Positions 1-64,000 of a stretch of DNA of 64,000 bases are shown in pieces (positions within the stretch are counted from its first letter, which is position 1; every line of letters begins with the position of its first letter). Position numbers and translations under genes: made by a program. The notes under the pieces were generated by a model. It did no database searches and was not told the origin of the DNA. It saw nothing but the letters and a program-made list of their open reading frames with translations. The DNA comes from Hanstruepera neustonica (GTDB lineage: Bacteria > Bacteroidota > Bacteroidia > Flavobacteriales > Flavobacteriaceae): contig NZ_POWF01000003.1 of assembly GCF_002895005.1 (NCBI RefSeq), positions 1 through 64,000 on the forward strand, written 5' to 3'.

Positions 1-335
1 TTATTTAACAACTAACAGAATTGTTCTTCCTTCTCCTTGGTACTCAAAATGGCCTATTCTCTTTGTTGAAAATGTCCGTTTCCAAACATTTTCCTACGCT
101 GTCAATTCAATATGTCTATGAACTTTTTTATTATCCCTTAAGGCGTTTATCTCTTAAGCGGGTGCAAATATAATTACTCTTTTTTTTACCCACAATGTTT
201 TTTGAAAAAAAATTGAAATATTTTTTCAACCCTCACAAAAAACCCAATAAATCCCCAAGAACTTCCACGCCCTTAAACACATCAGTGCCCCGAACGAGGG
301 CGCAAATATAAAACCCTTTTCCTTTCCCAAACAAA
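1..335 (-). promoter_or_regulatory. Tandem leftward promoters and probable rRNA operon leader
   Basis: Read on the minus strand this gene-free stretch has two good Bacteroidota promoters. One has TATATTTG at 303-310 with TTTG-type boxes near 328-335; the other has TATATTTG at 165-172 with TTG near 193-195. Downstream, at 108-125, the minus strand reads AAGTTCATAGACATATTG, which resembles the conserved element that precedes 16S rRNA in this phylum, and the following 100 bases contain no reading frame. I infer that a 16S rRNA gene begins just beyond the left edge. The rRNA gene itself is not in the window, so this rests on the leader pattern. Confidence 0.55.
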
Positions 336-430
336 CTTTTTTTGATAATTTTTTTAGGCCAATCAAACCAACCCTTAATATCAAGGAGTTAGATAGAAAA
401 TTTATATTTTCATTAACTAATCATTATATA

Positions 431-461
431 TTGTACATAATTATTTATACCATTATCTTTG
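431..461 (+). promoter_or_regulatory. Promoter of thrS-infC-rpmI-rplT
   Basis: A TTG box at 431-433 is followed after 20 bases by TATCTTTG at 454-461, matching the Bacteroidota TTTG-N19-TAnnTTTG pattern. Transcription would start near 466, leaving a leader of about 23 nt before the thrS ATG, too short for a T-box or attenuator. Confidence 0.6.
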
Positions 462-489
462 CCCATTCAAAATAATATATACGTATATA

Positions 490-2427
490 ATGATAGAGAT
501 TACTTTACCTGACGGTAGCCTAAAATCAGTTGAGAAGAATTCCACTCCCATGGATGTGGCTAAATCTATTAGTGAGGGATTAGCAAGGAATGTTATTTCT
601 GCTAAATTTAATGATACTACGGTTGAAACCAAAACACCATTAACCGAAAACGGTAGTCTTATATTATATACCTGGAATGATGATGAAGGCAAAAAAGCCT
701 TTTGGCATTCTTCAGCACATATTTTAGCACAAGCTATTGAAGAATTGTATCCTTCGGCTAAATTGTGGGTAGGGCCTGCCATTGAAAATGGTTTTTATTA
801 CGATATTGATTTAGGTGATGCAACAATCTCTGATAAGGATTTCAAACGTATTGAAGATAAAATGTTAGAGATAGCCAGAGGCAAACACGAGTTTAACATG
901 CGTGCCGCATCAAAAGAAGAAGCGCTATCATATTATAAAGATAAAAACGAGTACAAAGTTGATTTAGTAGATAACCTTGAAGATGGCACCATTACATTTT
1001 GTGATCATTCTACGTTTACCGACTTATGTCGTGGTGGACACATTCCAAATACAGGCATAGTTAAAGCCGTTAAAATATTGAGTGTAGCAGGCGCTTATTG
1101 GAAAGGCGATGAAAACAACAAACAACTTACTCGAGTTTATGGTATTTCGTTTCCTAAACAAAAAGAGCTTACTGAATATCTAGAGTTACTTGAAGAAGCA
1201 AAAAAGAGAGACCATAGAAAGTTAGGCAAAGAACTTGAACTGTTTACCTTTTCACAAAAAGTAGGACAAGGTCTCCCCTTATGGCTGCCTAAAGGAGCTG
1301 CATTGAGAGAACGCCTAGAAAATTTCCTTAAACAAGCTCAAAAGAAAGCAGGCTATGAAATGGTAGTTACACCACATATTGGCCAAAAAGAATTGTATGT
1401 AACTTCAGGGCACTATGCCAAATATGGTGAAGATAGTTTTCAGCCTATTCACACTCCAAAAGAAGATGAAGAATTCTTGTTAAAACCCATGAACTGTCCT
1501 CACCATTGTGAAATTTACAAAAGTAGCCAGTGGTCTTACAGGGATCTACCTAAACGTTTTGCTGAATTTGGAACTGTCTACAGATATGAACAAAGCGGTG
1601 AGTTGCATGGTCTAACACGAGTTCGTGGCTTTACGCAGGATGACGCACACCTATTCTGTACACCAGACCAATTAGATGAAGAATTCAAAAATGTCATTGA
1701 TTTGGTTCTATATGTATTTGGTTCATTAGGTTTTGAAAACTTTACGGCTCAAGTGTCATTAAGAGATCCTGAAAATCCAGATAAATATATAGGCAGTGAT
1801 GAGAATTGGGAAAAAGCTGAAGCCGCTATACTGAATGCCGCTAAAGACAAGGGTCTAAATTATGTAGTTGAAACTGGCGAAGCAGCATTTTATGGGCCAA
1901 AATTAGATTTCATGGTTAAAGATGCTTTGGGAAGACAATGGCAATTGGGTACCATACAAGTTGATTACAACCTTCCTGAACGTTTTGATTTAACTTATGT
2001 TGGAAGTGACAACCAAATTCATAGACCGGTCATGATACACCGTGCACCATTTGGAAGTATGGAGCGATTTGTTGCCATTTTACTGGAACATACTGCTGGA
2101 AACTTTCCTTTATGGTTAGTTCCTGAACAAGTTATCGTCTTATCCATAAGTGAGAAATACGAAAAATACGCCAAAAAAGTTTTAAATTTGTTAGAAAATC
2201 ACGAAATTCGCGCCCTAATTGACAATAGGAACGAGACTATGGGTAAAAAAATTCGGGAAGCCGAAATGAAAAAAATCCCATATATGATTATTGTTGGTGA
2301 GAATGAAGAGCAGGAAAATATGATATCTGTTCGTCAGCATGGAGGTGACGATCTTGGCATGATACGTGTTGAAGAATTTTCACAAATAATAAAAAATGAC
2401 ATAAATAAATCATTAAAGCAATTTTAA
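490..2427 (+). CDS. thrS: Threonyl-tRNA synthetase
   Basis: Charges tRNA-Thr with threonine in the cytoplasm and edits mischarged serine. The 645-residue protein has the full family architecture: a TGS domain at about 1-60, the N2 editing domain with the H73-x3-H77 pair and C180/H184 (CRGGH), the class II catalytic core with the zinc-binding MNCPHH motif around residues 334-339, and a C-terminal anticodon-binding domain from about 540. The ATG at 490 gives a normal TGS start (MIEITLPDG) and sits just after a good promoter. It is the first gene of a translation operon with infC, rpmI and rplT, a common arrangement. Length is typical and nothing is missing. Confidence 0.97.
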
Positions 2428-2454
2428 AATAAGTTAAACTAAAATTTAATAGCC

Positions 2455-3009
2455 ATAGCAATACGTAGAAGAAAACAAGCTCCCAGGCGAGTAAATCAAG
2501 AAGATCAGCACAGAATAAACTCTAAAATCAGAGCCGAAAAAGTGCGTGTAGTAGGTGACAATGTTGAAGTAGGTATCTACTCAACTAAACAAGCATTAGC
2601 CATAGCTGATGAACAAGGTTTAGATCTTGTAGAAATTTCACCAAAAGCCGATCCGCCTGTATGTAAAGTAATGGATTATAAGAAATTTCTTTACGAGCAA
2701 AAAAAACGTGAAAAAGCTCTAAAGGCTAAAGCTTCTAAAGTTGTTATAAAAGAGATTCGTTTTGGTCCCCAAACCGATGATCATGATTACGAATTCAAAA
2801 AGAAGCATGCTGAAAAGTTCTTGAAAGAAGGTGCCAAATTAAAAGCCTTCGTGTTTTTTAAAGGACGATCTATTGTTTTTAAAGAGCAAGGTCAAATATT
2901 ATTATTAAGACTTGCTCAAGATTTAGAGGAATTTGGTAAAGTTGAACAAATGCCAAAATTAGAGGGAAAGCGTATGACTATGTTCATTGCACCCAAAAAA
3001 ACAAAATAA
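2455..3009 (+). CDS. infC: Translation initiation factor IF-3, probable AUA start
   Basis: IF-3 binds the 30S subunit and monitors initiator tRNA and start-codon choice. The body ([19 protein letters not shown], then the basic linker and C-terminal domain) is typical. The first conventional in-frame start is GTG at 2542, which would delete the conserved N-terminus. Between the in-frame stop at 2440 and that GTG the frame encodes [20 protein letters not shown], which is normal IF-3 sequence. The likely start is therefore ATA at 2455 (or ATA at 2449), giving 184 residues. A rare start codon is known for E. coli infC (AUU), where IF-3 represses its own translation; the same logic is inferred here. 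The gene lies 27 nt after thrS and has no Shine-Dalgarno sequence. Confidence 0.9.
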
Positions 3010-3011
3010 AT

Positions 3012-3028
3012 ACCCGATTAATTCGGGT
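3012..3028 (+). other. Small hairpin between infC and rpmI
   Basis: ACCCGA (3012-3017) and TCGGGT (3023-3028) form a 6-bp GC-rich stem with a 5-base loop, followed by only three T residues. It is too weak for a clear terminator. It may be an attenuator or an RNA processing point that sets rpmI-rplT levels. Confidence 0.35.
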
Positions 3029-3066
3029 TTAAGATAATAAGCGAAGTAATAAAACTAGGAAGAAAG

Positions 3067-3264
3067 ATGCCTAAAATGAAAACCAAATCTAGTGCCAAAA
3101 AGCGATTTAAAATCACTGGCACTGGTAAAATCAAAAGAAAGCACGCTTTTAAAAGTCACATCTTAACAAAGAAGTCTAAAAAGCGTAAGTTAGCATTAAC
3201 TCATAGTACTTTGGTACATGAGAATGATGTTGACAGCATTAAGGAACAATTACGTTTAAAGTAA
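3067..3264 (+). CDS. rpmI: 50S ribosomal protein L35
   Basis: A small, very basic protein of the large ribosomal subunit. The 65 residues begin [20 protein letters not shown], the standard L35 signature, and the length is exactly that of the family. The ATG is preceded by AGGAAG at 3058-3063, one of the few Shine-Dalgarno-like sequences in this window. It lies between infC and rplT in the conserved order. Confidence 0.97.
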
Positions 3265-3354
3265 TATTGTTCGGTTAAATTATTTTTAAACCCTGGAGTT
3301 AGGCTCATTTAAAGTATTGGAAACAATCGCCTACTACAAAAAACAATTAAAATT
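3265..3354 (+). promoter_or_regulatory. Structured rpmI-rplT spacer, possible L20 control site
   Basis: This 90-base spacer is long for a ribosomal protein pair. GTTAGGC near 3298-3304 can pair, with one bulge, with GCCTAC near 3330-3335 around a loop containing GGAAACAA. L20 represses its own operon in several bacteria by binding mRNA that mimics its 23S site. A similar role here is inference from position and pairing only. Confidence 0.3.
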
Positions 3355-3699
3355 ATGCCAAGATCAGTAAATTCTGTAGCAAAAAGAGCCCGAAGAAAAA
3401 AGGTTCTTAAACAAGCAAAAGGTTACTTCGGACGTCGTAAAAACGTTTGGACAGTAGCAAAAAATGCGGTTGACAAAGCGATGCAATACTCGTATAGAGA
3501 CCGTAGAAATAAAAAGAGAACATTCCGTGCTTTATGGATTACCCGTATTAATGCAGGTGCCAGACTACATGGTATGTCTTATTCGCAATTTATGGGCAAG
3601 TTAAAAGCTAATAATATTGAATTAAACCGTAAGGTTTTAGCCGATTTAGCGATGAACAACCCAGAAGCATTTGCGGCTATTGTAAATAAAGTAAAATAA
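3355..3699 (+). CDS. rplT: 50S ribosomal protein L20
   Basis: L20 is needed early in 50S assembly and binds 23S rRNA. The 114 residues start [20 protein letters not shown] and contain the conserved [12 protein letters not shown] segment and the [13 protein letters not shown] block, so the protein is complete and of normal length. It is last in the thrS-infC-rpmI-rplT operon and is followed by a strong terminator. L20 often controls this operon through its mRNA; the spacer upstream is a candidate site. Confidence 0.97.
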
Positions 3700-3738
3700 G
3701 GCGTTTCGCCTATTGTAAAACATATTTCGCTTATAAAA

Positions 3739-3769
3739 AGACCGACTCACTTGAGTCGGTCTTTTTTTT
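3739..3769 (+). terminator. Rho-independent terminator after rplT
   Basis: AGACCGACTC and GAGTCGGTCT form a near-perfect 10-bp GC-rich stem with a 4-base loop, followed by eight or more T residues. It closes the thrS operon. Confidence 0.9.
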
Positions 3770-3837
3770 GAACTGTTTTATATTATTTTAATCCAGCAAG
3801 AGAGCAAGCATATTCAGAAAAAATATAATTTTACTAT

Positions 3838-4611
3838 ATGGAGTATATAATAATTTGCTTGGTTGCTTTTGCAGCATCAATCTTAACATTTTTTTCTGGC
3901 TTTGGTTTAGGAACGATTCTACTTCCAGTCTTTTCATTGTTTTTTCCAGTTGAAATAGCCATAGCTCTAACAGGTGTTGTCCATTTTTTTAATAATATAT
4001 ACAAGTTCGTATTGGTTGGAAAAAATGCCAATAAAAATGTACTTATTTATTTTGGGCTTCCAGCTGTTATTGCATCATTTATTGGTGCCTATTTATTATT
4101 AAATATTACTGATTTAAAACCCCTATATCAATATCAGATAAGCAACCAAGTATTTACTATTACTCCAGTAAAACTTATAATTGCCATTCTTTTAATTGTA
4201 TTTGCCATTTTAGAGTTACTCCCTTTTTTCAAAAAACTCCATTTTAAGAAAAAACACTTACCTATTGGTGGTTTATTAAGTGGTTTTTTTGGTGGGCTTT
4301 CTGGTCATCAAGGTGCCTTGAGAAGTGCTTTTTTAATTAATGCTGGATTGACAAAAGAAGTGTTTATTGGGTCTGCAGTAGTTATTTCAGCCTTTGTAGA
4401 TTTCACAAGAATATCCATTTACTCAACCAGATTTTTAAAATCTGGTCTAAAAGATAATATTCCGCTTATCCTTTGTGCAACAATATCCGCTATTATTGGT
4501 GCCTACTTTGGTAATAAATTATTAAAAAAGATTACATTAGAATTTATTCAGAAACTGGTTGCTATATTACTGATTAGTATTTCTATAGCTCTTGGGGCTG
4601 GATTACTTTAG
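3838..4611 (+). CDS. TauE/SafE (DUF81) family membrane permease
   Basis: A predicted inner-membrane transporter of 257 residues with about eight hydrophobic segments. Both halves carry the family's glycine-rich motif: SGFGLGTILLP near residues 20-30 and GGLSGHQGALRSAF near 150-165. The family is linked to export or uptake of sulfite, sulfoacetate and other small organosulfur anions, but the substrate cannot be told here. It is monocistronic and convergent with the next gene, overlapping it by 4 nt. The ATG at 3838 (MEYIIICLVAF) starts directly at the first membrane segment. Confidence 0.85.
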   Translation: MEYIIICLVAFAASILTFFSGFGLGTILLPVFSLFFPVEIAIALTGVVHFFNNIYKFVLVGKNANKNVLIYFGLPAVIASFIGAYLLLNITDLKPLYQYQISNQVFTITPVKLIIAILLIVFAILELLPFFKKLHFKKKHLPIGGLLSGFFGGLSGHQGALRSAFLINAGLTKEVFIGSAVVISAFVDFTRISIYSTRFLKSGLKDNIPLILCATISAIIGAYFGNKLLKKITLEFIQKLVAILLISISIALGAGLL

Positions 4612-5864
4612 GTTTTTTGCTTTTTCTTTTTGGCTGCGGGAAACAACACATTATTTAATATCAATCTATAACCAGGCGATGTTGGATATAAGTCCAACTC
4701 TGTTTTAGGATCACCTACTCTATGTGTATAATCCTCTGGGTCATGTCCTCCATAAAAGGTAAAAAAGCCTTTTCCTTTAATACCGTGAATGTATTTGGCC
4801 TCGCCGTTGGTTTTATTTTCTCCCATCACCAATACATTCGATTTAATCTCATCTCTGGTAAACGCTGTTGTCTGCCCCATAAAACCCTTAACCAAAGCCG
4901 TGTGATTTTGACAGAGCATTGTTGGTATTGGATCCCATTTGGCTGAAAAGTCCATTAATGTAAAATAATCTGTCATTTTTGGAATTCTCCGTTTTTGAGT
5001 CATATCGATTGAAGAAAATTCATATACTAGAGGATTTCTTTCCAAAGTAAAATCCTTGAAGGCAAATGTTTTGTTATAATCTACTTTAGCCTGATAATTG
5101 GGGTCGCTTCCATCTCCATCAAACATAGGTTCACAAATATCAACACCTTCTGCAGATAATGCTATATCAAAGCTATCCGTAGCACTACACATGGCAAACA
5201 TAAAACCTCCTCCAATGACATAGTCTCGTATCTTTTTGGAAACAGCCAGTTTTTCCTCTGAGACCTTATTGTAACCCAATTTGGTTGCTAATGCTTCAGC
5301 CTCCTTTTTTTCCTCAATATACCATGCCGCAGTTCGATAATTACCATAAAACTTTCCATATTGACCTGTAAAATCTTCATGATGTAAATGCAGCCAATCA
5401 AATAGTAACAAACCGTCATTGAGAACTTCTTCATCGTAAACGGTTTCATAGGGAATTTCGGCATAGGTTAAAACCATGGTTACTGCATCATCCCATGGCA
5501 ACTTCCCTTTGGGAGTATAAACGGCAATTTTAGGTGCTTTTTCCAATACCACAGCTTCCATATTTTTACTGGGACTAGAAATTTCTTCCAAAATAGATTC
5601 TGCTTTAGCGTTTGAAAGTACCTCATATGAAACACCTCTAATTTGGCATTCACGTTGAATGCGCTCTGAATCTGGCAACAAAAAAGATCCGCCCCGATAA
5701 TTCAAAAGCCATTTAACTTTTAACTGCTGCTCCAATGTCCAATAAGTAATACCATAAGCCTTTAAATGATTCTTTTGACTTTCGGCATCCATTGGAATTA
5801 GAATATAAGATGCAAAAGAGTTAACAGAAATTAATATAAAAAGTGTCAGTAAAATCTTTTTCAT
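4608..5864 (-). CDS. Secreted conserved Bacteroidota protein, amidotransferase-like
   Basis: A 418-residue protein with a signal peptide (MKKILLTLFILISVNSFA) and so probably periplasmic. I recall close relatives in Flavobacteriia labelled asparagine synthetase B, but it has neither the N-terminal Cys2 glutaminase nor the SGGVDSS ATP site of AsnB. What can be seen is a flavodoxin-like alpha/beta arrangement: a strand reading APKIAVYTPKG near 110, a long insert, then GGGFMFAMCSATD near 218-230, where Cys is placed like a nucleophile elbow, and a late GKGFFTFYGGHDPEDY motif. These suggest a ThuA or class I amidotransferase-like fold. Substrate and reaction are unknown. The name asparagine synthetase should not be carried over. 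Confidence 0.7.
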   Translation of the reverse strand: MKKILLTLFILISVNSFASYILIPMDAESQKNHLKAYGITYWTLEQQLKVKWLLNYRGGSFLLPDSERIQRECQIRGVSYEVLSNAKAESILEEISSPSKNMEAVVLEKAPKIAVYTPKGKLPWDDAVTMVLTYAEIPYETVYDEEVLNDGLLLFDWLHLHHEDFTGQYGKFYGNYRTAAWYIEEKKEAEALATKLGYNKVSEEKLAVSKKIRDYVIGGGFMFAMCSATDSFDIALSAEGVDICEPMFDGDGSDPNYQAKVDYNKTFAFKDFTLERNPLVYEFSSIDMTQKRRIPKMTDYFTLMDFSAKWDPIPTMLCQNHTALVKGFMGQTTAFTRDEIKSNVLVMGENKTNGEAKYIHGIKGKGFFTFYGGHDPEDYTHRVGDPKTELDLYPTSPGYRLILNNVLFPAAKKKKQKT

Positions 5865-5931
5865 ATTTGAAATATACTCAAAAAATATACCTTTAAAGAG
5901 GTTTTAAAATAAATTTAACCTGAATAAAACT

Positions 5932-6951
5932 TTAGTGCTTACCCGATAGCAAGTTTGCTACAACTTTTGTATTAGGAAATTGCTCCAACATAATTTTTAG
6001 GAACACGGTAATTGGAATAGACATTATCAAGCCCGGAACACCCCAAATATAGCCCCACAACATAAGCATTACCAATACTGTAATCACATTTAATGAAAAT
6101 GATTTACCCATGAAAATCGGTTCAAGTATTGAACCAAATAACACCTGAACACCTGTTATGGAAACAATAAAAAAGAATAGCGTACTTGTTGGATCCAGTT
6201 CAATGAATGCAAAAGCTGATAATAAAACAACTGTTATGATGGATCCCACCATTTGAACAAAATTTATAATAAATGCAAACAGACCCCAAAAAATTGGAAA
6301 GCTGACATCAAAGAACAAACAAGCCAATCCGGTTCCAATACCAGTAGCCAAACTCACCAAAAACTTCACTTTAATGAACGTAATCAAATCCTTTTCAATT
6401 TTAATAAAAGCCTTTACCGAGGTATGCTTTTGTTTTAAAATTGTGCTATTAATAACTTTTTGGATATTGATGGATTCTGCCAACCATAGTACAACAAAAA
6501 ATGCAGTCATCAGTATCATGGTTACAAACTTCCTCACAAATTCAATCGTGACTGAAATATCTTCTTTATGAATGAATTCCTTCATAAATTCACGCTTGTT
6601 TTCTATTTGAAAACCAAATGTTTCTTGCGCAGTTACTAGTAAATTATCAAATTTTTCTTCTGCTTTTACAAAAAAATCTGTTTCAGAATTTAGAATTTCT
6701 CGACTTGAAATCTGAATCAATTCAGCTCCAATTTTTAATCCGCCAATAATTAGTAAAACCACGATAACAATGCTCAAAGGCTTTGGCACCCTTTTTTTTC
6801 CCAACCAACGCATTAAGGGTAAGAATAAAAGCGCTATAAACATAGAAAATATCAGCGGAATAAAAATAAACGACAATATTTTCAGTAGATAGAATACTAA
6901 AGGAATAACTATAACCAATAAGAGAATATTCGTGGTTCGTCTTTGATCCAT
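5932..6951 (-). CDS. AI-2E family (PerM-type) membrane transporter
   Basis: A 339-residue inner-membrane protein with the layout of the PF01594 family: two or three N-terminal membrane helices, a long soluble segment at about 80-140, then a cluster of C-terminal helices including VLVMLMLWGYIWGVPGLIMS, which matches the conserved end of the family. Members have been linked to autoinducer-2 export or cation/proton antiport; the function here cannot be set. It lies 30 nt downstream of dnaB on the same strand and may be co-transcribed. Start codon ATG, MDQRRTTNILLL. Confidence 0.85.
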   Translation of the reverse strand: MDQRRTTNILLLVIVIPLVFYLLKILSFIFIPLIFSMFIALLFLPLMRWLGKKRVPKPLSIVIVVLLIIGGLKIGAELIQISSREILNSETDFFVKAEEKFDNLLVTAQETFGFQIENKREFMKEFIHKEDISVTIEFVRKFVTMILMTAFFVVLWLAESINIQKVINSTILKQKHTSVKAFIKIEKDLITFIKVKFLVSLATGIGTGLACLFFDVSFPIFWGLFAFIINFVQMVGSIITVVLLSAFAFIELDPTSTLFFFIVSITGVQVLFGSILEPIFMGKSFSLNVITVLVMLMLWGYIWGVPGLIMSIPITVFLKIMLEQFPNTKVVANLLSGKH

Positions 6952-6981
6952 GATTAATTTTATAAATAGCTTCTGGAATTA

Positions 6982-8523
6982 TTAAAAAGGTACGTCGCTG
7001 TCTTCATCATCAGGTGAGCCAAAAGCCTCATTTGCTGAAGGGAAGTTTTCTGGTTTAAAGGTATCATCATTTGCGGCAGCGTTCATTTTAGAATGAAACT
7101 CGTGACCAAAAGGCGAATCGAAATCATCCAAATTATCGAATTTACCCAAATGACCAATAAACTTCAACCGGATGTTGTCCAAACCACCATTTCTGTGCTT
7201 AGCAACAATAAATTCTGCTTGGCCTTCGGTAGGAGAACGCTCTTCATCATCCCATTCATCAATTTTATAATATTCAGGTCTGTAAATAAAGCTTACAATA
7301 TCGGCATCCTGCTCTATGGCTCCTGATTCACGTAAATCCGATAACAATGGACGTTTGCTACCACCACGTGTTTCAACAGCACGGGACAATTGCGAAAGCG
7401 CAATAACAGGGACACTTAATTCTTTAGCCAAGGCTTTCAAGTTTCTAGAAATTGTAGAAATTTCCTGTTCCCGGTTTCCTCCTTTTTGGCTTCCTCCAGC
7501 AGTCATTAATTGCAAATAATCAATAACTATCAATCGGATACCATGCTGTGATGCCAAACGTCTGGCTTTGGCCCGAAGATCAAAAATGGACAATGATGGT
7601 GTATCATCAATAAAAAGTGGTGCTTTTTCCAAGCCTTTTACTTTCACATTTAACTGCTCCCATTCGTGCTTTTCCAATTTACCGGTTCTTAATTTTTCAG
7701 AGGATAGGCCAGTCTCGCTTGAAATCAAACGTGTGATTAATTGAACTGATGCCATTTCCAGAGAGAAAAACGCCACAGGAATATTTTGATCTACTGCAAT
7801 GTTTCTTGCCATTGACAGTGTTAAAGCCGTTTTACCCATACCTGGACGAGCTGCTACGATAATTAAATCGCTATCCTGCCAACCAGATGTTAATTTGTCC
7901 AGTTTTGAAAAGCCCGTAGGAATACCACTTAAACCCTCTTTATTGGAGATTTCTTCAATTTTCTTTTTGGCTTGTATAACTAAACTTTGTGCTGTTTCAC
8001 TTGATTTTTTGATATTACCCTGAGTAACCTCATATAGTTTAGCTTCAGCCTTGTCCAATAAATCAAAAACATCCTGGGTTTCATCGTAAGAATCTTCAAT
8101 AATTTCAGACGAAATTTTTATGAGGCTTCGTTGAATGAATTTCTGCAAAATAATTCTGGCATGGAACTCAATATGGGCAGAAGAAGACACTTTTTGCGTC
8201 AAAGAAATGAGGTAAAAATCACCACCAACCAAATCCAACTTTTGATTTTTCTTGAGTTGACTTGAAACGGTTAATAAGTCAATAGGTTCACTATTCTCAA
8301 AGAGTTGAAAAATAGCTTCAAAAATATATTGATGTGCTTCCTTGTAGAATGCTTCGGGACTTAAAATATCAATAACCTCATCAACACCCTTTTTGTCAAT
8401 CATCATCGCTCCAAGTACAACTTCCTCTAAATCAAGTGCTTGTGGTGGTATTTTGCCTTTTTCAAGATTAATTAAGGTGCTCTTGTCCACCTGATATCCT
8501 TTTATTTGGTTTGGTTGTTTCAT
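6982..8523 (-). CDS. dnaB: Replicative DNA helicase DnaB
   Basis: The hexameric ATP-driven helicase that opens the replication fork. The 513-residue protein shows the N-terminal DnaB domain (PPQALDLEEVVLGAMMID, about 26-43), a linker, and the RecA-like C-terminal domain with Walker A RPGMGKT (about 226-232), a Walker B-like LIVIDYLQLM strand and ALSQLSRAVETR. No intein is present. The C-terminal tail (DDEDSDVPF) is acidic, reminiscent of tails that contact partner replication proteins. It lies downstream of accA but is separated from it by a terminator, so it probably has its own promoter. Confidence 0.96.
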   Translation of the reverse strand: MKQPNQIKGYQVDKSTLINLEKGKIPPQALDLEEVVLGAMMIDKKGVDEVIDILSPEAFYKEAHQYIFEAIFQLFENSEPIDLLTVSSQLKKNQKLDLVGGDFYLISLTQKVSSSAHIEFHARIILQKFIQRSLIKISSEIIEDSYDETQDVFDLLDKAEAKLYEVTQGNIKKSSETAQSLVIQAKKKIEEISNKEGLSGIPTGFSKLDKLTSGWQDSDLIIVAARPGMGKTALTLSMARNIAVDQNIPVAFFSLEMASVQLITRLISSETGLSSEKLRTGKLEKHEWEQLNVKVKGLEKAPLFIDDTPSLSIFDLRAKARRLASQHGIRLIVIDYLQLMTAGGSQKGGNREQEISTISRNLKALAKELSVPVIALSQLSRAVETRGGSKRPLLSDLRESGAIEQDADIVSFIYRPEYYKIDEWDDEERSPTEGQAEFIVAKHRNGGLDNIRLKFIGHLGKFDNLDDFDSPFGHEFHSKMNAAANDDTFKPENFPSANEAFGSPDDEDSDVPF

Positions 8524-8636
8524 GTAGGCGAAAGTAATTAAAACAACGCTATAAATAAAGCGCTAAAGAAGTTGGGTTGTCAACTATAAGTTAACAATCT
8601 AACTGTTAATAAGTTAATTTTATTGTTGATAAGCAT

Positions 8637-8668
8637 AAAAAAATCTGAAATAAACTATTCCAGATTTT
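8637..8668 (-). terminator. Terminator after accA
   Basis: On the minus strand AAAATCTG and CAGATTTT form an 8-bp stem followed by a run of T residues. It separates accA from dnaB. Confidence 0.7.
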
Positions 8669-8691
8669 AATGTACATTGATTATAGGGAAG

Positions 8692-9645
8692 TTATCCTTT
8701 AAAGACACCCATTTCCAAATATTTTTCCATTCTGCTGGACACTAAATCTTTTGGTGATAAGTTTTTTAACTCCTCATGGGTTTTTAAAATCGCATCTCTA
8801 ACCGCCAAAAATGTCTTTTCACGATCACTGTGAGCACCGCCAAGAGGTTCTTTGATAATTTCATCAACTAACTTAAGTTTCTTCATGTCGGTTGCTGTTA
8901 ATTTAAGTGCATCGGCTGCTTGCTCTTTATACTCCCAGCTTCTCCAAAGTATCGATGAACAGGATTCAGGTGAAATAACTGAATACCATGTATTTTCCAA
9001 CATTAAAACTTTGTCTCCAACTCCAATTCCCAATGCGCCACCTGAAGCACCTTCACCAATAATAATTGTGATTATAGGAACTTGCAGACGTGTCATTTCC
9101 AGTATGTTTCGAGCAATCGCTTCCCCTTGACCACGCTCTTCGGCTTCAAGGCCTGGATATGCTCCAGGTGTATCAATTAAGGTAATGACAGGAATTCCAA
9201 ACTTTTCGGCTGATTTCATTAATCTTAAGGCCTTTCGGTAACCTTCCGGATTAGCCATACCAAAATTTCGGTATTGTCTTGTTTTTGTATTGTAGCCCTT
9301 TTGTTGGCCAACAATCATAAAACTTTGGTCTCCAATTTTACCCAATCCACCAATCATGGCCTTATCATCCTTCACATTTCTATCACCATGTAGTTCCAAA
9401 AAAGAATCACCACATAAGGCTTTTACATAATCAAGAGTATACGGTCTGTTAGGATGTCTTGACATTTGAACACGCTGCCATGGTGTCAAGTTTTTATAAA
9501 TTTCTTTTTTAGTAGCTTTTAACTTCTTTTCAATTTGCTTGCAGGTTTCTGTCACATCAACATCACTCTCCTCGCCTATAATCTGACACTTTTCAAGCTG
9601 CTCTTCCAGTTCTTTAATGGGTAGTTCAAATTCTAAATATTCCAT
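8692..9645 (-). CDS. accA: Acetyl-CoA carboxylase carboxyltransferase subunit alpha
   Basis: With AccD it transfers the carboxyl group from carboxybiotin to acetyl-CoA, the first step of fatty-acid synthesis. The 317-residue protein matches the family throughout: the helical N-terminus with [29 protein letters not shown], the crotonase-core segment [19 protein letters not shown] and the oxyanion-hole stretch [16 protein letters not shown]. Length is normal. A TATATTTG box at 9676-9683 (minus strand) sits about 30 bases upstream. AccD is not in the window. Confidence 0.97.
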
Positions 9646-9675
9646 AGAAATTTGTTATTAAATTTAGTTAGTGTA

Positions 9676-9703
9676 CAAATATAAAAACTTTAAACGGTTA
9701 AAA
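9676..9703 (-). promoter_or_regulatory. Promoter of accA
   Basis: Minus-strand TATATTTG at 9676-9683 with a T-rich -33 region near 9701-9703. Predicted leader to the accA ATG is about 25 nt. Confidence 0.5.
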
Positions 9704-9705
9704 TG

Positions 9706-10602
9706 TTATGACCGTTTCCTTTTTAGTTTTTTTGAATTTTTAAGAATCCCATTAAATAGAACGATTCCAATGATTATGAAAGCTCCGATATAAAAATTAG
9801 GGCTCATTTTTTCCTTTTCAGGAAATAATAAAATGGCTAAAATGATTCCATAAACGGGTTCTAAATTGTAGGTCAAAACAACTGTATAGGGGCTCACATA
9901 ACGCATAACATAAACAGATGCAATAAATGCATAAGCCGTGCAAACTGATGCTAATATTAATAGGTAAATAACATCAGAAGTAGTCAACTTAAAAAACCCT
10001 ATTGAAAAGCCTGATTTTGCAAAAAACAAATACAGGCTAATGAACAAGACACCACTTATAAACTCATAAAAGGTAATAACAGTTGCCGTAAACTTTTCCA
10101 AAAATTTCCCATTCATTACTGCAAATAACGAAGCTAAAAAGGCCGATACTATCCCCAAAACAATCCCTGTCAAATAACGCAGTTCACTTTGAGTAATGAT
10201 AAACACACCAACAATGACCAATGCTCCAAAAATCAACTCATACCAAATTATTCTTCTTTTATAAATAATGGGTTCGATTAAAGAGGCAAAAAAAGCACCT
10301 GTTGAAAACATTACTAAAGCAATTGAAATATTTGATGCCTTAATGGAACCAAAAAATGTAATCCAATGTAAGGCTATAATTACTCCAGCAAAGCCTAATT
10401 TTAAAATTGATTTTAATGAAATCTTCACTTTGGCTTTTGAAATTATTGCGAAAATAGCAATCAACACCAGAGCAAATACCATACGATACCATACCAACGG
10501 AATGGCTTCTACCGAAATAAGTTCGCCTAAAATTGCTGTAAAACCAGCAATAAATACCAGAACATGTAAGTGAAGGTAATTTTTAAGTTTAGCGCTTGGC
10601 AT
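9706..10602 (-). CDS. EamA/DMT family metabolite exporter
   Basis: A 298-residue inner-membrane protein with about ten hydrophobic helices in two EamA repeats (about 8-140 and 150-285), the normal design of the drug/metabolite transporter superfamily. The start ATG (MPSAKLKNYLHLHVLVF) overlaps the end of the LptF/G gene by 14 nt, so the two are probably translationally coupled and belong to the tgt-lptF/G-eamA operon. Substrate unknown; relatives export amino acids or purines. Confidence 0.85.
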   Translation of the reverse strand: MPSAKLKNYLHLHVLVFIAGFTAILGELISVEAIPLVWYRMVFALVLIAIFAIISKAKVKISLKSILKLGFAGVIIALHWITFFGSIKASNISIALVMFSTGAFFASLIEPIIYKRRIIWYELIFGALVIVGVFIITQSELRYLTGIVLGIVSAFLASLFAVMNGKFLEKFTATVITFYEFISGVLFISLYLFFAKSGFSIGFFKLTTSDVIYLLILASVCTAYAFIASVYVMRYVSPYTVVLTYNLEPVYGIILAILLFPEKEKMSPNFYIGAFIIIGIVLFNGILKNSKKLKRKRS

Positions 10603-11665
10603 TATAAAGCAGGTAAAAAGCTAAAATACCAAATAAAACATTTGGAAACCACACGGCCACTAATGGCGGGAAATCAGATTGGGAAGCCAAAACACCAAAT
10701 ATTTTGTCAAAGAACACAAATACCATGGCAATACAAATTCCAAATGCCAAGTTCACACCCATACCGCCGCGGCGTTTAATAGAAGAAACTGCCACAGCAA
10801 TAATAGTCAAAATAAATACTGAAACTGGTAAACTCCATTTTCGATATTGCACTAATTTATATCGGCTAATGTAAGACGAACCTCTTTTTTCTTCCTTTTT
10901 TATAAATCTGTTGAGCTCTCCGTAAGGCAGGGTTTCTGCAATATACTCTACTGGTGTTAAGTCTTCAAGATCAAAAGAAAACAACGTATCCTTTCTTCTA
11001 GCATTTTCAATAATGTCCTTATTTTCCGTTATCGTTCGCTTGACATAGTTAATCAATCGATAACTTGAATCTTGTTCTCGATAACGAATAGAAGTAGCAC
11101 TTATCTTGTAAATCAATTTATCATTTTCAAAATGCTCCAACGAAAAGTTTTGTCCCAAACTTTGGGCTGCGTCAAAACTACTTACATATATATAGTCATT
11201 ATCATTGATCTGCCTGTAAACATTTACATTATCAACGGCACTTTTGTGGCTTTTAAGATACTTGTAGTTAAAGTCATTAAAACCTTTACTGGCCATAGGA
11301 GCCAAATAAAGTCCCAATGCTATTGCTAAAGCAGCTACAATAGCCGCACCGATCATATACGGTCTTAAAAACCTAGAAAATGATACTCCTGAACTTAAAA
11401 AGGCTATTACTTCAGTATTATTAGCCAACTTTGAGGTGAACCAAATAACCGAAAGAAACAAAAACAAGGGAAATAATAAATGGGCAAAATAGATGGTGAA
11501 ATCGTAAAAATAAAGCATGACCTCACCAAAAGGCACCTCATTTTCAAGAATTTTACCAATTTTTTCAGCCAAATGGACCGTTATACCAATTGGGATAAAA
11601 AGCAAAAGCATTACAAAAAATGTAAACAAATAACGCTTTAATATGTACCAATCTAAAATCTTCAT
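10589..11665 (-). CDS. LptF/LptG (YjgP/YjgQ) family LPS export permease
   Basis: Inner-membrane permease subunit of the Lpt machine that moves lipopolysaccharide to the outer membrane. The 358 residues show the family pattern: three N-terminal helices (MKILDWYILKRYLFTFFVML is the typical opening), a periplasmic beta-jellyroll at about 115-260, and three C-terminal helices. It could be LptF or LptG; with a single copy in view I do not choose. It starts 4 nt after tgt, a pairing seen often in Bacteroidota. Confidence 0.88.
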   Translation of the reverse strand: MKILDWYILKRYLFTFFVMLLLFIPIGITVHLAEKIGKILENEVPFGEVMLYFYDFTIYFAHLLFPLFLFLSVIWFTSKLANNTEVIAFLSSGVSFSRFLRPYMIGAAIVAALAIALGLYLAPMASKGFNDFNYKYLKSHKSAVDNVNVYRQINDNDYIYVSSFDAAQSLGQNFSLEHFENDKLIYKISATSIRYREQDSSYRLINYVKRTITENKDIIENARRKDTLFSFDLEDLTPVEYIAETLPYGELNRFIKKEEKRGSSYISRYKLVQYRKWSLPVSVFILTIIAVAVSSIKRRGGMGVNLAFGICIAMVFVFFDKIFGVLASQSDFPPLVAVWFPNVLFGILAFYLLYNAKR

Positions 11666-11669
11666 GCAA

Positions 11670-12800
11670 TTATAAACGCTTATCCATTTGCTTGACCATT
11701 TTATTCTTCCAATCTCTAAAATCTCCTGCTAATATATGCTTTCTAGCCTCTCGAACCAACCAAAGATAGAATCCCAAATTATGAATGGTTGCAATTTGAG
11801 CTCCCAATCTTTCGTTCACACTAAAGAGATGTCTTAAATAAGCTTTTGTATAATCTGTATCAACAAATGTGATACCCATATCATCAACAGGTGAAAAATC
11901 AGCTTCCCATTTCTTATTCTTGATATTAATAGTACCATGGGCCGTAAACAACATACCATTTCTGGCATTTCGCGTAGGCATCACACAGTCAAACATATCA
12001 ATACCTAAAGCGATATTCTCCAAAATATTAATTGGTGTACCAACACCCATTAAATAACGTGGTTTATCTTCTGGGAGGATATTCGTAACCACTTCGGTCA
12101 TAGCATACATTTCCTCTGCTGGTTCTCCTACAGACAAGCCTCCAATGGCATTTCCAACTGCTCCAGCATTAGCAATATATTCTGCTGATTGCTCTCTCAA
12201 ATCCTTATAAGTGCTTCCTTGAACTATTGGAAAAAACGCTTGATTATAATCATATTTTAAAGGTGTTTTTTCTAAATGATTGATACATCTATCCAGCCAT
12301 CTATGCGTCATATGCATAGAACGTTTGGCATAATTATAATCACATGGATACGGCGTGCATTCATCAAAGGCCATAATAATATCCGCACCTATTGAGCGCT
12401 GGATCTCCATCACATTTTCAGGAGTGAACACATGATAACTACCATCTATATGCGATTTAAACTTAACCCCCTCTTCTTTAATTTTTCTATTGGCGGACAA
12501 AGAATACACCTGATAACCTCCAGAATCAGTCAAGATATTCCGATCCCAATTCATGAATTTATGTAAGCCACCTGCCTGTTCCAGAATATCTGTCTGCGGT
12601 CTTAAATATAAATGATAGGTGTTACCTAAAATAATGTCCGGATTGATGTCGTTCTTTAATTCACGTTGATGAACCCCTTTCACTGATGCCACAGTGCCTA
12701 CAGGCATGAAAATTGGTGTTTCAATTTTGCCATGGTCTGTAGTAATCAAACCAGCCCGCGCTTTTGACTGTAAATCCTTTGCTTTTAAATCAAATGTCAT
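11670..12800 (-). CDS. tgt: tRNA-guanine transglycosylase (queuine/preQ1)
   Basis: Swaps guanine-34 of tRNAs with GUN anticodons for a queuosine precursor. Catalytic features are present in 376 residues: ILTDSGGYQVYS with D92, MAFDEC with D146, GGLSVGEP near 220-227 and the nucleophile D271 in GIDMFDCVMPTRNARNG. The zinc site is altered. Where the E. coli enzyme has C-x-C-x2-C, this protein has G309, T311 and D314 (PVDDMGITFVDTDY), while the fourth ligand H340 (TIHNL) is kept. All neighbouring residues align, so this is loss of the metal site and not a frameshift. It leads the tgt-lptF/G-eamA operon, with TATCTTTG on the minus strand at 12821-12828. Confidence 0.95.
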   Translation of the reverse strand: MTFDLKAKDLQSKARAGLITTDHGKIETPIFMPVGTVASVKGVHQRELKNDINPDIILGNTYHLYLRPQTDILEQAGGLHKFMNWDRNILTDSGGYQVYSLSANRKIKEEGVKFKSHIDGSYHVFTPENVMEIQRSIGADIIMAFDECTPYPCDYNYAKRSMHMTHRWLDRCINHLEKTPLKYDYNQAFFPIVQGSTYKDLREQSAEYIANAGAVGNAIGGLSVGEPAEEMYAMTEVVTNILPEDKPRYLMGVGTPINILENIALGIDMFDCVMPTRNARNGMLFTAHGTINIKNKKWEADFSPVDDMGITFVDTDYTKAYLRHLFSVNERLGAQIATIHNLGFYLWLVREARKHILAGDFRDWKNKMVKQMDKRL

Positions 12801-12820
12801 ATGCTATAATCATCAGGCGA

Positions 12821-12828
12821 CAAAGATA
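12821..12828 (-). promoter_or_regulatory. Promoter -7 box of the tgt operon
   Basis: Minus-strand TATCTTTG lies 20 bases before the tgt ATG. The -33 box is weak (TTG near 12853-12855, at longer than usual spacing). Confidence 0.45.
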
Positions 12829-12915
12829 ATTAACTGAATATTTTATGCATTACAATTGTAATTAAATTAACTTATCAACAATAGCCAAACCTTTTTAACA
12901 ATACAATTTATTTTC

Positions 12916-12946
12916 TTTTATAAACTATGATAAAAGCATATTTTTG
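12916..12946 (+). promoter_or_regulatory. Promoter of the transketolase pair
   Basis: TTTT at 12916-12919, 19 bases, then TATTTTTG at 12939-12946. Transcription would begin near 12951, downstream of the ATG at 12927, which rules that ATG out as the translation start. Confidence 0.6.
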
Positions 12947-12971
12947 TGCCCATAAAAATCAATTCTTTATC

Positions 12972-13817
12972 ATGGCAAATATCCAACAATTAGAAGATTT
13001 AACAACCCAAGTCCGCAGGGACATTTTACGCATGGTACACAAGGTTAATTCTGGTCACCCAGGAGGTTCATTAGGGTGTGCTGAATTTTTTGTGGCTCTT
13101 TACAATGAGATCATGGAACGCCATGATGATTTCGACATGGACGGTATTGGTGAAGATATTTTCTTCCTATCAAATGGTCATATTTCTCCTGTTTACTACA
13201 GCGTTTTGGCACGATCAGGATACTTTCCGGTAGATGAATTAAACACCTTTAGATTAATCAATTCCCGATTACAGGGACATCCTACAACTCACGAAGGTCT
13301 GCCTGGTGTGCGCATTGCATCTGGTTCTCTAGGACAAGGCATGTCTGTGGCGTTAGGTGCAGCACAAGCTAAAAAGTTGAATAATGACTCACATTTAGTA
13401 TATAGTCTTCACGGTGATGGCGAACTTCAAGAAGGTCAAAACTGGGAAGCCATTATGTATGCCGCTGGAAACAACATTGACAATATTATTGCAACTGTCG
13501 ATTTAAATGGTCAGCAGATTGATGGCTCAACAGATGATGTTTTACCAATGGGAAATGTAAGAACCAAGTTTGAAGCTTTTGGATGGACCGTTATTGAAAT
13601 TAATGAAGGTAATAATATTGAAGCCATTTTAAAGGGTATGGCAGAAGCTAAAACAAAAACTGGACAAGGAAAACCTGTTTGTGTGTTACTTAAAACCGTA
13701 ATGGGTAATGGTGTTGATTTTATGATGTATACGCATGCTTGGCATGGCAAGGCTCCAAACGACGAACAATTAGCTGTTGGATTAGCACAGAATGTAGAAA
13801 CTTTAGGGGACTATTAA
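12972..13817 (+). CDS. Transketolase, N-terminal (TPP-binding) subunit
   Basis: With the next gene it forms a split transketolase that moves two-carbon units between sugar phosphates in the pentose phosphate pathway. The 281-residue chain carries the pyrophosphate-binding domain: HPGGSLGCAEF, HGDGELQEGQNWEA and the downstream VDLNGQQIDG that completes the ThDP/magnesium motif. I chose ATG 12972 (MANIQQLEDL) because it matches the family start and lies after the predicted transcription start. The two subunits are separated by 19 nt, an arrangement known in archaea and many Bacteroidota. Confidence 0.93.
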   Translation: MANIQQLEDLTTQVRRDILRMVHKVNSGHPGGSLGCAEFFVALYNEIMERHDDFDMDGIGEDIFFLSNGHISPVYYSVLARSGYFPVDELNTFRLINSRLQGHPTTHEGLPGVRIASGSLGQGMSVALGAAQAKKLNNDSHLVYSLHGDGELQEGQNWEAIMYAAGNNIDNIIATVDLNGQQIDGSTDDVLPMGNVRTKFEAFGWTVIEINEGNNIEAILKGMAEAKTKTGQGKPVCVLLKTVMGNGVDFMMYTHAWHGKAPNDEQLAVGLAQNVETLGDY

Positions 13818-13836
13818 TATCAATCAAAAAGCAATT

Positions 13837-14790
13837 ATGAAAACATATACAAACACAGGAAGTAAAGATACTCGTTCAGGATTTGGAGCTGGTTTAACCG
13901 AATTGGGACAAACAAATGAAAACGTGGTTGCCCTTTGTGCTGATTTAATTGGTTCACTTAAAATGGATGATTTTAAAGCCAATCATCCCGAACGCTTTTT
14001 TCAAGTTGGTATTGCTGAAGCTAATATGATTGGTTTAGCTGCAGGTATGACTATAGGTGGTAAAATTCCATTTACGGGAACCTTTGCCAATTTCTCAACT
14101 GGGCGTGTGTATGATCAAATACGTCAAAGTGTTGCTTATTCTGGCAAGAATGTAAAAATATGCGCTTCACATGCTGGATTAACGCTTGGTGAAGATGGTG
14201 CCACTCATCAAATTCTCGAAGACATCGGTTTAATGAAAATGCTGCCTGGCATGGTGGTTATCAATCCTTGTGATTTTAATCAAACAAAAGCAGCAACAAT
14301 GGCTATTGCTGATCATGATGGTCCCGTTTACTTACGTTTTGGACGTCCAAAGGTTGCTAATTTTACGCCTGAAAATCAAACTTTTGAAATTGGAAAAGCT
14401 TTGCACCTAACCGAAGGTAATGACGTAACCATAGTAGCTACTGGCCATTTGGTTTGGGAAGCTTTGGAAGCAGCAAAAGAATTAGAGGGAAAAGGCATTT
14501 CTGCAGAAGTTATTAATATTCATACCATCAAGCCTTTAGATGAAAAAGCTATTTTAGATTCAGTAAACAAAACTGGTTGTATCGTAACCGCCGAAGAACA
14601 CAATTATCTAGGTGGTCTGGGAGAAAGTGTATCCAGAGTATTGGCAACCACCAAGCCTACACCACAAGAATTTGTAGCTACCAATGATACATTTGGTGAA
14701 TCAGGAACTCCTGAACAGCTTATGGAAAAATACGGTTTGAATGCTGCTGCGATTGTCAATGCAGTTCAAACTGTTATCAGAAGAAAATAA
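13837..14790 (+). CDS. Transketolase, C-terminal (pyrimidine-binding) subunit
   Basis: Second half of the split transketolase. In 317 residues it has the pyrimidine domain with the catalytic Glu context (FQVGIAEANMIGLAAGM), SHAGLTLGEDGATHQ, and the C-terminal domain with VTAEEHNYLGGLGE. The architecture resembles the E1-beta and DXS C-terminal parts. Together with the N-subunit the total length (about 600 residues) is close to a one-piece transketolase. Confidence 0.93.
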   Translation: MKTYTNTGSKDTRSGFGAGLTELGQTNENVVALCADLIGSLKMDDFKANHPERFFQVGIAEANMIGLAAGMTIGGKIPFTGTFANFSTGRVYDQIRQSVAYSGKNVKICASHAGLTLGEDGATHQILEDIGLMKMLPGMVVINPCDFNQTKAATMAIADHDGPVYLRFGRPKVANFTPENQTFEIGKALHLTEGNDVTIVATGHLVWEALEAAKELEGKGISAEVINIHTIKPLDEKAILDSVNKTGCIVTAEEHNYLGGLGESVSRVLATTKPTPQEFVATNDTFGESGTPEQLMEKYGLNAAAIVNAVQTVIRRK

Positions 14791-14842
14791 ATAATCTAGA
14801 ATCTCGTTCTAGTGTTGTAATCAAAAAAAAAAAACAACAATT

Positions 14843-15427
14843 ATGAGATATTTAGTTTTAAGTTTGTTGACTTGTCTATTATTTTCTAATCAACTATGTT
14901 CTCAAAATGCCTATGGCTTTGGGTTTAAAGGGGGAGTTAATTACAACGCCAATGGTGATTACTTTGAATCAATCAATGCCAATGCTAAAAGCCCAGATAG
15001 GAATATTGGTTTTCATTTCGGTGTTTTTGGTAAGGTAGGTAAAAAGCTATACTTTAAACCTGAATTGGTCTATACAAGTACTAAAAGTGATTATGATAAT
15101 GAGAGCTTCAAAATGCAAAAATTAGATGCTCCTCTTTTGACTGGGATAACATTCTTCAGACATTTGAATATTTTCGCAGGACCATCTCTCCAATATATAT
15201 TGGACACTGAATTTGGAAGATATTCTATAGATAACGTTAAAAATGAGTTTACAGTTGGCCTAAACTTTGGAGTTGGTTTTAGCCTAAAAAAACTAGGGGT
15301 TGATTTACGTTATGAGCGTGGCTTTTCAGAAAACGAAGCCACATTTATTAATAATAATGGATTAGGCATTGGAAGAATTGATACACGACCTGATCAGTTA
15401 ATATTGAGTTTGTCTTTAATTCTATAA
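14843..15427 (+). CDS. Small outer-membrane beta-barrel protein (PorT-like fold)
   Basis: A 194-residue protein with a signal peptide (MRYLVLSLLTCLLFSNQLCSQ) and alternating hydrophobic strands ending in an aromatic/hydrophobic terminus (LILSLSLIL). Segments such as FGFKGGVNYNANG, HFGVFGKVGKKLYFKPELVY and GLNFGVGFSLKKLGVDLRYERG are typical of the eight-stranded outer-membrane barrels common in Bacteroidota. A specific role is not known. It is monocistronic, with a bidirectional terminator right after it. Confidence 0.8.
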   Translation: MRYLVLSLLTCLLFSNQLCSQNAYGFGFKGGVNYNANGDYFESINANAKSPDRNIGFHFGVFGKVGKKLYFKPELVYTSTKSDYDNESFKMQKLDAPLLTGITFFRHLNIFAGPSLQYILDTEFGRYSIDNVKNEFTVGLNFGVGFSLKKLGVDLRYERGFSENEATFINNNGLGIGRIDTRPDQLILSLSLIL

Positions 15428-15430
15428 TAT

Positions 15431-15478
15431 AAAAAAGCCGCTGTTTATTGAGTTTCTCAAAATGCAGCGGCTTTTTTT
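15431..15478. terminator. Bidirectional terminator
   Basis: AAAGCCGCTG and CAGCGGCTTT form a strong GC-rich stem with flanking A and T runs, placed between two convergent genes, so it can work in both directions. Confidence 0.85.
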
Positions 15479-15496
15479 GTAATTATTAATAATTTT

Positions 15497-16561
15497 TTAT
15501 TCAGGCGTTGTATTCTTATCTAAATAATCAGGAGTGCCATCACCATCAGTATCGGTAATTATAACCGTATTTAGAGTAAATGTTCCATCAAAATTATCTT
15601 CAATGTTATCAAATATTTCATTTGGCAAGGCATTATTATCAAAATAATCTTGGGCATCCTCTTTTGATGTAAATGGTGTCATGGTTTCATCTTCGGTGTA
15701 CGCAACCAACTCAATTTCATCTCTTGTAAAATAACCATCACCATCATCTTCATTATCAATAAAATTTGGTCCTAAATCACCATCCGTGTCATCATCATAA
15801 AGGTCTCCGTTATTATTCAAATCTTCCATGTAGGAAGGAATGTTATCATTATCGTGATCTTTGATAACGCGTTCGAATAAATTAAACTTAAATATCAAAG
15901 GTGTATAACTTGTAACACCAACGAGTGGTTGAGAAAAGTATCCTAATCCCGAAGGAATAAAAACAGCACCAATACCATGGTTATGATAAGAAATGGTTCC
16001 ATTTCCATTATCTGTATAACTTGTACTAGTCTTAAATTCTATTAACCCTTGTTGAAAGCCCTTCACAACCCCAGCTTCCGTTCCTGTAGTTATTAAATTA
16101 AAACCACTTGGTGAAACTGCACTATCAAAGACATATCCAGTTGTTAAACTACCTTCATAAGTCACAAAAGCCTGATCACAAAAATGAACGATGTTGCCGT
16201 TACCTTGTCTTATATTTAAATAGTAAAGCTTATAATCAATTCCTGAATCTTCAACTGTTTTGAACAATAGTTCTGGTCTGTCCATTAAAGGATCCTTATC
16301 ATCATTGACTCCAACTATAATTTCTTCAAAAACAATCTCGAAAGTATCATTAGATGGGTTGGTGTAAAGATTATCAAAATCAAAATCTTCATAGTTGTAG
16401 GTATGTGTCATTAAGAATTCTTCGATTTCGGCTAAATCTTCTTCATAAACAACGCCTCTGTCTCTATCTGGAATTGTTGTTGAGCTATCGTCATCGTTAT
16501 TACATCCTAAAAAAACCACAAAACCTAATAACATCATTAGGGTTAATTTTCTTAATTTCAT
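15497..16561 (-). CDS. FKBP-type prolyl isomerase lipoprotein with acidic calcium-type repeats
   Basis: A surface or periplasmic lipoprotein of 354 residues (lipobox ending at C20, followed by NNDDDSS). An FKBP-like domain spans roughly 110-230: VTYEGSLTTGYVFDS, VVKGFQQGLIEFKT and the late IPSGLGYF segment correspond to family blocks. After it come Asp/Asn-rich repeats (DHDNDNIPSYMEDLNNNGD, DGDGYFTRDE and, at the end, TDTDGDGTPDYLD), similar to thrombospondin type 3 or dockerin-like calcium loops. I infer a calcium-stabilised folding factor or surface protein. Relatives are found next to gliding genes in some flavobacteria, but no gliding gene is visible here. Confidence 0.85.
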   Translation of the reverse strand: MKLRKLTLMMLLGFVVFLGCNNDDDSSTTIPDRDRGVVYEEDLAEIEEFLMTHTYNYEDFDFDNLYTNPSNDTFEIVFEEIIVGVNDDKDPLMDRPELLFKTVEDSGIDYKLYYLNIRQGNGNIVHFCDQAFVTYEGSLTTGYVFDSAVSPSGFNLITTGTEAGVVKGFQQGLIEFKTSTSYTDNGNGTISYHNHGIGAVFIPSGLGYFSQPLVGVTSYTPLIFKFNLFERVIKDHDNDNIPSYMEDLNNNGDLYDDDTDGDLGPNFIDNEDDGDGYFTRDEIELVAYTEDETMTPFTSKEDAQDYFDNNALPNEIFDNIEDNFDGTFTLNTVIITDTDGDGTPDYLDKNTTPE

Positions 16562-16599
16562 AATTGCTTATTTTTGTAGAGCAAGATACAATATTTAAA

Positions 16600-16607
16600 T
16601 AATTTTG
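16600..16607 (+). promoter_or_regulatory. Promoter -7 box for the S4-domain gene
   Basis: TAATTTTG at 16600-16607, with a second candidate TATTTTTG at 16569-16576, both on the plus strand ahead of the S4 gene. Predicted transcription start is near 16613. Confidence 0.45.
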
Positions 16608-16642
16608 CACAACAACATTAACGTAGTTTTTTGAGTAATTAT

Positions 16643-17017
16643 ATGCGTATTGATAAGTATTTATGGTGTGTGAGGTATTATAAGACTAGATCTTTGGCTA
16701 CAACTGCTTGCAAAAAAGGTCATGTTAAAATAAATAATGAAGTTGCAAAACCTAGTCGTGATGTTTACCCAACAGACAAAATTGATTTACGAAAGAATCA
16801 AATCAACTATTCTCTAACAGTCAACGATATTCCTCCTAACAGAGTTGGAGCCAAACTAGTTGATATTTACCGAACGGACACCACACCAAAAGAAGCCTTT
16901 GAAGCTCAAGAACTCATTAAATTTTCAAAGGACTACTATAGAAAAAAAGGTACTGGAAGACCAACAAAAAAAGACAGACGGGATATTGAAGATTATACCG
17001 ATGAATTTGATGGTTAA
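16643..17017 (+). CDS. S4 RNA-binding domain protein (Hsp15-like)
   Basis: A 124-residue basic protein with an N-terminal S4 domain (MRIDKYLWCVRYYKTRSLAT, then KKGHVKINNEVAKPSRDVYP), like ribosome-rescue factor Hsp15, which handles stalled 50S subunits carrying peptidyl-tRNA. A charged tail (GTGRPTKKDRRDIEDYTDEF) follows. I chose ATG 16643 over the in-frame TTG at 16631 because MRIDKYLW is the family start. It is transcribed toward the phosphoribosyltransferase gene, which has its own promoter. Confidence 0.88.
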   Translation: MRIDKYLWCVRYYKTRSLATTACKKGHVKINNEVAKPSRDVYPTDKIDLRKNQINYSLTVNDIPPNRVGAKLVDIYRTDTTPKEAFEAQELIKFSKDYYRKKGTGRPTKKDRRDIEDYTDEFDG

Positions 17018-17044
17018 AAATACGGCTGCTAATAATTTCTCTTT

Positions 17045-17052
17045 TATCTTTG
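17045..17052 (+). promoter_or_regulatory. Promoter -7 box of the phosphoribosyltransferase gene
   Basis: TATCTTTG at 17045-17052, only 9 bases before the ATG at 17062, so the transcript would have a leader of a few bases at most. Confidence 0.5.
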
Positions 17053-17061
17053 AAAAAACAA

Positions 17062-17574
17062 ATGCACATGGAGACAGTTGAAAAAAATATTATTCTCAAT
17101 CACGATGAAATTACGCACAAGTTAAGGCGCATTGCCTATCAAATTTATGAGAGTAATGTTAACGAAAGTGAAGTTATATTGGCTGGAATTGATTCCAATG
17201 GCTATATCTTGGCTAAAAAACTAAAGACGATTTTATCTAAAATCTCTCCTATTTCCCCTGTTTTATGTCGTGTTGTGATTGACAAAAAAAATCCTCGTAA
17301 CCCAATTAAAACCTCATTAAAGATAGAAGATTACACCAACAAATCTGTGGTACTGATTGATGATGTCCTTAATTCAGGGACTACATTGATTTATGGTGTA
17401 AAGCACTTTTTAGAAGTCCCTTTAAAACGATTTAAAACGGCTGTTCTGGTGAATAGAAACCATAAAAAGTATCCTGTAAAAGCCGATTTCAAAGGAATTT
17501 CGTTGTCTACTTCGCTTCATGAACATATAGATGTGGTTTTAGACTCAAAACCTTATGAGGCTTTTTTAAAATAA
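17062..17574 (+). CDS. PyrR-like phosphoribosyltransferase
   Basis: A type I phosphoribosyltransferase of 170 residues with the PRPP loop VVLIDDVLNSGTTL and an ILAGIDSNGYILAKKL pyrophosphate-loop region, closest in feel to the PyrR/uracil phosphoribosyltransferase group. The target base is uncertain, and whether it also binds RNA as PyrR does in Firmicutes cannot be told; no pyr genes are nearby. A TTG at 17050 lies inside the predicted promoter, so I use ATG 17062 (17068 is an alternative). Its 3' end overlaps the convergent aroK by 9 nt. Confidence 0.85.
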   Translation: MHMETVEKNIILNHDEITHKLRRIAYQIYESNVNESEVILAGIDSNGYILAKKLKTILSKISPISPVLCRVVIDKKNPRNPIKTSLKIEDYTNKSVVLIDDVLNSGTTLIYGVKHFLEVPLKRFKTAVLVNRNHKKYPVKADFKGISLSTSLHEHIDVVLDSKPYEAFLK

Positions 17575-18084
17575 CCGCAGAACAATCTCCTCAATTATTT
17601 TTTCAGGACTATTATTTCCATTTATGATTATATCTGCTTGATTATAGAAATTGATTCTTTCAAATAAATGCTTGCCCACAAATTCCTCCATATCATCTAT
17701 TGAGCTCACATACTTCAACAATGGTCTTGCTTGTTTTTCTTTCAGCAGCCTTTTAGACAATTCAGCAACACTAACATTAATATAAATGACTTTGGTATTT
17801 TCTCTACTTTTAATGATTTGCATATTATCATAATAACAGGGTGTACCACCACCAAGTGCTATTATTGAATTTGTGCTTTTGTTCAATAATGCCTTTAAAT
17901 AATGGTGTTCTATTTTTCTGAAATAAATTTCTCCTTTTGTATCGAATATTTCATTAATCGTCGACCTTTCATTTTCTTCAATAAAACCATCAAAATCGAT
18001 AAATGGCATCTGTAAAGTTTTGCTTAATTCTTGACCGATAAAGGACTTGCCCGACCCCATATATCCTAATAAAATGACATTCAT
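17566..18084 (-). CDS. aroK: Shikimate kinase
   Basis: Phosphorylates shikimate in the pathway to chorismate and aromatic amino acids. The 172-residue protein starts MNVILLGYMGSGKSFIGQEL with the P-loop GYMGSGKS, followed by FIDFDGFIEE (the shikimate-binding Asp), GEIYFRKIE (Arg) and SIIALGGGTPCY, all family hallmarks. Length is normal. It overlaps the convergent phosphoribosyltransferase gene by 9 nt with no terminator between them. Confidence 0.95.
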   Translation of the reverse strand: MNVILLGYMGSGKSFIGQELSKTLQMPFIDFDGFIEENERSTINEIFDTKGEIYFRKIEHHYLKALLNKSTNSIIALGGGTPCYYDNMQIIKSRENTKVIYINVSVAELSKRLLKEKQARPLLKYVSSIDDMEEFVGKHLFERINFYNQADIIINGNNSPEKIIEEIVLRLF

Positions 18085-18160
18085 ATTCTAGATTGAAATT
18101 GATAATTAATTTACTATCAAATTGTTCAACAAAAAAACAAAAATTAATCTGAAAAAAGTA

Positions 18161-18190
18161 TTGTTTTATTAATTAAACATTTTATATTTG
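18161..18190 (+). promoter_or_regulatory. Promoter of the tRNA pair
   Basis: TTG at 18161-18163, 19 bases, then TATATTTG at 18183-18190, a near-consensus Bacteroidota promoter 24 bases ahead of tRNA-Lys. Confidence 0.7.
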
Positions 18191-18213
18191 CACCCTCATT
18201 AGAGAGAACAAAT

Positions 18214-18286
18214 GACCGGGTAGCTCAGTTGGTAGAGCATCTCCCTTTTAAGGAGAGGGTCCTGGGTTCGAGCCCCAGCCCGGTCA
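18214..18286 (+). tRNA. tRNA-Lys (anticodon TTT)
   Basis: A complete 73-nt cloverleaf: acceptor stem GACCGGG/CCCGGTC, D-arm AGCTCAGTTGGTAGAGC, anticodon stem TCTCC/GGAGA around a loop with TTT, and T-arm GGGTTCGAGCCC. CCA is not encoded. It decodes AAA and AAG. Confidence 0.95.
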
Positions 18287-18287
18287 C

Positions 18288-18317
18288 AAAAAGTTAAGCA
18301 AATGCTTAACTTTTTTT
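18288..18317 (+). terminator. Terminator between tRNA-Lys and tRNA-Leu
   Basis: AAGTTAAGCA and TGCTTAACTT form an 10-bp stem with a very short loop and a run of seven T residues, directly after the first tRNA. It should limit read-through to tRNA-Leu, which has no clear promoter of its own. Confidence 0.7.
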
Positions 18318-18335
18318 ATTTTTACCAAACTTAAT

Positions 18336-18420
18336 GCGCACGTGGCGGAATTGGTAGACGCGCTGGCTTGAGGGGCCAGTGACCGTTTAGGTCGTGGAAG
18401 TTCGAGTCTTCTCGTGCGCA
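18336..18420 (+). tRNA. tRNA-Leu (anticodon GAG)
   Basis: An 85-nt class II tRNA with acceptor stem GCGCACG/CGTGCGC, anticodon stem CTGGC/GCCAG around loop TTGAGGG (anticodon GAG), a long variable arm and T-arm AGTTCGAGTCT. CCA is not encoded. It reads CUC and CUU codons. Confidence 0.95.
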
Positions 18421-18428
18421 CTTTAAAG

Positions 18429-18995
18429 CTATTCCTTTTTCAAGAGGTCATCTAACAAGGATCTCACTGACTCGCTATTCCAATTGGCAGCACCATTTTT
18501 TTCAATAACAATATTGCCCAATTTATCAATAACATAGGTCTGTGGTATACTAGATGTATACAACAAATCGGGCTCTTCACTTAAAGGCATGTAGAAGTTG
18601 AAATCATAGTTATTCTTCAAAATAAAATTTGATACTTTTTTTTCATTTTCACTCGTGACCAACAGAAAGACCACATCGTTATTATAATCTTTATAAAGTT
18701 CATTAATACTTTGCATTTCAGCTATACAAGGCGGACACCAAGTAGCCCAGAAATTTATAAAGACAACCTTTCCTTTTGCATTGTTAAAATTATAAATAGT
18801 AGCATCACCACCTTGTAAATTCCAATTGTAATTAGACAAGGTTTTTTGATCAGATTCTTCGACTTTTGAAGGGCTTATTAGGGCCAAACCCTTATGGATA
18901 AAAACTTGAATAGGTTTACGCGTAGTTGGAACAATCAATAAAATGATAACGACCAAAAATAAAATATTACTGAATTTGACTTTTAAAAACTTCAT
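18429..18995 (-). CDS. TlpA/ResA-like membrane-anchored thioredoxin
   Basis: A 188-residue periplasmic thiol-disulfide oxidoreductase. An N-terminal membrane anchor (ILFLVVIILLIVP, about 11-23) is followed by a thioredoxin-fold domain with the active site WATWCPPC (C87, C90) and the cis-Pro segment SIPQTYVID. TlpA and ResA proteins reduce cysteines for cytochrome c maturation or copper-centre assembly; the partner is unknown here. Its 3' end lies 9 nt from the convergent tRNA-Leu. Confidence 0.88.
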   Translation of the reverse strand: MKFLKVKFSNILFLVVIILLIVPTTRKPIQVFIHKGLALISPSKVEESDQKTLSNYNWNLQGGDATIYNFNNAKGKVVFINFWATWCPPCIAEMQSINELYKDYNNDVVFLLVTSENEKKVSNFILKNNYDFNFYMPLSEEPDLLYTSSIPQTYVIDKLGNIVIEKNGAANWNSESVRSLLDDLLKKE

Positions 18996-19003
18996 AGAAC
19001 AAC

Positions 19004-19039
19004 TTAAGGTATAGTTTCTTTGACAAAACTATACCTTAA
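19004..19039. repeat. Strong 14-bp inverted repeat
   Basis: TTAAGGTATAGTTT (19004-19017) and AAACTATACCTTAA (19026-19039) are perfect inverted copies with an 8-base loop. They lie in the 74-base gap between a lipoprotein gene and the tlpA-like gene, both leftward. The minus-strand T tract after the stem is poor, so this may be a terminator, an attenuator, an mRNA-stabilising stem or an operator. Confidence 0.6.
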
Positions 19040-19069
19040 AACTTACAAAATATATGTGCTATTAATAAA

Positions 19070-19951
19070 TTATCTAGTTACTGTTCCCGATAATGAAACA
19101 GTTGGACCTTCTGCCATATTAATGGCAGAATGTACCATAGCATCATTCGGCACTACATGAGCTAGAGGTTTTAAAGTAAATGGCATAGGGCTATTGTCAG
19201 GGTATGGCTCAACCGATATGACGACAGTTGCCCCTCTTAAATCTGTTGGAAAGCTTAAACCATTTGGAGCATTTTGTAAAAAATCTTCTCCCGGGTAACT
19301 TGGTCCATTACCCGAATCACCTTTATATGGAGATGTTGCAGCGTTGTTATCAAAATCCATAATATCTGTAAACGTCCCAGTACTAACTGGCATACCATCA
19401 ATAACAGCCCAACCTTCATATTTCCAGCCATTTTGCAGCGTAGGTAAATCCAATCCCACCATAGGACTACCAGTGGTATTATCCAAAAACCAAACACCAC
19501 TGGCTTCATTAGTATCATCCATATCTGTAGGAGTTGCTAAAATATAAGTCCCTGAAGCGGATCTAAAATCTCCAACGATACTATTACTATCAACTTGTGC
19601 TGAACTTCCAGAAAAAGGTCCAGCTAAAATTTTAGTTTCAGCAGGCGCTGGATCTGTATCTATAGCTGGCTCAATTGACAAGACAAACATCGTTGCATTA
19701 TTTAATTGCGATCTGTTAACCGTAAAAGACTGTGGAAATGTGACACTTGAAAATGTTCCCGTTGAAATGGGCTCTCCATCTACAATAATCCAACCTTCAT
19801 ACACAAAATCTGGTCCGAGTGGCTCTAATCCGTTTAAGTTTAATGTTAATTCTGAATTTGTAGGCAACACTATTTTACTGTCATCATCACTACTGCATGA
19901 CATAAACAAAATCATAGAGCTTAATACTGAAAAAATTACTTTTTTTATCAT
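19070..19951 (-). CDS. Lipoprotein with two copies of an anti-sigma-K-like module
   Basis: A 293-residue lipoprotein (lipobox ending at C19, then SSDDDSK). It has an internal duplication: YEGWIIVDGEPISTGTF at 51-67 and YEGWAVIDGMPVSTGTF at 178-194, and after each a strand with (L/V)SIEP-type sequence followed by a Pro-rich turn. The repeat period is about 127 residues. The module resembles the extracytoplasmic beta domain of RskA-type anti-sigma factors, but there is no cytoplasmic helix or membrane segment, so it is not itself an anti-sigma factor. It is probably exposed on the periplasmic face or cell surface. Ligand unknown. Confidence 0.8.
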   Translation of the reverse strand: MIKKVIFSVLSSMILFMSCSSDDDSKIVLPTNSELTLNLNGLEPLGPDFVYEGWIIVDGEPISTGTFSSVTFPQSFTVNRSQLNNATMFVLSIEPAIDTDPAPAETKILAGPFSGSSAQVDSNSIVGDFRSASGTYILATPTDMDDTNEASGVWFLDNTTGSPMVGLDLPTLQNGWKYEGWAVIDGMPVSTGTFTDIMDFDNNAATSPYKGDSGNGPSYPGEDFLQNAPNGLSFPTDLRGATVVISVEPYPDNSPMPFTLKPLAHVVPNDAMVHSAINMAEGPTVSLSGTVTR

Positions 19952-20005
19952 TGCGTTATATTTTTAAATTAATACTCAAAAATATATTTATGCAATGATT
20001 CAAAA

Positions 20006-20021
20006 TGTTAGCTAGCTAACA
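20006..20021. repeat. Perfect 16-bp palindrome at the end of the Crp/Fnr gene
   Basis: TGTTAGCTAGCTAACA is perfectly self-complementary and abuts the stop codon of the regulator gene. As RNA it can form a hairpin followed on the minus strand by TTTTG, so it may be a short terminator. Its perfect symmetry also fits a protein-binding site. Confidence 0.45.
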
Positions 20022-20693
20022 CTAAATGGCTTTTTTATAAATTCTGATTTCCTTTCTGGAAAAATCAAGGTAGCTTTCGTCTTTAAGCTCTTTTAGTAGG
20101 ATATTTAAAGTAGGTCTGGATGTTCCAATAAGTGATGCCATATCCTTTTGTGTATATGGATGTTTAATGACATGATCGCCTGTTTTAGCGCAGTCATAAC
20201 CATAATCTTCGCATAGTTCTTCCAAAAATTCAATGAGCCTAGTTTTGGTGTCCTTAAAAAGTAATAATTGGAGACGTCTTTCTAGTTTTTTAAACTTCAA
20301 TCCAATGAACTTATATATTTTGAAGCTAAAAGTTTGGTTGTCTCGCATTAAATCATGCATGGTTTGCACACCAATAGGACAGATTGATGTGGTATTTTCT
20401 ACAGATTGGGCAAACTCATCTCTTTTTGATTCGCCGAGAATGGCTTTTTCACCAAACAATTCACCCTTAGTTAAAATCGCTTTAACGACCTCCTCACCAT
20501 CTTCACTGTAGTATCCTATCTTGACCTTACCTTTTTCTATGAGATATATCTTATTGGCAGCATCCTCTTCAAAGTAGATATAATCTTTCTTTTTGAAGGT
20601 ATTAAAGCTGTGACTCTTCTTGTATGCTTTAAATTTATGAGGACAAAGCACCTTAAATAGATTAACATCTTCAAAAAACCAGATTGTATTCAT
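20022..20693 (-). CDS. Crp/Fnr family transcriptional regulator
   Basis: A 223-residue regulator with a cyclic-nucleotide-type beta-roll (about 30-130, with FEEDAANKIYLIEKGKVKIG and GELFGEKAILGE) and a C-terminal winged helix (YTQKDMASLIGTSRPTLNIL, about 179-198) whose Ser-Arg-Pro is typical of the recognition helix. There is no Cys cluster for an Fnr-type iron-sulfur centre. The GELFGE segment is cAMP-pocket-like but not diagnostic, so the ligand is open. It lies directly downstream of the polysaccharide block and could regulate it, though nothing shows this. Confidence 0.88.
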   Translation of the reverse strand: MNTIWFFEDVNLFKVLCPHKFKAYKKSHSFNTFKKKDYIYFEEDAANKIYLIEKGKVKIGYYSEDGEEVVKAILTKGELFGEKAILGESKRDEFAQSVENTTSICPIGVQTMHDLMRDNQTFSFKIYKFIGLKFKKLERRLQLLLFKDTKTRLIEFLEELCEDYGYDCAKTGDHVIKHPYTQKDMASLIGTSRPTLNILLKELKDESYLDFSRKEIRIYKKAI

Positions 20694-20746
20694 AATATAA
20701 TAATTCGGATAGATGTAATAGCTGTCGTAATAATCAACAAAACATT

Positions 20747-20778
20747 ACAGTAAAGAGACAAAGTCCTATTTTTACTGT
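20747..20778. repeat. Inverted repeat between wzc-like and Crp/Fnr genes
   Basis: ACAGTAAA (20747-20754) and TTTACTGT (20771-20778) are inverted copies with a 16-base spacer, between the last polysaccharide gene and the regulator. This could be a weak terminator or an operator half-site pair. Confidence 0.4.
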
Positions 20779-20785
20779 CAAAAAG

Positions 20786-23125
20786 TTAACTTTGATCACT
20801 ATAGCCATAACCATATCCATAGTTATAGCCATAACCTCTTGATTTGCTAGCCCCAACACTATTGACCACGTAAGCCATATTTTTCAATTTACCTGACTCC
20901 ACAAGTTCTTTTGAAAACTCTAATAAATTCTTTTCAGTAAAGTTGGCTTTAACTATGTACACATTGGTGTCGGCCAAATGTGAAATCAACATCGTGTCAG
21001 TAACTAAAATAGTTGGTGCGGTATCAACTATGATATAATCATATAGTTTTTTAGCTTCTTCAATCAACGAATCAAAACGACCGTTAGTTAGCAAATGTGC
21101 CGGATTAGGCGGTATTGAACCCGAAAGTAAAACATCATGTGTTTGATGATTTTTAAAACCTTTAATTAGCATGTCTTTCCAATCCAATTTAAAATCATGA
21201 AGGTAATTCGATAATCCAAGTGCATTCTTGTCTTTTGTTGAATAAGCATGTATTTGCGGATTTCTTAAATCAGCTCCTATCAATAGTACTTTTTTATTTA
21301 AACTAGATAATGCTAACGATAAATTGATACTCACATAAGTCTTACCCTCTCCTTTAATTGTTGAAGTACAAAAAATAACTTGACCAACATTATTATTGTT
21401 TTTTGGCAATACATACCTGACATTGGAACTCAAAATCCGAAAAGATTCAGCTAATATTGATCGGTCATTAGGGTTTTCAAAAATTAGACCATCTTTATCC
21501 TTAACTTCTGGAATTTGGCCTATAATCGGTACATTTTTAACAGCTTTCTCAACATCTCGCTTATCATGTACTTTAGTATCCAACATAAAAAATAAGTATA
21601 AAGAAGCAAAAGGTAACAACAACCCTCCTAAAATCGCTGCTGCGTAAACAATGTTTGGTTTTGGAGAAATTGGATTCGATCCTGATAGCGCATATTCAAC
21701 AACCTTTATGGAAGGTTCAGTAATTTCGTAATTAATGGCAGCTTCTTCTCTCTTTTGAAATAAAAACAAGTATAGACTTTCTTTTATTTGCTGCTGTCTA
21801 TCAATTTCTCGTAGTAATTTTTCCTGAAGAGGCAGCTGACTAACCTCACCTCTAAACTTGCGATCTCTAGCATCCAGTTGTTTCTTTGATGCTTGCAATT
21901 GACTTTTGTAAGAAACTAATGATTGATTGATATTATTTTTTAAGTCGGCGATAGTAGCATTCAATTGCTTAACCATAGGGTTGTTTACACCTCCACTGAC
22001 TACATATTTATTGCGTTCCAATATAGCTGAATTATATTGCGATATCAACTCATTAATACCGCCACTTTCAATTCCAATATTTGAAGGTAATAACCCATCT
22101 GAAAAATCCTGGTCTTTCAATGCATCCTCAATCAAATCGGCTAAGGCCAGCTGACTTTCAATTCTAAAAACCTCCTCTTCGGATTTAGATCTCTTTTGAA
22201 TACCTAGTTCAGCATCACTCGGTAAAAAAACTAGATTATTTCTTTGTTTAAACTCTTGTTTGTTATCTTCAATTGAATCGAGCTCAAATGCTAAATATTC
22301 AAACCGATCATCAATAAATCTTGTTGTCGTAAGAAATACTTCTCGCCTATCATCAATCCCATCCTGATTAAATGTCCCAACTAAAGAATCTAAAACCATT
22401 TCGGACCATTTTGGACTCTCTCCTTTAATAGTCAATTTCAGTAAATGGCTTTGATCACCTATAGCCTCCGTTTTTATTCTATTTTTTAAACTTAAAACTG
22501 TTGACTTAAGTGGTGTGAATTTAACAATATAGGTTTTACCGATTATGGCTTGCAAATCAGAAGTATCATATACTTTGATATCAAATGGTAATCTGTGTGA
22601 CTTTAAATATGAATCATGATTTGGAAATGTTATTGATTTTTCTGTTTTCAAGTTTGTAATCTCAAACTTATCAGAATCCACATAAATCTCATATTGCATA
22701 CTAGTGAGGATACTATCTACTTGTATTCTTTGTTTAAAAGAAAATGGCAACTCGGCCATTTGAGATGTTTGTATTTGACCTTCCTCAAAAAAAGTAGTAT
22801 TAAGATTAAGTTTTTTAACAACATCTTCTATTATTCTGTAAGAATTTAATATTTCTATTTCATTCTCAAGATTGATATTGGACCGTTTGAAAATAAAAGC
22901 AGAAGACGGTAATTCTAATCCATCAGCTTCATCTAATATTTTAATTTTAGTAACTGTTTGATAAATTCTAGGAGAATACCTTAAATACAAATAAGCTCCA
23001 GACAGCGCAATAAAAATAGCTAAAGCAAACCAAGGCCAATACCTTAAATACCTTTTGATTTCATGTTTAAAGTCGACATTATCATCCTCTTGACCAAAAT
23101 ATGGGTTATTTGAATTCATCTCCAT
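20786..23125 (-). CDS. Wzc-like polysaccharide co-polymerase / tyrosine autokinase
   Basis: Controls chain length and export of the surface polysaccharide and phosphorylates itself on C-terminal tyrosines. The 779-residue protein has an N-terminal membrane helix (about 30-50), a long periplasmic coiled-coil part, a second helix near 495-520 and a cytoplasmic BY-kinase domain with Walker A STIKGEGKT (about residue 590) and Walker A' LLIGADLRNP, with Gly where the more usual sequence has Asp. It ends in a dense tyrosine cluster (GYGYNYGYGYGY), the autophosphorylation tail. It is the last gene of the polysaccharide block, 2 nt after the Wza-like gene. No Wzb-type phosphatase is in view. Confidence 0.94.
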   Translation of the reverse strand: MEMNSNNPYFGQEDDNVDFKHEIKRYLRYWPWFALAIFIALSGAYLYLRYSPRIYQTVTKIKILDEADGLELPSSAFIFKRSNINLENEIEILNSYRIIEDVVKKLNLNTTFFEEGQIQTSQMAELPFSFKQRIQVDSILTSMQYEIYVDSDKFEITNLKTEKSITFPNHDSYLKSHRLPFDIKVYDTSDLQAIIGKTYIVKFTPLKSTVLSLKNRIKTEAIGDQSHLLKLTIKGESPKWSEMVLDSLVGTFNQDGIDDRREVFLTTTRFIDDRFEYLAFELDSIEDNKQEFKQRNNLVFLPSDAELGIQKRSKSEEEVFRIESQLALADLIEDALKDQDFSDGLLPSNIGIESGGINELISQYNSAILERNKYVVSGGVNNPMVKQLNATIADLKNNINQSLVSYKSQLQASKKQLDARDRKFRGEVSQLPLQEKLLREIDRQQQIKESLYLFLFQKREEAAINYEITEPSIKVVEYALSGSNPISPKPNIVYAAAILGGLLLPFASLYLFFMLDTKVHDKRDVEKAVKNVPIIGQIPEVKDKDGLIFENPNDRSILAESFRILSSNVRYVLPKNNNNVGQVIFCTSTIKGEGKTYVSINLSLALSSLNKKVLLIGADLRNPQIHAYSTKDKNALGLSNYLHDFKLDWKDMLIKGFKNHQTHDVLLSGSIPPNPAHLLTNGRFDSLIEEAKKLYDYIIVDTAPTILVTDTMLISHLADTNVYIVKANFTEKNLLEFSKELVESGKLKNMAYVVNSVGASKSRGYGYNYGYGYGYSDQS

Positions 23126-23127
23126 AA

Positions 23128-23889
23128 TTAACGACTTAATAAAATAACAATACTTAAAACAACAGTGGTAACAGCTAACAATGTACCAACGTCTCCAATA
23201 AAACCTGCAGTTTTAACTTTGGGGTTGTTTTGATTAACCACAATCACATCATTAGGCTTTACATAGTAAAAAGGGCTATTCAACAATTCAGCTGAAGTTA
23301 AGTTTAAATGGGTTATTTTACGAACACCATCTATTTCACGAACCACTAATACGTCTTCTCTAACACCTTTAATCGTCAAATCACCAGCATAGCCTAGAGC
23401 TTGAAAAATAGAAATACTTTCTTCTGAAAACGAATAAGTACCAGGATTTTTAACCTCCCCCAATACAGTTACTTTTGCATTTAAAATTCTTACACTTACC
23501 GTTGGATCCACCAAATGCCCACCTTCCTTTAGCCTGTCTTTTAAATACATTTCCAATTGGGCTGTAGTCATATTTTCAACTGTTATCTCTCCTAAAACAG
23601 GAAAAATTATCTTTTTCTCTTTAGAAACAAGGTAACCTTCCAACTTTAACAAGTCTATTGAATTTTGTGGAGCATTATCACCTAACTTTCGGTTATAAGG
23701 TATTGCTGTTTCAGGCACTAAAGCACCTACGCTTATGTTCAATATATCATTTGGTTGAATTGTAATACTGCTATAATCTATAATAGTATTATTGGCATCA
23801 TCTGCATTTTGCAAATACAAGATTTCTTTCTTAGAAACACAAGATGAAAGCGCTAACAACAAAACAATTCCCAATAATTTAATTCTCAT
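23128..23889 (-). CDS. Wza-like polysaccharide export lipoprotein
   Basis: Outer-membrane or periplasmic export component. It has a lipobox ending at C17 (MRIKLLGIVLLLALSSC), a Poly_export domain (IQPNDILNISVGALVP, then GYLVSKEKKIIFPVLGEI) and one SLBB-type segment (VTVLGEVKNPGTYSF), with a C-terminal hydrophobic helix (LLAVTTVVLSIVILLS). At 253 residues it is shorter than E. coli Wza, as is common in Bacteroidota. An in-frame upstream ATG at 23985 exists, but the promoter at 23908-23915 and the lipobox position favour ATG 23889. Confidence 0.92.
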   Translation of the reverse strand: MRIKLLGIVLLLALSSCVSKKEILYLQNADDANNTIIDYSSITIQPNDILNISVGALVPETAIPYNRKLGDNAPQNSIDLLKLEGYLVSKEKKIIFPVLGEITVENMTTAQLEMYLKDRLKEGGHLVDPTVSVRILNAKVTVLGEVKNPGTYSFSEESISIFQALGYAGDLTIKGVREDVLVVREIDGVRKITHLNLTSAELLNSPFYYVKPNDVIVVNQNNPKVKTAGFIGDVGTLLAVTTVVLSIVILLSR

Positions 23890-23907
23890 ACTGTCTGCAT
23901 TTAAAAA

Positions 23908-23915
23908 CAAATATA
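23908..23915 (-). promoter_or_regulatory. Internal promoter for the Wza/Wzc-like pair
   Basis: Minus-strand TATATTTG lies 19 bases before the chosen Wza-like start. It would allow export and kinase genes to be expressed apart from the rest of the block. Confidence 0.5.
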
Positions 23916-23974
23916 AGCGCATTTGAATCAACCGCAAAGGCTTTAATTGATTTAGAAACATAAGTAATATAAAA

Positions 23975-25081
23975 TCAAGTCCCAATTTCAGCTTTTAATT
24001 TTCCTCGCAGTAAAACAAACGGTAAAACATACAATAGGCTTCCATAAAAAAGGAGTAAAGCAATTTGAGTGTTTAAATTTAAATGAAGTAAATTGAATGC
24101 AATTCCAATTATGGCAACATTAATCACAATAATAATAGTTGTGGTCATAACATGACTGAATCCCATATTCAATAAACAATGGTGTATGTGTTTTTTGTCT
24201 GGCTTAAACGGATTGCTTTTTAAAATTAACAACCTTACCAATACAACTCTCAAAGTGTCTATAAGAGGAAAAAATAAAATGGCTATTGCCAAAGCTGGCG
24301 ATGCTTTGTGGTATTGTGAATTGACATTTAATTGCGCTTCAGAAATGAAACTAATTGTAAAAAAAGCCAATAGAAATCCAACTATCATTGAACCCGTATC
24401 TCCCATGAAGAGCTTGTTCTTATTTGAAAAGTTCAATCTTAAAAATGCTATTAATGCACCCATCAAAGCTATCGCAATTGTTGCCAAACTAATCATATCT
24501 GCTTTTATAAATAAAATAGAAAAAACAGCACTTGCAAAAAAAGCGAATGCCCCAGCTAATCCATCTACACCATCAATTAAATTATAGGCGTTTATTATTA
24601 AGATGTAAACGAACAAAGTGAATCCAATAGACACCCAGTAAGGCAAAGTTTCTACGTCCAATATTTTTGAAAAACCAATTATTCTAGTATCTGTAAAAAC
24701 TATTAAAAGTAATGCGGCAAATAGTTGTCCCATGAATTTTTTTCTAGCAGAAAGAACGGTTAAATCATCCTTGAGGCCTAAAAAAAATAAAATGGTTATA
24801 GCTCCCATAACCAAAAGCAAAACTTTAGTATTCAAGAATGCTCCAGTGATTGTCATAACAACAACCAGACTTATAAAAATACCGATGCCTCCCAACGTAG
24901 GAACTTTATAAGAGTGTGTACTTCTGTCATCAGGTTCATCTAATAAATGCTTCTCTTTGGCAACATACAAAATTGTAGGAAACGTATTGTATGCAATAAA
25001 AAAAGCCATAATAAACGCCGAAATCAACCAGACAATTATATGTTCTTCAGGATTGAATATATTAATTAAAGATTCTATCAT
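23975..25081 (-). CDS. WecA/MraY-family polyprenyl-phosphate sugar-1-phosphate transferase
   Basis: Starts a repeat unit by moving a sugar-1-phosphate, probably GlcNAc-1-P, from its UDP form to undecaprenyl phosphate at the inner membrane. The 368-residue protein has about eleven hydrophobic helices and the family's motifs: LGLKDDLTVLSARKK (Asp pair binding magnesium), NAYNLIDGVDGLAG, FMGDTGSMIVG and the C-terminal KKHIHHCLL, the histidine motif of the WecA subgroup. It is separated from wecB by 92 nt. WecB and a WecG/TagA transferase next to it support GlcNAc as the first sugar. Confidence 0.92.
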   Translation of the reverse strand: MIESLINIFNPEEHIIVWLISAFIMAFFIAYNTFPTILYVAKEKHLLDEPDDRSTHSYKVPTLGGIGIFISLVVVMTITGAFLNTKVLLLVMGAITILFFLGLKDDLTVLSARKKFMGQLFAALLLIVFTDTRIIGFSKILDVETLPYWVSIGFTLFVYILIINAYNLIDGVDGLAGAFAFFASAVFSILFIKADMISLATIAIALMGALIAFLRLNFSNKNKLFMGDTGSMIVGFLLAFFTISFISEAQLNVNSQYHKASPALAIAILFFPLIDTLRVVLVRLLILKSNPFKPDKKHIHHCLLNMGFSHVMTTTIIIVINVAIIGIAFNLLHLNLNTQIALLLFYGSLLYVLPFVLLRGKLKAEIGT

Positions 25082-25173
25082 TAGGGCACTCTTTTGTGAT
25101 GGTTAATACAAATATCCGTCAATTAATTGAACTATACACGAATTTGGACATCAATATTATCTTTAGGCAAAAA

Positions 25174-26268
25174 CTATTGACTAAAACCTATGAGAGTATC
25201 AACAATTCGTTGAGAAGTTTTCCCATCCCACAATGGTATATTTTGAGCTTGTTTCCAAGACCCTGAAAACAATTTATCTAAATAGGTCTTCATGTTTTTG
25301 GGGTTTGTTCCTACCAATTCATTAGTACCTAGTGTCATCGTCTCTGGACGTTCTGTATTATTCCTTAAAGTCATACATGGCACATTCATAATTGATGCCT
25401 CTTCGGTAATGCCTCCTGAATCCGTAATGACTGCTTTCGCATTTTGAACGAGATAATTAAATTCAAGGTAGCTTAAGGGATTGATTGTATGAAGACGATT
25501 ATGATTAATACTTAATTTATCAAGAATTTTTGCTGTTCTTGGGTGTACCGGAAAAACAATAGGCGTGTTTTGAGTATTTAACATGATCTCATCAATCATT
25601 GACTTTAATTGATTTTCTTCATCAACATTGGCCGGACGATGCAAAGTCATGACAATATACCCCTTTGGCTTTAATGACAATTCATTCCAGACTAAAGGTT
25701 TTTTGAAATTTGGCATTTGTTTCATAAGAGTATCAATCATGGTATTACCCACAAAAAATATTTGATGGTCTTGTACACCACTCTTCTTAAGATAATCATT
25801 TGCCGTTTCTGAAGTTGTAAAAAAATAATTAGTAATACTGTCCGTTACTAATCTGTTAATTTCTTCAGGCATAGTCCAATCGTTAGATCGAATTCCTCCT
25901 TCTACATGAGCCACTTTTGTATGTAGTTTTTGGGCTACCAAAGCACAAGCCATTGTAGATGTCACATCTCCTACTACTAAAACTAAATCTGAAGGATTTT
26001 CCATCAAATCTTTTTCAAAAGCAACCATAATATTTGCTGTTTGTTCAGCTTGGGTTCCGCCACTACATTCTAAATTAACATGTGGCTCTGGAATTTGCAA
26101 CTGCTCGAAAAAATCGCCAGACATGTTTTTATCATAATGTTGTCCTGTATGGACCAATCTAAAATCAATATCCTTTCCTTGTTGCTTTGCTTTATCGATT
26201 TCATGAATAATTGGTGCTATTTTCATGAAATTTGGTCTTGCACCAGCAATAATGGTTATTTTGTACAT
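25174..26268 (-). CDS. wecB: UDP-N-acetylglucosamine 2-epimerase (non-hydrolysing)
   Basis: Interconverts UDP-GlcNAc and UDP-ManNAc. The 364-residue GT-B-fold protein starts MYKITIIAGARPNFMKIAPI and has TGQHYDKNMSG, GDVTSTMACALVA, HVEGGIRSNDW, TLHRPANVDEE and ITDSGGITEEA, all typical of the family. There is no WecC-type dehydrogenase nearby, so the product is predicted to be used as ManNAc and not oxidised to ManNAcA. It is followed by the WecG/TagA transferase. Confidence 0.95.
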   Translation of the reverse strand: MYKITIIAGARPNFMKIAPIIHEIDKAKQQGKDIDFRLVHTGQHYDKNMSGDFFEQLQIPEPHVNLECSGGTQAEQTANIMVAFEKDLMENPSDLVLVVGDVTSTMACALVAQKLHTKVAHVEGGIRSNDWTMPEEINRLVTDSITNYFFTTSETANDYLKKSGVQDHQIFFVGNTMIDTLMKQMPNFKKPLVWNELSLKPKGYIVMTLHRPANVDEENQLKSMIDEIMLNTQNTPIVFPVHPRTAKILDKLSINHNRLHTINPLSYLEFNYLVQNAKAVITDSGGITEEASIMNVPCMTLRNNTERPETMTLGTNELVGTNPKNMKTYLDKLFSGSWKQAQNIPLWDGKTSQRIVDTLIGFSQ

Positions 26269-26281
26269 AAAAGAAAATGTT

Positions 26282-26980
26282 TTAGTATCTATTCAAATGC
26301 AAATTAACAAAGAATTTCACCAAATGTATTTGCCTTTTTATTCTCGAGGGTTGATTTATTAATCGATAAGTCCATTCTAAATTGTTTTTTACCCACCATT
26401 CAGGAGCTCGCTTGACATTACCCGTGTAAACATCAAAACTTCCTCCTAATCCTTGATATACTGCTTGATGCTCTTTTTGCATTTGTTCCATAAGTAATTC
26501 CTGTTTAGGTGATCCCATGGCAACAAAAACAATATCTGGTTTATGTTTTAGAATGTCAGCAATCAAATCAGTTTCTTCAACTTCCGTTTTCAAGTAGCCA
26601 TTTCTAAAATTACAGATGTTTATACCCGTGAAATCTTCCTTTAACTTTTCAACTGTTTCTTCAATAACTTCCTGTTTTCCTCCAACAAGATAAAATGATT
26701 TTTCTTTGTAAAACCTTTGAACAATATCCAACCATAATTCACAGCCAGGAATTTTTACAACGGATTGATGACCTTTTTTCTTTAAGGCCCAAACAGCTCC
26801 AATACCATCAGGATATCCTAAATTTCTATTAATGAGATTGCGACTTTCATCAGTTGCATGTAATATTTTTTCTGCATTTACTGCTATCATGATACTTTTA
26901 TGTAGCATTGCATAATCCATTAACTCCTTGCGTGAATTAGGAGCATAGGTTTTTATTCCGTTAAGTTGTTCAGCAATCAT
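26282..26980 (-). CDS. WecG/TagA/CpsF family glycosyltransferase (GT26)
   Basis: A 232-residue membrane-associated transferase. Motifs: NRNLGYPDGIGAVWALKK near 49-66, GCELWLDIVQR, SFYLVGGKQEVIE and VFVAMGSPKQELLMEQ. TagA members add ManNAc to GlcNAc-PP-undecaprenol. With wecB and a WecA-like gene in the same block this enzyme probably makes a ManNAc-GlcNAc-PP-lipid. The start codon overlaps the stop of the preceding gene by one base (TGATG), a coupling signal. Confidence 0.9.
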   Translation of the reverse strand: MIAEQLNGIKTYAPNSRKELMDYAMLHKSIMIAVNAEKILHATDESRNLINRNLGYPDGIGAVWALKKKGHQSVVKIPGCELWLDIVQRFYKEKSFYLVGGKQEVIEETVEKLKEDFTGINICNFRNGYLKTEVEETDLIADILKHKPDIVFVAMGSPKQELLMEQMQKEHQAVYQGLGGSFDVYTGNVKRAPEWWVKNNLEWTYRLINQPSRIKRQIHLVKFFVNLHLNRY

Positions 26981-28188
26981 CAGATAGATTTGGTTTCTAG
27001 ATTATAATGCGCCATAGCATTAAACATAAAAGCATTGCTCCAACGCATGTAAGGAATTTTAGAACTCAATCCTTGTTTTAACTGATAGTAAAAGTAACCT
27101 TTTTTATGCTGCATGTTGTCTATAGTCCAATTCAGTACCTTTTCTAAAAGACCTTGATAAGTTTTAAAAACATCTAGTTTAGAGCAGGTTACTATTATTT
27201 GAGCCGGGCAATGAATATCAATAGGATAAGTTTTATTATGGTAATATTTGGGCATGCCACTATCTTCAAAAAAATGTTTGACGTAAAAATCCATGCCTTT
27301 TTTAATATAATCTTGAAAAGAATTATCTCCTGTGTTTTTCTGATAGGTTTCTATGGCATCTAAATTGAAACCCGTATGGAAACTATCAATCCAAGATTGG
27401 ATAGGCAATAAACCATATATCCAAGAACCATCTTCCTCTTGTAATTCACATGCGGCAAGCACAGCTTGTTTGGCTAATTTTAGATGCGCTTCGTTTTGGT
27501 TATACTTATATGAATAACTTAAAATTTTAGCTCCCAAAAGCGAGGCATTGATAACCGTATTGTTACCAACCTTCACGCTATAAGAAAACAAAAAGCCGCT
27601 TCTTTGAGGGGTTCTCGACAAATCATTGGTTACAAAATCTGCAGCCGTTAAAGCCTGTTTTAAAACTGTTTCATTTTTAGTGATTTCATAACTCTCCAAA
27701 AGAGCCTCTACACAAAAAGCAGTAGCCACAACGGTTGGTGTATGTTTTTTGAACAAAAACAAGCGTCTGGCCTGCCAATCAAAATTATAACCCCAACAAA
27801 CTCCAGAATAGCCTTCAGATTTCATACTTAAAAGTAATTCTGTCAATTCATTGATATGCTTTAAAATAGAAGTAGTGGAGCCATAAGTTTCATCACCTTT
27901 TAAAGATGCTTTGAACAATTTACAATAGCCTAATAAAAACAAAGCCACGCCTTTAGCATTGTGCTCTTTGGGTACCAGTAACAAATTCCTGAAATTTATT
28001 GGACTTCTTTTAAATCCTTGAATCCAAGCCAATCGAGCTAAATCCCAATGCTTAAATGGCAAAGCTTGGAATACTTTGGAATTTAAACCGTCATAAGGAT
28101 CCCAGCCTTTAAAACCCTCCTTTTCACAATAGGTTTTTAATCTTAAAAAACTGTCTTGAAATTTAGATGTCAATCTGCTCTCCTCCAC
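26980..28188 (-). CDS. Helical-toroid (six-hairpin-like) protein of the polysaccharide block, function unknown
   Basis: A 402-residue soluble protein without signal peptide or membrane helix. It is made of repeating amphipathic helix pairs with aromatic clusters (GYSGVCWGYNFDWQARR, EEDGSWIYGLLPIQSWIDSF, YMRWSNAFMFNAMAHYNL), as in the (alpha/alpha)6 superfamily of glycosidases, uronate epimerases and polysaccharide lyases. No catalytic residues can be assigned. It begins inside the end of the two-domain dehydrogenase gene (26-nt overlap), so the two are probably made together. In related clusters such dehydrogenases sit beside heparinase-type proteins; a role in uronate or glycan processing is inference. 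Confidence 0.65.
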   Translation of the reverse strand: MEESRLTSKFQDSFLRLKTYCEKEGFKGWDPYDGLNSKVFQALPFKHWDLARLAWIQGFKRSPINFRNLLLVPKEHNAKGVALFLLGYCKLFKASLKGDETYGSTTSILKHINELTELLLSMKSEGYSGVCWGYNFDWQARRLFLFKKHTPTVVATAFCVEALLESYEITKNETVLKQALTAADFVTNDLSRTPQRSGFLFSYSVKVGNNTVINASLLGAKILSYSYKYNQNEAHLKLAKQAVLAACELQEEDGSWIYGLLPIQSWIDSFHTGFNLDAIETYQKNTGDNSFQDYIKKGMDFYVKHFFEDSGMPKYYHNKTYPIDIHCPAQIIVTCSKLDVFKTYQGLLEKVLNWTIDNMQHKKGYFYYQLKQGLSSKIPYMRWSNAFMFNAMAHYNLETKSI

Positions 28189-30301
28189 GCTTTATAGATT
28201 CAACAATTGCAAAACATGTTTTGGATACAGCCACCACTTCATCAAAAGAAATTGGCGCTTTTCCATCTTTTAGCAAACCATCAACATAAGCTTTTACCAT
28301 TTCTTTTTGACCTTTATTCTGATTCAATAGTTTTTTCTTTTTGGGCTTTCCTTTTCCATACACTTTCAGCTCCTTAAAGTCATGGATAATCCCTGAAAAA
28401 CCAGCTGAAAAAACCTCAATATATTCTTTAGTCAATGATTTTGATCCATTTGAATAATAAGCAATTACACCTGATGAACCGTTTTTGAATTGAATCAACA
28501 CATTAAGTGTGTCGTTTAACTGATTCGCATCTGGTATTGCTGTGGCCGAAACCTTAATCGGCAAGCTTCCATTCATGTAAGTTAAGTAGTCAACAAAGTG
28601 ACAAACTTCTCCATGAATTCGGCCACCACCAATTTCCATATCTTGTATCCAATTATCCTTTGGAATAGCACCTGCATTAATTCGGTAAATCATGGATACT
28701 GGATTGTTGCCCAAAGATTTTTTTAGCTTTTTAGTTAAAGGTGAAAAGCGTCTGTTGAAACCAATCATGACTGATTTGCCAGATACTTCTTTCAATTCAA
28801 TGATTTTTTCTAATTCCTCCTCTTTTAAACACAAAGGCTTTTCAACAAACACATGCTTATTAGCTTGCAAGGATTTTATAGTATACGGTCCATGAGAATC
28901 ATGACGCGTTGCAATAAAAACCGTATTGGTATTTTCGTTTAAAATATCGTTTTCTTCACTAGCGCAAAACTGAAACTTAAATTTTTCAGCAACCCGTTTA
29001 GAGGTTGTTCCTGTATTAGTTAAAACACCAACTTTAGTAACCTCTGAATGCTCTGGAATGTTTGGCAATAAATTACCTTGAGCGTAACTACCAGCTCCAA
29101 TAAATGAAATATTGACTTTCCCTAATGCTTCGGAATCTGAAGTCTTAACGGAAGCTTTTGATGGTTCTTTGGCAGTATCATATTTTAGTGCAATACCAGT
29201 AAAAGGTTCTGACTTTTCAACCACCAAATCAAAAGCCTGTTTGGCATTGTCGAAATCAAATTCGTGGGTGGTCAAATAGTCAATATTGATTTTATTTGTG
29301 ATTAAAAGCGATTGGAAGGCTTCCATATTGCGCTTTTCAGTCCATCTCACGTACGCTACAGGATAATCAATCCCTTTTTCTTCATAGTTCAAATCGTAAC
29401 GACCAGGCCCATAAGAACAGGCCATTTTAAGCTCCAACTCTTTTCTATACCAAAACGGATCCCGATCAAATCCCGTAGGAACAGCACCTAAAACAACCAC
29501 CTTGCCTTTTTTTCGAGCTATCGCTCCTGCAAAATTTATGGGATCTAAACTAGAAGTTGCGGCAGCAATAATAACCGCATCAGCGCCAATACCATTAGTG
29601 GCATTCAAAATTTGCTCTTCAATACCAGCCGCATTTCGAACAAGTCCAATATCCACAGCGTTGTTTTCAATGGCTTGATTCACTGCTGATTCAGCTACAT
29701 CAACTCCTATAACTGTTACACCTGATGCTTTTAGTATTAAAGCGGCTAATTGTCCTAATAAGCCCAAGCCTATTACAACACATGATTCTCCCAATCTTAA
29801 ATCAGCTTGTCTGATGCCTTGCATGGAAATCGCTCCAAGTGTATTGTAGGCGGCGTTTTTCAAATTTGTGGTTTCATCAAGTTTTACACACAGATTAACT
29901 GGCACTGAAACAATTTCCGCATGATTGGCATAGCCAGCACCTGCACAGGCCACCCTATCACCTACTTCAAATTCAGTAACACCTTCCCCTACTTCAATGA
30001 CCTCACCAGCGCAACTGTACCCTAAAGGTGAATAGGCATCCAGTTTTTTCATAACAGCCCTATAGGTTTGAATTGGGCCTTGCTTTTTTAAAGTATCAAT
30101 CACCTGATTAACCTGTTGTGGTCTCTCTTTAGCTTTTCCAATAAGGCTTTTTCTTGCCGCTTGCACTGTAGATCCTTCTGTTCCAGCGCTAATTATTGAG
30201 TAATGATTTTTAACAATCACCATTCCTTTTCCTAATTGAGGATAAGGTACTTCTTGAATAACCATATCGCCCGAACCGAGCTTTTGAGTGAGTTGTTGCA
30301 T
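28163..30301 (-). CDS. Fused zinc-type dehydrogenase and Gfo/Idh/MocA oxidoreductase
   Basis: A 712-residue two-enzyme fusion. The N-terminal half (about 1-355) is a medium-chain dehydrogenase with GVTEFEVGDRVACAG, the Rossmann loop VIGLGLLGQL and the conserved GAVPTGFDRDPFWYRKELEL. The C-terminal half (about 375-712) starts with a second Rossmann loop (ISFIGAGSYAQGNLLP) and carries ANKHVFVEKPLCL with the Gfo/Idh/MocA catalytic Lys. Such fusions recur in surface-polysaccharide clusters. A paired oxidation and reduction of a nucleotide sugar is the natural inference, but the substrate is not known. Confidence 0.88.
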   Translation of the reverse strand: MQQLTQKLGSGDMVIQEVPYPQLGKGMVIVKNHYSIISAGTEGSTVQAARKSLIGKAKERPQQVNQVIDTLKKQGPIQTYRAVMKKLDAYSPLGYSCAGEVIEVGEGVTEFEVGDRVACAGAGYANHAEIVSVPVNLCVKLDETTNLKNAAYNTLGAISMQGIRQADLRLGESCVVIGLGLLGQLAALILKASGVTVIGVDVAESAVNQAIENNAVDIGLVRNAAGIEEQILNATNGIGADAVIIAAATSSLDPINFAGAIARKKGKVVVLGAVPTGFDRDPFWYRKELELKMACSYGPGRYDLNYEEKGIDYPVAYVRWTEKRNMEAFQSLLITNKINIDYLTTHEFDFDNAKQAFDLVVEKSEPFTGIALKYDTAKEPSKASVKTSDSEALGKVNISFIGAGSYAQGNLLPNIPEHSEVTKVGVLTNTGTTSKRVAEKFKFQFCASEENDILNENTNTVFIATRHDSHGPYTIKSLQANKHVFVEKPLCLKEEELEKIIELKEVSGKSVMIGFNRRFSPLTKKLKKSLGNNPVSMIYRINAGAIPKDNWIQDMEIGGGRIHGEVCHFVDYLTYMNGSLPIKVSATAIPDANQLNDTLNVLIQFKNGSSGVIAYYSNGSKSLTKEYIEVFSAGFSGIIHDFKELKVYGKGKPKKKKLLNQNKGQKEMVKAYVDGLLKDGKAPISFDEVVAVSKTCFAIVESIKRGGEQIDI

Positions 30302-30305
30302 GTAT

Positions 30306-30758
30306 TTATAACTTATGAACCTTTGGTAAAGGTTTATAGGGTTTTTGGATTTCTTTTATTATTTTAATTGGGTTACCAACTGCTACCACACCTTCTGGGA
30401 CATCTTTATTTACCACTGAACCAGCACCTATAATGCTATGGCTTCCTATTGTAACGTTTCTCATAACAACCGTATTTACACCAATAAAAACATGGTCACC
30501 AATTGTAACATATCCTGATCCATCATCTTGATCATCCAACACATGAGCTGCACCATCATGGGACAATATATAACATCCATGTGTTATCAAACAATGGTCA
30601 CCGATGGTTATTTTACCTCGTCTTACATCTATCTTCGCCCCTAAACTAATCATAGTATTTTTTCCAATTTTGGCACCAGATGCTCTTAAAAATGTCAGTT
30701 GAAAGAACCGTAAAATATTACCCAAAAGATGTATCGCTAAACGAACAATTTTTTTCAT
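30306..30758 (-). CDS. Left-handed beta-helix acyltransferase (hexapeptide repeat)
   Basis: A 150-residue acetyltransferase-like protein with hexapeptide repeats (KIGKNTMISLGAKIDV, TIGDHVFIGVNTVVMRNVTI, SIIGAGSVVNKDVPEGVVAV), close to the CysE/LacA/NodL class. It probably O-acetylates a sugar of the repeat unit, with acetyl-CoA as donor. An N-terminal hydrophobic stretch may lie on the membrane. Its ATG overlaps the stop of the upstream glycosyltransferase by 4 nt. Confidence 0.88.
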   Translation of the reverse strand: MKKIVRLAIHLLGNILRFFQLTFLRASGAKIGKNTMISLGAKIDVRRGKITIGDHCLITHGCYILSHDGAAHVLDDQDDGSGYVTIGDHVFIGVNTVVMRNVTIGSHSIIGAGSVVNKDVPEGVVAVGNPIKIIKEIQKPYKPLPKVHKL

Positions 30759-31921
30759 TTTGGAATCGTACTATTTATAATATTCTTAAAATCATCAACT
30801 ATTTTTTCTACCGAAAAATCATTGACAACATATTCTCTATTTTCTAATCCCATATTTTTAAGCTGGTCAGGATTAGCCAGCATATTTGTTAAGACATTTT
30901 GCATTTCATTGATGTTTCCTGGATCAAAAACGTGTCCGTTTATTCTATCTTTAAGAACTTCTCTGTGCGCTCCAACAGGCGTATAGGCCAATGGTTTTCC
31001 AACAGCCATGGCTTCCAATAGCGACCTTGAAAAACCTTCTGAATAAGACGCTGTCAAAAATATTTCAGAAGATTTTAGATGTCTTAATTTATCCTCGCCT
31101 TCAATAATTCCCAAATTTACGTAGTTGTTTTTGAATGCCGAGTCCAGAATGCGTTTTTCTTCAACAAAAGGATCTTCATAAATTATTTTCTCACCAGTAA
31201 CCTGATTATAAAAAACACCTCGCTCACCTTTGCGCATATTACCAGCAAAATAAAACTTTGCTTCTGAGAATACTTTACAAACTTCAGGAATAGCTTTTAA
31301 AATATCTGTATAGCCTTTAGCTTTAGTCATATGACCAATAACTAGAATTTTACCTTTTTCAACTGGATAATTTTCGTCGTATTTAAATTCATTAATGTCC
31401 ATTGCCTGATAAAGCACTGCAACTTTCTCTTCGGAAATGAAAGGACTAAACTGATCTTTCAGGTATTTAGCCTGCACTATTGCTTTGTCAACATGTTTGA
31501 GAGCAAAAGCTATTAGCTTTTTGGCTATAGCACTAAACTCGTTAAAATTTAATTTAAAATGGCTACCCCGAAGATGGATGATTATTTTAGCACCGAAAAG
31601 TTTACTCAACAAAATAGTCCATACATCTCTACCTAACCAACCAATTTGGGTTGGTGTTACAGGATAATAGACACATTTAGGTCTATTTAAAACCAAATGT
31701 TTTAAAAGCTTAAAAAAAAACAAAAAAAACTGTGTAACCATTGACAGTCCAAACTTTCCCTTTTTTGTATTGTCGGTTCTAAAGTTGGTTTTTAAAAAAG
31801 ATATTTCGAATGAGTTATTAAGAGATTTTGATTCCAGAAATTGCTGCATACTCAATTCGGGACCTGAATACGGAGGCGGTGTTGGACCAATAAATAATAT
31901 TTTAGGTCTTGACTTACTCAT
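30755..31921 (-). CDS. Group 1 (GT4) glycosyltransferase
   Basis: A 388-residue GT-B glycosyltransferase. The N-terminus MSKSRPKILFIGPTPPPYSG is the sugar-acceptor domain start; the C-terminal domain has GKILVIGHMTKAKGYTDIL and the nucleotide-sugar motif SEIFLTASYSEGFSRSLLEAMAVGKP (E-x7-E). ATG 31921 is preferred to an upstream in-frame ATG at 31990 because it places the first beta strand at residue 7 and overlaps the preceding gene by just 8 nt. Donor and linkage unknown. Confidence 0.88.
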   Translation of the reverse strand: MSKSRPKILFIGPTPPPYSGPELSMQQFLESKSLNNSFEISFLKTNFRTDNTKKGKFGLSMVTQFFLFFFKLLKHLVLNRPKCVYYPVTPTQIGWLGRDVWTILLSKLFGAKIIIHLRGSHFKLNFNEFSAIAKKLIAFALKHVDKAIVQAKYLKDQFSPFISEEKVAVLYQAMDINEFKYDENYPVEKGKILVIGHMTKAKGYTDILKAIPEVCKVFSEAKFYFAGNMRKGERGVFYNQVTGEKIIYEDPFVEEKRILDSAFKNNYVNLGIIEGEDKLRHLKSSEIFLTASYSEGFSRSLLEAMAVGKPLAYTPVGAHREVLKDRINGHVFDPGNINEMQNVLTNMLANPDQLKNMGLENREYVVNDFSVEKIVDDFKNIINSTIPK

Positions 31922-33008
31922 GCAGTAAACTACTTTTAACTTGTTTGACCCAATTTTCAACAGAAAGCTCTTCTCCTTTTTGTTTGGCATTTATACAAAA
32001 TTGCTCAAGCTTGACTCGGTCAAAAATAAGTTCATTAATTATCTGAATGTCTTTATCTAAAATTCCTTCTAAAATATAGCCGTTTTTACCATGGATCAAG
32101 TAATCTAATTCAGGGCCATGCTTTTCAGCCTTCATGGTCAAGTATGGCCTTCCATATGCAAAAGCATGGTTAATTGATAATCCAGAAAGTCCAGGAACAA
32201 AAACCATGGAGCATCTCTGCATTATAGGAGCAATTTTATCTTCTTCGACTAAAGTACCATGCCACAGAATATCTCTATCTTTTACGACACTATCCTCAAC
32301 AATATTTCTTTCAGGACCATCTCCTATTATTTCCAATTTTAAATTACTGTGCTGTTTTTTGAGTTCCTTGTAATAAGTAAATAAATCGGTCACACGTTTT
32401 GATGAAATTAAACGTCCAATAAATAATATTATGGGATGCCCTTCTGGTGGCATTTGAAAACTATAATATTTGTCCACTTCAGAGCTGTCTATGGTATTGT
32501 TAGCCCAAAATGCTTTTTCAGATTTGATTAGTCCTTTTCTTATAGCATTTTGACAGGCACTTTCAGAATAAAATACGACTCGATCAAGTTTATGGTAATA
32601 GTATTTTGTAAGCATCTTATCTGTAATAGACAAAAACTTGTTCCCTGATTTAAGTGCCTCGTGATTGTAAGAAAATATTTTAAATGTGCTCGTCTTTTTT
32701 CTTTTAGTTAATATGAAATGAAAAAGTGATAAGTTTTTCTTTTCAGCGGGTAACATAATCCAATCGAATTGGTCACAAATGACATCGATCTCATGCTTCA
32801 CTTTTATAGATCTTCCAAATTGTTTTTTAGGCACATCTACCTTCATTAGGGTGAAGCCCCATTCTTGATCTAACTCTTTATCCCCATATCTTTCCCTTCC
32901 CGAACCTGACAAAACAGTTAATTGAATATCAGAGTCAGAAGACAAGTGATTTAGAAAACGAGCCTTGTAATGATTAAAATTTGGTGATAACCACAATATA
33001 TTTAGCAT
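31914..33008 (-). CDS. GT4-type glycosyltransferase
   Basis: A 364-residue GT-B glycosyltransferase, less conserved than its neighbour. Visible features are the N-terminal strand MLNILWLSPNFNHYKARFLN, IILFIGRLISSKRVTDLF at the start of the nucleotide domain, LEIIGDGPERNIVED, and MVFVPGLSGLSINHAFAYGRP, where the first catalytic Glu position of the usual E-x7-E motif is replaced (PGLSGLSINHAFAYG has no Glu). Overlaps neighbours by 7-8 nt on both sides, so it is translationally coupled. Donor unknown; activity is likely but the motif change merits care. Confidence 0.82.
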   Translation of the reverse strand: MLNILWLSPNFNHYKARFLNHLSSDSDIQLTVLSGSGRERYGDKELDQEWGFTLMKVDVPKKQFGRSIKVKHEIDVICDQFDWIMLPAEKKNLSLFHFILTKRKKTSTFKIFSYNHEALKSGNKFLSITDKMLTKYYYHKLDRVVFYSESACQNAIRKGLIKSEKAFWANNTIDSSEVDKYYSFQMPPEGHPIILFIGRLISSKRVTDLFTYYKELKKQHSNLKLEIIGDGPERNIVEDSVVKDRDILWHGTLVEEDKIAPIMQRCSMVFVPGLSGLSINHAFAYGRPYLTMKAEKHGPELDYLIHGKNGYILEGILDKDIQIINELIFDRVKLEQFCINAKQKGEELSVENWVKQVKSSLLHE

Positions 33009-34279
33009 AGATTTCTTTTGTTCGTTTGAGAAATTATAGCAACAATAAAATACATCATTGCTCCAGATGCTAACATTGGCAATGAACTAATCCCATACAA
33101 AATTAGTACCAATACAGTTGCCAACATCAGATACTTCAATTGTGTTATTTTAACTTTAATAGCATTCTTTATTAGGTAAATCAAAAATGTAAGATAACAA
33201 ATAGCACCAACGATTCCAGTTGAGAAAAATAACCTCACATAATCACTATGCATACCACCACTCATCATTACACGTGATTTTAAATGCTGTGCAAAACCAG
33301 CACCAAGCCATTGTGAAATCACATTAAAACTCTCCCATATCGCGAAATACCTTTCCCAAATCCAAACCCTACCATTTAAGGCGGCGCTATCACGAGCATC
33401 ACCCTCGTAGACTTGAATATCTTTGGCAAATAATTCATTGAATATTTCGATATAAAAATAAGCACCTACCCCAATCATTATTATCACAAAGCTTATTAAT
33501 TGGTAAGGTGCTACCTTTTTTCTTACAAAATAAACAAAGGTTAAAACTAAAGTTAACGAAACAGCCCAAGATGCTTGATGCCTTAAATTATAGATACCTA
33601 CAAGTGTTATTAAGAGTATTATAAGGAAGCCAAATTGTTTAAAAAAGAAGGATTTTTTCTTCCGATCAAGATATTTTATGAAAAAATAACAATAGCATAT
33701 AAATCCGCATATTAAATGACTCATATAACCAAATAAATCCGCATAAAAACCACTTAAACGAAGTCCGCCACCTCTAGATTCAGTATTGTATACTTCACGA
33801 ATAGGATCGAACAATATTTCATAATACAAGGTTGCAATTGGAAAAATAGATGCAACTAGAAATGTTATTAAAAACCCTTCAATATCAATTAACGAATTGA
33901 TATTTTTTCTAAAATAGAAGAATAGAACAAAAGGCAACATCGTTCTAATAGTATCTCCAAATTGCGCTATGGATTGCTCAAATGTTAATACAAGTAGTAA
34001 ATTAAAAAATAGCAGAAACAAAAAGATATAAAAGGTGGCAATTAATTTTTTCGTTTTTATTCGTTTTTGCATATTAGACATAATTGCAAAACCAAAAACT
34101 AATAGTCCCAAAACCTGTAATGGCGAAAATCCTGAAGATTTTTTCATTTCCCATGTTGCTGCAAAAAAGGGAAACACTAATATAACCAGCAGCATCCACT
34201 TAAGGTTAAGTGGTCTTGATTTAAACCATTGCTTATATAGCCGTTTATTCCAAATTAAGTTATTTGCTTCCAAAACCAT
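33002..34279 (-). CDS. O-antigen polymerase/ligase-like membrane protein (Wzy candidate)
   Basis: A 425-residue protein with about eleven hydrophobic helices and one large polar loop at about 255-320 (ELFAKDIQVYEGDARDSAALNGR, then WIWERYFAIWESF), as in Wzy polymerases and WaaL ligases (PF04932). In this block, with a flippase and a co-polymerase, a repeat-unit polymerase is the likelier role. Sequence alone does not separate Wzy from WaaL. Confidence 0.85.
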   Translation of the reverse strand: MVLEANNLIWNKRLYKQWFKSRPLNLKWMLLVILVFPFFAATWEMKKSSGFSPLQVLGLLVFGFAIMSNMQKRIKTKKLIATFYIFLFLLFFNLLLVLTFEQSIAQFGDTIRTMLPFVLFFYFRKNINSLIDIEGFLITFLVASIFPIATLYYEILFDPIREVYNTESRGGGLRLSGFYADLFGYMSHLICGFICYCYFFIKYLDRKKKSFFFKQFGFLIILLITLVGIYNLRHQASWAVSLTLVLTFVYFVRKKVAPYQLISFVIIMIGVGAYFYIEIFNELFAKDIQVYEGDARDSAALNGRVWIWERYFAIWESFNVISQWLGAGFAQHLKSRVMMSGGMHSDYVRLFFSTGIVGAICYLTFLIYLIKNAIKVKITQLKYLMLATVLVLILYGISSLPMLASGAMMYFIVAIISQTNKRNLC

Positions 34280-34287
34280 GTTTTAGA

Positions 34288-36186
34288 TTAAAACCACTTT
34301 TTAAACCAATTCATTAAGAAATAAATAGTCCAAACATTATTGGTATATTGCTGATTACCATCCTTTAGCAGTTGCAATTGATTATTTACTTCATCCAAAT
34401 TAAATAAATTCGTTTCCTTATTAAACAGAGTAATATCACTTTTTACACCATTATATATGGTTTCACTTGCCCATTCTCTAATAGGCAGATTGAATCCCAT
34501 TTTTTTTCTATATAAAATATCGTCTGGCAAGATTCTTTCTAATGCCTTTTTTAGTATATATTTATTAACCCTATTCTTAATTTTATAGGCTCCGGGAATA
34601 GACAATGCAAGTTGCACCATTTCATGATTCAGAAATGGACTTCTAGCTTCTATTGAATTTGCCATCCCAAGTCTATCTGCTCTAAACAAAAACTTTTCTG
34701 TTATAGCTTGTCTATAGCCAGAATAGCATAGCCAGTTCACGAAATCATAAGGATGACCATCTAAAAAATTCAAATAATCTTGTTTCAGTTCCTTGACGTA
34801 AAAATATGAAGAATGCCCCTCAATTTGCTGTTTAAAATTGTCCGACAATAATTTATTTTTAACATGCTCTTTCATACCACCAGCACCAGGCCAATAAAAG
34901 TCCTGATGTTTAAGCAAACGGTTAGTCATTTCGGACCATGGACTATCTGGTTTAATTATTTCAACAGCTTTATTTACAACGCTTTTTAAAACTCTTGGCG
35001 CTTTTTTTCCCATCCGATAATAACAATAGCTATTGACATACCGCTGATAATTTGAATAGCCACTAAATAATTCGTCAGGACCATCGCCATTTAAAACAAC
35101 TTTGATGTCATTTTCTTTAGCCAGTTTTGAAATAAAATATATAGGGATGGCAGTTGGATCTGCTTGTGGCTCATCATAGATATCAGTGATTTTAGGTATG
35201 AAATCCAACAAATCTTGAGGTGTGACAGTTTTTACAAAGTGATTGGTATGATAGCGATGCGCAATTTGCTCGGCATAGTGAAGCTCATTATAATCTGGTT
35301 GTCCCTCAAAACCTATCGTAAATGTTTTTATTTCATTTTTGGTATTTTCACGCATTAGAGCAACTATAGCCGAAGAATCTACACCTCCACTTAAAAAAGC
35401 ACCAACTGGAACATCCGAGATCATTCTTAATTTAACAGATTCATCTAATTTGTTATAAACCAAATCCGTTAACTCATTTTCAGTTGAGAAATTAAGCTCT
35501 TTAAATTTTAAATCATTAAAGGAACCATAGTCTACAATACCATTATTATCGACTACCATATAATGTCCTGGTTTAAATTTTGATATACCTTGGAACATTG
35601 TATTTGGTGTTGAAACAGTATTAAAAGTTAAAAAATCGTATAATACCTTATTATCAATTTCCTTTCTTACATACGGTAACTCGAAAAGGGCCTTTAATTC
35701 AGATGAAAATGTAAAACCATTATTCATCTCTGTATAATACAAGGGCTTCTTACCAGAACGGTCTCGTGCTAAAATTAACTGCTCTTTTTTGGCATCCCAG
35801 AGTCCAAAGGCGAACATACCGTTCAGATATTTTAGCATTTCCAGACCAAACTTTCGGTATAGTTTTAAAATAGTTTCAGTATCTGAATGTGAATCAAATT
35901 TCTCATCTCGTAAAAATTGATCATTCAGAATTTTATAATTAAATATTTCACCATTATAGACAATTACATTACCTGTGCTTTTCTCAATCATGGGTTGATG
36001 TCCAGCATCTGATAAATCTAAAATACTTAATCTGGTTTGACCCAAGGCTAAATTCCCGTTCTCATGTGACCATGTGCCATTATCATCAGGTCCTCTATGT
36101 ACCAACTTTTTATTCATGGTAACTATAGCAGATTTCAAATCTAGCCCATCAGATTTTCGAACAAAAACACCGTTTATACCGCACAT
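34288..36186 (-). CDS. asnB: AsnB-type glutamine-dependent amidotransferase
   Basis: A 632-residue protein with both AsnB domains: the glutaminase domain beginning at nucleophile Cys2 (MCGINGVFVRKSDG) with HRGPDDNGTW and YNGEIFNY, and the ATP-pyrophosphatase synthase domain with GAFLSGGVDSSAIVAL and NGDGPDELFSGYSNYQRY. Free asparagine synthesis is possible, but its place between a Wzy-like gene and a glycosyltransferase suggests it may amidate a uronic acid of the polysaccharide, as AsnB-like WbpS-type proteins do. It is unrelated to the secreted protein at 4608-5864. Confidence 0.92.
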   Translation of the reverse strand: MCGINGVFVRKSDGLDLKSAIVTMNKKLVHRGPDDNGTWSHENGNLALGQTRLSILDLSDAGHQPMIEKSTGNVIVYNGEIFNYKILNDQFLRDEKFDSHSDTETILKLYRKFGLEMLKYLNGMFAFGLWDAKKEQLILARDRSGKKPLYYTEMNNGFTFSSELKALFELPYVRKEIDNKVLYDFLTFNTVSTPNTMFQGISKFKPGHYMVVDNNGIVDYGSFNDLKFKELNFSTENELTDLVYNKLDESVKLRMISDVPVGAFLSGGVDSSAIVALMRENTKNEIKTFTIGFEGQPDYNELHYAEQIAHRYHTNHFVKTVTPQDLLDFIPKITDIYDEPQADPTAIPIYFISKLAKENDIKVVLNGDGPDELFSGYSNYQRYVNSYCYYRMGKKAPRVLKSVVNKAVEIIKPDSPWSEMTNRLLKHQDFYWPGAGGMKEHVKNKLLSDNFKQQIEGHSSYFYVKELKQDYLNFLDGHPYDFVNWLCYSGYRQAITEKFLFRADRLGMANSIEARSPFLNHEMVQLALSIPGAYKIKNRVNKYILKKALERILPDDILYRKKMGFNLPIREWASETIYNGVKSDITLFNKETNLFNLDEVNNQLQLLKDGNQQYTNNVWTIYFLMNWFKKWF

Positions 36187-36192
36187 AATCTA

Positions 36193-37209
36193 TTAGAGTT
36201 TTGGTTTGATTTGATCAATGACATCAAGCCATTCTCTTTTAAAATATTCAGAATCAAATTGTTTAACATAACTATATCCTATGACACCTAATTCATCTTT
36301 GTGATTTAAACCATTTTCAATTGCCATATTTAAGTTGGTTAAATCATGAACAATTTTTTGACCAGAATTCTGCAATAATTCCATCATTCCTCCAGAGCCT
36401 GAACCAATAACTGGAGTTTTCATTAAAAGGGCTTCATGAGCAATCCTGTTCCACCCCTCTGGCATGGTTGACATAGCTAACACAATATCAGCAACATCTA
36501 ACAGAATTGGAAATTCATGCCTTGATAGAAAAACAGACTTATACTTATTTGAACTCGAATCATTTTTTCCTGTAGCTATTAAATTATACTTCTCAACATT
36601 AATAAACTCCATAACCTTTTCTACCCCCTTACCTTTACCAAGTTTACCTAAATAAATAGTTGGTTTGGCAGGATCTAATTGCAGTTTTTCTTTTAATTGA
36701 TTACGCTGTTCTTCACTAATCCGGAATTCATCCAAATTATATGAATTATAAATAATCTGACTCTTTTTTACGCCTAATTCATCTACGTAGTCCTTCCAAT
36801 ATTTTGAAACGACTATTACCAAATCAACTTTCTTTAAATGTTGTTTTAATCGCTTTAAAAATAGCTTCCCAAATATTGACTTTTGAGCAATGGATTCATC
36901 TATATGATGAATCATAGCTATATTATACTTGTCATAGTTAAGTTTATTACAAGCCAAGACAAATGGATCTACTACGCAAATATCCGATTGAATAGTTTTC
37001 ACATGATTCTTGTAAAGATACTTTATAATGTTTTCGGTTTTTACAAAATGAAAATTTACAGAAACAGGGTATTTAGTAATAATAGATTTAATAGCATCGA
37101 TTTCATATAGTGTTCCACCTGTAAATGCTGTCGTTCTATCACCTTCAAAATAGGCTTTCATAGCATTTGACTTGGTAAGCCATTCTATTTTTAAACCTTT
37201 TTCTGACAT
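36193..37209 (-). CDS. GT4-type glycosyltransferase
   Basis: A 338-residue GT-B glycosyltransferase. The N-terminal domain has TGGTLYEIDAIKSI (the Gly-rich acceptor loop), then VDLVIVVSKYWKDYVDELGV, and the C-terminal domain has TIYLGKLGKGKGVEKVMEF and STMPEGWNRIAHEALLMKTP, with the E-x7-E type donor motif. Its start overlaps the stop of the preceding gene by one base (TAATG). Donor unknown. Confidence 0.87.
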   Translation of the reverse strand: MSEKGLKIEWLTKSNAMKAYFEGDRTTAFTGGTLYEIDAIKSIITKYPVSVNFHFVKTENIIKYLYKNHVKTIQSDICVVDPFVLACNKLNYDKYNIAMIHHIDESIAQKSIFGKLFLKRLKQHLKKVDLVIVVSKYWKDYVDELGVKKSQIIYNSYNLDEFRISEEQRNQLKEKLQLDPAKPTIYLGKLGKGKGVEKVMEFINVEKYNLIATGKNDSSSNKYKSVFLSRHEFPILLDVADIVLAMSTMPEGWNRIAHEALLMKTPVIGSGSGGMMELLQNSGQKIVHDLTNLNMAIENGLNHKDELGVIGYSYVKQFDSEYFKREWLDVIDQIKPKL

Positions 37210-38168
37210 TACTTATAAACCTTTAAACTTGAAGTTAATGTCATAAAAAATGGTAAGTGGTTTTTATTATAACTATCTACCGTTTCAGCATATTTAAAAT
37301 ACGAACTTATAATTTCAGGAGGATTTACATTCAAAGGAACCTGAAAGGTAAATTGATTCATTCGGTTTAAGGCCTTAAAATATTTTTTATCCAACAAATT
37401 AAAAAAGTCAGGCCATATTAAACCTCTTCTATTATACCCCAACGCATTATCATTTTGAATTTCGATATTTGGTGCTATTTTAAATTGTAATGCTGGACTA
37501 AACATCTTTTGTTTATCAAACAATTTCACTAAAAAAGATTCGTAACTAATAAAAAATTGTTTGAACCAACTAATAACAGTATCGCTAGGTATAGTTTCAT
37601 GGAACCAGTTATTTCTTAATTCTATTCCTTCTTGAACCATTTCAAGCAGTGCTTTTGGCTCAATATTTAAAAATTCAAAATCATATGGCAATGCCTTAAT
37701 ATGCAAGAATAGAGATCGCAGTTTTATAGTATTATAGCTTTTTTGAATAGCCAAGTTTATGTACATTTTAAATAAAAACTCCAAGGCAATTTGTTCTTTA
37801 AGCTCTTTTTGTAAATAATCCGGTGTAGGATTACTCAAATCCAGTTCTTCACCGTACAAATGTCTGAAATTGTGAAAAAAAGTAAATTTTAAACAAGCGC
37901 TAAAATGAGATTTAGAGGCGCCGTACAATCCATGCGTAAACAAATAATTAGCGACTGCAGAATTAGCAATTCTTGGATTCTCTTCAAATTTAAAATTATC
38001 TTTAAAAACAACGACTAAATCAATATCCGAAATTCCTGGTGTAGAAAGTCCTCCAATTTGATATATAGACAAAACTCCTTCAGATTTTGATAAATAATTG
38101 ACTTGATTGTTTATCGCCTCATGGTAGGCAGCTTCATTATACTTATTTGGAATATCTATAATCTTCAT
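37209..38168 (-). CDS. Nucleotidyltransferase-fold protein, role unknown
   Basis: A 319-residue soluble protein. Near the N-terminus it carries the minimal nucleotidyltransferase signature: Gly-Gly (G39-G40) in YQIGGLSTPGISDIDLVVVF with the two metal-binding acids D48 and D50. The rest is helical with many aromatics. No known polysaccharide enzyme matches. It is coupled by a TAATG overlap to the downstream glycosyltransferase and lies beside a sulfotransferase. A second nucleotidyltransferase-fold gene is found at 39029-39877. Possible roles: transfer of a nucleotide or phosphate group to a glycan or protein. This is inference from the motif alone. Confidence 0.7.
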   Translation of the reverse strand: MKIIDIPNKYNEAAYHEAINNQVNYLSKSEGVLSIYQIGGLSTPGISDIDLVVVFKDNFKFEENPRIANSAVANYLFTHGLYGASKSHFSACLKFTFFHNFRHLYGEELDLSNPTPDYLQKELKEQIALEFLFKMYINLAIQKSYNTIKLRSLFLHIKALPYDFEFLNIEPKALLEMVQEGIELRNNWFHETIPSDTVISWFKQFFISYESFLVKLFDKQKMFSPALQFKIAPNIEIQNDNALGYNRRGLIWPDFFNLLDKKYFKALNRMNQFTFQVPLNVNPPEIISSYFKYAETVDSYNKNHLPFFMTLTSSLKVYK

Positions 38169-38175
38169 AAAACTA

Positions 38176-39018
38176 TCAGTAATTATATTTTTTTAATACA
38201 TCAGAAAAATGGTTATCAAAATAAGCCTTGTTTTGAGGTGAAAAGTAACGTTCCCATTTTTTTGTTTGCACTGATGAAATATGTGGATTATTTTCTATTT
38301 CTTTTTTACTCATTTTGCTCAAATCTTCCTTATTAGCAATTGATTTTGCAAAATTCAATTGATTTGGTGTCAGTTTGCAAAAATCAAGAATCTGGATCAT
38401 TACCGCTTCGTAATCAGACATTAAATCTTCGAATTTTAATTCAAGACAATTTGTTTTATCAAAATCCCATTTCAACATATCTTCTATGGTCCATTTACCA
38501 TAGTGATTCATTTCAAAGTGAATTCCATCTTCTTGATTCAATGAATTTATATATTCTTGATATGATTTTCCATTTAAACTCTTTAAGTATGCAATTTTCC
38601 AGTCTTCTGACCTATACATTTGTGAATTGGGTACTTGAGGATATTCAATAGGTTTGTTTGTCTGAAAATTTTTATTAATACACCATTCCTCAATAGTCCT
38701 TTTATGATATAAATAACCAGAAACAATGATATCCCTTGGATCTCTGACCACATGAATACCTATATACTCTTTGGGCAATTTATCGTAATTGACCTGTGAA
38801 TGAAGAAAAAACAAAACATCGACATCAGGAATGGTATCTACATGGCCAGGAATACTTTTGAACGTCCAACCATATTTCAAACTTAATTCTAAAAAAATCT
38901 TCCCTAAAAGTTTTGTGCCACATTTATGGTATCCAAAAATAAAAATAGGCACCTCTCTTCTTGATTTAAAAAGTCGTTTTAAGAGATGATATTTAAGTAA
39001 TTTGAGATTTTTATTCAT
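38176..39018 (-). CDS. PAPS-dependent sulfotransferase
   Basis: A 280-residue protein with both parts of the 3'-phosphoadenylyl-sulfate site: IFGYHKCGTKLLGKI near 27-42 (5'-phosphosulfate loop with Lys) and IHVVRDPRDIIVSGYLYH near 88-105 (3'-phosphate loop with Arg and Ser). A late helical C-terminal region with FEDLMSDYEAVM is also family-like. It probably sulfates a sugar of the repeat unit in the cytoplasm. It lies between the two nucleotidyltransferase-fold genes. Confidence 0.85.
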   Translation of the reverse strand: MNKNLKLLKYHLLKRLFKSRREVPIFIFGYHKCGTKLLGKIFLELSLKYGWTFKSIPGHVDTIPDVDVLFFLHSQVNYDKLPKEYIGIHVVRDPRDIIVSGYLYHKRTIEEWCINKNFQTNKPIEYPQVPNSQMYRSEDWKIAYLKSLNGKSYQEYINSLNQEDGIHFEMNHYGKWTIEDMLKWDFDKTNCLELKFEDLMSDYEAVMIQILDFCKLTPNQLNFAKSIANKEDLSKMSKKEIENNPHISSVQTKKWERYFSPQNKAYFDNHFSDVLKKYNY

Positions 39019-39028
39019 AAAACATTAG

Positions 39029-39877
39029 TCAAGCTACAAATATATCCTTATTAATTTTTTTGATAAATAATTTTAAGCTTTTAAAAAAATCTTCATTAAT
39101 AGTGTCAAAAATTTCTTTGCTAGGTTTAGGCGCAACCATTTTTTTTGTCAACCTTCTGAAAAATATTTCTGGCCTTGTCATAACAAACCTTTGAATTGGG
39201 TTTAAATTATATGACCAGTTTCGCCTGATCAACGTGGCCATTTCTATGCATGCCCATTCTTCTTCTTTAAATTCGAATCGAACAGCATCAAAACTTTGTT
39301 TTTTAAATATTCCTTTTTCATTCTTTGCCGCATAATACATTGAAGGAAGCAACATAATTTTACTTAAAAAACTTTTAAGCTCATAAACCCTTACATCCTT
39401 AAAAGACTCATAATTAATATATTGCTTTTCAATACTATTTATTAATTGTTTTAAGCTTTGCATATAATCGAGGCTTTCAATATTAAAAACAACCTGTAAC
39501 TCCAACTTCTCAATTTTTGGATAAATAACTTTAGATCCAATTAAAACTTCATGTGGCAAGTAACTTTGCGGATAATTTGATAATTGAGACTCGGTTATTT
39601 GAAACCAACCATGATGTTGAAGGGGATCAAATTTCAAAATCAATTTCATGGATTCAAACTTGAATTTTTCTAACTGCTGCGAATTAATAAAATGATCCTT
39701 TACTATGAGCAATCCATCAAAATCACTATACGGTATAATTTCATTGGTACCAACGCTTCCGTGAGCAATAACAGCAAAAAACAATTCAGAATATTTACCT
39801 TCTATAAGCTTATTTAAACTTAATAAGAAGTCCATATTTTCATCGAATCCATTTACTATATATTCCTCTTTTTTCAT
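39029..39877 (-). CDS. Second nucleotidyltransferase-fold protein, role unknown
   Basis: A 282-residue protein with the signature AHGSVGTNEIIPYSDFDGLL: G40-S41 and metal ligands D52 and D54. The downstream part is helical (SLKQLINSIEKQYINYESF, KSFLSKIMLLPSMYYAAKN), as in aminoglycoside-type nucleotidyltransferases. It is not close in sequence to the protein at 37209-38168 outside the motif, so this is probably not a recent duplication. Its start overlaps the flippase gene's stop by one base. Substrate unknown. Confidence 0.7.
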   Translation of the reverse strand: MKKEEYIVNGFDENMDFLLSLNKLIEGKYSELFFAVIAHGSVGTNEIIPYSDFDGLLIVKDHFINSQQLEKFKFESMKLILKFDPLQHHGWFQITESQLSNYPQSYLPHEVLIGSKVIYPKIEKLELQVVFNIESLDYMQSLKQLINSIEKQYINYESFKDVRVYELKSFLSKIMLLPSMYYAAKNEKGIFKKQSFDAVRFEFKEEEWACIEMATLIRRNWSYNLNPIQRFVMTRPEIFFRRLTKKMVAPKPSKEIFDTINEDFFKSLKLFIKKINKDIFVA

Positions 39878-41310
39878 TAAGACCCTGCCTTTGCTTTATT
39901 TTTAATAATTAGAAAAATCTCGTTAATTAAGGTTCTGTGAATTGAATAAATAATAATGGTTGCAATTAAACACATTAAAATCAGTGAAAACCATTCATTT
40001 ATGGAGACCTTGTTACTTTCAAACAAAACGAACATCACGCTTAAAATAAGTAAGGTTAAAAGAGATGCTTTAAGGCTGTTTAATATGGCATGAATCGAGA
40101 TTGAAATATGATAATTTAAAATGATTAAAAACATTATAAACGACATTAATTTTGCCAATACCAATAAGTAGGCAACCCATAACACACCATATTGAACACC
40201 AACAATTATAGCTATGACAGTTAAAATAGATCGAGCAGCAGAAATGTACAATCTAACTTCAGGCTTACCAATACTTGAAAAAATAACACCTCCGAATTGA
40301 CTAATAGACTGTATGGCACCTGCGAAGCACAAAATTTGGACAATTGGAATTGCTGCATCCCATTTCTCACCAAATACGGTCTGGATAATAAACTCTGCAT
40401 TAAATGCAATAATGCTCATTACTGGAATTGAAACCATTCCAATTAATCGCAGTGACTTATAATAACCGCTTATTATTTTTGTACTGTCGTCCTTTATTGA
40501 GGAAAATGATGGAAATAAAATATCACTAAAAATATAGGAAATTCTCTTAACCGGTGTGTACATAATGTTATATGCAAAAGCATAATAACCCAAAATAACA
40601 CTCGTGAAGAATTTACCTAAAATTAAATAATCGACATTACGCTCAAAATACAAAGCCATATCAGAAGCTTTAAATTTCATTGAATACCATACCATTTGCC
40701 TAATTTCCTCGAAATTGAAATGCAATTTTGGTCGCCACTTTTTAAGGAGTAATACCAATACCAACCGAACCATAACTGCCATTAATGTTTGTAAGATTAG
40801 AGCATAAACGCCTAAGCCAATAAAAGCCCCAATGATTGCAGACAAAGACCCAATAACGATACTTGCTAAATTTACTTGTGATATGATTCTAAATTCTAAA
40901 TCCCGTTCAAGTAATTTGTAATGAATAATGAAAATAGGATTTAACAAAATACTTAATGCCGCAATTTGGACAATGGAAGTTAATTTAGGTTCATTATAAA
41001 AACTTGCAGCTAGTTGTGCCGAAGCAACAATTATGATAAATGATCCTATAGACAAAGTATAGTTAAGCCAAAAAAGTGAAGATAGTTGATTTTGTGATGA
41101 ATTCCTCTCATGAATTATGGAAGATCCAAATCCCATATTTGTAAATAAGGTTATAAACCCAATAAAGGTCATCGCTAATGCTACTAATCCAAAATCTTCA
41201 GGCAACAAGAGTCTAGCCAAAACAATATTGACAACAATAGCCAATAATTGAGATAATACATTAACAATTGTTAAATAAAAACCACCTTTTATTATTTTGT
41301 TCTTATCCAA
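39877..41310 (-). CDS. Wzx-type flippase (MOP superfamily)
   Basis: A 477-residue inner-membrane protein with about fourteen hydrophobic helices and an opening (GGFYLTIVNVLSQLLAIVVN, ARLLLPEDFGLVALAMTFIG) characteristic of PF13440 polysaccharide transporters. It should move the lipid-linked repeat unit to the periplasmic face, where the Wzy-like polymerase acts. It abuts the next upstream gene with no spacer. Confidence 0.92.
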   Translation of the reverse strand: MDKNKIIKGGFYLTIVNVLSQLLAIVVNIVLARLLLPEDFGLVALAMTFIGFITLFTNMGFGSSIIHERNSSQNQLSSLFWLNYTLSIGSFIIIVASAQLAASFYNEPKLTSIVQIAALSILLNPIFIIHYKLLERDLEFRIISQVNLASIVIGSLSAIIGAFIGLGVYALILQTLMAVMVRLVLVLLLKKWRPKLHFNFEEIRQMVWYSMKFKASDMALYFERNVDYLILGKFFTSVILGYYAFAYNIMYTPVKRISYIFSDILFPSFSSIKDDSTKIISGYYKSLRLIGMVSIPVMSIIAFNAEFIIQTVFGEKWDAAIPIVQILCFAGAIQSISQFGGVIFSSIGKPEVRLYISAARSILTVIAIIVGVQYGVLWVAYLLVLAKLMSFIMFLIILNYHISISIHAILNSLKASLLTLLILSVMFVLFESNKVSINEWFSLILMCLIATIIIYSIHRTLINEIFLIIKNKAKAGS

Positions 41311-42501
41311 TTAAAAAAGTTGCTCATTTAATGCGTTCAAAATAAACTTTGAAGCGTCTGTAAATGTATTACGCATTACATACTCACGCCCCTTTTGAGC
41401 CCGTTCTGTGTAATGGTCGTAATTATTTAAAATATGTTCTATTTTTTCTGACAAGCTCTTTGAATCATTAGGCTTTACAAATGACACCATGCTTTCTGGA
41501 AACCGCTCTCTCAAACATGGTAAATCCGTAAACACCACAGGATTACAACTTTGCAAATAAGCGCCTCCCTTACCTGGGCTTAAGGTGTATCTATTGTAGT
41601 GTGTATCTTCATAAGTTGCTACCAAAACATCTGCCGCATTTACAAACTTTAAATAATCAGAATAAGTTTGAAAAGGATACAACAGTAAATTGTTGTAATT
41701 ATGACTATCATATTCTTTCATTAAACCTGGGGTTGCACCAACAATTACAAATTTTACGTCTTCAAAAACATTTGATGCTTCTGCAAAAATTTTAATTCTG
41801 TTCAACTTCTCACCAGCTTTACCGGCATAAACAATATACCTCGAATTCACCTCCCAATTCAATTCATTTCTAATTTCAATTTTATTTTCGACTTTCGATT
41901 CCAAATAATCCGTTTGAAATCGTATTGGTGATTTAACTATCCTCTCTTTTTCAATACCAAAGTTTTTTACTGCAAAGTCTTTCACAAAATCGGTCATCAC
42001 AACAATCATATCGACTCGTTTTACTATAAACTTATGATAAGAATTCTGCTTTAAGAACGGTGTCTCAAATACTAATTTGCAACGAATCAATTTTAGAGTT
42101 CGCAATACAATGTAGGGTATTGTAGAAATATAACATTTACTATAAATCAAAACATTTTTATTACGTAGGCTTTTTAAATTATTCAGTATGAATACAACAG
42201 TAAAAAGTAGCTTTTTTACAACAAGTGAAATAGTAGACGACTTATTTTTTACTTCTTTAATCTTAGTCCTTAACTCTGTTATAGTGAAATTTTTTGGCAC
42301 ATCATAAAGTGAAAATATATCATCTTTTGACACCTTATAGTCCTTTCGCTTTATACTTGGCGCTACTAATTCAACATCAACCCCATTATTGGAAAAAGCT
42401 GCGCAGCTATACATAATATGTACGGCATCTGCACGATTTTTCCTCATATCTCGTGGTGAGATATAATATAATTTTTTAATATGATGTTCAGATTGTTTCA
42501 T
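41311..42501 (-). CDS. Glycosyltransferase (GT-B, group 1-like)
   Basis: A 396-residue protein. The N-terminus (IKKLYYISPRDMRKNRADAVH) and VDMIVVMTDFVKDFAVKNFGI fit an acceptor domain; RYIVYAGKAGEKLNRIKIFAEA and NAADVLVATYEDTHYNRYTLSPGKGGAYL fit the donor domain. In the latter the expected second Glu of the usual motif is not evident, so the subfamily is uncertain. Donor unknown. Confidence 0.78.
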   Translation of the reverse strand: MKQSEHHIKKLYYISPRDMRKNRADAVHIMYSCAAFSNNGVDVELVAPSIKRKDYKVSKDDIFSLYDVPKNFTITELRTKIKEVKNKSSTISLVVKKLLFTVVFILNNLKSLRNKNVLIYSKCYISTIPYIVLRTLKLIRCKLVFETPFLKQNSYHKFIVKRVDMIVVMTDFVKDFAVKNFGIEKERIVKSPIRFQTDYLESKVENKIEIRNELNWEVNSRYIVYAGKAGEKLNRIKIFAEASNVFEDVKFVIVGATPGLMKEYDSHNYNNLLLYPFQTYSDYLKFVNAADVLVATYEDTHYNRYTLSPGKGGAYLQSCNPVVFTDLPCLRERFPESMVSFVKPNDSKSLSEKIEHILNNYDHYTERAQKGREYVMRNTFTDASKFILNALNEQLF

Positions 42502-42512
42502 AAAAAGCCCTT

Positions 42513-43379
42513 CTACTCATAACCAAATTTCTCCATTAATTCTCCTGAAACAGATACAATTTCTTCGATTTCAGATTGAGTAAGCTGTTTTAAATATTTT
42601 TGGGTATTATTTTTATCCAATTGCTGATTTGTTTTCTTTTTCCAATCTAAAAGTTCTGAAGGCTCCATGTTATTTTTATAAAAATCCATCATGCTATACT
42701 CAAACTCTAGATCAAGAAGGTTTGTACACTTTTCTAATTCCAATTCAGGTTGGGAGAGTAAATCTTCATATTTTACAATTTTGTAAGTAGAAGGGTTAAT
42801 TGATTCTAAAAATTCGGCTATTTTCATGTTTTTACTATACCAATCCAAACTCATTTCCTTAATAGTATTTGGAAATTTAGGTTTGTATTCAGAACTTGTT
42901 TGAAGGGAATTAACATTCAAATAACTACATACAACATCTCTAGGATCCCTTATTATGACTAAAAATTTTGCATTAGGGTATGTTTGTTTTAAAAACCTTA
43001 AATAATCGATATAGTAATTGTTTTTATCTCCTAAAACAGATGGTTTTTTTCCATTTTGAAAAGCATATTGCAATATTACCATATTCATTAATTGGGAATA
43101 ACTCACTGGGGACTCTTCAATAATTAATAATTTGAGGGCTTTAAAATCTAAACCCCAAGTTTCAATTTTTTTTGACGTTTTTAAATCTGTTAAAAAGTCA
43201 TTTAGCATCCTTTCTGATTGACTAGAGCTTTTATTCCAATCTTTATATTTTTCATACCACCATTGAATAAAACCACATTCAGGAGGCACAACAATGGACT
43301 CATGACTACTTAGCATCATCCTGAACATAGATGTTCCTGACCTAGGGCTTCCAATAATAAATAGGTTTTGATAAATCAT
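42513..43379 (-). CDS. PAPS-dependent sulfotransferase
   Basis: A 288-residue sulfotransferase with the 5'-phosphosulfate loop at the very start (LFIIGSPRSGTSMFRMML, about 6-23) and the 3'-phosphate loop KFLVIIRDPRDVVCSYLNVN near 140-160, followed by IVKYEDLLSQPELELEKC, a common late motif. It differs clearly from the other sulfotransferase at 38176-39018, so two positions of the repeat unit may be sulfated. Confidence 0.88.
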   Translation of the reverse strand: MIYQNLFIIGSPRSGTSMFRMMLSSHESIVVPPECGFIQWWYEKYKDWNKSSSQSERMLNDFLTDLKTSKKIETWGLDFKALKLLIIEESPVSYSQLMNMVILQYAFQNGKKPSVLGDKNNYYIDYLRFLKQTYPNAKFLVIIRDPRDVVCSYLNVNSLQTSSEYKPKFPNTIKEMSLDWYSKNMKIAEFLESINPSTYKIVKYEDLLSQPELELEKCTNLLDLEFEYSMMDFYKNNMEPSELLDWKKKTNQQLDKNNTQKYLKQLTQSEIEEIVSVSGELMEKFGYE

Positions 43380-43404
43380 GTTCTAAAGCTTTCTATAAAT
43401 ATCG

Positions 43405-44481
43405 TCATTGGATTGAATCCAAAATTAGGTCACAGATTTTTCTGATATTTTTTTCTTCTAATTGGTAATACAGAGGGAGGCACATGACTCTTTTTGAAAG
43501 TTTATCAGCAATAGGTGTATCATCTTTATTTACATAAGGCAAACTTGATAGCGAAGGATAAAAATAACGCCTTGGGAAGATATCGTTTACACTCAAGAAT
43601 TTTTCCACTTTGAGTAAAGTTTCTTCAGAATTAAAAATAATTGGGTAGTAACTATAATTCCATTTGGTATTTTCTCTAATCTTAAGTCTACTAACTTTAG
43701 AAAAATCCAATAAAGCATCATACAACTCGCAAACTCGCTTTCTATCTTCAATTATCTGATCGATATACGGTAAAACACTCAATCCCATAGCCGCTTGAAG
43801 CTCACTAATTTTGGCGTTTATACCTAATCCATGATATTCAAGAGGTCCATTGTGCCCAAAATTATGCCTATAAAGCATCTCTTTGTAAGTTACTTCATCT
43901 TTACAAAATAAAGCTCCACCTTCTCCAGTATGAAACAATTTTGTGGCATGAAAACTGCAAATGCTCACATCACCATAGTTAAATAGGGATTGGCCTTTAT
44001 AAGTTACTCCAAAACAGTGAGCAGCATCATAAATCACTTTTAATCCATGATTATTGGCTATTGCTTCAATGGCTTCGATATTACAAGGATTACCATATAC
44101 ATGAGTCACTAAAATTGCGCTTGTTTTGCTGGTTATAGCCTGCTCTATCTTTGTTTCATCAATTGTTAAATACTCTGGGTGAATGTCCACAAAAACTGGC
44201 GTGCATTTTTCCCAAACGATACTTGATGTGGTCGCGACATAGGAAAATGGTGTTGTAATCACCTCACCTTGATTAGCATAAGCATTTAAGGCAATTTGAA
44301 TAGGGAGAGTTCCATTAGTCATTGGTATCAAATAATTGACCCCCAAATACTCTTTTAAGTTAGCCGTAAGCTCCTTACTTAATTGCCCATTATTTGTTAA
44401 CCATTTATACTCCCATATTCTATCTAATTGAGATTTATAGTCTTCTATTGGAGGAAAAAAAGTTTTAGTGACAGTAATCAT
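43405..44481 (-). CDS. DegT/DnrJ/EryC1/StrS PLP-dependent sugar aminotransferase
   Basis: A 358-residue fold-type I aminotransferase that normally turns a keto nucleotide sugar into an amino sugar. It starts MITVTKTFFPPIEDYKSQLD and has MTNGTLPIQIALNAYANQG, TPFSYVATTSSIVW, VIYDAAHCFGVTYKG and the PLP lysine in SFHATKLFHTGEGGALF. No 4,6-dehydratase is in the block, so its substrate must come from elsewhere. It is the first gene of the leftward polysaccharide block. Confidence 0.92.
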   Translation of the reverse strand: MITVTKTFFPPIEDYKSQLDRIWEYKWLTNNGQLSKELTANLKEYLGVNYLIPMTNGTLPIQIALNAYANQGEVITTPFSYVATTSSIVWEKCTPVFVDIHPEYLTIDETKIEQAITSKTSAILVTHVYGNPCNIEAIEAIANNHGLKVIYDAAHCFGVTYKGQSLFNYGDVSICSFHATKLFHTGEGGALFCKDEVTYKEMLYRHNFGHNGPLEYHGLGINAKISELQAAMGLSVLPYIDQIIEDRKRVCELYDALLDFSKVSRLKIRENTKWNYSYYPIIFNSEETLLKVEKFLSVNDIFPRRYFYPSLSSLPYVNKDDTPIADKLSKRVMCLPLYYQLEEKNIRKICDLILDSIQ

Positions 44482-44816
44482 AGACGTCTTAATCTTCTTT
44501 ATAATAAGGACAATATTAAATATTTATTTTGACTGGAAAAATGATTAAACAAAATTATATTTTATGGAATTACTTTAAAATACAATCTCCACCAAATAAA
44601 CAATATCTTAATACTATTTTTTTGATTTAATTGTCATTAATTAACAGCTAAAAATATTTTTAGCAAAGATATCTTATATAAAGCCATTAACAAGACTTTT
44701 CTTATGTTGATTATTTATTTTTGTTAATTATTTAGTTTTACTACCTTTGAATAAGCCCATATTAAGAACAACATCTGTATTACCCCTCTAAAATTCAGGT
44801 ATTTAATAAAATTATT
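44482..44816. promoter_or_regulatory. Divergent control region of the polysaccharide block and the T9SS protein gene
   Basis: This 335-base gene-free region holds one promoter each way. Leftward: TAATTTTG at 44550-44557 with TTTT at 44577-44580 (minus strand, 19-base spacing). Rightward: TTTG at 44720-44723 and TACCTTTG at 44742-44749 (18-base spacing). Both predict leaders of about 60 nt. Between them the sequence is very AT-rich, with no long inverted repeat that I can see. Confidence 0.55.
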
Positions 44817-47800
44817 ATGAAAAAAATTTACTTATTGATATCATTTTTGAGTATGATTTCCCTCTCCTATGCACAAAGTCCTATTGTAACTGTTGACAGA
44901 GCCAATGTTTTCGGGACAACTATTTCTGGCAATTCACCTCTTATTACCTCAACTGGTTTGACAAGAGGAGCGGGAATTAATAGACGTTCTGGTGCAGACT
45001 TATTTAATTCCAGAGATTGGGATGCCTCATCACTTGCTGAAGCTATTATTAATGACGAGTATGTTGAATGGACTGTAACATCTAATGAGAACTTTGATAT
45101 AGAGGTCACTGAAATTGATTTAAGGGTTCGTGGAAATAGTAATGGCCCTGATTTTTGGCAAATTCTTTATAGCGCTGATGGTTTTGCAACTACTGGAACG
45201 CCTATAGGTTCGCCAACCACTGTTCCATTAACAGCTACTGATTATAATTTAAATGGGTTGAGTATTAATGGTTCAGATGAAACAATCACCTTTAGATTAT
45301 ATGCTTGGGGTCCAAGTGTTGGAAGTGGTTGGTTTCGATTTGAAGACAATGCGGCTTGGGCAGATTTTGGCATCTCATTACCTGGATTAAGATTAGTAGG
45401 AAATATCACACCTACCACGAGCAATAGTATTGAATCCAACATTGTTCGTTCAACAACTTTTGATGAACCCGATAACATACTTTACTTAAATTATAATGCT
45501 ACTTCAGGGCTTACTACTTCTAATGCCATAAAAGTTGGTGAATTTATTATTCAAGACGGTGGTGATGATTTAAACGATAGTGATGCTGTAGGAACCATTT
45601 TAACCGATATAGAGTTCACTGTTTCAAATCCTAATAGTATTGCTGCACTAGCTGTTTTCGATGGAACCACCAATTTGGGAGAAGGAGTACAATCGGGGGC
45701 AACTTTTATTGTTTCTTCATTAAGTGGAGGATCTGGAATAACTGCAAATGATGATGCTGCCAAATCATTTGACCTCTATGCAACTTTTACAAATACTGTT
45801 ATTGACAACGAACAATTGGTATTTAGTATAAATTCTGCAACAGCTGATGGCGTTAGTGGTTCAACATTCGTTGACCTGAACGCTGGTGGTGCACAAACTT
45901 CTACAGATGGAGATAACAATAGAATGGAAGTTGTTGCAACAAGTATAGCATTTGGTACTCAACCTGTAAATGCCTATTTAGCTGAAACAATGACACCCTT
46001 TCCAACAGTTATCACTGTTGACTCTAATGATAATCACGATTTAGATGCATCGGGATCCATCACTGTTGATTCAACAGGAGATTTGTCTGGAGCTCCAATA
46101 AATTACACCATTGTAAATGGTACCGCTTCATTGGACTCACTTATATTTAATCTTCAAGAATCCGATATTTCTCTTTTAGCAATAAGTTCTGGTAGCCTAG
46201 GTTTTGCTTTAAGTGATACTTTTAATGTTTTAGGACCGCTTATTTGTATTGCTGTCCAAGATTTTGATGGTAGTACCCCGGAATGGACTTACTCTAATGA
46301 TGTTCCGTTTTTTGATAATGGCTGGAGTGTTGATGGATACTATGGACCAATTGATGTATCAAACATAAGTCCATTAGATTATCCCACATTTAGTGGGAAC
46401 ATTTTGGGAGAAAACGACTTGCAAGATGAAGGAGGAATTGGAACCAGTGGTTTTGCCAATCTCATATTTAGCGAAATTGATATTAGTAGCTATGAAAATG
46501 TAAATCTGTCTTTTGATTGGCAGGTAATTGGTTACAATGCTAATCCAGATGATGCACAATACGAATTATTTTATGATGGCGTCAGTCAAGGGGTTGTAAT
46601 TTTACATGACGGTAATAATGCTGAAACAGATAATCAAGGCACTGTCAATATTGTAATACCATCAAGCGTGGCAACTGTTTCTTTAATTGTTTCAGTTAGA
46701 AATAATGGCGAAACAGGTTTTTCTGGCTTTGATAATTTCAAATTAACTACGGAATTTACTGGATTGATATACACAAATAGTGCATGGACTCCTTACCCTC
46801 CATCAGACATTACAGGATCTGATAATGCTTATGTTAAGGACGGTAATTATATATTAGGTTCGGATATTGCACTAAACAACCTTATAGTTGAAGATGGAGC
46901 TACTGTGAGTGTTGCAGCTGGCCAATCAATTACGCTTAACAACAATTTAGCCAATAGTGGTTCGGTTTTACTGAATTCAGTATCTACCAGTTACTCAAGT
47001 TTGATAGTTGAAAATAAATCTTTAGGGAATGTTACCTACAGCAGACATGTCAACACTAATGCCGCTAGTGGTGGTAATGATTTAATATCTGCCCCAGTAA
47101 CTGGAGAAACTTTTGGAGTTTTTGCGGCTAACAATAGTAATATTGTTTCCAATCCATCAAATACAACCGAAAAATTGTTTGGACCATTTGATAAAACCGT
47201 TGGTCTGTATTTAACTTATGACACTAATATTCCTGCTGAATCTGCTGTAATACTGGACCCAGGAGTTGGGTACAGGGCTGCATCCACTGATGGATTAAAT
47301 TTTGATTTTAATGGTATAGTCAATACTAATAATATTGATGTTGCTATTGTAACTGCAGGACCTAATAATCCAGAATGGAATTTAATTGGTAATCCATATC
47401 CATCTTATATTAGTCTATCAGAGTTTTTAGCTGTCAATAATGCTGCTTTTGCTCCTATAAGTTCTGGTGTATATGGATACGATGGTGATGCTTCTGATGG
47501 ATGGGAAATTTGGAACCAAGCCTATTCAGATGCTAATCCTGGTGCCCTAATTACGCCTGGCCAAGGCTTTTTGGTAGCTGCTGCTACTGCAAATGAGATA
47601 GTTTCATTTACTACTAATATGCGATCTGTTGGCACTACTGATGATTTTATTCCTGGAAGAGTAAGGAATCCTGATATTTCGCATTTGGAATTATCTTTGA
47701 GCAATGCATCAAAAACTTATAATACCGATTTTTATTTTACTGAAAATGCCTCATTAGGTTTAGATCCTGGTTATGATTCTGAAACATTTGGTGGTTCTGT

Positions 47801-48365
47801 ACCAGAATTTTCAATCTATTCTCATTTAGTCGATGAAAATTCCGGGAATAATATGGCTATACAATCTTTGTCTGATTCAGATATATCTGATGTTATTATC
47901 CCTCTTGGTATCAACGCCAACCAAGGAGAACAAATAAATATAAGTATTTCTCAATCAACTTTACCTGCTTCAGCTGAAGTGTATCTAGAAGACAATGTCC
48001 AAAACACATCAACATTATTAACCGAAAACGACTTTATTCTTACTCCTGCTACAGATTTAAATGGTACTGGTCGTTTTTTCTTAAGATTTTCAGATGCATC
48101 ACTATCAGTTGACGAATTAGATTACAACGACACTATTCAAGTTTATGCAACTACTAACCCTAAAAGTCTATACATTTTAGGTTATTTAAACAGTCAAACA
48201 TCTGTTAAAATTTATGATATGCAAGGCCGTTTAGTAATGAATACTAGCTTGAATACCTCGAACAATAAAAATGAAATTGATTTGTCAAATTTAGTGTCAG
48301 GGATTTACACAGTTTCTCTAATTAACGAATCCGTTTATAAAACCAAAAAAATAATAGTAAGATAA
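44817..48365 (+). CDS. Large secreted protein with type IX sorting tail
   Basis: A 1182-residue exported protein. It has a signal peptide (MKKIYLLISFLSMISLSYAQ), several beta-rich domains, a jelly-roll-like segment near 490-650 (FDGSTPEWTYSNDVPFFDNG, then SFDWQVIGYNANPDDAQYEL), a module near 790-955 with LIGNPYPSYISLSEFL and TPGQGFLVAAAT, often seen just before sorting tails in flavobacteria, and a C-terminal type A T9SS signal (VKIYDMQGRLVMNTSL, then LSNLVSGIYTVSLINE and a terminal KKIIVR). It should cross the outer membrane by the T9SS and be anchored or released. No catalytic site is evident, so adhesin or carbohydrate-binding roles are guesses. It diverges from the polysaccharide block. 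Confidence 0.9.
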   Translation: MKKIYLLISFLSMISLSYAQSPIVTVDRANVFGTTISGNSPLITSTGLTRGAGINRRSGADLFNSRDWDASSLAEAIINDEYVEWTVTSNENFDIEVTEIDLRVRGNSNGPDFWQILYSADGFATTGTPIGSPTTVPLTATDYNLNGLSINGSDETITFRLYAWGPSVGSGWFRFEDNAAWADFGISLPGLRLVGNITPTTSNSIESNIVRSTTFDEPDNILYLNYNATSGLTTSNAIKVGEFIIQDGGDDLNDSDAVGTILTDIEFTVSNPNSIAALAVFDGTTNLGEGVQSGATFIVSSLSGGSGITANDDAAKSFDLYATFTNTVIDNEQLVFSINSATADGVSGSTFVDLNAGGAQTSTDGDNNRMEVVATSIAFGTQPVNAYLAETMTPFPTVITVDSNDNHDLDASGSITVDSTGDLSGAPINYTIVNGTASLDSLIFNLQESDISLLAISSGSLGFALSDTFNVLGPLICIAVQDFDGSTPEWTYSNDVPFFDNGWSVDGYYGPIDVSNISPLDYPTFSGNILGENDLQDEGGIGTSGFANLIFSEIDISSYENVNLSFDWQVIGYNANPDDAQYELFYDGVSQGVVILHDGNNAETDNQGTVNIVIPSSVATVSLIVSVRNNGETGFSGFDNFKLTTEFTGLIYTNSAWTPYPPSDITGSDNAYVKDGNYILGSDIALNNLIVEDGATVSVAAGQSITLNNNLANSGSVLLNSVSTSYSSLIVENKSLGNVTYSRHVNTNAASGGNDLISAPVTGETFGVFAANNSNIVSNPSNTTEKLFGPFDKTVGLYLTYDTNIPAESAVILDPGVGYRAASTDGLNFDFNGIVNTNNIDVAIVTAGPNNPEWNLIGNPYPSYISLSEFLAVNNAAFAPISSGVYGYDGDASDGWEIWNQAYSDANPGALITPGQGFLVAAATANEIVSFTTNMRSVGTTDDFIPGRVRNPDISHLELSLSNASKTYNTDFYFTENASLGLDPGYDSETFGGSVPEFSIYSHLVDENSGNNMAIQSLSDSDISDVIIPLGINANQGEQINISISQSTLPASAEVYLEDNVQNTSTLLTENDFILTPATDLNGTGRFFLRFSDASLSVDELDYNDTIQVYATTNPKSLYILGYLNSQTSVKIYDMQGRLVMNTSLNTSNNKNEIDLSNLVSGIYTVSLINESVYKTKKIIVR

Positions 48366-48480
48366 ACCTTTATTTTGGACATTAATTGGATGTTATCACA
48401 AATAAATTCAATTAATGTGCAGATTGTATAAATTAAAAGCTAATATGCTCATTTAATTTATTTATTTTTGAAATGATTTA

Positions 48481-48488
48481 TATATTTG
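48481..48488 (+). promoter_or_regulatory. Promoter -7 box of the peptide-kinase-nucleotidyltransferase locus
   Basis: TATATTTG ends 4 bases before the first candidate ATG of the small peptide gene; a TTTA box lies about 20 bases upstream. The transcript would be leaderless, or would start translation at the ATG at 48505. Confidence 0.55.
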
Positions 48489-48492
48489 TACC

Positions 48493-48654
48493 ATGAATAA
48501 AAAAATGTCCAAAAACCAAATTACACGTAAAGAAGCGTTAAAAAAGATGGGGAAATATGCAGCTATGACTGCCGTTGGTACATTTTTAATATTAAGCCCA
48601 AAAAAAGCTCATGCAACTTCACCTCCTGATCCGGGTGGTGATCCTTGGGATTAA
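48493..48654 (+). CDS. Small leader-bearing peptide (candidate modified-peptide precursor)
   Basis: A 53-codon gene (or 49 if started at ATG 48505). The N-terminal part reads KNQITRKEALKKMGKYAAM, then a hydrophobic stretch TAVGTFLILSP, then KKAHA at 38-42, where a signal peptidase could cut. TRKEALKK resembles the twin-arginine motif with an Arg-Lys pair. What remains is an 11-residue tail, TSPPDPGGDPWD counting from A41's end, rich in Pro, Gly and Asp with a single Trp. The gene overlaps the next one by 10 nt, follows a good promoter and keeps a clean frame. I do not recognise a named family. Its place before a PqqD-like/kinase protein makes it a candidate substrate of that enzyme. Confidence 0.72.
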   Translation: MNKKMSKNQITRKEALKKMGKYAAMTAVGTFLILSPKKAHATSPPDPGGDPWD

Positions 48655-49793
48655 TCTCATTTAATTTGAATTCAGAATTAGCTCCAAAATATATACGCCA
48701 AATTAATGGTAAGTATGTTCTTTGGTTTGAATATTCCAATAGATATATTCTTCTAGAAGAAGAAACCATGCATCTTATGGATATTTATTTTGATAGCCAG
48801 TCTAAAGATGAATTCATTAGTAGTTTAAAGGCATTAAATACCAAAAATTATTACAGACTTTTTGATGAGATAGATCAACTCATAATAGAAAGCAGAGAAT
48901 ATAACCCTCCAAAAATTAATGAAAACATATCATTAATCAATCCCAAAGGAAATTGGATCACAAAAAACTACAATGTAGATTCCTACTGTTTTCGTATAAA
49001 TTATTCTATTAAAAACATTCAAAAAATTCTTCATCCACAAATTGCTCATCTCGAAACAAAAAATTCGAATGGAAATTTTACTGAATTTCATGTTGCCTTA
49101 AATGACGACTATTTACATTTATACAAAAATCTTAATTTTTGTAACAGTTTTCCAAAATCCCAATTTCATCTACTACAAGGTCAATTTGCTATGGAATTAC
49201 TTTGTGCTTTAACCCAAAGTACAGAAGATGATTGGCTTGGCACCTTTCATGCATCAACTGTTGCAAATAATAATGAAGCTATCATGTTAATAGGTGAATC
49301 AGGAAAAGGCAAAAGTACACTCTCTGCTATTCTAATGTCCAACGGATTTAAGTTACTTGCAGACGATTTCACGCCAGTAATGGCAAAATCAAAGCTAATA
49401 TATCATTATCCATCCGCAGTTTCAATTAAAGAGGGTTCTTTTGAGATATTGCAATCGTTAATTGATAATTTTCATGATTTTCAAGCTTTCAAAAGTCTTG
49501 GTTCTAAGGGCAGTATTAAATACATAGCCCCTAATGATAAAAGCTATCAAAAACCACTGCCCTGCAATAAAATAGTTCTTGTAAATTATGAAGATAGCGC
49601 TCCCACCTTACTTGAAGAAACACCAATTGAAACCATTTTAAATACACTAATACCAGATTCATGGCTCTCACCAAAAGCAGAAAATGCTGAACATTTTTTA
49701 AATTGGTTGGAAACACTAACTTTTTATAAATTAACCTACTCAAATAATATTGAAGTAATAGAAATTTTTAAAGATTTGTTCAAGACTAATTAG
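48645..49793 (+). CDS. PqqD-like domain fused to HPr-kinase-like domain
   Basis: A 382-residue protein, counted from TTG 48645 (TTG 48666 is an alternative; no good ATG exists near the start). Residues about 15-85 (KYVLWFEYSNRYILLEEETM, then a helix and DEIDQLIIE) look like a PqqD/RiPP-recognition winged helix. The C-terminal part has HPr-kinase features: GTFHAST at 199-205, the P-loop GESGKGKS at 217-224 and LLADDFTPV with D240-D241. Similar kinases phosphorylate some lasso peptides, and HprK-related proteins occur in exopolysaccharide loci with PqqD proteins. The gene overlaps the small peptide gene and lies 42 nt before the nucleotidyltransferase. Substrate is inferred, not shown. Confidence 0.82.
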   Translation: MGLISFNLNSELAPKYIRQINGKYVLWFEYSNRYILLEEETMHLMDIYFDSQSKDEFISSLKALNTKNYYRLFDEIDQLIIESREYNPPKINENISLINPKGNWITKNYNVDSYCFRINYSIKNIQKILHPQIAHLETKNSNGNFTEFHVALNDDYLHLYKNLNFCNSFPKSQFHLLQGQFAMELLCALTQSTEDDWLGTFHASTVANNNEAIMLIGESGKGKSTLSAILMSNGFKLLADDFTPVMAKSKLIYHYPSAVSIKEGSFEILQSLIDNFHDFQAFKSLGSKGSIKYIAPNDKSYQKPLPCNKIVLVNYEDSAPTLLEETPIETILNTLIPDSWLSPKAENAEHFLNWLETLTFYKLTYSNNIEVIEIFKDLFKTN

Positions 49794-49835
49794 TACCTTA
49801 TCAATAGAGAAATTCTCCAATAATCTTTTATTCCA

Positions 49836-50870
49836 ATGGCATCATTGCACCAGACTTTTACTCACATAGCGAACATAATCAGCTATAAAAGTGACCAAAT
49901 TAAGCTTTGCAATGACATTAAAAATAATTTAATAGATTGGGATGATGTTGTAAAAGTTGCTAGCGACCACCTGGTTTTAACAACGGTTTTTTGTAGACTT
50001 CAAGAAAAATCATTACTCAATTTAATTCCAAATGACCTAAAGCAATATTTAGAGGAAATAACCGCAATAAACAGAAATAGAAATTTAGATCTTTTAGAAG
50101 ATATTAAAAGTGTCTCTTCGCTATTGAGCAAGGCTCACATCAATCATGTTTTCTTAAAGGGTTCAGCATTGTTGGTTTCTGATTATTTTGAAGATTTAGG
50201 CGAACGTATGATTGGTGACATAGATATTTTAGTTGATGCTAACCAAATAACTCTAGCAAAAATAAACCTTATAGAACATGGGTATAAAAAAATCCCGTTG
50301 CGATTAAGCGATAAATACCAAAAAAAAAGGCATATTCCCAGATTAGTCAATAATGAAAAGCTAGCCGCATTAGAGATTCATAGTCAATTATTAAGAGTTG
50401 GACATACACACAAACTTGAAGCTCTTAAAGTTCTACAAAACAAGCGAAACATGAATGGAGTTTTTGTGCCGAGTTCAAAAGACTTAATGGCACATAACAT
50501 ATTAGATTTTCAAATTAACGATCGTGGTAATTATTACAATTCCATTCATTTAAAGCACATATTTGATGGCTTGGTCATTGCAAAAAAAGATAAACTTTTA
50601 AGAATAGACACGATTCCTGATTACAGAAAATACTTTCTTTTTAGCTCTATTTATTTTCTTGATTTTGATTCGGTTAATAAAACCATTTGGGATAAAATAT
50701 TGCATGGTTTTTTTCTGTTAAGGCTAAAACAAAAACCATTAAATAATATTTGGTGTTTTCTAATCAAGAAGATAGTCTATCTAAAAGTTTTGTTTAAAAG
50801 AGGTATATTATTCCTGACAAACAGCGACTACAGAAAAGACATCATTAAAGTCATTAAACCGAAACCATAA
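49836..50870 (+). CDS. PF14907-type nucleotidyltransferase
   Basis: A 344-residue protein of the uncharacterised nucleotidyltransferase group. The core is HVFLKGSALLVSDYFEDLGE with K108-G109-S110, then R124-x3-D128-x-D130 (RMIGDIDILVD) and AALEIHSQLLRVGH near 175-190. Its first 90 residues are helical, as usual for the family. Family members pair with HPr-kinase-like proteins in several lasso-peptide and exopolysaccharide clusters. The 42-nt gap after the kinase supports one transcript. Whether it adds nucleotides, phosphates or acts on the peptide at all is open. Confidence 0.85.
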   Translation: MASLHQTFTHIANIISYKSDQIKLCNDIKNNLIDWDDVVKVASDHLVLTTVFCRLQEKSLLNLIPNDLKQYLEEITAINRNRNLDLLEDIKSVSSLLSKAHINHVFLKGSALLVSDYFEDLGERMIGDIDILVDANQITLAKINLIEHGYKKIPLRLSDKYQKKRHIPRLVNNEKLAALEIHSQLLRVGHTHKLEALKVLQNKRNMNGVFVPSSKDLMAHNILDFQINDRGNYYNSIHLKHIFDGLVIAKKDKLLRIDTIPDYRKYFLFSSIYFLDFDSVNKTIWDKILHGFFLLRLKQKPLNNIWCFLIKKIVYLKVLFKRGILFLTNSDYRKDIIKVIKPKP

Positions 50871-50941
50871 AATCAAACGTAAAAAATAAATAACTCTTAA
50901 TGTTGTATTTATTGAAACATCGCTTATTATCCAAAATTAAG

Positions 50942-50972
50942 TTTGATAATGTTTTAATTAATCTTATTTTTA
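50942..50972 (+). promoter_or_regulatory. Possible promoter of the outer-membrane barrel gene
   Basis: TTTG at 50942-50945, 19 bases, then TATTTTTA at 50965-50972, differing from consensus in the last base. It would give the barrel gene its own transcript, about 15 nt before its ATG. Confidence 0.4.
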
Positions 50973-50991
50973 CTCTTAAATTCGTCATTTT

Positions 50992-51570
50992 ATGAATAAG
51001 TATTTTTTTATAGCATTGTTTTTTGTGTCGTCATTGGCGTCTTCTCAATCTGTCAATTTAGACACAGATGTACCTTGGACTATTGGTATTGGTGTGAATA
51101 TTGTAGATAATGACGGTTTTAGGTTTGACAAACCATTTGATACAAATAATTGGAATTTTAAAAACCCACTATCCATTAATGTTGAGAGAAAATGGCGGGA
51201 TTTTTTGTCAACAAACTTGGCCATTACACTTAATAAATTAACAAAAGATAATAAGCAAAATAACGGATACTTAACTGAATCTAGCAACCTATTTGCTCTT
51301 GACCTAACTGGACGTTTTATATTTGACCAATACATATGGGAACAAAACCCCAGAATTGATCCTTTTGAAGGTTACGCACTACTAGGTGTTGGCTATACTT
51401 CTGTTTTAAACACTGACAGCATTATGCTGGATGTTGGATTAGGTTTTAATTTTTGGTTATATGAAGACATTGGTTTAAGACTTCAAACCATGGGTAAATT
51501 TGGCTTTAATGATAACCAATATCTTAAAAATTATATTCAACATACCGCTGAATTTATCATTCGGTTTTAA
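50992..51570 (+). CDS. Outer-membrane beta-barrel protein
   Basis: A 192-residue exported protein with a signal peptide (MNKYFFIALFFVSSLASSQS) and alternating strands such as DVPWTIGIGVNIVDNDG, ALLGVGYTSVLNTDS, MLDVGLGFNFWLYEDIGLRL, ending in an aromatic FIIRF, as expected for assembly into the outer membrane. The N-terminal part resembles the OmpA-type barrel, but no peptidoglycan-binding domain follows. It is 121 nt after the nucleotidyltransferase and may have its own promoter; a tie to the peptide locus is not shown. Confidence 0.8.
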   Translation: MNKYFFIALFFVSSLASSQSVNLDTDVPWTIGIGVNIVDNDGFRFDKPFDTNNWNFKNPLSINVERKWRDFLSTNLAITLNKLTKDNKQNNGYLTESSNLFALDLTGRFIFDQYIWEQNPRIDPFEGYALLGVGYTSVLNTDSIMLDVGLGFNFWLYEDIGLRLQTMGKFGFNDNQYLKNYIQHTAEFIIRF

Positions 51571-51585
51571 TTTTTGTGATTACAT

Positions 51586-51620
51586 AAAAAAAGCTCTTGA
51601 AAATTTCAAGAGCTTTTTTT
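51586..51620. terminator. Bidirectional terminator
   Basis: AAAAAGCTCTTGAAA and TTTCAAGAGCTTTTT form a long perfect stem with flanking A and T runs between the convergent barrel and aconitase genes. Confidence 0.9.
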
Positions 51621-51646
51621 ATTTCTAATACTTTTTTCATAATCAT

Positions 51647-53911
51647 CTATGAAGCATTTTGCTTTTTAATTAAATTTAAAGCAGATCCTTCATTGTACCA
51701 ATCTATTTGAGCTTGGTTATACGTGTGATTGACCTTGATAACATCTTTTGTTCCATCTTTATGAACAAACTCAATATTTAATGGTTTATCAGGTGCAAAG
51801 CTATCTAAATCTAAAAAACTGATAGTATCATCTTCCTGAATCAAATCATAATCGTTTTCGTTAGCAAATGTTAAGCCCAGCATACCCTGCTTTTTGAGGT
51901 TTGTTTCATGTATACGAGCAAATGACTTAACAATAACGGCAGCAACACCTAAATGTCGTGGCTCCATGGCAGCATGCTCACGTGAAGAACCCTCACCATA
52001 GTTATGATCACCAACAACGACTGAATAAATACCTTTGGCCTTATATTGTCTGGCAACATCCGGCACCCCTTCATAATCACCTGTTAATTGATTTTTAACA
52101 AAGTTTGTCTTCTTATTAAAGGCATTTACTGCTCCTATTAGCATATTATTCGAAATGTTGTCCAAATGTCCACGAAAACGTAACCATGGTCCAGCCATTG
52201 ATATATGATCAGTAGTACATTTACCAAATGCTTTTATTAATAATTTAGCACCCTTAATAGAATTCCCTATTGGCTCGAAAGGTGTTAAAAGTTGTAATCT
52301 TTCAGAAGTTGGACTTACTGATACAGTAACATTACTTCCATCAGCTACTGGTTCAACATATCCAGCATCTTCTACATCAAACCCTTGAGGCGGTAATTCT
52401 ATTCCCTCTGGTTCGTCCAATTTCACCTCTTGACCATCTTCATTTAATAGCGTATCATTCAATGGATCAAAATCTAAACGCCCGGAAATAGCTATAGCTG
52501 CCACCATCTCTGGCGATCCAACAAAAGCATGAGTATTTGGATTGCCATCGGCACGTTTAGAAAAGTTTCTGTTAAACGAATGTACAATGGTATTTTTCTC
52601 TTCTCCTTTTAAATCACTTCTATCCCATTGACCAATACACGGTCCGCAAGCATTTGTGAAAATAGTGGCATCCAAATCTTCGAAAATCTTCAAAATGCCG
52701 TCGCGTTCTGCAGTATAGCGAATTTGTTCAGATCCTGGATTAATACCAAAATCTGATTTTGCTTTGATATTCTTGTCAACGGCTTGTTTGGCAATCGATG
52801 CAGCACGCGTTAAATCTTCATAAGATGAATTGGTACAAGACCCTATGAGCCCCCAATCAACCTTAATAGGCCATCCATTTTCTTTAGCTTTTGGTCCTAG
52901 TTCACCTACTGGTGTTGCCAAATCAGGAGTAAACGGTCCATTTAAATGAGGACGTAAAGTATCCAAATCTATTTCAATAACTTGATCAAAATAAGTCTCT
53001 GGATTTGAATAAACTTCATCATCTCCAGTTAAATATTCACGAATTTTATTTGCCTCATCAGCTATCTCACTTCTATCAGTGGCACGAAGATAACGCTCCA
53101 TAGAGTCATCATATCCAAATGTAGATGTTGTAGCTCCAATTTCGGCACCCATATTACAAATAGTACCCTTTCCTGTACAAGAAAGATTTTTAGCTCCAGG
53201 CCCAAAATATTCAACAATGGCTCCAGTACCTCCTTTAACAGTCAAAATTCCTGCCACTTTGAGAATCACATCCTTTGCTGAAGTCCAACCGTTTAATTTA
53301 CCTGTTAGTTTAACACCAATCAATTTTGGAAATTTTAGCTCCCATGCCATTCCAGCCATAACATCAACAGCGTCTGCACCACCAACTCCAATAGCTACCA
53401 TGCCAAGTCCACCAGCATTAACCGTATGAGAATCTGTACCAATCATCATGCCTCCTGGAAAGGCATAGTTCTCCAGTACTACTTGGTGAATAATACCAGC
53501 TCCTGGCTTCCAAAAGCCAATTCCATATTTATTGGAAACTGATGCTAAAAAATCAAATACCTCATTACTGGTTTCATTAGCACGTTTTAAATCGGCTGCT
53601 GCTCCTTGTTTGGCTTGAATCAAATGATCACAATGTACTGTTGTTGGCACTGCCACTTTAGACTTTCCTGCTTGCATAAACTGCAACAAAGCCATTTGAG
53701 CAGTAGCATCTTGACAAGCAATACGATCCGGAGCAAAGTCCACATAATCTTTACCTCTTACAAAGGCTTTAGTTGGTTCACCATCCCATAGGTGAGCGTA
53801 TAAAATCTTTTCTGAAAGTGTTAACGGTTTACCAACGATTTCACGTGCCTTATCAACGCGTTCAGCCATATTAGCATAAACCTTTTTGATCATATCTACA
53901 TCGAATGCCAT
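51647..53911 (-). CDS. acn: Aconitate hydratase (mitochondrial-type aconitase)
   Basis: Converts citrate to isocitrate in the TCA cycle using a 4Fe-4S cluster. The 754-residue protein starts [20 protein letters not shown] and has [15 protein letters not shown] and [13 protein letters not shown], which supply the cluster cysteines, and the swivel domain with [19 protein letters not shown]. This form is the one usual in Bacteroidota. An ATG two codons earlier (53917) is also possible; I chose 53911 to match the family start. Promoter TTTT-N19-TAATTTTG lies on the minus strand at 53954-53984. Confidence 0.95.
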
Positions 53912-53953
53912 ATACAATAATATTTTTAGGTTTGATTAATTTTTTAAGTCTGG

Positions 53954-53984
53954 CAAAATTACAAAAATTAACAGACATTTAAAA
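53954..53984 (-). promoter_or_regulatory. Promoter of aconitase gene
   Basis: Minus strand: TTTT at 53981-53984, 19 bases, TAATTTTG at 53954-53961. Leader of roughly 35 nt. Confidence 0.55.
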
Positions 53985-54114
53985 ATTATGTAACGAAATA
54001 CTGTTTTTAATGAGAATTATTTAATTTTAAGGGATAAAAATATATTAATTTTATAATATCTGTAATTTTAACTCTAAAATAATAATAAATTAACAATAAA
54101 AATGTGAAGAAATA

Positions 54115-55068
54115 TTAGAACAAATCTTTAATTATTTGTTCTTCTGTTATGCCTTCGGCTTCGGCTTTGTAGTTTTTGATGATTCGATGTTTAAATATTG
54201 AATTAGCTACGGCTTGAACATTTTCAATATCTGGAGAAAATTTCCCATGAATAGCAGCATGAGTTTTAGCGGCCAAAATAAGATTTTGTGAAGCTCTTGG
54301 TCCTGCACCCCAATCAATGTAGTTCTTGACTAAATCCGTTGCTTCTGGGCTTTTTGGCCTGGTTTTACCAGTCATTCTTACAGCATATTCAATGACATTA
54401 TCTGCCACTGGAATTCGCCTGATTAAATGTTGAATATCAATAATCTCTTGGGCAGTAAATAATGAATTTACTTTACTTTCAACATCTGTAGTTGTCGATT
54501 TAACAACCTGCACTTCTTCTTCAAAAGAAGGGTAATCCAAATTTACCGCAAACATAAAACGATCTAGCTGGGCTTCTGGTAATGGGTACGTTCCTTCTTG
54601 TTCAATAGGGTTTTGGGTAGCTAATACAAAGTAAGGCAAATTAAGTTTATAATGATGTCCTGCAACTGTTACAGCCCGCTCTTGCATAGCTTCCAAAAGT
54701 GCCGCTTGGGTTTTTGGTGGCGTTCTATTGATTTCATCTGCCAATATGATATTGGAAAAAACTGGTCCTTTTATAAACTTAAAATTTCTATTTTCATCTA
54801 AAATTTCACTACCTAAAATGTCACTGGGCATTAAGTCTGGAGTAAACTGAATTCTTTTAAATTCTAGGCCTAGGGCTTGAGAAATTGTATTAACCATGAG
54901 GGTTTTTGCTAAACCAGGAACACCAATAAGCAAGGCATGACCTCCTGAAAAAATAGCAATCAAAATTTGATTAACAACCTCATCTTGCCCAATGATTACT
55001 TTGGCAATTTCAGTCTTTAATTCTTGATACTTTCTTACAAATCCCTCAATAGCAGCTACATCCGACAT
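54115..55068 (-). CDS. MoxR-family AAA+ ATPase
   Basis: A 317-residue chaperone-like ATPase. Motifs: Walker A GVPGLAKTL near 59-67, Walker B LADEINRTPPKTQAALLEAM, sensor region ATQNPIEQEGTYPLPEAQLDRF, and a C-terminal lid. MoxR proteins act with von Willebrand factor A proteins to mature enzyme or envelope complexes; none of those partners is in the window downstream. It starts 2 nt after a SurA-like gene, so it is the last gene of the periplasmic-folding operon. Confidence 0.92.
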   Translation of the reverse strand: MSDVAAIEGFVRKYQELKTEIAKVIIGQDEVVNQILIAIFSGGHALLIGVPGLAKTLMVNTISQALGLEFKRIQFTPDLMPSDILGSEILDENRNFKFIKGPVFSNIILADEINRTPPKTQAALLEAMQERAVTVAGHHYKLNLPYFVLATQNPIEQEGTYPLPEAQLDRFMFAVNLDYPSFEEEVQVVKSTTTDVESKVNSLFTAQEIIDIQHLIRRIPVADNVIEYAVRMTGKTRPKSPEATDLVKNYIDWGAGPRASQNLILAAKTHAAIHGKFSPDIENVQAVANSIFKHRIIKNYKAEAEGITEEQIIKDLF

Positions 55069-55070
55069 AT

Positions 55071-56513
55071 TTATTTTTTTAACCAGTTTCCAGTAAATTC
55101 ACAATCTCGATACTCACCATTTATCTTAATATAAGTATCCATAATTTTCTCCTCTTGCCATTTATCAATCGCTCTAAAACGCTTTTCACTTAAAGCTAAA
55201 TCTTTAATCTTTAAATAGTCCTTTGAATAATCAGCCACATGTTCATCAACACGATCACTAACCTTAAGTATTTGAAACTTGACATTTCCTGTTTGACCAC
55301 GATCAGTTTGAACCAAACTAATTTCACCTTCTTTCAAATCTTGAATTTGACCATACAATTCAGGGTCCATTTTAGTCAACTCAAAATTATAATCTTGAGT
55401 AACCGGATTTATCAAATAGCCACCTTCACTTTTTGTTTCCTTTTCATCACTTGATTCTCTGGCGGCATCCTCAAAACTAATTAAACCATCAACAATGCGT
55501 TGTCTTATTTTAACAAGTTTCTCACGAGCTTCCTTAACAGCATCATCAGACACCTTCGGAATTAAGAGGATATGACGAACATCATATTCTTGCCCTCTTA
55601 CTTTTTCTAAATAAATAATATGGTAGCCAAAATCTGTTTCAAATGGATCTGAAATTTCGCCTTCCTGCAATGAAAAAGCCACTTCACGGAACTCCTTTAC
55701 CATTCGCGGTTGTTTTCTATTTAGTGTATAGAGTCCTCCTTGAGGAATAGATGCTTTATCATCAGAATATAAAACTACTTTTGACCTAAAACTAGCACCA
55801 TTTTCCAAAACGTCAGCTTTAAATTGCTTCAATTGGTCAATAACACGTTGCTTTTCTTCTTCAGAAACTTGCGGTTCAATAACTATTCGTGAAACTTTTA
55901 ATTCAGTTCCAAAAGTAGGACGTTCATCCTTAGGAATATTATTAAAAAACTGACGAACTTCTTCAGGAGTCACCTCAATTTCATCAATAATTTTATTTTG
56001 CATTTCACTTGCAAGCTTATTACTCTTGTTGATTTCATACATCTCATCCCTGAAACTTTTTTCATCAGGCTTATTGTAAAATGCCACTAACTCTTCCATT
56101 GACTTGCCCGATTGCGCCAAAAATTGTTGAATCTGGTAATCTACATTGGAGCGTATTTCGGCATCTGACACCTCAATACTATCTTGAATGGCGTGATGCG
56201 CATATAGCTTATCTTCCAATAATTTACCAAACAATTGACACCTTGTTACACCTTCTAAAGATGCTCCTTGAGCTTTTAATTGAATAATGGTTCTATCAAT
56301 ATCGGAATCTAGCACAACATAATCACCCACAACAGCGGCAACACCATCTAACTTTTGAGCTCCAGCAGTTAAAACACTGTCAACTTTTTTTGGTGCTTCT
56401 TTGGTCTCTTCTTCAATAATTTCCTGGGCTTTGACCAATTCAGGTAATAGCAAAAGGAAACCTAAAAAAAGCGTTTTAGTTAAAAATTTCAAATTGTTTG
56501 TTTTTGATAGCAT
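55071..56513 (-). CDS. SurA-like peptidyl-prolyl isomerase with two parvulin domains
   Basis: A periplasmic folding factor of 480 residues: signal peptide (LFLGFLLLLPELVKAQ), a SurA N-like helical chaperone domain (about 50-170), a first parvulin domain (TELKVSRIVIEPQVS to FETDFGYHIIYLEK) and a second one (YDVRHILLIPKVS onward). The second is less complete. It helps outer-membrane proteins reach the Bam machine. The ATG overlaps the end of the upstream lipoprotein gene by 38 nt, unusual but without a better start. Confidence 0.9.
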   Translation of the reverse strand: MLSKTNNLKFLTKTLFLGFLLLLPELVKAQEIIEEETKEAPKKVDSVLTAGAQKLDGVAAVVGDYVVLDSDIDRTIIQLKAQGASLEGVTRCQLFGKLLEDKLYAHHAIQDSIEVSDAEIRSNVDYQIQQFLAQSGKSMEELVAFYNKPDEKSFRDEMYEINKSNKLASEMQNKIIDEIEVTPEEVRQFFNNIPKDERPTFGTELKVSRIVIEPQVSEEEKQRVIDQLKQFKADVLENGASFRSKVVLYSDDKASIPQGGLYTLNRKQPRMVKEFREVAFSLQEGEISDPFETDFGYHIIYLEKVRGQEYDVRHILLIPKVSDDAVKEAREKLVKIRQRIVDGLISFEDAARESSDEKETKSEGGYLINPVTQDYNFELTKMDPELYGQIQDLKEGEISLVQTDRGQTGNVKFQILKVSDRVDEHVADYSKDYLKIKDLALSEKRFRAIDKWQEEKIMDTYIKINGEYRDCEFTGNWLKK

Positions 56514-57333
56514 CAGTAATTATATCTTTTTCTAATTCTTTAATAAGTTCTAATTTTCGCTTATTGATGACGATTTGATCAATGGTTGGTTTTACATATT
56601 CTAAAGGCGCTAAACTATTTCGTTCAAGGACATCTTCAATTTGCATCAAATATAGTCCTAATGAATCTTTGAGTTGTATAAAATTAGATTTTTTTAACAA
56701 TTCATTTTTGTTTTCAGTTGTAATAGCGGGTATTTTGTCAATAGCTTGAGTAACCTTAATCCAAATGGAATCATTCAATGAATAAGATTTAAATTGAATA
56801 GCAATGGAATCTAACTCTTTTTTATCCTCATCATTGAACCGCGTGAATTTTGTCTTCAAATCGGGTAATTCAAATCTGTTCTCGTCAATATTGATATATC
56901 GGAATTTTATGAGTTCTTCATTTAACTTGAAGATTTCCTTGTTCTCATTAAAATAATTTTCAGCTACAGACCAAGATACCACGGTATCAATGTTTCTGGT
57001 AACTAAAGCTTCGATGTAAGCATTGGAGTATAAGTCGTTTTTATATTGACTGGCTAAATCATCAAATCTTTTAAGTTTTTCATCATTTAAATTTCGTTTG
57101 GCACCATCAACCAATAATTGTTCAGTTGCCCATTTATTAATAAAGTTGCTCAATCTAATCAAACTATCCTCTTCTGAAATGTTTTCAGTAAATAAATGAG
57201 CTACATCATTAGGGTATAAAAAATTATCATTGACTCTTGCCAACGGATTTAAATCATCCTCTTGCTTATAAAAATAACTACATGAAGTTGATAAAATAAT
57301 TAATGATATGACCAGAAATCCAGACCTTCTCAA
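56476..57333 (-). CDS. SurA-N-like chaperone lipoprotein lacking a parvulin domain
   Basis: A 285-residue lipoprotein (lipobox ending at C18: MRRSGFLVISLIILSTSC). It is mostly helical, with a segment like the SurA/PrsA N-terminal domain (PLARVNDNFLYPNDVAHLF, then FINKWATEQLLVDGAKRNLN) and a final helix region, but the parvulin core motifs are not visible. Position between two true PpiC proteins supports a periplasmic chaperone role. It is closely packed, 0-1 nt from the first gene and overlapping the next by 38 nt. Confidence 0.8.
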   Translation of the reverse strand: MRRSGFLVISLIILSTSCSYFYKQEDDLNPLARVNDNFLYPNDVAHLFTENISEEDSLIRLSNFINKWATEQLLVDGAKRNLNDEKLKRFDDLASQYKNDLYSNAYIEALVTRNIDTVVSWSVAENYFNENKEIFKLNEELIKFRYINIDENRFELPDLKTKFTRFNDEDKKELDSIAIQFKSYSLNDSIWIKVTQAIDKIPAITTENKNELLKKSNFIQLKDSLGLYLMQIEDVLERNSLAPLEYVKPTIDQIVINKRKLELIKELEKDIITDAIKNKQFEIFN

Positions 57334-59277
57334 TTAGCTTTTAATTTGTTTTTTAACCCTAGCTAGTACTTCTTGGTTGATAACAACAGGATATTTTTTT
57401 GCCAACTCTTCCAACCACTTCTCTTCCTTATAAACCTGATAATCACTCATAATCTGACCTTTGGCATCTTCATAAGCTTTAGGTTCTTTGGGCAATACCG
57501 CGTTTACCGAAGCAACTATATAGGCATCATTGTGCGGATATATATTTGATATCCCGTTTTTGAATTCAAAATCTTGCGGTAGCGCTTGATGCTCTTTATC
57601 CATGATACCAGTTGTAAAAATAACATTTACGGTTTCTTTGGTGTTTAATGCCTCTTTAATTTCATTTTCAGACTTTCCTTCTTCCAGCATTTTTTTGACC
57701 TGATTTATTGATTCTTTGTTAGAAGATGATGCGACAAGAGCGTCTACACGATTGTTCCACATATAGCTATTTTTATTATTCTGATAATAGTCATTAAGAC
57801 CTACAGAATCCGTTTTAGCTGCATTCCATATTTCAGTTTCCATTAAATCGAACAACAACAAGCCATCTCGATATTCAGCTAAAATATGCGCAAAATCTTC
57901 ATTTTCATTTTCTAAATTTTCTTCCTGATATTGAAGCAAATTGGCATCTAGAAATTCTTGGTATTTTTCTTCAACCAACTTATCCATAGCCTTCTTGGCA
58001 GTAGCTCTTCTCTGACTTTTTAGCAAATACATCCCAAAATCATTATAAGAGAGCTTTTTAGTGTCGATTACAACCAAATCTTTATCACCTTCAAAATCTT
58101 CTGGCAAAACCCATCTACCCGAAAAATACTCATCATTCAAAATTGACTGGAAGTATAGCAATGCTGGTTGTTGATAAGTCACTCGGTATTTTTTCATGAG
58201 ATTGTTCACCAACGAAGTATTAATCAATTGTGAACGGGTATCTTTTTTAACTTTGGCTTCTAATTCAGGTTTCATCTCCTCAAAAGACTCGACGCTTTTT
58301 TTGTCAAACAACTTAATGATGTGCCAACCAAATTCAGTTTTAAAAGGTTTGGAAACATCACCAACATTCTCAAGATCAAAAGCCTGCTCTTCAAATGCTG
58401 TTGAACTTAATTGCCCGCCACTAAAAGGTGCTAGCTTACCGCCATTTTTTGCCGAACTTTTATCGTCTGAAAACTGTTTTGCTAAAGACTCAAATGATTC
58501 ACCTTGTTGTAACTTATTATATATATCGTTAATTCGGGTTTCAGCTACATTAGGATCCTCCTGATTATCACTAACCATAATATGGGCAACCGTGCGCTCA
58601 CCTCTGGACTGACGAACGTCATTGACGATGACGATATGGTATCCAAATCGGGTTTTAAACGGCATAGAAATTTCTCCAACTGGCGTATTATAAGCTGCTG
58701 TTTCAAATGGATAAACCATTTTAAAACCAGTAAAATATCCCAAATTTTCAGCATAAATTGTTTTACCGTTATGAATGTCTTTCTGAACATTTCCAAAACC
58801 TTCTTTGGCAACGCGATCTCGGAATTTCAAAAGCTGATTGTAGGCGGCTAAAGTGTCTTCAGGTGAAGCATTTTCGTCTAGTCTTATTAATATGTGATCT
58901 GCATTAACCTCTTTTGATATGCGTTCATAAGCTTCAGCGACAAGCTCATCAGTTACCTCAGAATCGGTAAGATAATTCTTGGCCAATTGTTTTTTATAAT
59001 TACTTAATTCCCTAATATAGGAAGGCTTTTCATCAAGGCCTTGCTCTTTAGCTTCCTTTAGCTTCAACTTATAATTAACAAAGAGCTTTAAATATTCATC
59101 TACGTTTTTTTGAGATTCATCTTGGACTAAATCCAAATTCTTATTAAAGATCCTAACAAATTCGGAGGCATAAACGGGCTCATCTACTACTGTAAACAAT
59201 ACATCTGATTCGGTTGTCTGCGCTTTTGCAACAAACAAACCAAATACCATTAGGATAGTATAAATATATTTAGTCAT
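57334..59277 (-). CDS. Periplasmic peptidyl-prolyl isomerase with two parvulin domains
   Basis: A 647-residue exported protein (signal peptide MTKYIYTILMVFGLFVAKAQ). It has two parvulin domains: NADHILIRLDENASPEDTL to FKTRFGYHIVIVNDV (about 116-220) and RTVAHIMVSDNQEDPN to FKTEFGWHIIKLFD (about 223-325). The C-terminal half is helical with a third weak PpiC-like part. It is the first gene of a four-gene leftward operon with two SurA-like proteins and MoxR. Such PpiD/SurA families serve outer-membrane protein folding. Confidence 0.9.
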   Translation of the reverse strand: MTKYIYTILMVFGLFVAKAQTTESDVLFTVVDEPVYASEFVRIFNKNLDLVQDESQKNVDEYLKLFVNYKLKLKEAKEQGLDEKPSYIRELSNYKKQLAKNYLTDSEVTDELVAEAYERISKEVNADHILIRLDENASPEDTLAAYNQLLKFRDRVAKEGFGNVQKDIHNGKTIYAENLGYFTGFKMVYPFETAAYNTPVGEISMPFKTRFGYHIVIVNDVRQSRGERTVAHIMVSDNQEDPNVAETRINDIYNKLQQGESFESLAKQFSDDKSSAKNGGKLAPFSGGQLSSTAFEEQAFDLENVGDVSKPFKTEFGWHIIKLFDKKSVESFEEMKPELEAKVKKDTRSQLINTSLVNNLMKKYRVTYQQPALLYFQSILNDEYFSGRWVLPEDFEGDKDLVVIDTKKLSYNDFGMYLLKSQRRATAKKAMDKLVEEKYQEFLDANLLQYQEENLENENEDFAHILAEYRDGLLLFDLMETEIWNAAKTDSVGLNDYYQNNKNSYMWNNRVDALVASSSNKESINQVKKMLEEGKSENEIKEALNTKETVNVIFTTGIMDKEHQALPQDFEFKNGISNIYPHNDAYIVASVNAVLPKEPKAYEDAKGQIMSDYQVYKEEKWLEELAKKYPVVINQEVLARVKKQIKS

Positions 59278-59305
59278 AAGTGTATATTGATTTTTTCAAT
59301 TCATG

Positions 59306-59313
59306 CAAAAATA
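59306..59313 (-). promoter_or_regulatory. Promoter -7 box of the SurA/MoxR operon
   Basis: Minus-strand TATTTTTG 28 bases before the first gene; leader about 23 nt. The -33 box is weak. Confidence 0.45.
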
Positions 59314-59438
59314 GGAATAATAGCCTATAATACAAGATGTAAAAACAAACGGTTTATAAAGTTTTTTAGTATTGGATTATCACTGTAAAATAAAATTCAA
59401 AAATAACGTATCTTTAGATTTCCTTAATAGTATCTATT

Positions 59439-59897
59439 ATGATTTACACGACAGAAATAATAGTGAATGTTCCTCTAAAGGAATTCATAGAAAAATTAGA
59501 CAATCCAGAAAATATGAAGCATTGGCAACGCGGTTTAATTGACTATGATCACATTTCCGGTGTTCCAGGTGAAATTGGCTCCAAAATGAAACTTGTTTAT
59601 AAAATGGGTAAACGGGAAATGGAATTAATTGAAACAATCACCTTTCAAGATTTGCCACACGCTTTTCACGTTACATACGACACTAAAGGCATGCACAACC
59701 TTCAGGAAAATTTCTTTGAAGAACTGGATGAGAATAGAACAAAATGGACATCAAAAAGTGAATTTTTACCCACAAGCTTTATGCTTCGAATGATGACACT
59801 TTTAATGCCAGGAGCTTTTAAAAAACAATCGAAAAAATATTTAGAAGATTTCAAAAATTTTGCTGAAAAAGGCATCTCGGTTGCTCCAAAAAAATAA
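59439..59897 (+). CDS. SRPBCC (START-like) family protein
   Basis: A 152-residue cytoplasmic protein of the Bet v1-like hydrophobic-pocket fold: MIYTTEIIVNVPLKEFIEKL at the start, then beta strands with GEIGSKMKLVYKMGKREMEL and a long C-terminal helix (KQSKKYLEDFKNFAEKG). Ligand unknown. It is 79 nt ahead of rel on the same strand, possibly in a separate transcript. Confidence 0.85.
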   Translation: MIYTTEIIVNVPLKEFIEKLDNPENMKHWQRGLIDYDHISGVPGEIGSKMKLVYKMGKREMELIETITFQDLPHAFHVTYDTKGMHNLQENFFEELDENRTKWTSKSEFLPTSFMLRMMTLLMPGAFKKQSKKYLEDFKNFAEKGISVAPKK

Positions 59898-59976
59898 ACC
59901 ACAAAAAATCGAAAATTTATAGTTTTAACTTTCCAAAAAGCGTTGTTAGTTCATTATGTTTTAGTAATTTTAGTAT

Positions 59977-62190
59977 ATGACAGAAATAGATATTGAAAAG
60001 GAAAATGCTGCAATTGCCCAAGCTTATAAAGAATTGCTTCGCGTCAGTTACAGAACGCTTTCGGCTCAAGACAAGAAGCAAATCCGTAAGGCATTTGACG
60101 TCGCTGTCGATGCCCATAAAGATCAGCGCAGAAAATCTGGTGAAGCCTATATATTTCACCCTATTGCGGTTGCCAAAATAGTGGCACAGGAAATCGGTTT
60201 GGATGCCACTTCCATTACTGCAGCCTTACTTCATGATGTTGTAGAGGACAATGACAATTATACTCTCAAAGACATCGAGAGAATGTTTGGTGAGACTGTT
60301 GCTCGAATTGTCGATGGATTAACTAAAATTTCATCCCTTAAAAAAGACATGGACGTATCCATGCAGGCAGAGAATTTTAGAAAAATGCTTCTAACGCTTA
60401 ATGATGATGTCCGGGTTATCATCATCAAGATAGCCGACAGATTGCATAACATGCAAACTATGGATTCCATGCGTGCAGACAAACAAGTCAAAATTGCATC
60501 CGAAACTCTTTATATTTATGCACCTTTAGCTCATAGAATTGGACTCTATAATATTAAAACCGAACTTGAAGATTTAGGCTTGAAATATACAGAGCCTGAT
60601 GTTTACTATGACATACTAAACAAAATTAAGGAGAGTAAGGAAGAACAAGATAATTACATTAAGGAGTTTAGCAAAGTTATTTCCACATCACTGGACAAAG
60701 AACATTTGGATTATGAAATCAAAGGCCGTCCAAAATCCATTTTCTCCATTCGACGAAAAATGCTCAATCAAGGTGTTTCGTTTGATGAAGTCTATGACAA
60801 ATTTGCCGTGCGAATCATTTACAAGAGTGACCCTGAAAACGAAAAGTTTCTAGCCTGGAAAATTTATTCCATCGTAACTGACCATTTTAGACCCAACCCT
60901 ACGCGATTACGAGACTGGATTTCATCGCCCAAGTCAACGGGTTATGAAGCCTTGCATATAACCGTAGTTGGCCCTAAAGGGCGTTGGGTTGAAGTGCAAA
61001 TTCGAAGTGAACGGATGAATGAAATTGCCGAAAAAGGTTACGCCGCTCATTATAAATACAAAGAAGGTGGCGAGGATGACGATAGCATAGACACGTGGGT
61101 TGCCAAACTTCAGGAGACATTGGAAAACCCAGAAATTGATGCTGTAGACTTTGTAGAGCAATTCAAGTTGAATCTCTATTCCAAAGAAATTTTTGTATTT
61201 ACACCTAAAGGTGATTTGAAGTCCTTGCCTAAAGGTGCTACACCATTGGATTTCGCCTTTAGCATTCACACGGAAGTAGGCATGAGAACTCGTGGTGCTA
61301 AAGTAAATGGCAAATTGGTGCCCTTAAGTCATGTTCTAAAAAGTGGCGATCGTGTTGATATTTTAACTGCTGAAAACGCCAAGCCCAATTCAAACTGGTT
61401 AGATTATGCAACAACCGCTAGAGCCAGAAGTAAGATTAAATCAGCCTTAAAAGAAGATAAAAAAGAAATTGCCGAAGAAGGCAAGGAAGTCTTACGCAGA
61501 AAATTAAAACAGCTTAAAATTAATTTAGACGAAAAATCGGTTAATGAAATGGTCAATCATTTCAAATTAAAAACCAGTCTCGATTTGTTTTATCGTGTTG
61601 GCGTTGGCTCTATTGACAACACGATGCTCAAGGAATATGCTTCATCTAGAAGCAACGCTTTGATGAGCTACATCAAGAATAAAATCTCAAGAAAACCTTC
61701 TATTCCAAAAGAAGAAATAGATAAAGATGAAATCACCTCCAAATATGACATGCTCGTATTTGGTAAGGAAGAAGAGAAACTAGACTACAAATTTGCCAAT
61801 TGCTGCAACCCAATTCCTGGCGATCCTGTTTTTGGTTTTTTAACCATTAATGATGGCATCAAAGTTCATAAGAAAAATTGTCCGAATGCAGTCAGCTTGC
61901 AATCTAATTATGCCTATCGTATCATGCAAGCCAAGTGGATAGATTCCTCACAACAGGAATTTGCGGCTCAAATAAAACTTTCAGGAATCGACAACCTAGG
62001 ATTGGTAAACAACATCACCAAGGTCATTTCATCCAATATGCATGTTAACATGAAAAGCATCAGTTTTGAAAGTGATGACGGTATTTTCTCTGGAAAAATT
62101 AATGTGGTTGTTAAAAACAACAACATGCTTAAAAAGCTTATGGACAACTTAAAAAAAATTAATGGTATCGATAAAGTGTCCAGAGTTTAA
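59977..62190 (+). CDS. rel: Bifunctional (p)ppGpp synthetase/hydrolase (Rel/SpoT)
   Basis: Makes and breaks the alarmone (p)ppGpp in the stringent response. The 737-residue protein is complete: HD hydrolase domain with H61, H86-D87 (LLHDVVEDN) and RIADRLHNMQTM-type residues; synthetase domain with KGRPKSIFSIRRKM and TGYEALHITV; TGS domain (EIFVFTPKGDLKSLPKGATP, about 405-465); a CC/ZFD region with ANCCNPIPGD; and a C-terminal ACT domain (about 660-735). It is the only Rel-type protein in the window. It leads a series with the Fur-type gene and purA. Confidence 0.95.
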   Translation: MTEIDIEKENAAIAQAYKELLRVSYRTLSAQDKKQIRKAFDVAVDAHKDQRRKSGEAYIFHPIAVAKIVAQEIGLDATSITAALLHDVVEDNDNYTLKDIERMFGETVARIVDGLTKISSLKKDMDVSMQAENFRKMLLTLNDDVRVIIIKIADRLHNMQTMDSMRADKQVKIASETLYIYAPLAHRIGLYNIKTELEDLGLKYTEPDVYYDILNKIKESKEEQDNYIKEFSKVISTSLDKEHLDYEIKGRPKSIFSIRRKMLNQGVSFDEVYDKFAVRIIYKSDPENEKFLAWKIYSIVTDHFRPNPTRLRDWISSPKSTGYEALHITVVGPKGRWVEVQIRSERMNEIAEKGYAAHYKYKEGGEDDDSIDTWVAKLQETLENPEIDAVDFVEQFKLNLYSKEIFVFTPKGDLKSLPKGATPLDFAFSIHTEVGMRTRGAKVNGKLVPLSHVLKSGDRVDILTAENAKPNSNWLDYATTARARSKIKSALKEDKKEIAEEGKEVLRRKLKQLKINLDEKSVNEMVNHFKLKTSLDLFYRVGVGSIDNTMLKEYASSRSNALMSYIKNKISRKPSIPKEEIDKDEITSKYDMLVFGKEEEKLDYKFANCCNPIPGDPVFGFLTINDGIKVHKKNCPNAVSLQSNYAYRIMQAKWIDSSQQEFAAQIKLSGIDNLGLVNNITKVISSNMHVNMKSISFESDDGIFSGKINVVVKNNNMLKKLMDNLKKINGIDKVSRV

Positions 62191-62199
62191 AAATAAGTG

Positions 62200-62670
<471 letters not shown>

Positions 62671-62682
62671 CCAATTTCACAG

Positions 62683-63954
62683 ATGGCAGTAGACTTACTA
62701 CTAGGATTACAATGGGGCGATGAAGGCAAAGGAAAAATTGTCGATGTACTCACCTCCAAATACAACATTATTGCACGTTTTCAAGGCGGACCCAATGCGG
62801 GACACACACTTGTTTTTAATGGCATGAAACACGTGCTCCACACTATTCCTTCAGGTATTTTTCATGAGGATGCTATCAATTTAGTGGGTAATGGTGTCGT
62901 AATAGACCCTGTGATTTTTAAAAAGGAATTGGATAAGTTGACTGAACAACAGGTTGATTATAAAAAATCACTTTACATTTCCAGAAAGGCTCATATTATT
63001 TTACCAACCCACCGTTTGTTGGATGCTGCCAGCGAAACTGCTAAAGGCAAAGCCAAAATAGGCTCTACGCTTAAAGGTATTGGCCCGACGTATATGGATA
63101 AAACCGGTAGAAATGGCCTTCGTGTTGGCGATTTGGAATTAGCTGACTGGAAAGATAAATATCGTGCTCTAGCGAATAAGCACGAGGCTATGATCAACTT
63201 CTACAATGTTGAAATTCAATATGACTTGAAGGAATTGGAAAACGAATTCTTTGAAGCTGTAAAAGTTTTAAAATCCTTAAAATTAATAGATTCTGAAGAA
63301 TATATTTTCCAAGCACAAAAAGATGGAAAAACCATTTTAGCCGAAGGTGCCCAAGGGTCTTTGTTAGATATCGATTTTGGAACCTATCCATTTGTCACTT
63401 CAAGTAACACAACAGCTGCTGGTGCTTGCACGGGATTAGGGGTTGCGCCAAACAAAATTGGTGATGTTTTTGGGATTTTTAAGGCCTACACCACACGCGT
63501 AGGTTCTGGCCCGTTTCCAACAGAATTGTTTGACGATAATGGCAAAACCATGGCCAAAGTAGGTCATGAATTTGGTGCCACAACCGGAAGACCACGTCGT
63601 TGTGGCTGGCTGGATTTGGTTGCTTTAAAATATGCTTGTCAAGTCAATGGTGTCACCCAACTCATGATGATGAAAGCCGATGTGTTATCTGGATTTAAAA
63701 CCCTAAAAGTATGCACGGCTTACAAATACAAAGGTGAGACCATCACGCATTTACCATATAATATAGAACCCGAAAACGTAGAGCCAATCTACACGGAATT
63801 TAAAGGCTGGGCAGCCGATTTAACTGAAATGTCTGAAGCATCGCAATTACCAGATGCGTTAAACGCTTACATTGCCTTTTTGGAAAAAGAATTGGAAACA
63901 CCTATTACAATAGTATCCGTGGGACCAGATAGAAAACAGACAATTTTTAGGTAA
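62683..63954 (+). CDS. purA: Adenylosuccinate synthetase
   Basis: Joins IMP and aspartate with GTP hydrolysis in the first committed step to AMP. The 423-residue protein is complete, with the N-terminal GTP/IMP loop LLLGLQWGDEGKGKIVD, FQGGPNAGHTLVF, GSTLKGIGPTYMDKTGR, AEGAQGSLLDIDFGTYPFVT and GATTGRPRRCGWLDL. It follows the Fur-type gene by 12 nt, so the two are probably co-transcribed. Confidence 0.96.
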   Translation: MAVDLLLGLQWGDEGKGKIVDVLTSKYNIIARFQGGPNAGHTLVFNGMKHVLHTIPSGIFHEDAINLVGNGVVIDPVIFKKELDKLTEQQVDYKKSLYISRKAHIILPTHRLLDAASETAKGKAKIGSTLKGIGPTYMDKTGRNGLRVGDLELADWKDKYRALANKHEAMINFYNVEIQYDLKELENEFFEAVKVLKSLKLIDSEEYIFQAQKDGKTILAEGAQGSLLDIDFGTYPFVTSSNTTAAGACTGLGVAPNKIGDVFGIFKAYTTRVGSGPFPTELFDDNGKTMAKVGHEFGATTGRPRRCGWLDLVALKYACQVNGVTQLMMMKADVLSGFKTLKVCTAYKYKGETITHLPYNIEPENVEPIYTEFKGWAADLTEMSEASQLPDALNAYIAFLEKELETPITIVSVGPDRKQTIFR

Positions 63955-64000
63955 TTGTTTTGAAACAACTATTCAACCGTTTAATTGCATTTAATATAGA

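Follow-up and report, generated by a model that had tools for sequence, protein, structure and literature searches.

The window analysed here is a stretch of 64,000 nt from Hanstruepera neustonica (contig NZ_POWF01000003.1). Its initial annotation described a row of three genes at 48481-50870: one of 53 codons for a small peptide, one for a fusion of PqqD-like and HPr-kinase parts, and one for a PF14907 nucleotidyltransferase. The row exists and recurs among the 397 searched genomes of the same family. These coordinates enclose the core genes but are too narrow, since a large protein with a T9SS sorting domain is also a member of the set (Table 1). In addition, a protein resembling outer-membrane barrels is often part of it: 17 of 31 loci have a homologue near the nucleotidyltransferase gene, and in one case this homologue is on the opposite strand. 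Its match to OMP_myx_plus (3.4e-4) is only sub-threshold. In the window, the set borders on a polysaccharide cluster that spans at least 12 kb.

Table 1. Genes, domains and sites of the set, with positions in the window.
Feature	Position	Strand	Basis or remark
Large secreted protein, 1182 aa, T9SS type A sorting domain	44817..48365	+	First gene of the set
C-terminal module, about 395 residues, unnamed	46959..48140	+	
Precursor-like peptide, 53 aa	48493..48654	+	ORF and relatives; leader conserved, tail variable
Ser43 codon, candidate phosphorylation site	48619..48621	+	Seven residues past the leader proline, 48/49 peptides
PqqD-like + HPr-kinase-like fusion, 375 aa	48666..49793	+	Likely start TTG 48666
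PqqD/RRE-like N-terminal domain of the kinase	48690..48890	+	Predicted secondary structure and profile match
Kinase P-loop GESGKGKST	49293..49319	+	
NTP_transf_5 (PF14907) nucleotidyltransferase	49836..50870	+	Pfam match over cut-off
Outer-membrane-barrel-like protein, 192 aa	50992..51570	+	Frequent, non-obligatory neighbour

The 53-codon ORF was confirmed at its position. The peptide is encoded by a real gene, because the copies in two congeners match it with 96% identity along 49 residues, and because the codon differences per pair amount to 13 to 16 silent versus 2 residue-changing ones. A chance ORF is ruled out by this conservation and codon pattern, and on sequence comparison the leader is under purifying selection. 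Altogether, 49 peptides were compared. They include ORFs cut by the contig start (L055, L056) and two peptides without a usual start codon before the leader (L150, L155); two reading frames of a frameshifted remnant in L156 were excluded, and the list also lacks the stop-interrupted remnants in L105, where the stop precedes the serine, and in L157. Candidate residues for modification had been given as T43/S44, which in the correct numbering are T42/S43. Ser43 is retained in 48 of the 49 peptides, and Thr is found at this position in none. The leader, which contains a hydrophobic stretch, does have the Tat-like look ascribed to it earlier, but a twin arginine is present in none of the 46 peptides with a readable arginine motif (R-K in 42, R-N in three and R-T in one), and this rules out an ordinary Tat signal. 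A plain signal-peptidase site is doubtful as well, because the residue two positions ahead of the serine is not Ala in seven of the 49 peptides (T in three, E in two, V and Q in one each). The weak matches of the leader to other proteins which we inspected looked like chance; five of them lie inside what we take to be ribosomal protein S2.

The description of the second gene product as HPr-kinase-like was borne out. Its best NCBIfam match is HprK_rel_A (TIGR04352; 1.7e-21, 76.6 bits, curated cut-off 200), it matches Pfam Hpr_kinase_C with 5.4e-5, also below the curated cut-off, and its model gave Foldseek matches to PEP carboxykinase and HprK/P. An Asp-Asp pair (residues 233-234) follows the P-loop. 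The fusion differs from HprK-related kinase A in staying under the cut-off of this family and in its extra PqqD-like domain. The 10-nt overlap with the peptide gene noted before holds for the longest possible kinase ORF, but it is absent with the start at TTG 48666, which would leave a gap of 11 nt between the two genes. In five relatives (L044, L046, L047, L048 and L051), the kinase ORF starts at the equivalent of this TTG.

In the N-terminal domain of the kinase, strands were predicted at residues 9-13, 16-21 and 26-30, and helices at residues 32-43, 47-56 and 62-75. This order of three strands and then three helices is that of PqqD. A first profile comparison, with general Bacteroidia PqqD, was ambiguous: the score was 22.2 versus 21.3 for the best of 60 query shuffles, while the best of 60 target shuffles reached 16.7 and the best of 25 unrelated windows 16.0. 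A later comparison, for which six of ten PqqD proteins from HprK loci were used, yielded 24.4 versus 16.5 (best of 300 column shuffles) and 18.4 (best of 50 unrelated windows), at an hhalign probability of only 33%. The predicted structure and this weak profile match argue for the PqqD-like N-terminus proposed earlier, and we consider the domain to be probably PqqD/RRE-like. PqqD was found neither in a PDB sequence search with the domain, nor among the 25 families listed when 26 kinase N-terminal domains were compared with Pfam, nor among the 50 matches listed for the whole kinase chain by Foldseek; the last result is expected because the domain is so small.

The third gene encodes a PF14907-type nucleotidyltransferase, as initially annotated (3e-27, 96.2 bits versus a cut-off of 31.2). 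Its residues K108, G109, G127, D128 and D130 do not vary among the 11 sequences aligned, and no relative of solved structure was found below E 0.3. The gene adjoins the kinase gene in 31 of 37 kinase loci and is located elsewhere in the genome for three of the other six, while it was not found in any of ten kinase-less genomes tested. A lone nucleotidyltransferase gene lies amid apparent glycan genes, named from their N-termini, in the genomes G059, G366 and G192. PADLOC gave no match for peptide, kinase or nucleotidyltransferase, and a role in anti-phage defence was rejected.

Among the 397 genomes, the kinase is present in 36, the peptide in 40 and both in 35. A conserved peptide indeed adjoins homologous fusions, with the order peptide-kinase-nucleotidyltransferase in 27 of the 37 kinase loci; in one further locus the peptide is present and the order of the enzymes is swapped. 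Five genomes have a peptide match without the kinase, and in four of them the peptide genes are damaged. In one kinase-bearing genome, G194, the peptide gene has a stop ahead of the serine.

The large upstream protein matches Por_Secre_tail (7.5e-12, 45.8 bits, cut-off 27) and TIGR04183 (1.4e-11, 44.2 bits, cut-off 23). Its C-terminal module is undescribed: no Pfam family matched over cut-off and no PDB fold at E <= 0.001. A gene for a T9SS protein with this module lies directly 5' of 39 of the 49 peptide genes (module whole in 36 and partial in three of the proteins), and 13 of the 20 peptide genes not immediately beside a kinase gene directly follow a module gene. No T9SS gene lies directly upstream of four peptide genes despite a continuing contig (L095, L109, L150, L152). 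Module genes often stand without an adjoining peptide: 19 of 20 module regions without a previously known peptide had no peptide match, and the remaining one (L200) overlaps a kinase locus. At the genome level, the module scores at least 200 bits in 36 of 36 kinase genomes versus seven of the 361 others. Five genomes combine such a score with neither kinase nor peptide; two of them (G109 and G334) are 80-84% complete, and G377, G164 and G395 (204-260 bits) are 99-100% complete. Per-genome copies of kinase and module are undercounted, because only four candidates were scored per genome. The link to the T9SS module was missed by the initial annotation, and we regard it as the stronger link.

The order of T9SS protein and peptide in 39 of the 49 cases, the hydrophobic stretch in the leader and the finding of TatC in 20 of 20 genomes tested could also mean that the peptide, without being modified, assists the T9SS protein as a chaperone or in export, and that the kinase has another substrate. 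We consider this very improbable, since 35 of the 36 genomes with the kinase also have the peptide, the serine is near-invariant and the peptide genes are damaged in four of the five enzyme-less genomes.

With moderate confidence, we propose instead that the set is a peptide-tailoring kit serving a class of T9SS surface proteins, in which Ser43 is phosphorylated and then decorated before export. The PqqD-like part of the kinase would hold the small peptide by its conserved leader, and the HPr-kinase part would phosphorylate Ser43. The PF14907 enzyme would then add a further group to the phosphate, most likely a sugar; the finished peptide would be exported and, at the cell surface or close to it, would work with the co-encoded T9SS protein via the shared module. 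In the best reading, the product is a phosphorylated, probably glycosylated peptide for T9SS module proteins. This reading is founded on a gene set, leader and serine that are conserved, on the fold predicted for the kinase, on the pairing with module genes and on the joint distribution; we infer which substrate and site are used, the sugar, the export and the physical coupling. Arguments against it are the module genes that lack an adjoining peptide, the four peptide genes with no T9SS gene directly before them, the five genomes with the module but neither kinase nor peptide, the interrupted peptide gene of G194, the weak profile match to PqqD, and the fact that no transporter or leader peptidase was recognised in the set.

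The closest precedent is a group of peptides from Bacillota reported in 2026, the linear polyphosphorylated peptides (LPP; PMC13381572). According to that report, the LPP kit consists of HprK, NTP transferase and a recognition element, is cyclase-free and phosphorylates core Ser3, LppK acting on Ser3 and not on the variants S3A, S3T or S3Y. Therefore a kinase plus nucleotidyltransferase without a cyclase is a known class, and the undescribed class of chemistry initially suspected is not supported. In the same paper, LPP are described as restricted to Bacillota, no word starts with "bacteroid", and the roles of peptides modified by HprK and nucleotidyltransferase are stated as unknown. The set is a Bacteroidota-side variant of the LPP pattern. 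Both have an HprK-like kinase, a recognition element, an NTP transferase (here PF14907, LppN being likened by enzyme type) and no cyclase, a conserved leader and a variable C-terminus with the key Ser soon after the leader, and polysaccharide loci nearby. In contrast to the discrete RRE protein of LPP, the recognition domain is fused to the kinase here, and the genome of the window has no PF05402 match at E <= 0.01. The LPP leader motif [Y/W]xxP occurs in 0 of 49 leaders; the SpI peptidase and MsbA-like transporter of LPP have no recognised counterpart among the genes common to 13 loci, as judged by clustering and N-termini; and the link to T9SS module proteins is seen here. Least certain in our proposal is the addition of a sugar, because LppN proved inactive in the host of LPP (PMC13381572).

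Phosphorylated lasso peptides (paeninodin, the ThcoK/SyanK products and pseudomycoidin) are likewise modified on a serine by an HPr-kinase homologue; besides the phosphorylation of a Ser by the kinase, pseudomycoidin receives one or two hexoses from a nucleotidyltransferase (PMC8498205). The present set differs from them, since lasso macrolactam cyclase and B2 protease are absent in the six genes scanned around it, and its candidate Ser is near the leader instead of C-terminal. The enzyme kit shared with LPP and these lasso peptides, the LPP-like pattern of conserved leader and variable tail, and the patchy distribution (kinase in 36 of 397 genomes) would suit a free phosphorylated (glyco)peptide, acting as a signal or antimicrobial, with the T9SS protein only as receptor, carrier or protector. 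However, no transporter or leader peptidase was recognised among the genes common to the 13 loci compared, and a module gene precedes 13 of the 20 peptide genes that have no kinase gene beside them, which makes this rather unlikely.

SprF/PorP-like proteins are cargo-specific helpers encoded directly 3' of T9SS cargo (PMC12618676), and the set resembles such pairs of type B cargo and shuttle in having a helper gene directly after the cargo gene (PMC12618676, PMC9143113). It differs in the type A sorting of the cargo and in its helpers, a peptide with presumed tailoring enzymes. A more specific version of our proposal, which we regard as unlikely, is that the phospho(glyco)peptide is an attachment partner of the module-bearing proteins, a surface anchor or cap joined by a PorU-type sortase or held by the module. 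After export, a freed N-terminal amine of the peptide could be joined to the cargo by the sortase, so that a ribosomally encoded, kinase-made anchor or cap would replace anionic LPS or link to it. More generally, a peptide gene travelling with genes of T9SS surface proteins hints at a so far unrecognised mode in which these proteins are finished or anchored. From the gene partnership, T9SS surface proteins that share a single definable module are a likely partner of the modified peptide, and therefore its role is testable in culturable relatives. If true, our proposal would connect chemistry of the RiPP type with the secretion of proteins and their display on the surface.

Neighbours in other genomes, which could have tied the kinase to another substrate, give a mixed picture of T9SS surface proteins and, in several genomes, glycan genes. 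It is conceivable, albeit quite improbable, that kinase and nucleotidyltransferase serve surface-polysaccharide synthesis and that the peptide is a carrier or primer joined to the glycan. The polysaccharide cluster abutting the set, sugar-nucleotide genes near several other loci (named from N-termini), the lone nucleotidyltransferase genes described above and the capsule loci enclosing LPP clusters (PMC13381572) are in line with this, but other loci, such as L052 and L054, have different neighbours, and the kinase-distant peptide copies follow module genes. The cluster in the window also contains an Asn_synthase gene (34288-36186), about 12 kb from the peptide gene.

The 53-codon peptide gene lies in a set which also comprises genes for a protein with a type IX secretion (T9SS) sorting domain, a PqqD-like/HPr-kinase-like fusion protein (the kinase), a PF14907 nucleotidyltransferase (NTP) and, often, a barrel-like protein. 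The initial annotation let the kinase gene overlap the peptide gene, and an overlapping frame can indeed be read from TTG 48645, but in five relatives (loci L044, L046, L047, L048 and L051) the ORF starts at the equivalent of TTG 48666, so the kinase likely has 375 residues and is preceded by a gap of 11 nt. Ten proteins encoded on the other strand in the upstream region 31914-43379 were scanned. Eight gave matches, among them a polysaccharide flippase, glycosyltransferases, an asparagine synthase, two sulfotransferases and an O-antigen-ligase-like protein; the remaining two matched nothing.

Features of the gene set and its surroundings in the window
Feature	Positions	Remarks
Polysaccharide cluster adjoining the set	31914-44481	two sulfotransferase-family genes, asparagine synthase, DegT-type aminotransferase
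1182-residue protein with C-terminal T9SS type A sorting domain	44817-48365	upstream of peptide
Module of ~395 residues ahead of the T9SS sorting domain	46959-48140	predicted structure: pLDDT 87, pTM 0.85
Peptide ORF, 53 codons	48493-48654	
PF14907 nucleotidyltransferase	49836-50870	3' of HPr-kinase-like gene
Barrel-like protein, 192 residues	50992-51570	downstream of nucleotidyltransferase

Among 99 related genomes, 12 have the kinase. Peptide matches with E <= 1e-11 were confined to 11 of these 12; in the twelfth, G052, the kinase sits at a contig start. In the family of the window genome (397 genomes), 36 genomes have the kinase, 40 the peptide and 35 both, a co-occurrence with p ~1e-43 under independent placement (hypergeometric, kinship ignored). 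The proposal that a conserved peptide accompanies homologous fusions was borne out: 27 of 37 kinase loci (those of the 36 kinase genomes plus that of G003) show the order peptide-kinase-NTP. One locus (L054) has kinase and NTP swapped, and in nine (L049, L053, L097, L101, L104, L105, L111, L112 and L113), several of them at contig ends, a partner is absent nearby. When 395 genomes sampled across the phylum were searched, five had a match covering most of the kinase, all of them in the family; 12 genomes outside it gave partial matches of 36-51 bits. In L046, L049, L050, L051 and L095, which come from several genera, the set lies, on its NTP side, near an apparent cell-division cluster, which from the N-termini we take to be ftsZ/ftsA and neighbors. 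In two small genomes a sugar-nucleotidyltransferase-like gene which is not PF14907 follows the kinase (L053, 1270-2157; L101, 5046-6976); that of L101 weakly matches GalU/GlmU, and the gene after it has a weak homoserine-kinase match.

The leader of the peptide gene shows purifying selection. In pairwise comparisons of the first 49 codons (window against two congeners, and congener against congener), 13 to 16 differences are silent and 2 change a residue. The leader has the consensus ITRKEALKKMGKYAALTAxGTFxILNPKKAQ, with a twin arginine in none of 46 readable peptides and [Y/W]xxP in none of 49. In 48 of 49 peptide ORFs a serine (S43 in the window peptide) lies seven residues past the proline of the leader; the sole exception has Tyr and belongs to G325, a genome in which the searches detected neither the kinase nor the NTP. 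The tail, measured from this serine, is variable and spans 5 to 54 residues. In genome G059, base 1 of both contigs L055 and L056 falls within the conserved leader, as though the assembly had been interrupted by repeated copies of the peptide gene.

The peptide gene is strongly linked to that of the T9SS protein. Directly upstream, defined as the nearest ORF of at least 60 codons on the same strand within 450 nt and coding for over 250 residues, a partner was found for 39 of 49 peptide genes at distances of 3-407 nt. All 39 show a match to the C-terminal region of the window T9SS protein, and in 36 the match starts at about residue 700-726 of that protein; three match in part (L153, as well as L110 and L151, which are truncated where the fetched stretch or the contig ends). 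Many of these partners differ in their N-terminal parts. Ten peptide genes have no such partner: three sit at the end of a contig (L055, L056, L154), two come after a fragment that retains part of a sorting domain (L148, L158), and one is the second of a tandem pair (L047). The true exceptions are four of 49 (L095, L109, L150 and L152); L150 and L152 were counted here, since their nearest upstream ORF is, presumably, FolD-like. The pairing extends beyond the kinase locus: 20 of the 49 peptide genes are not immediately beside a kinase gene, and 13 of these 20 have a module protein upstream. Genome G362 is one such case, with six peptide copies away from the kinase contig.

The module itself gave no Pfam family over the cut-off in four examples scanned without the sorting domain, and no PDB fold match to its model at E <= 0.001. 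With up to four candidates scored per genome, matches at E <= 1e-10 were found in 224 of the 397 family genomes. They fall into two score classes, a strong one of 43 genomes with at least 200 bits and the remainder, the best of which reaches 145.6 bits. The strong module is present in 36 of 36 kinase genomes versus 7 of 361 others (G325, G317, G109, G334, G377, G164 and G395). Since peptide-linked copies were used to make the alignment, their own scores are circular; kinase genomes, however, also hold unlinked copies with high scores (for example 461.9 bits at G000:C1:181804). The latter gene (181804-182982, L190) encodes a second strong module protein of the window genome, with no peptide or kinase adjoining. 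Among the genomes listed, nine genera have members with and members without the kinase. The strong module is missing from seven of their nine kinase-lacking members (G004, G032, G042, G179, G357, G406 and G407) and present in two (G325 and G317). Many strong module genes have no adjoining peptide; in 20 module regions picked for lack of a known peptide, the search found none in 19, and the remaining one (L200) overlaps a kinase locus.

Five genomes have a peptide match without the kinase, with damage in four. The G325 gene has no usual start codon, that of G337 a stop and that of G357 a frameshift; the G179 peptide has lost the otherwise conserved Gly20. The fifth genome, G317, carries an intact copy alongside one that lacks a usual start. 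NTP relatives were found in none of ten kinase-less genomes (five peptide-only, five module-only). With a completeness of 82-92% in the peptide-only genomes, part of these absences may reflect missing sequence. Kinase-bearing G194 does not follow the pattern: its peptide gene has a stop ahead of the serine. Three kinase genomes (G059, G366 and G192) have an NTP relative at a distance from the kinase, and in three others (G110, G194 and G413) the search detected none.

The AlphaFold2 model of the kinase (33 sequences; pLDDT 92, pTM 0.90) matched PEP carboxykinase (best Foldseek E 1.2e-7) and HPr kinase/phosphorylase (1.1e-4). G210, S212, G213, G215, K216, D233, D234 and C300 are invariant in the 33 aligned sequences, the cysteine included (numbering from TTG 48666). 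Residues 9-75 are predicted to form three strands followed by three helices, which is the PqqD order. Against ten PqqD proteins, of which HprK loci supplied six, the N-terminal profile aligned over 67 columns with a score of 24.4 (probability 33%); the best of 300 column shuffles reached 16.5 and the best of 50 unrelated windows 18.4. With PqqD proteins in general the outcome was ambiguous (22.2 versus 21.3 for the best shuffle). Together this is moderate evidence that the N-terminus is a PqqD-like domain.

By homology to studied enzymes, the kinase would phosphorylate the conserved serine. The kinase of linear polyphosphorylated peptides (LPP) is described as adding several phosphates to Ser3 and as failing with S3A, S3T or S3Y (PMC13381572); that Ser is never replaced by Thr in our peptides fits such a specificity. 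For the NTP, the pseudomycoidin nucleotidyltransferase is reported to add one or two hexoses after phosphorylation (PMC8498205), while its LPP counterpart was inactive in the host used (PMC13381572). Given LPP, the chemistry would be of a known kind. Among ten of 74 papers matching LPP terms, PMC13381572 was the only one on these peptides, and its discussion restricts LPP to Bacillota. In the open-access PMC literature we found no paper that mentions T9SS together with HPr kinase, and none that combines type IX secretion with both RiPP and leader peptide; HPr-rel-A, HprK-related kinase, TIGR04352, TIGR04353, PF14907 and NTP_transf_5 were not mentioned there either. As far as this literature goes, novelty lies in the kinase fusion, the type of leader and the host group, and above all in the coupling to T9SS. 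We infer the role of the product from its partner gene; cargo-specific helpers encoded directly 3' of type B T9SS cargo, as described in PMC12618676, are a precedent.

In eight partial-match loci inspected outside the family, the surroundings of the kinase include a stand-alone PqqD-like gene in six cases and a PF14907 gene in two. According to Pfam, L251 has asparagine synthase and L252 and L254 a transglutaminase-like protein, as lasso clusters likewise do; L250 and L253 have none of the four kinds of gene. The comparison suggests that our set may be a trimmed lasso-type tailoring kit with the recognition domain fused. In L252 (4249-10195), the cluster of PF14907, HprK-like, transglutaminase-like and PqqD-like genes adjoins a T9SS type A protein, which has a weak module match (74 bits).
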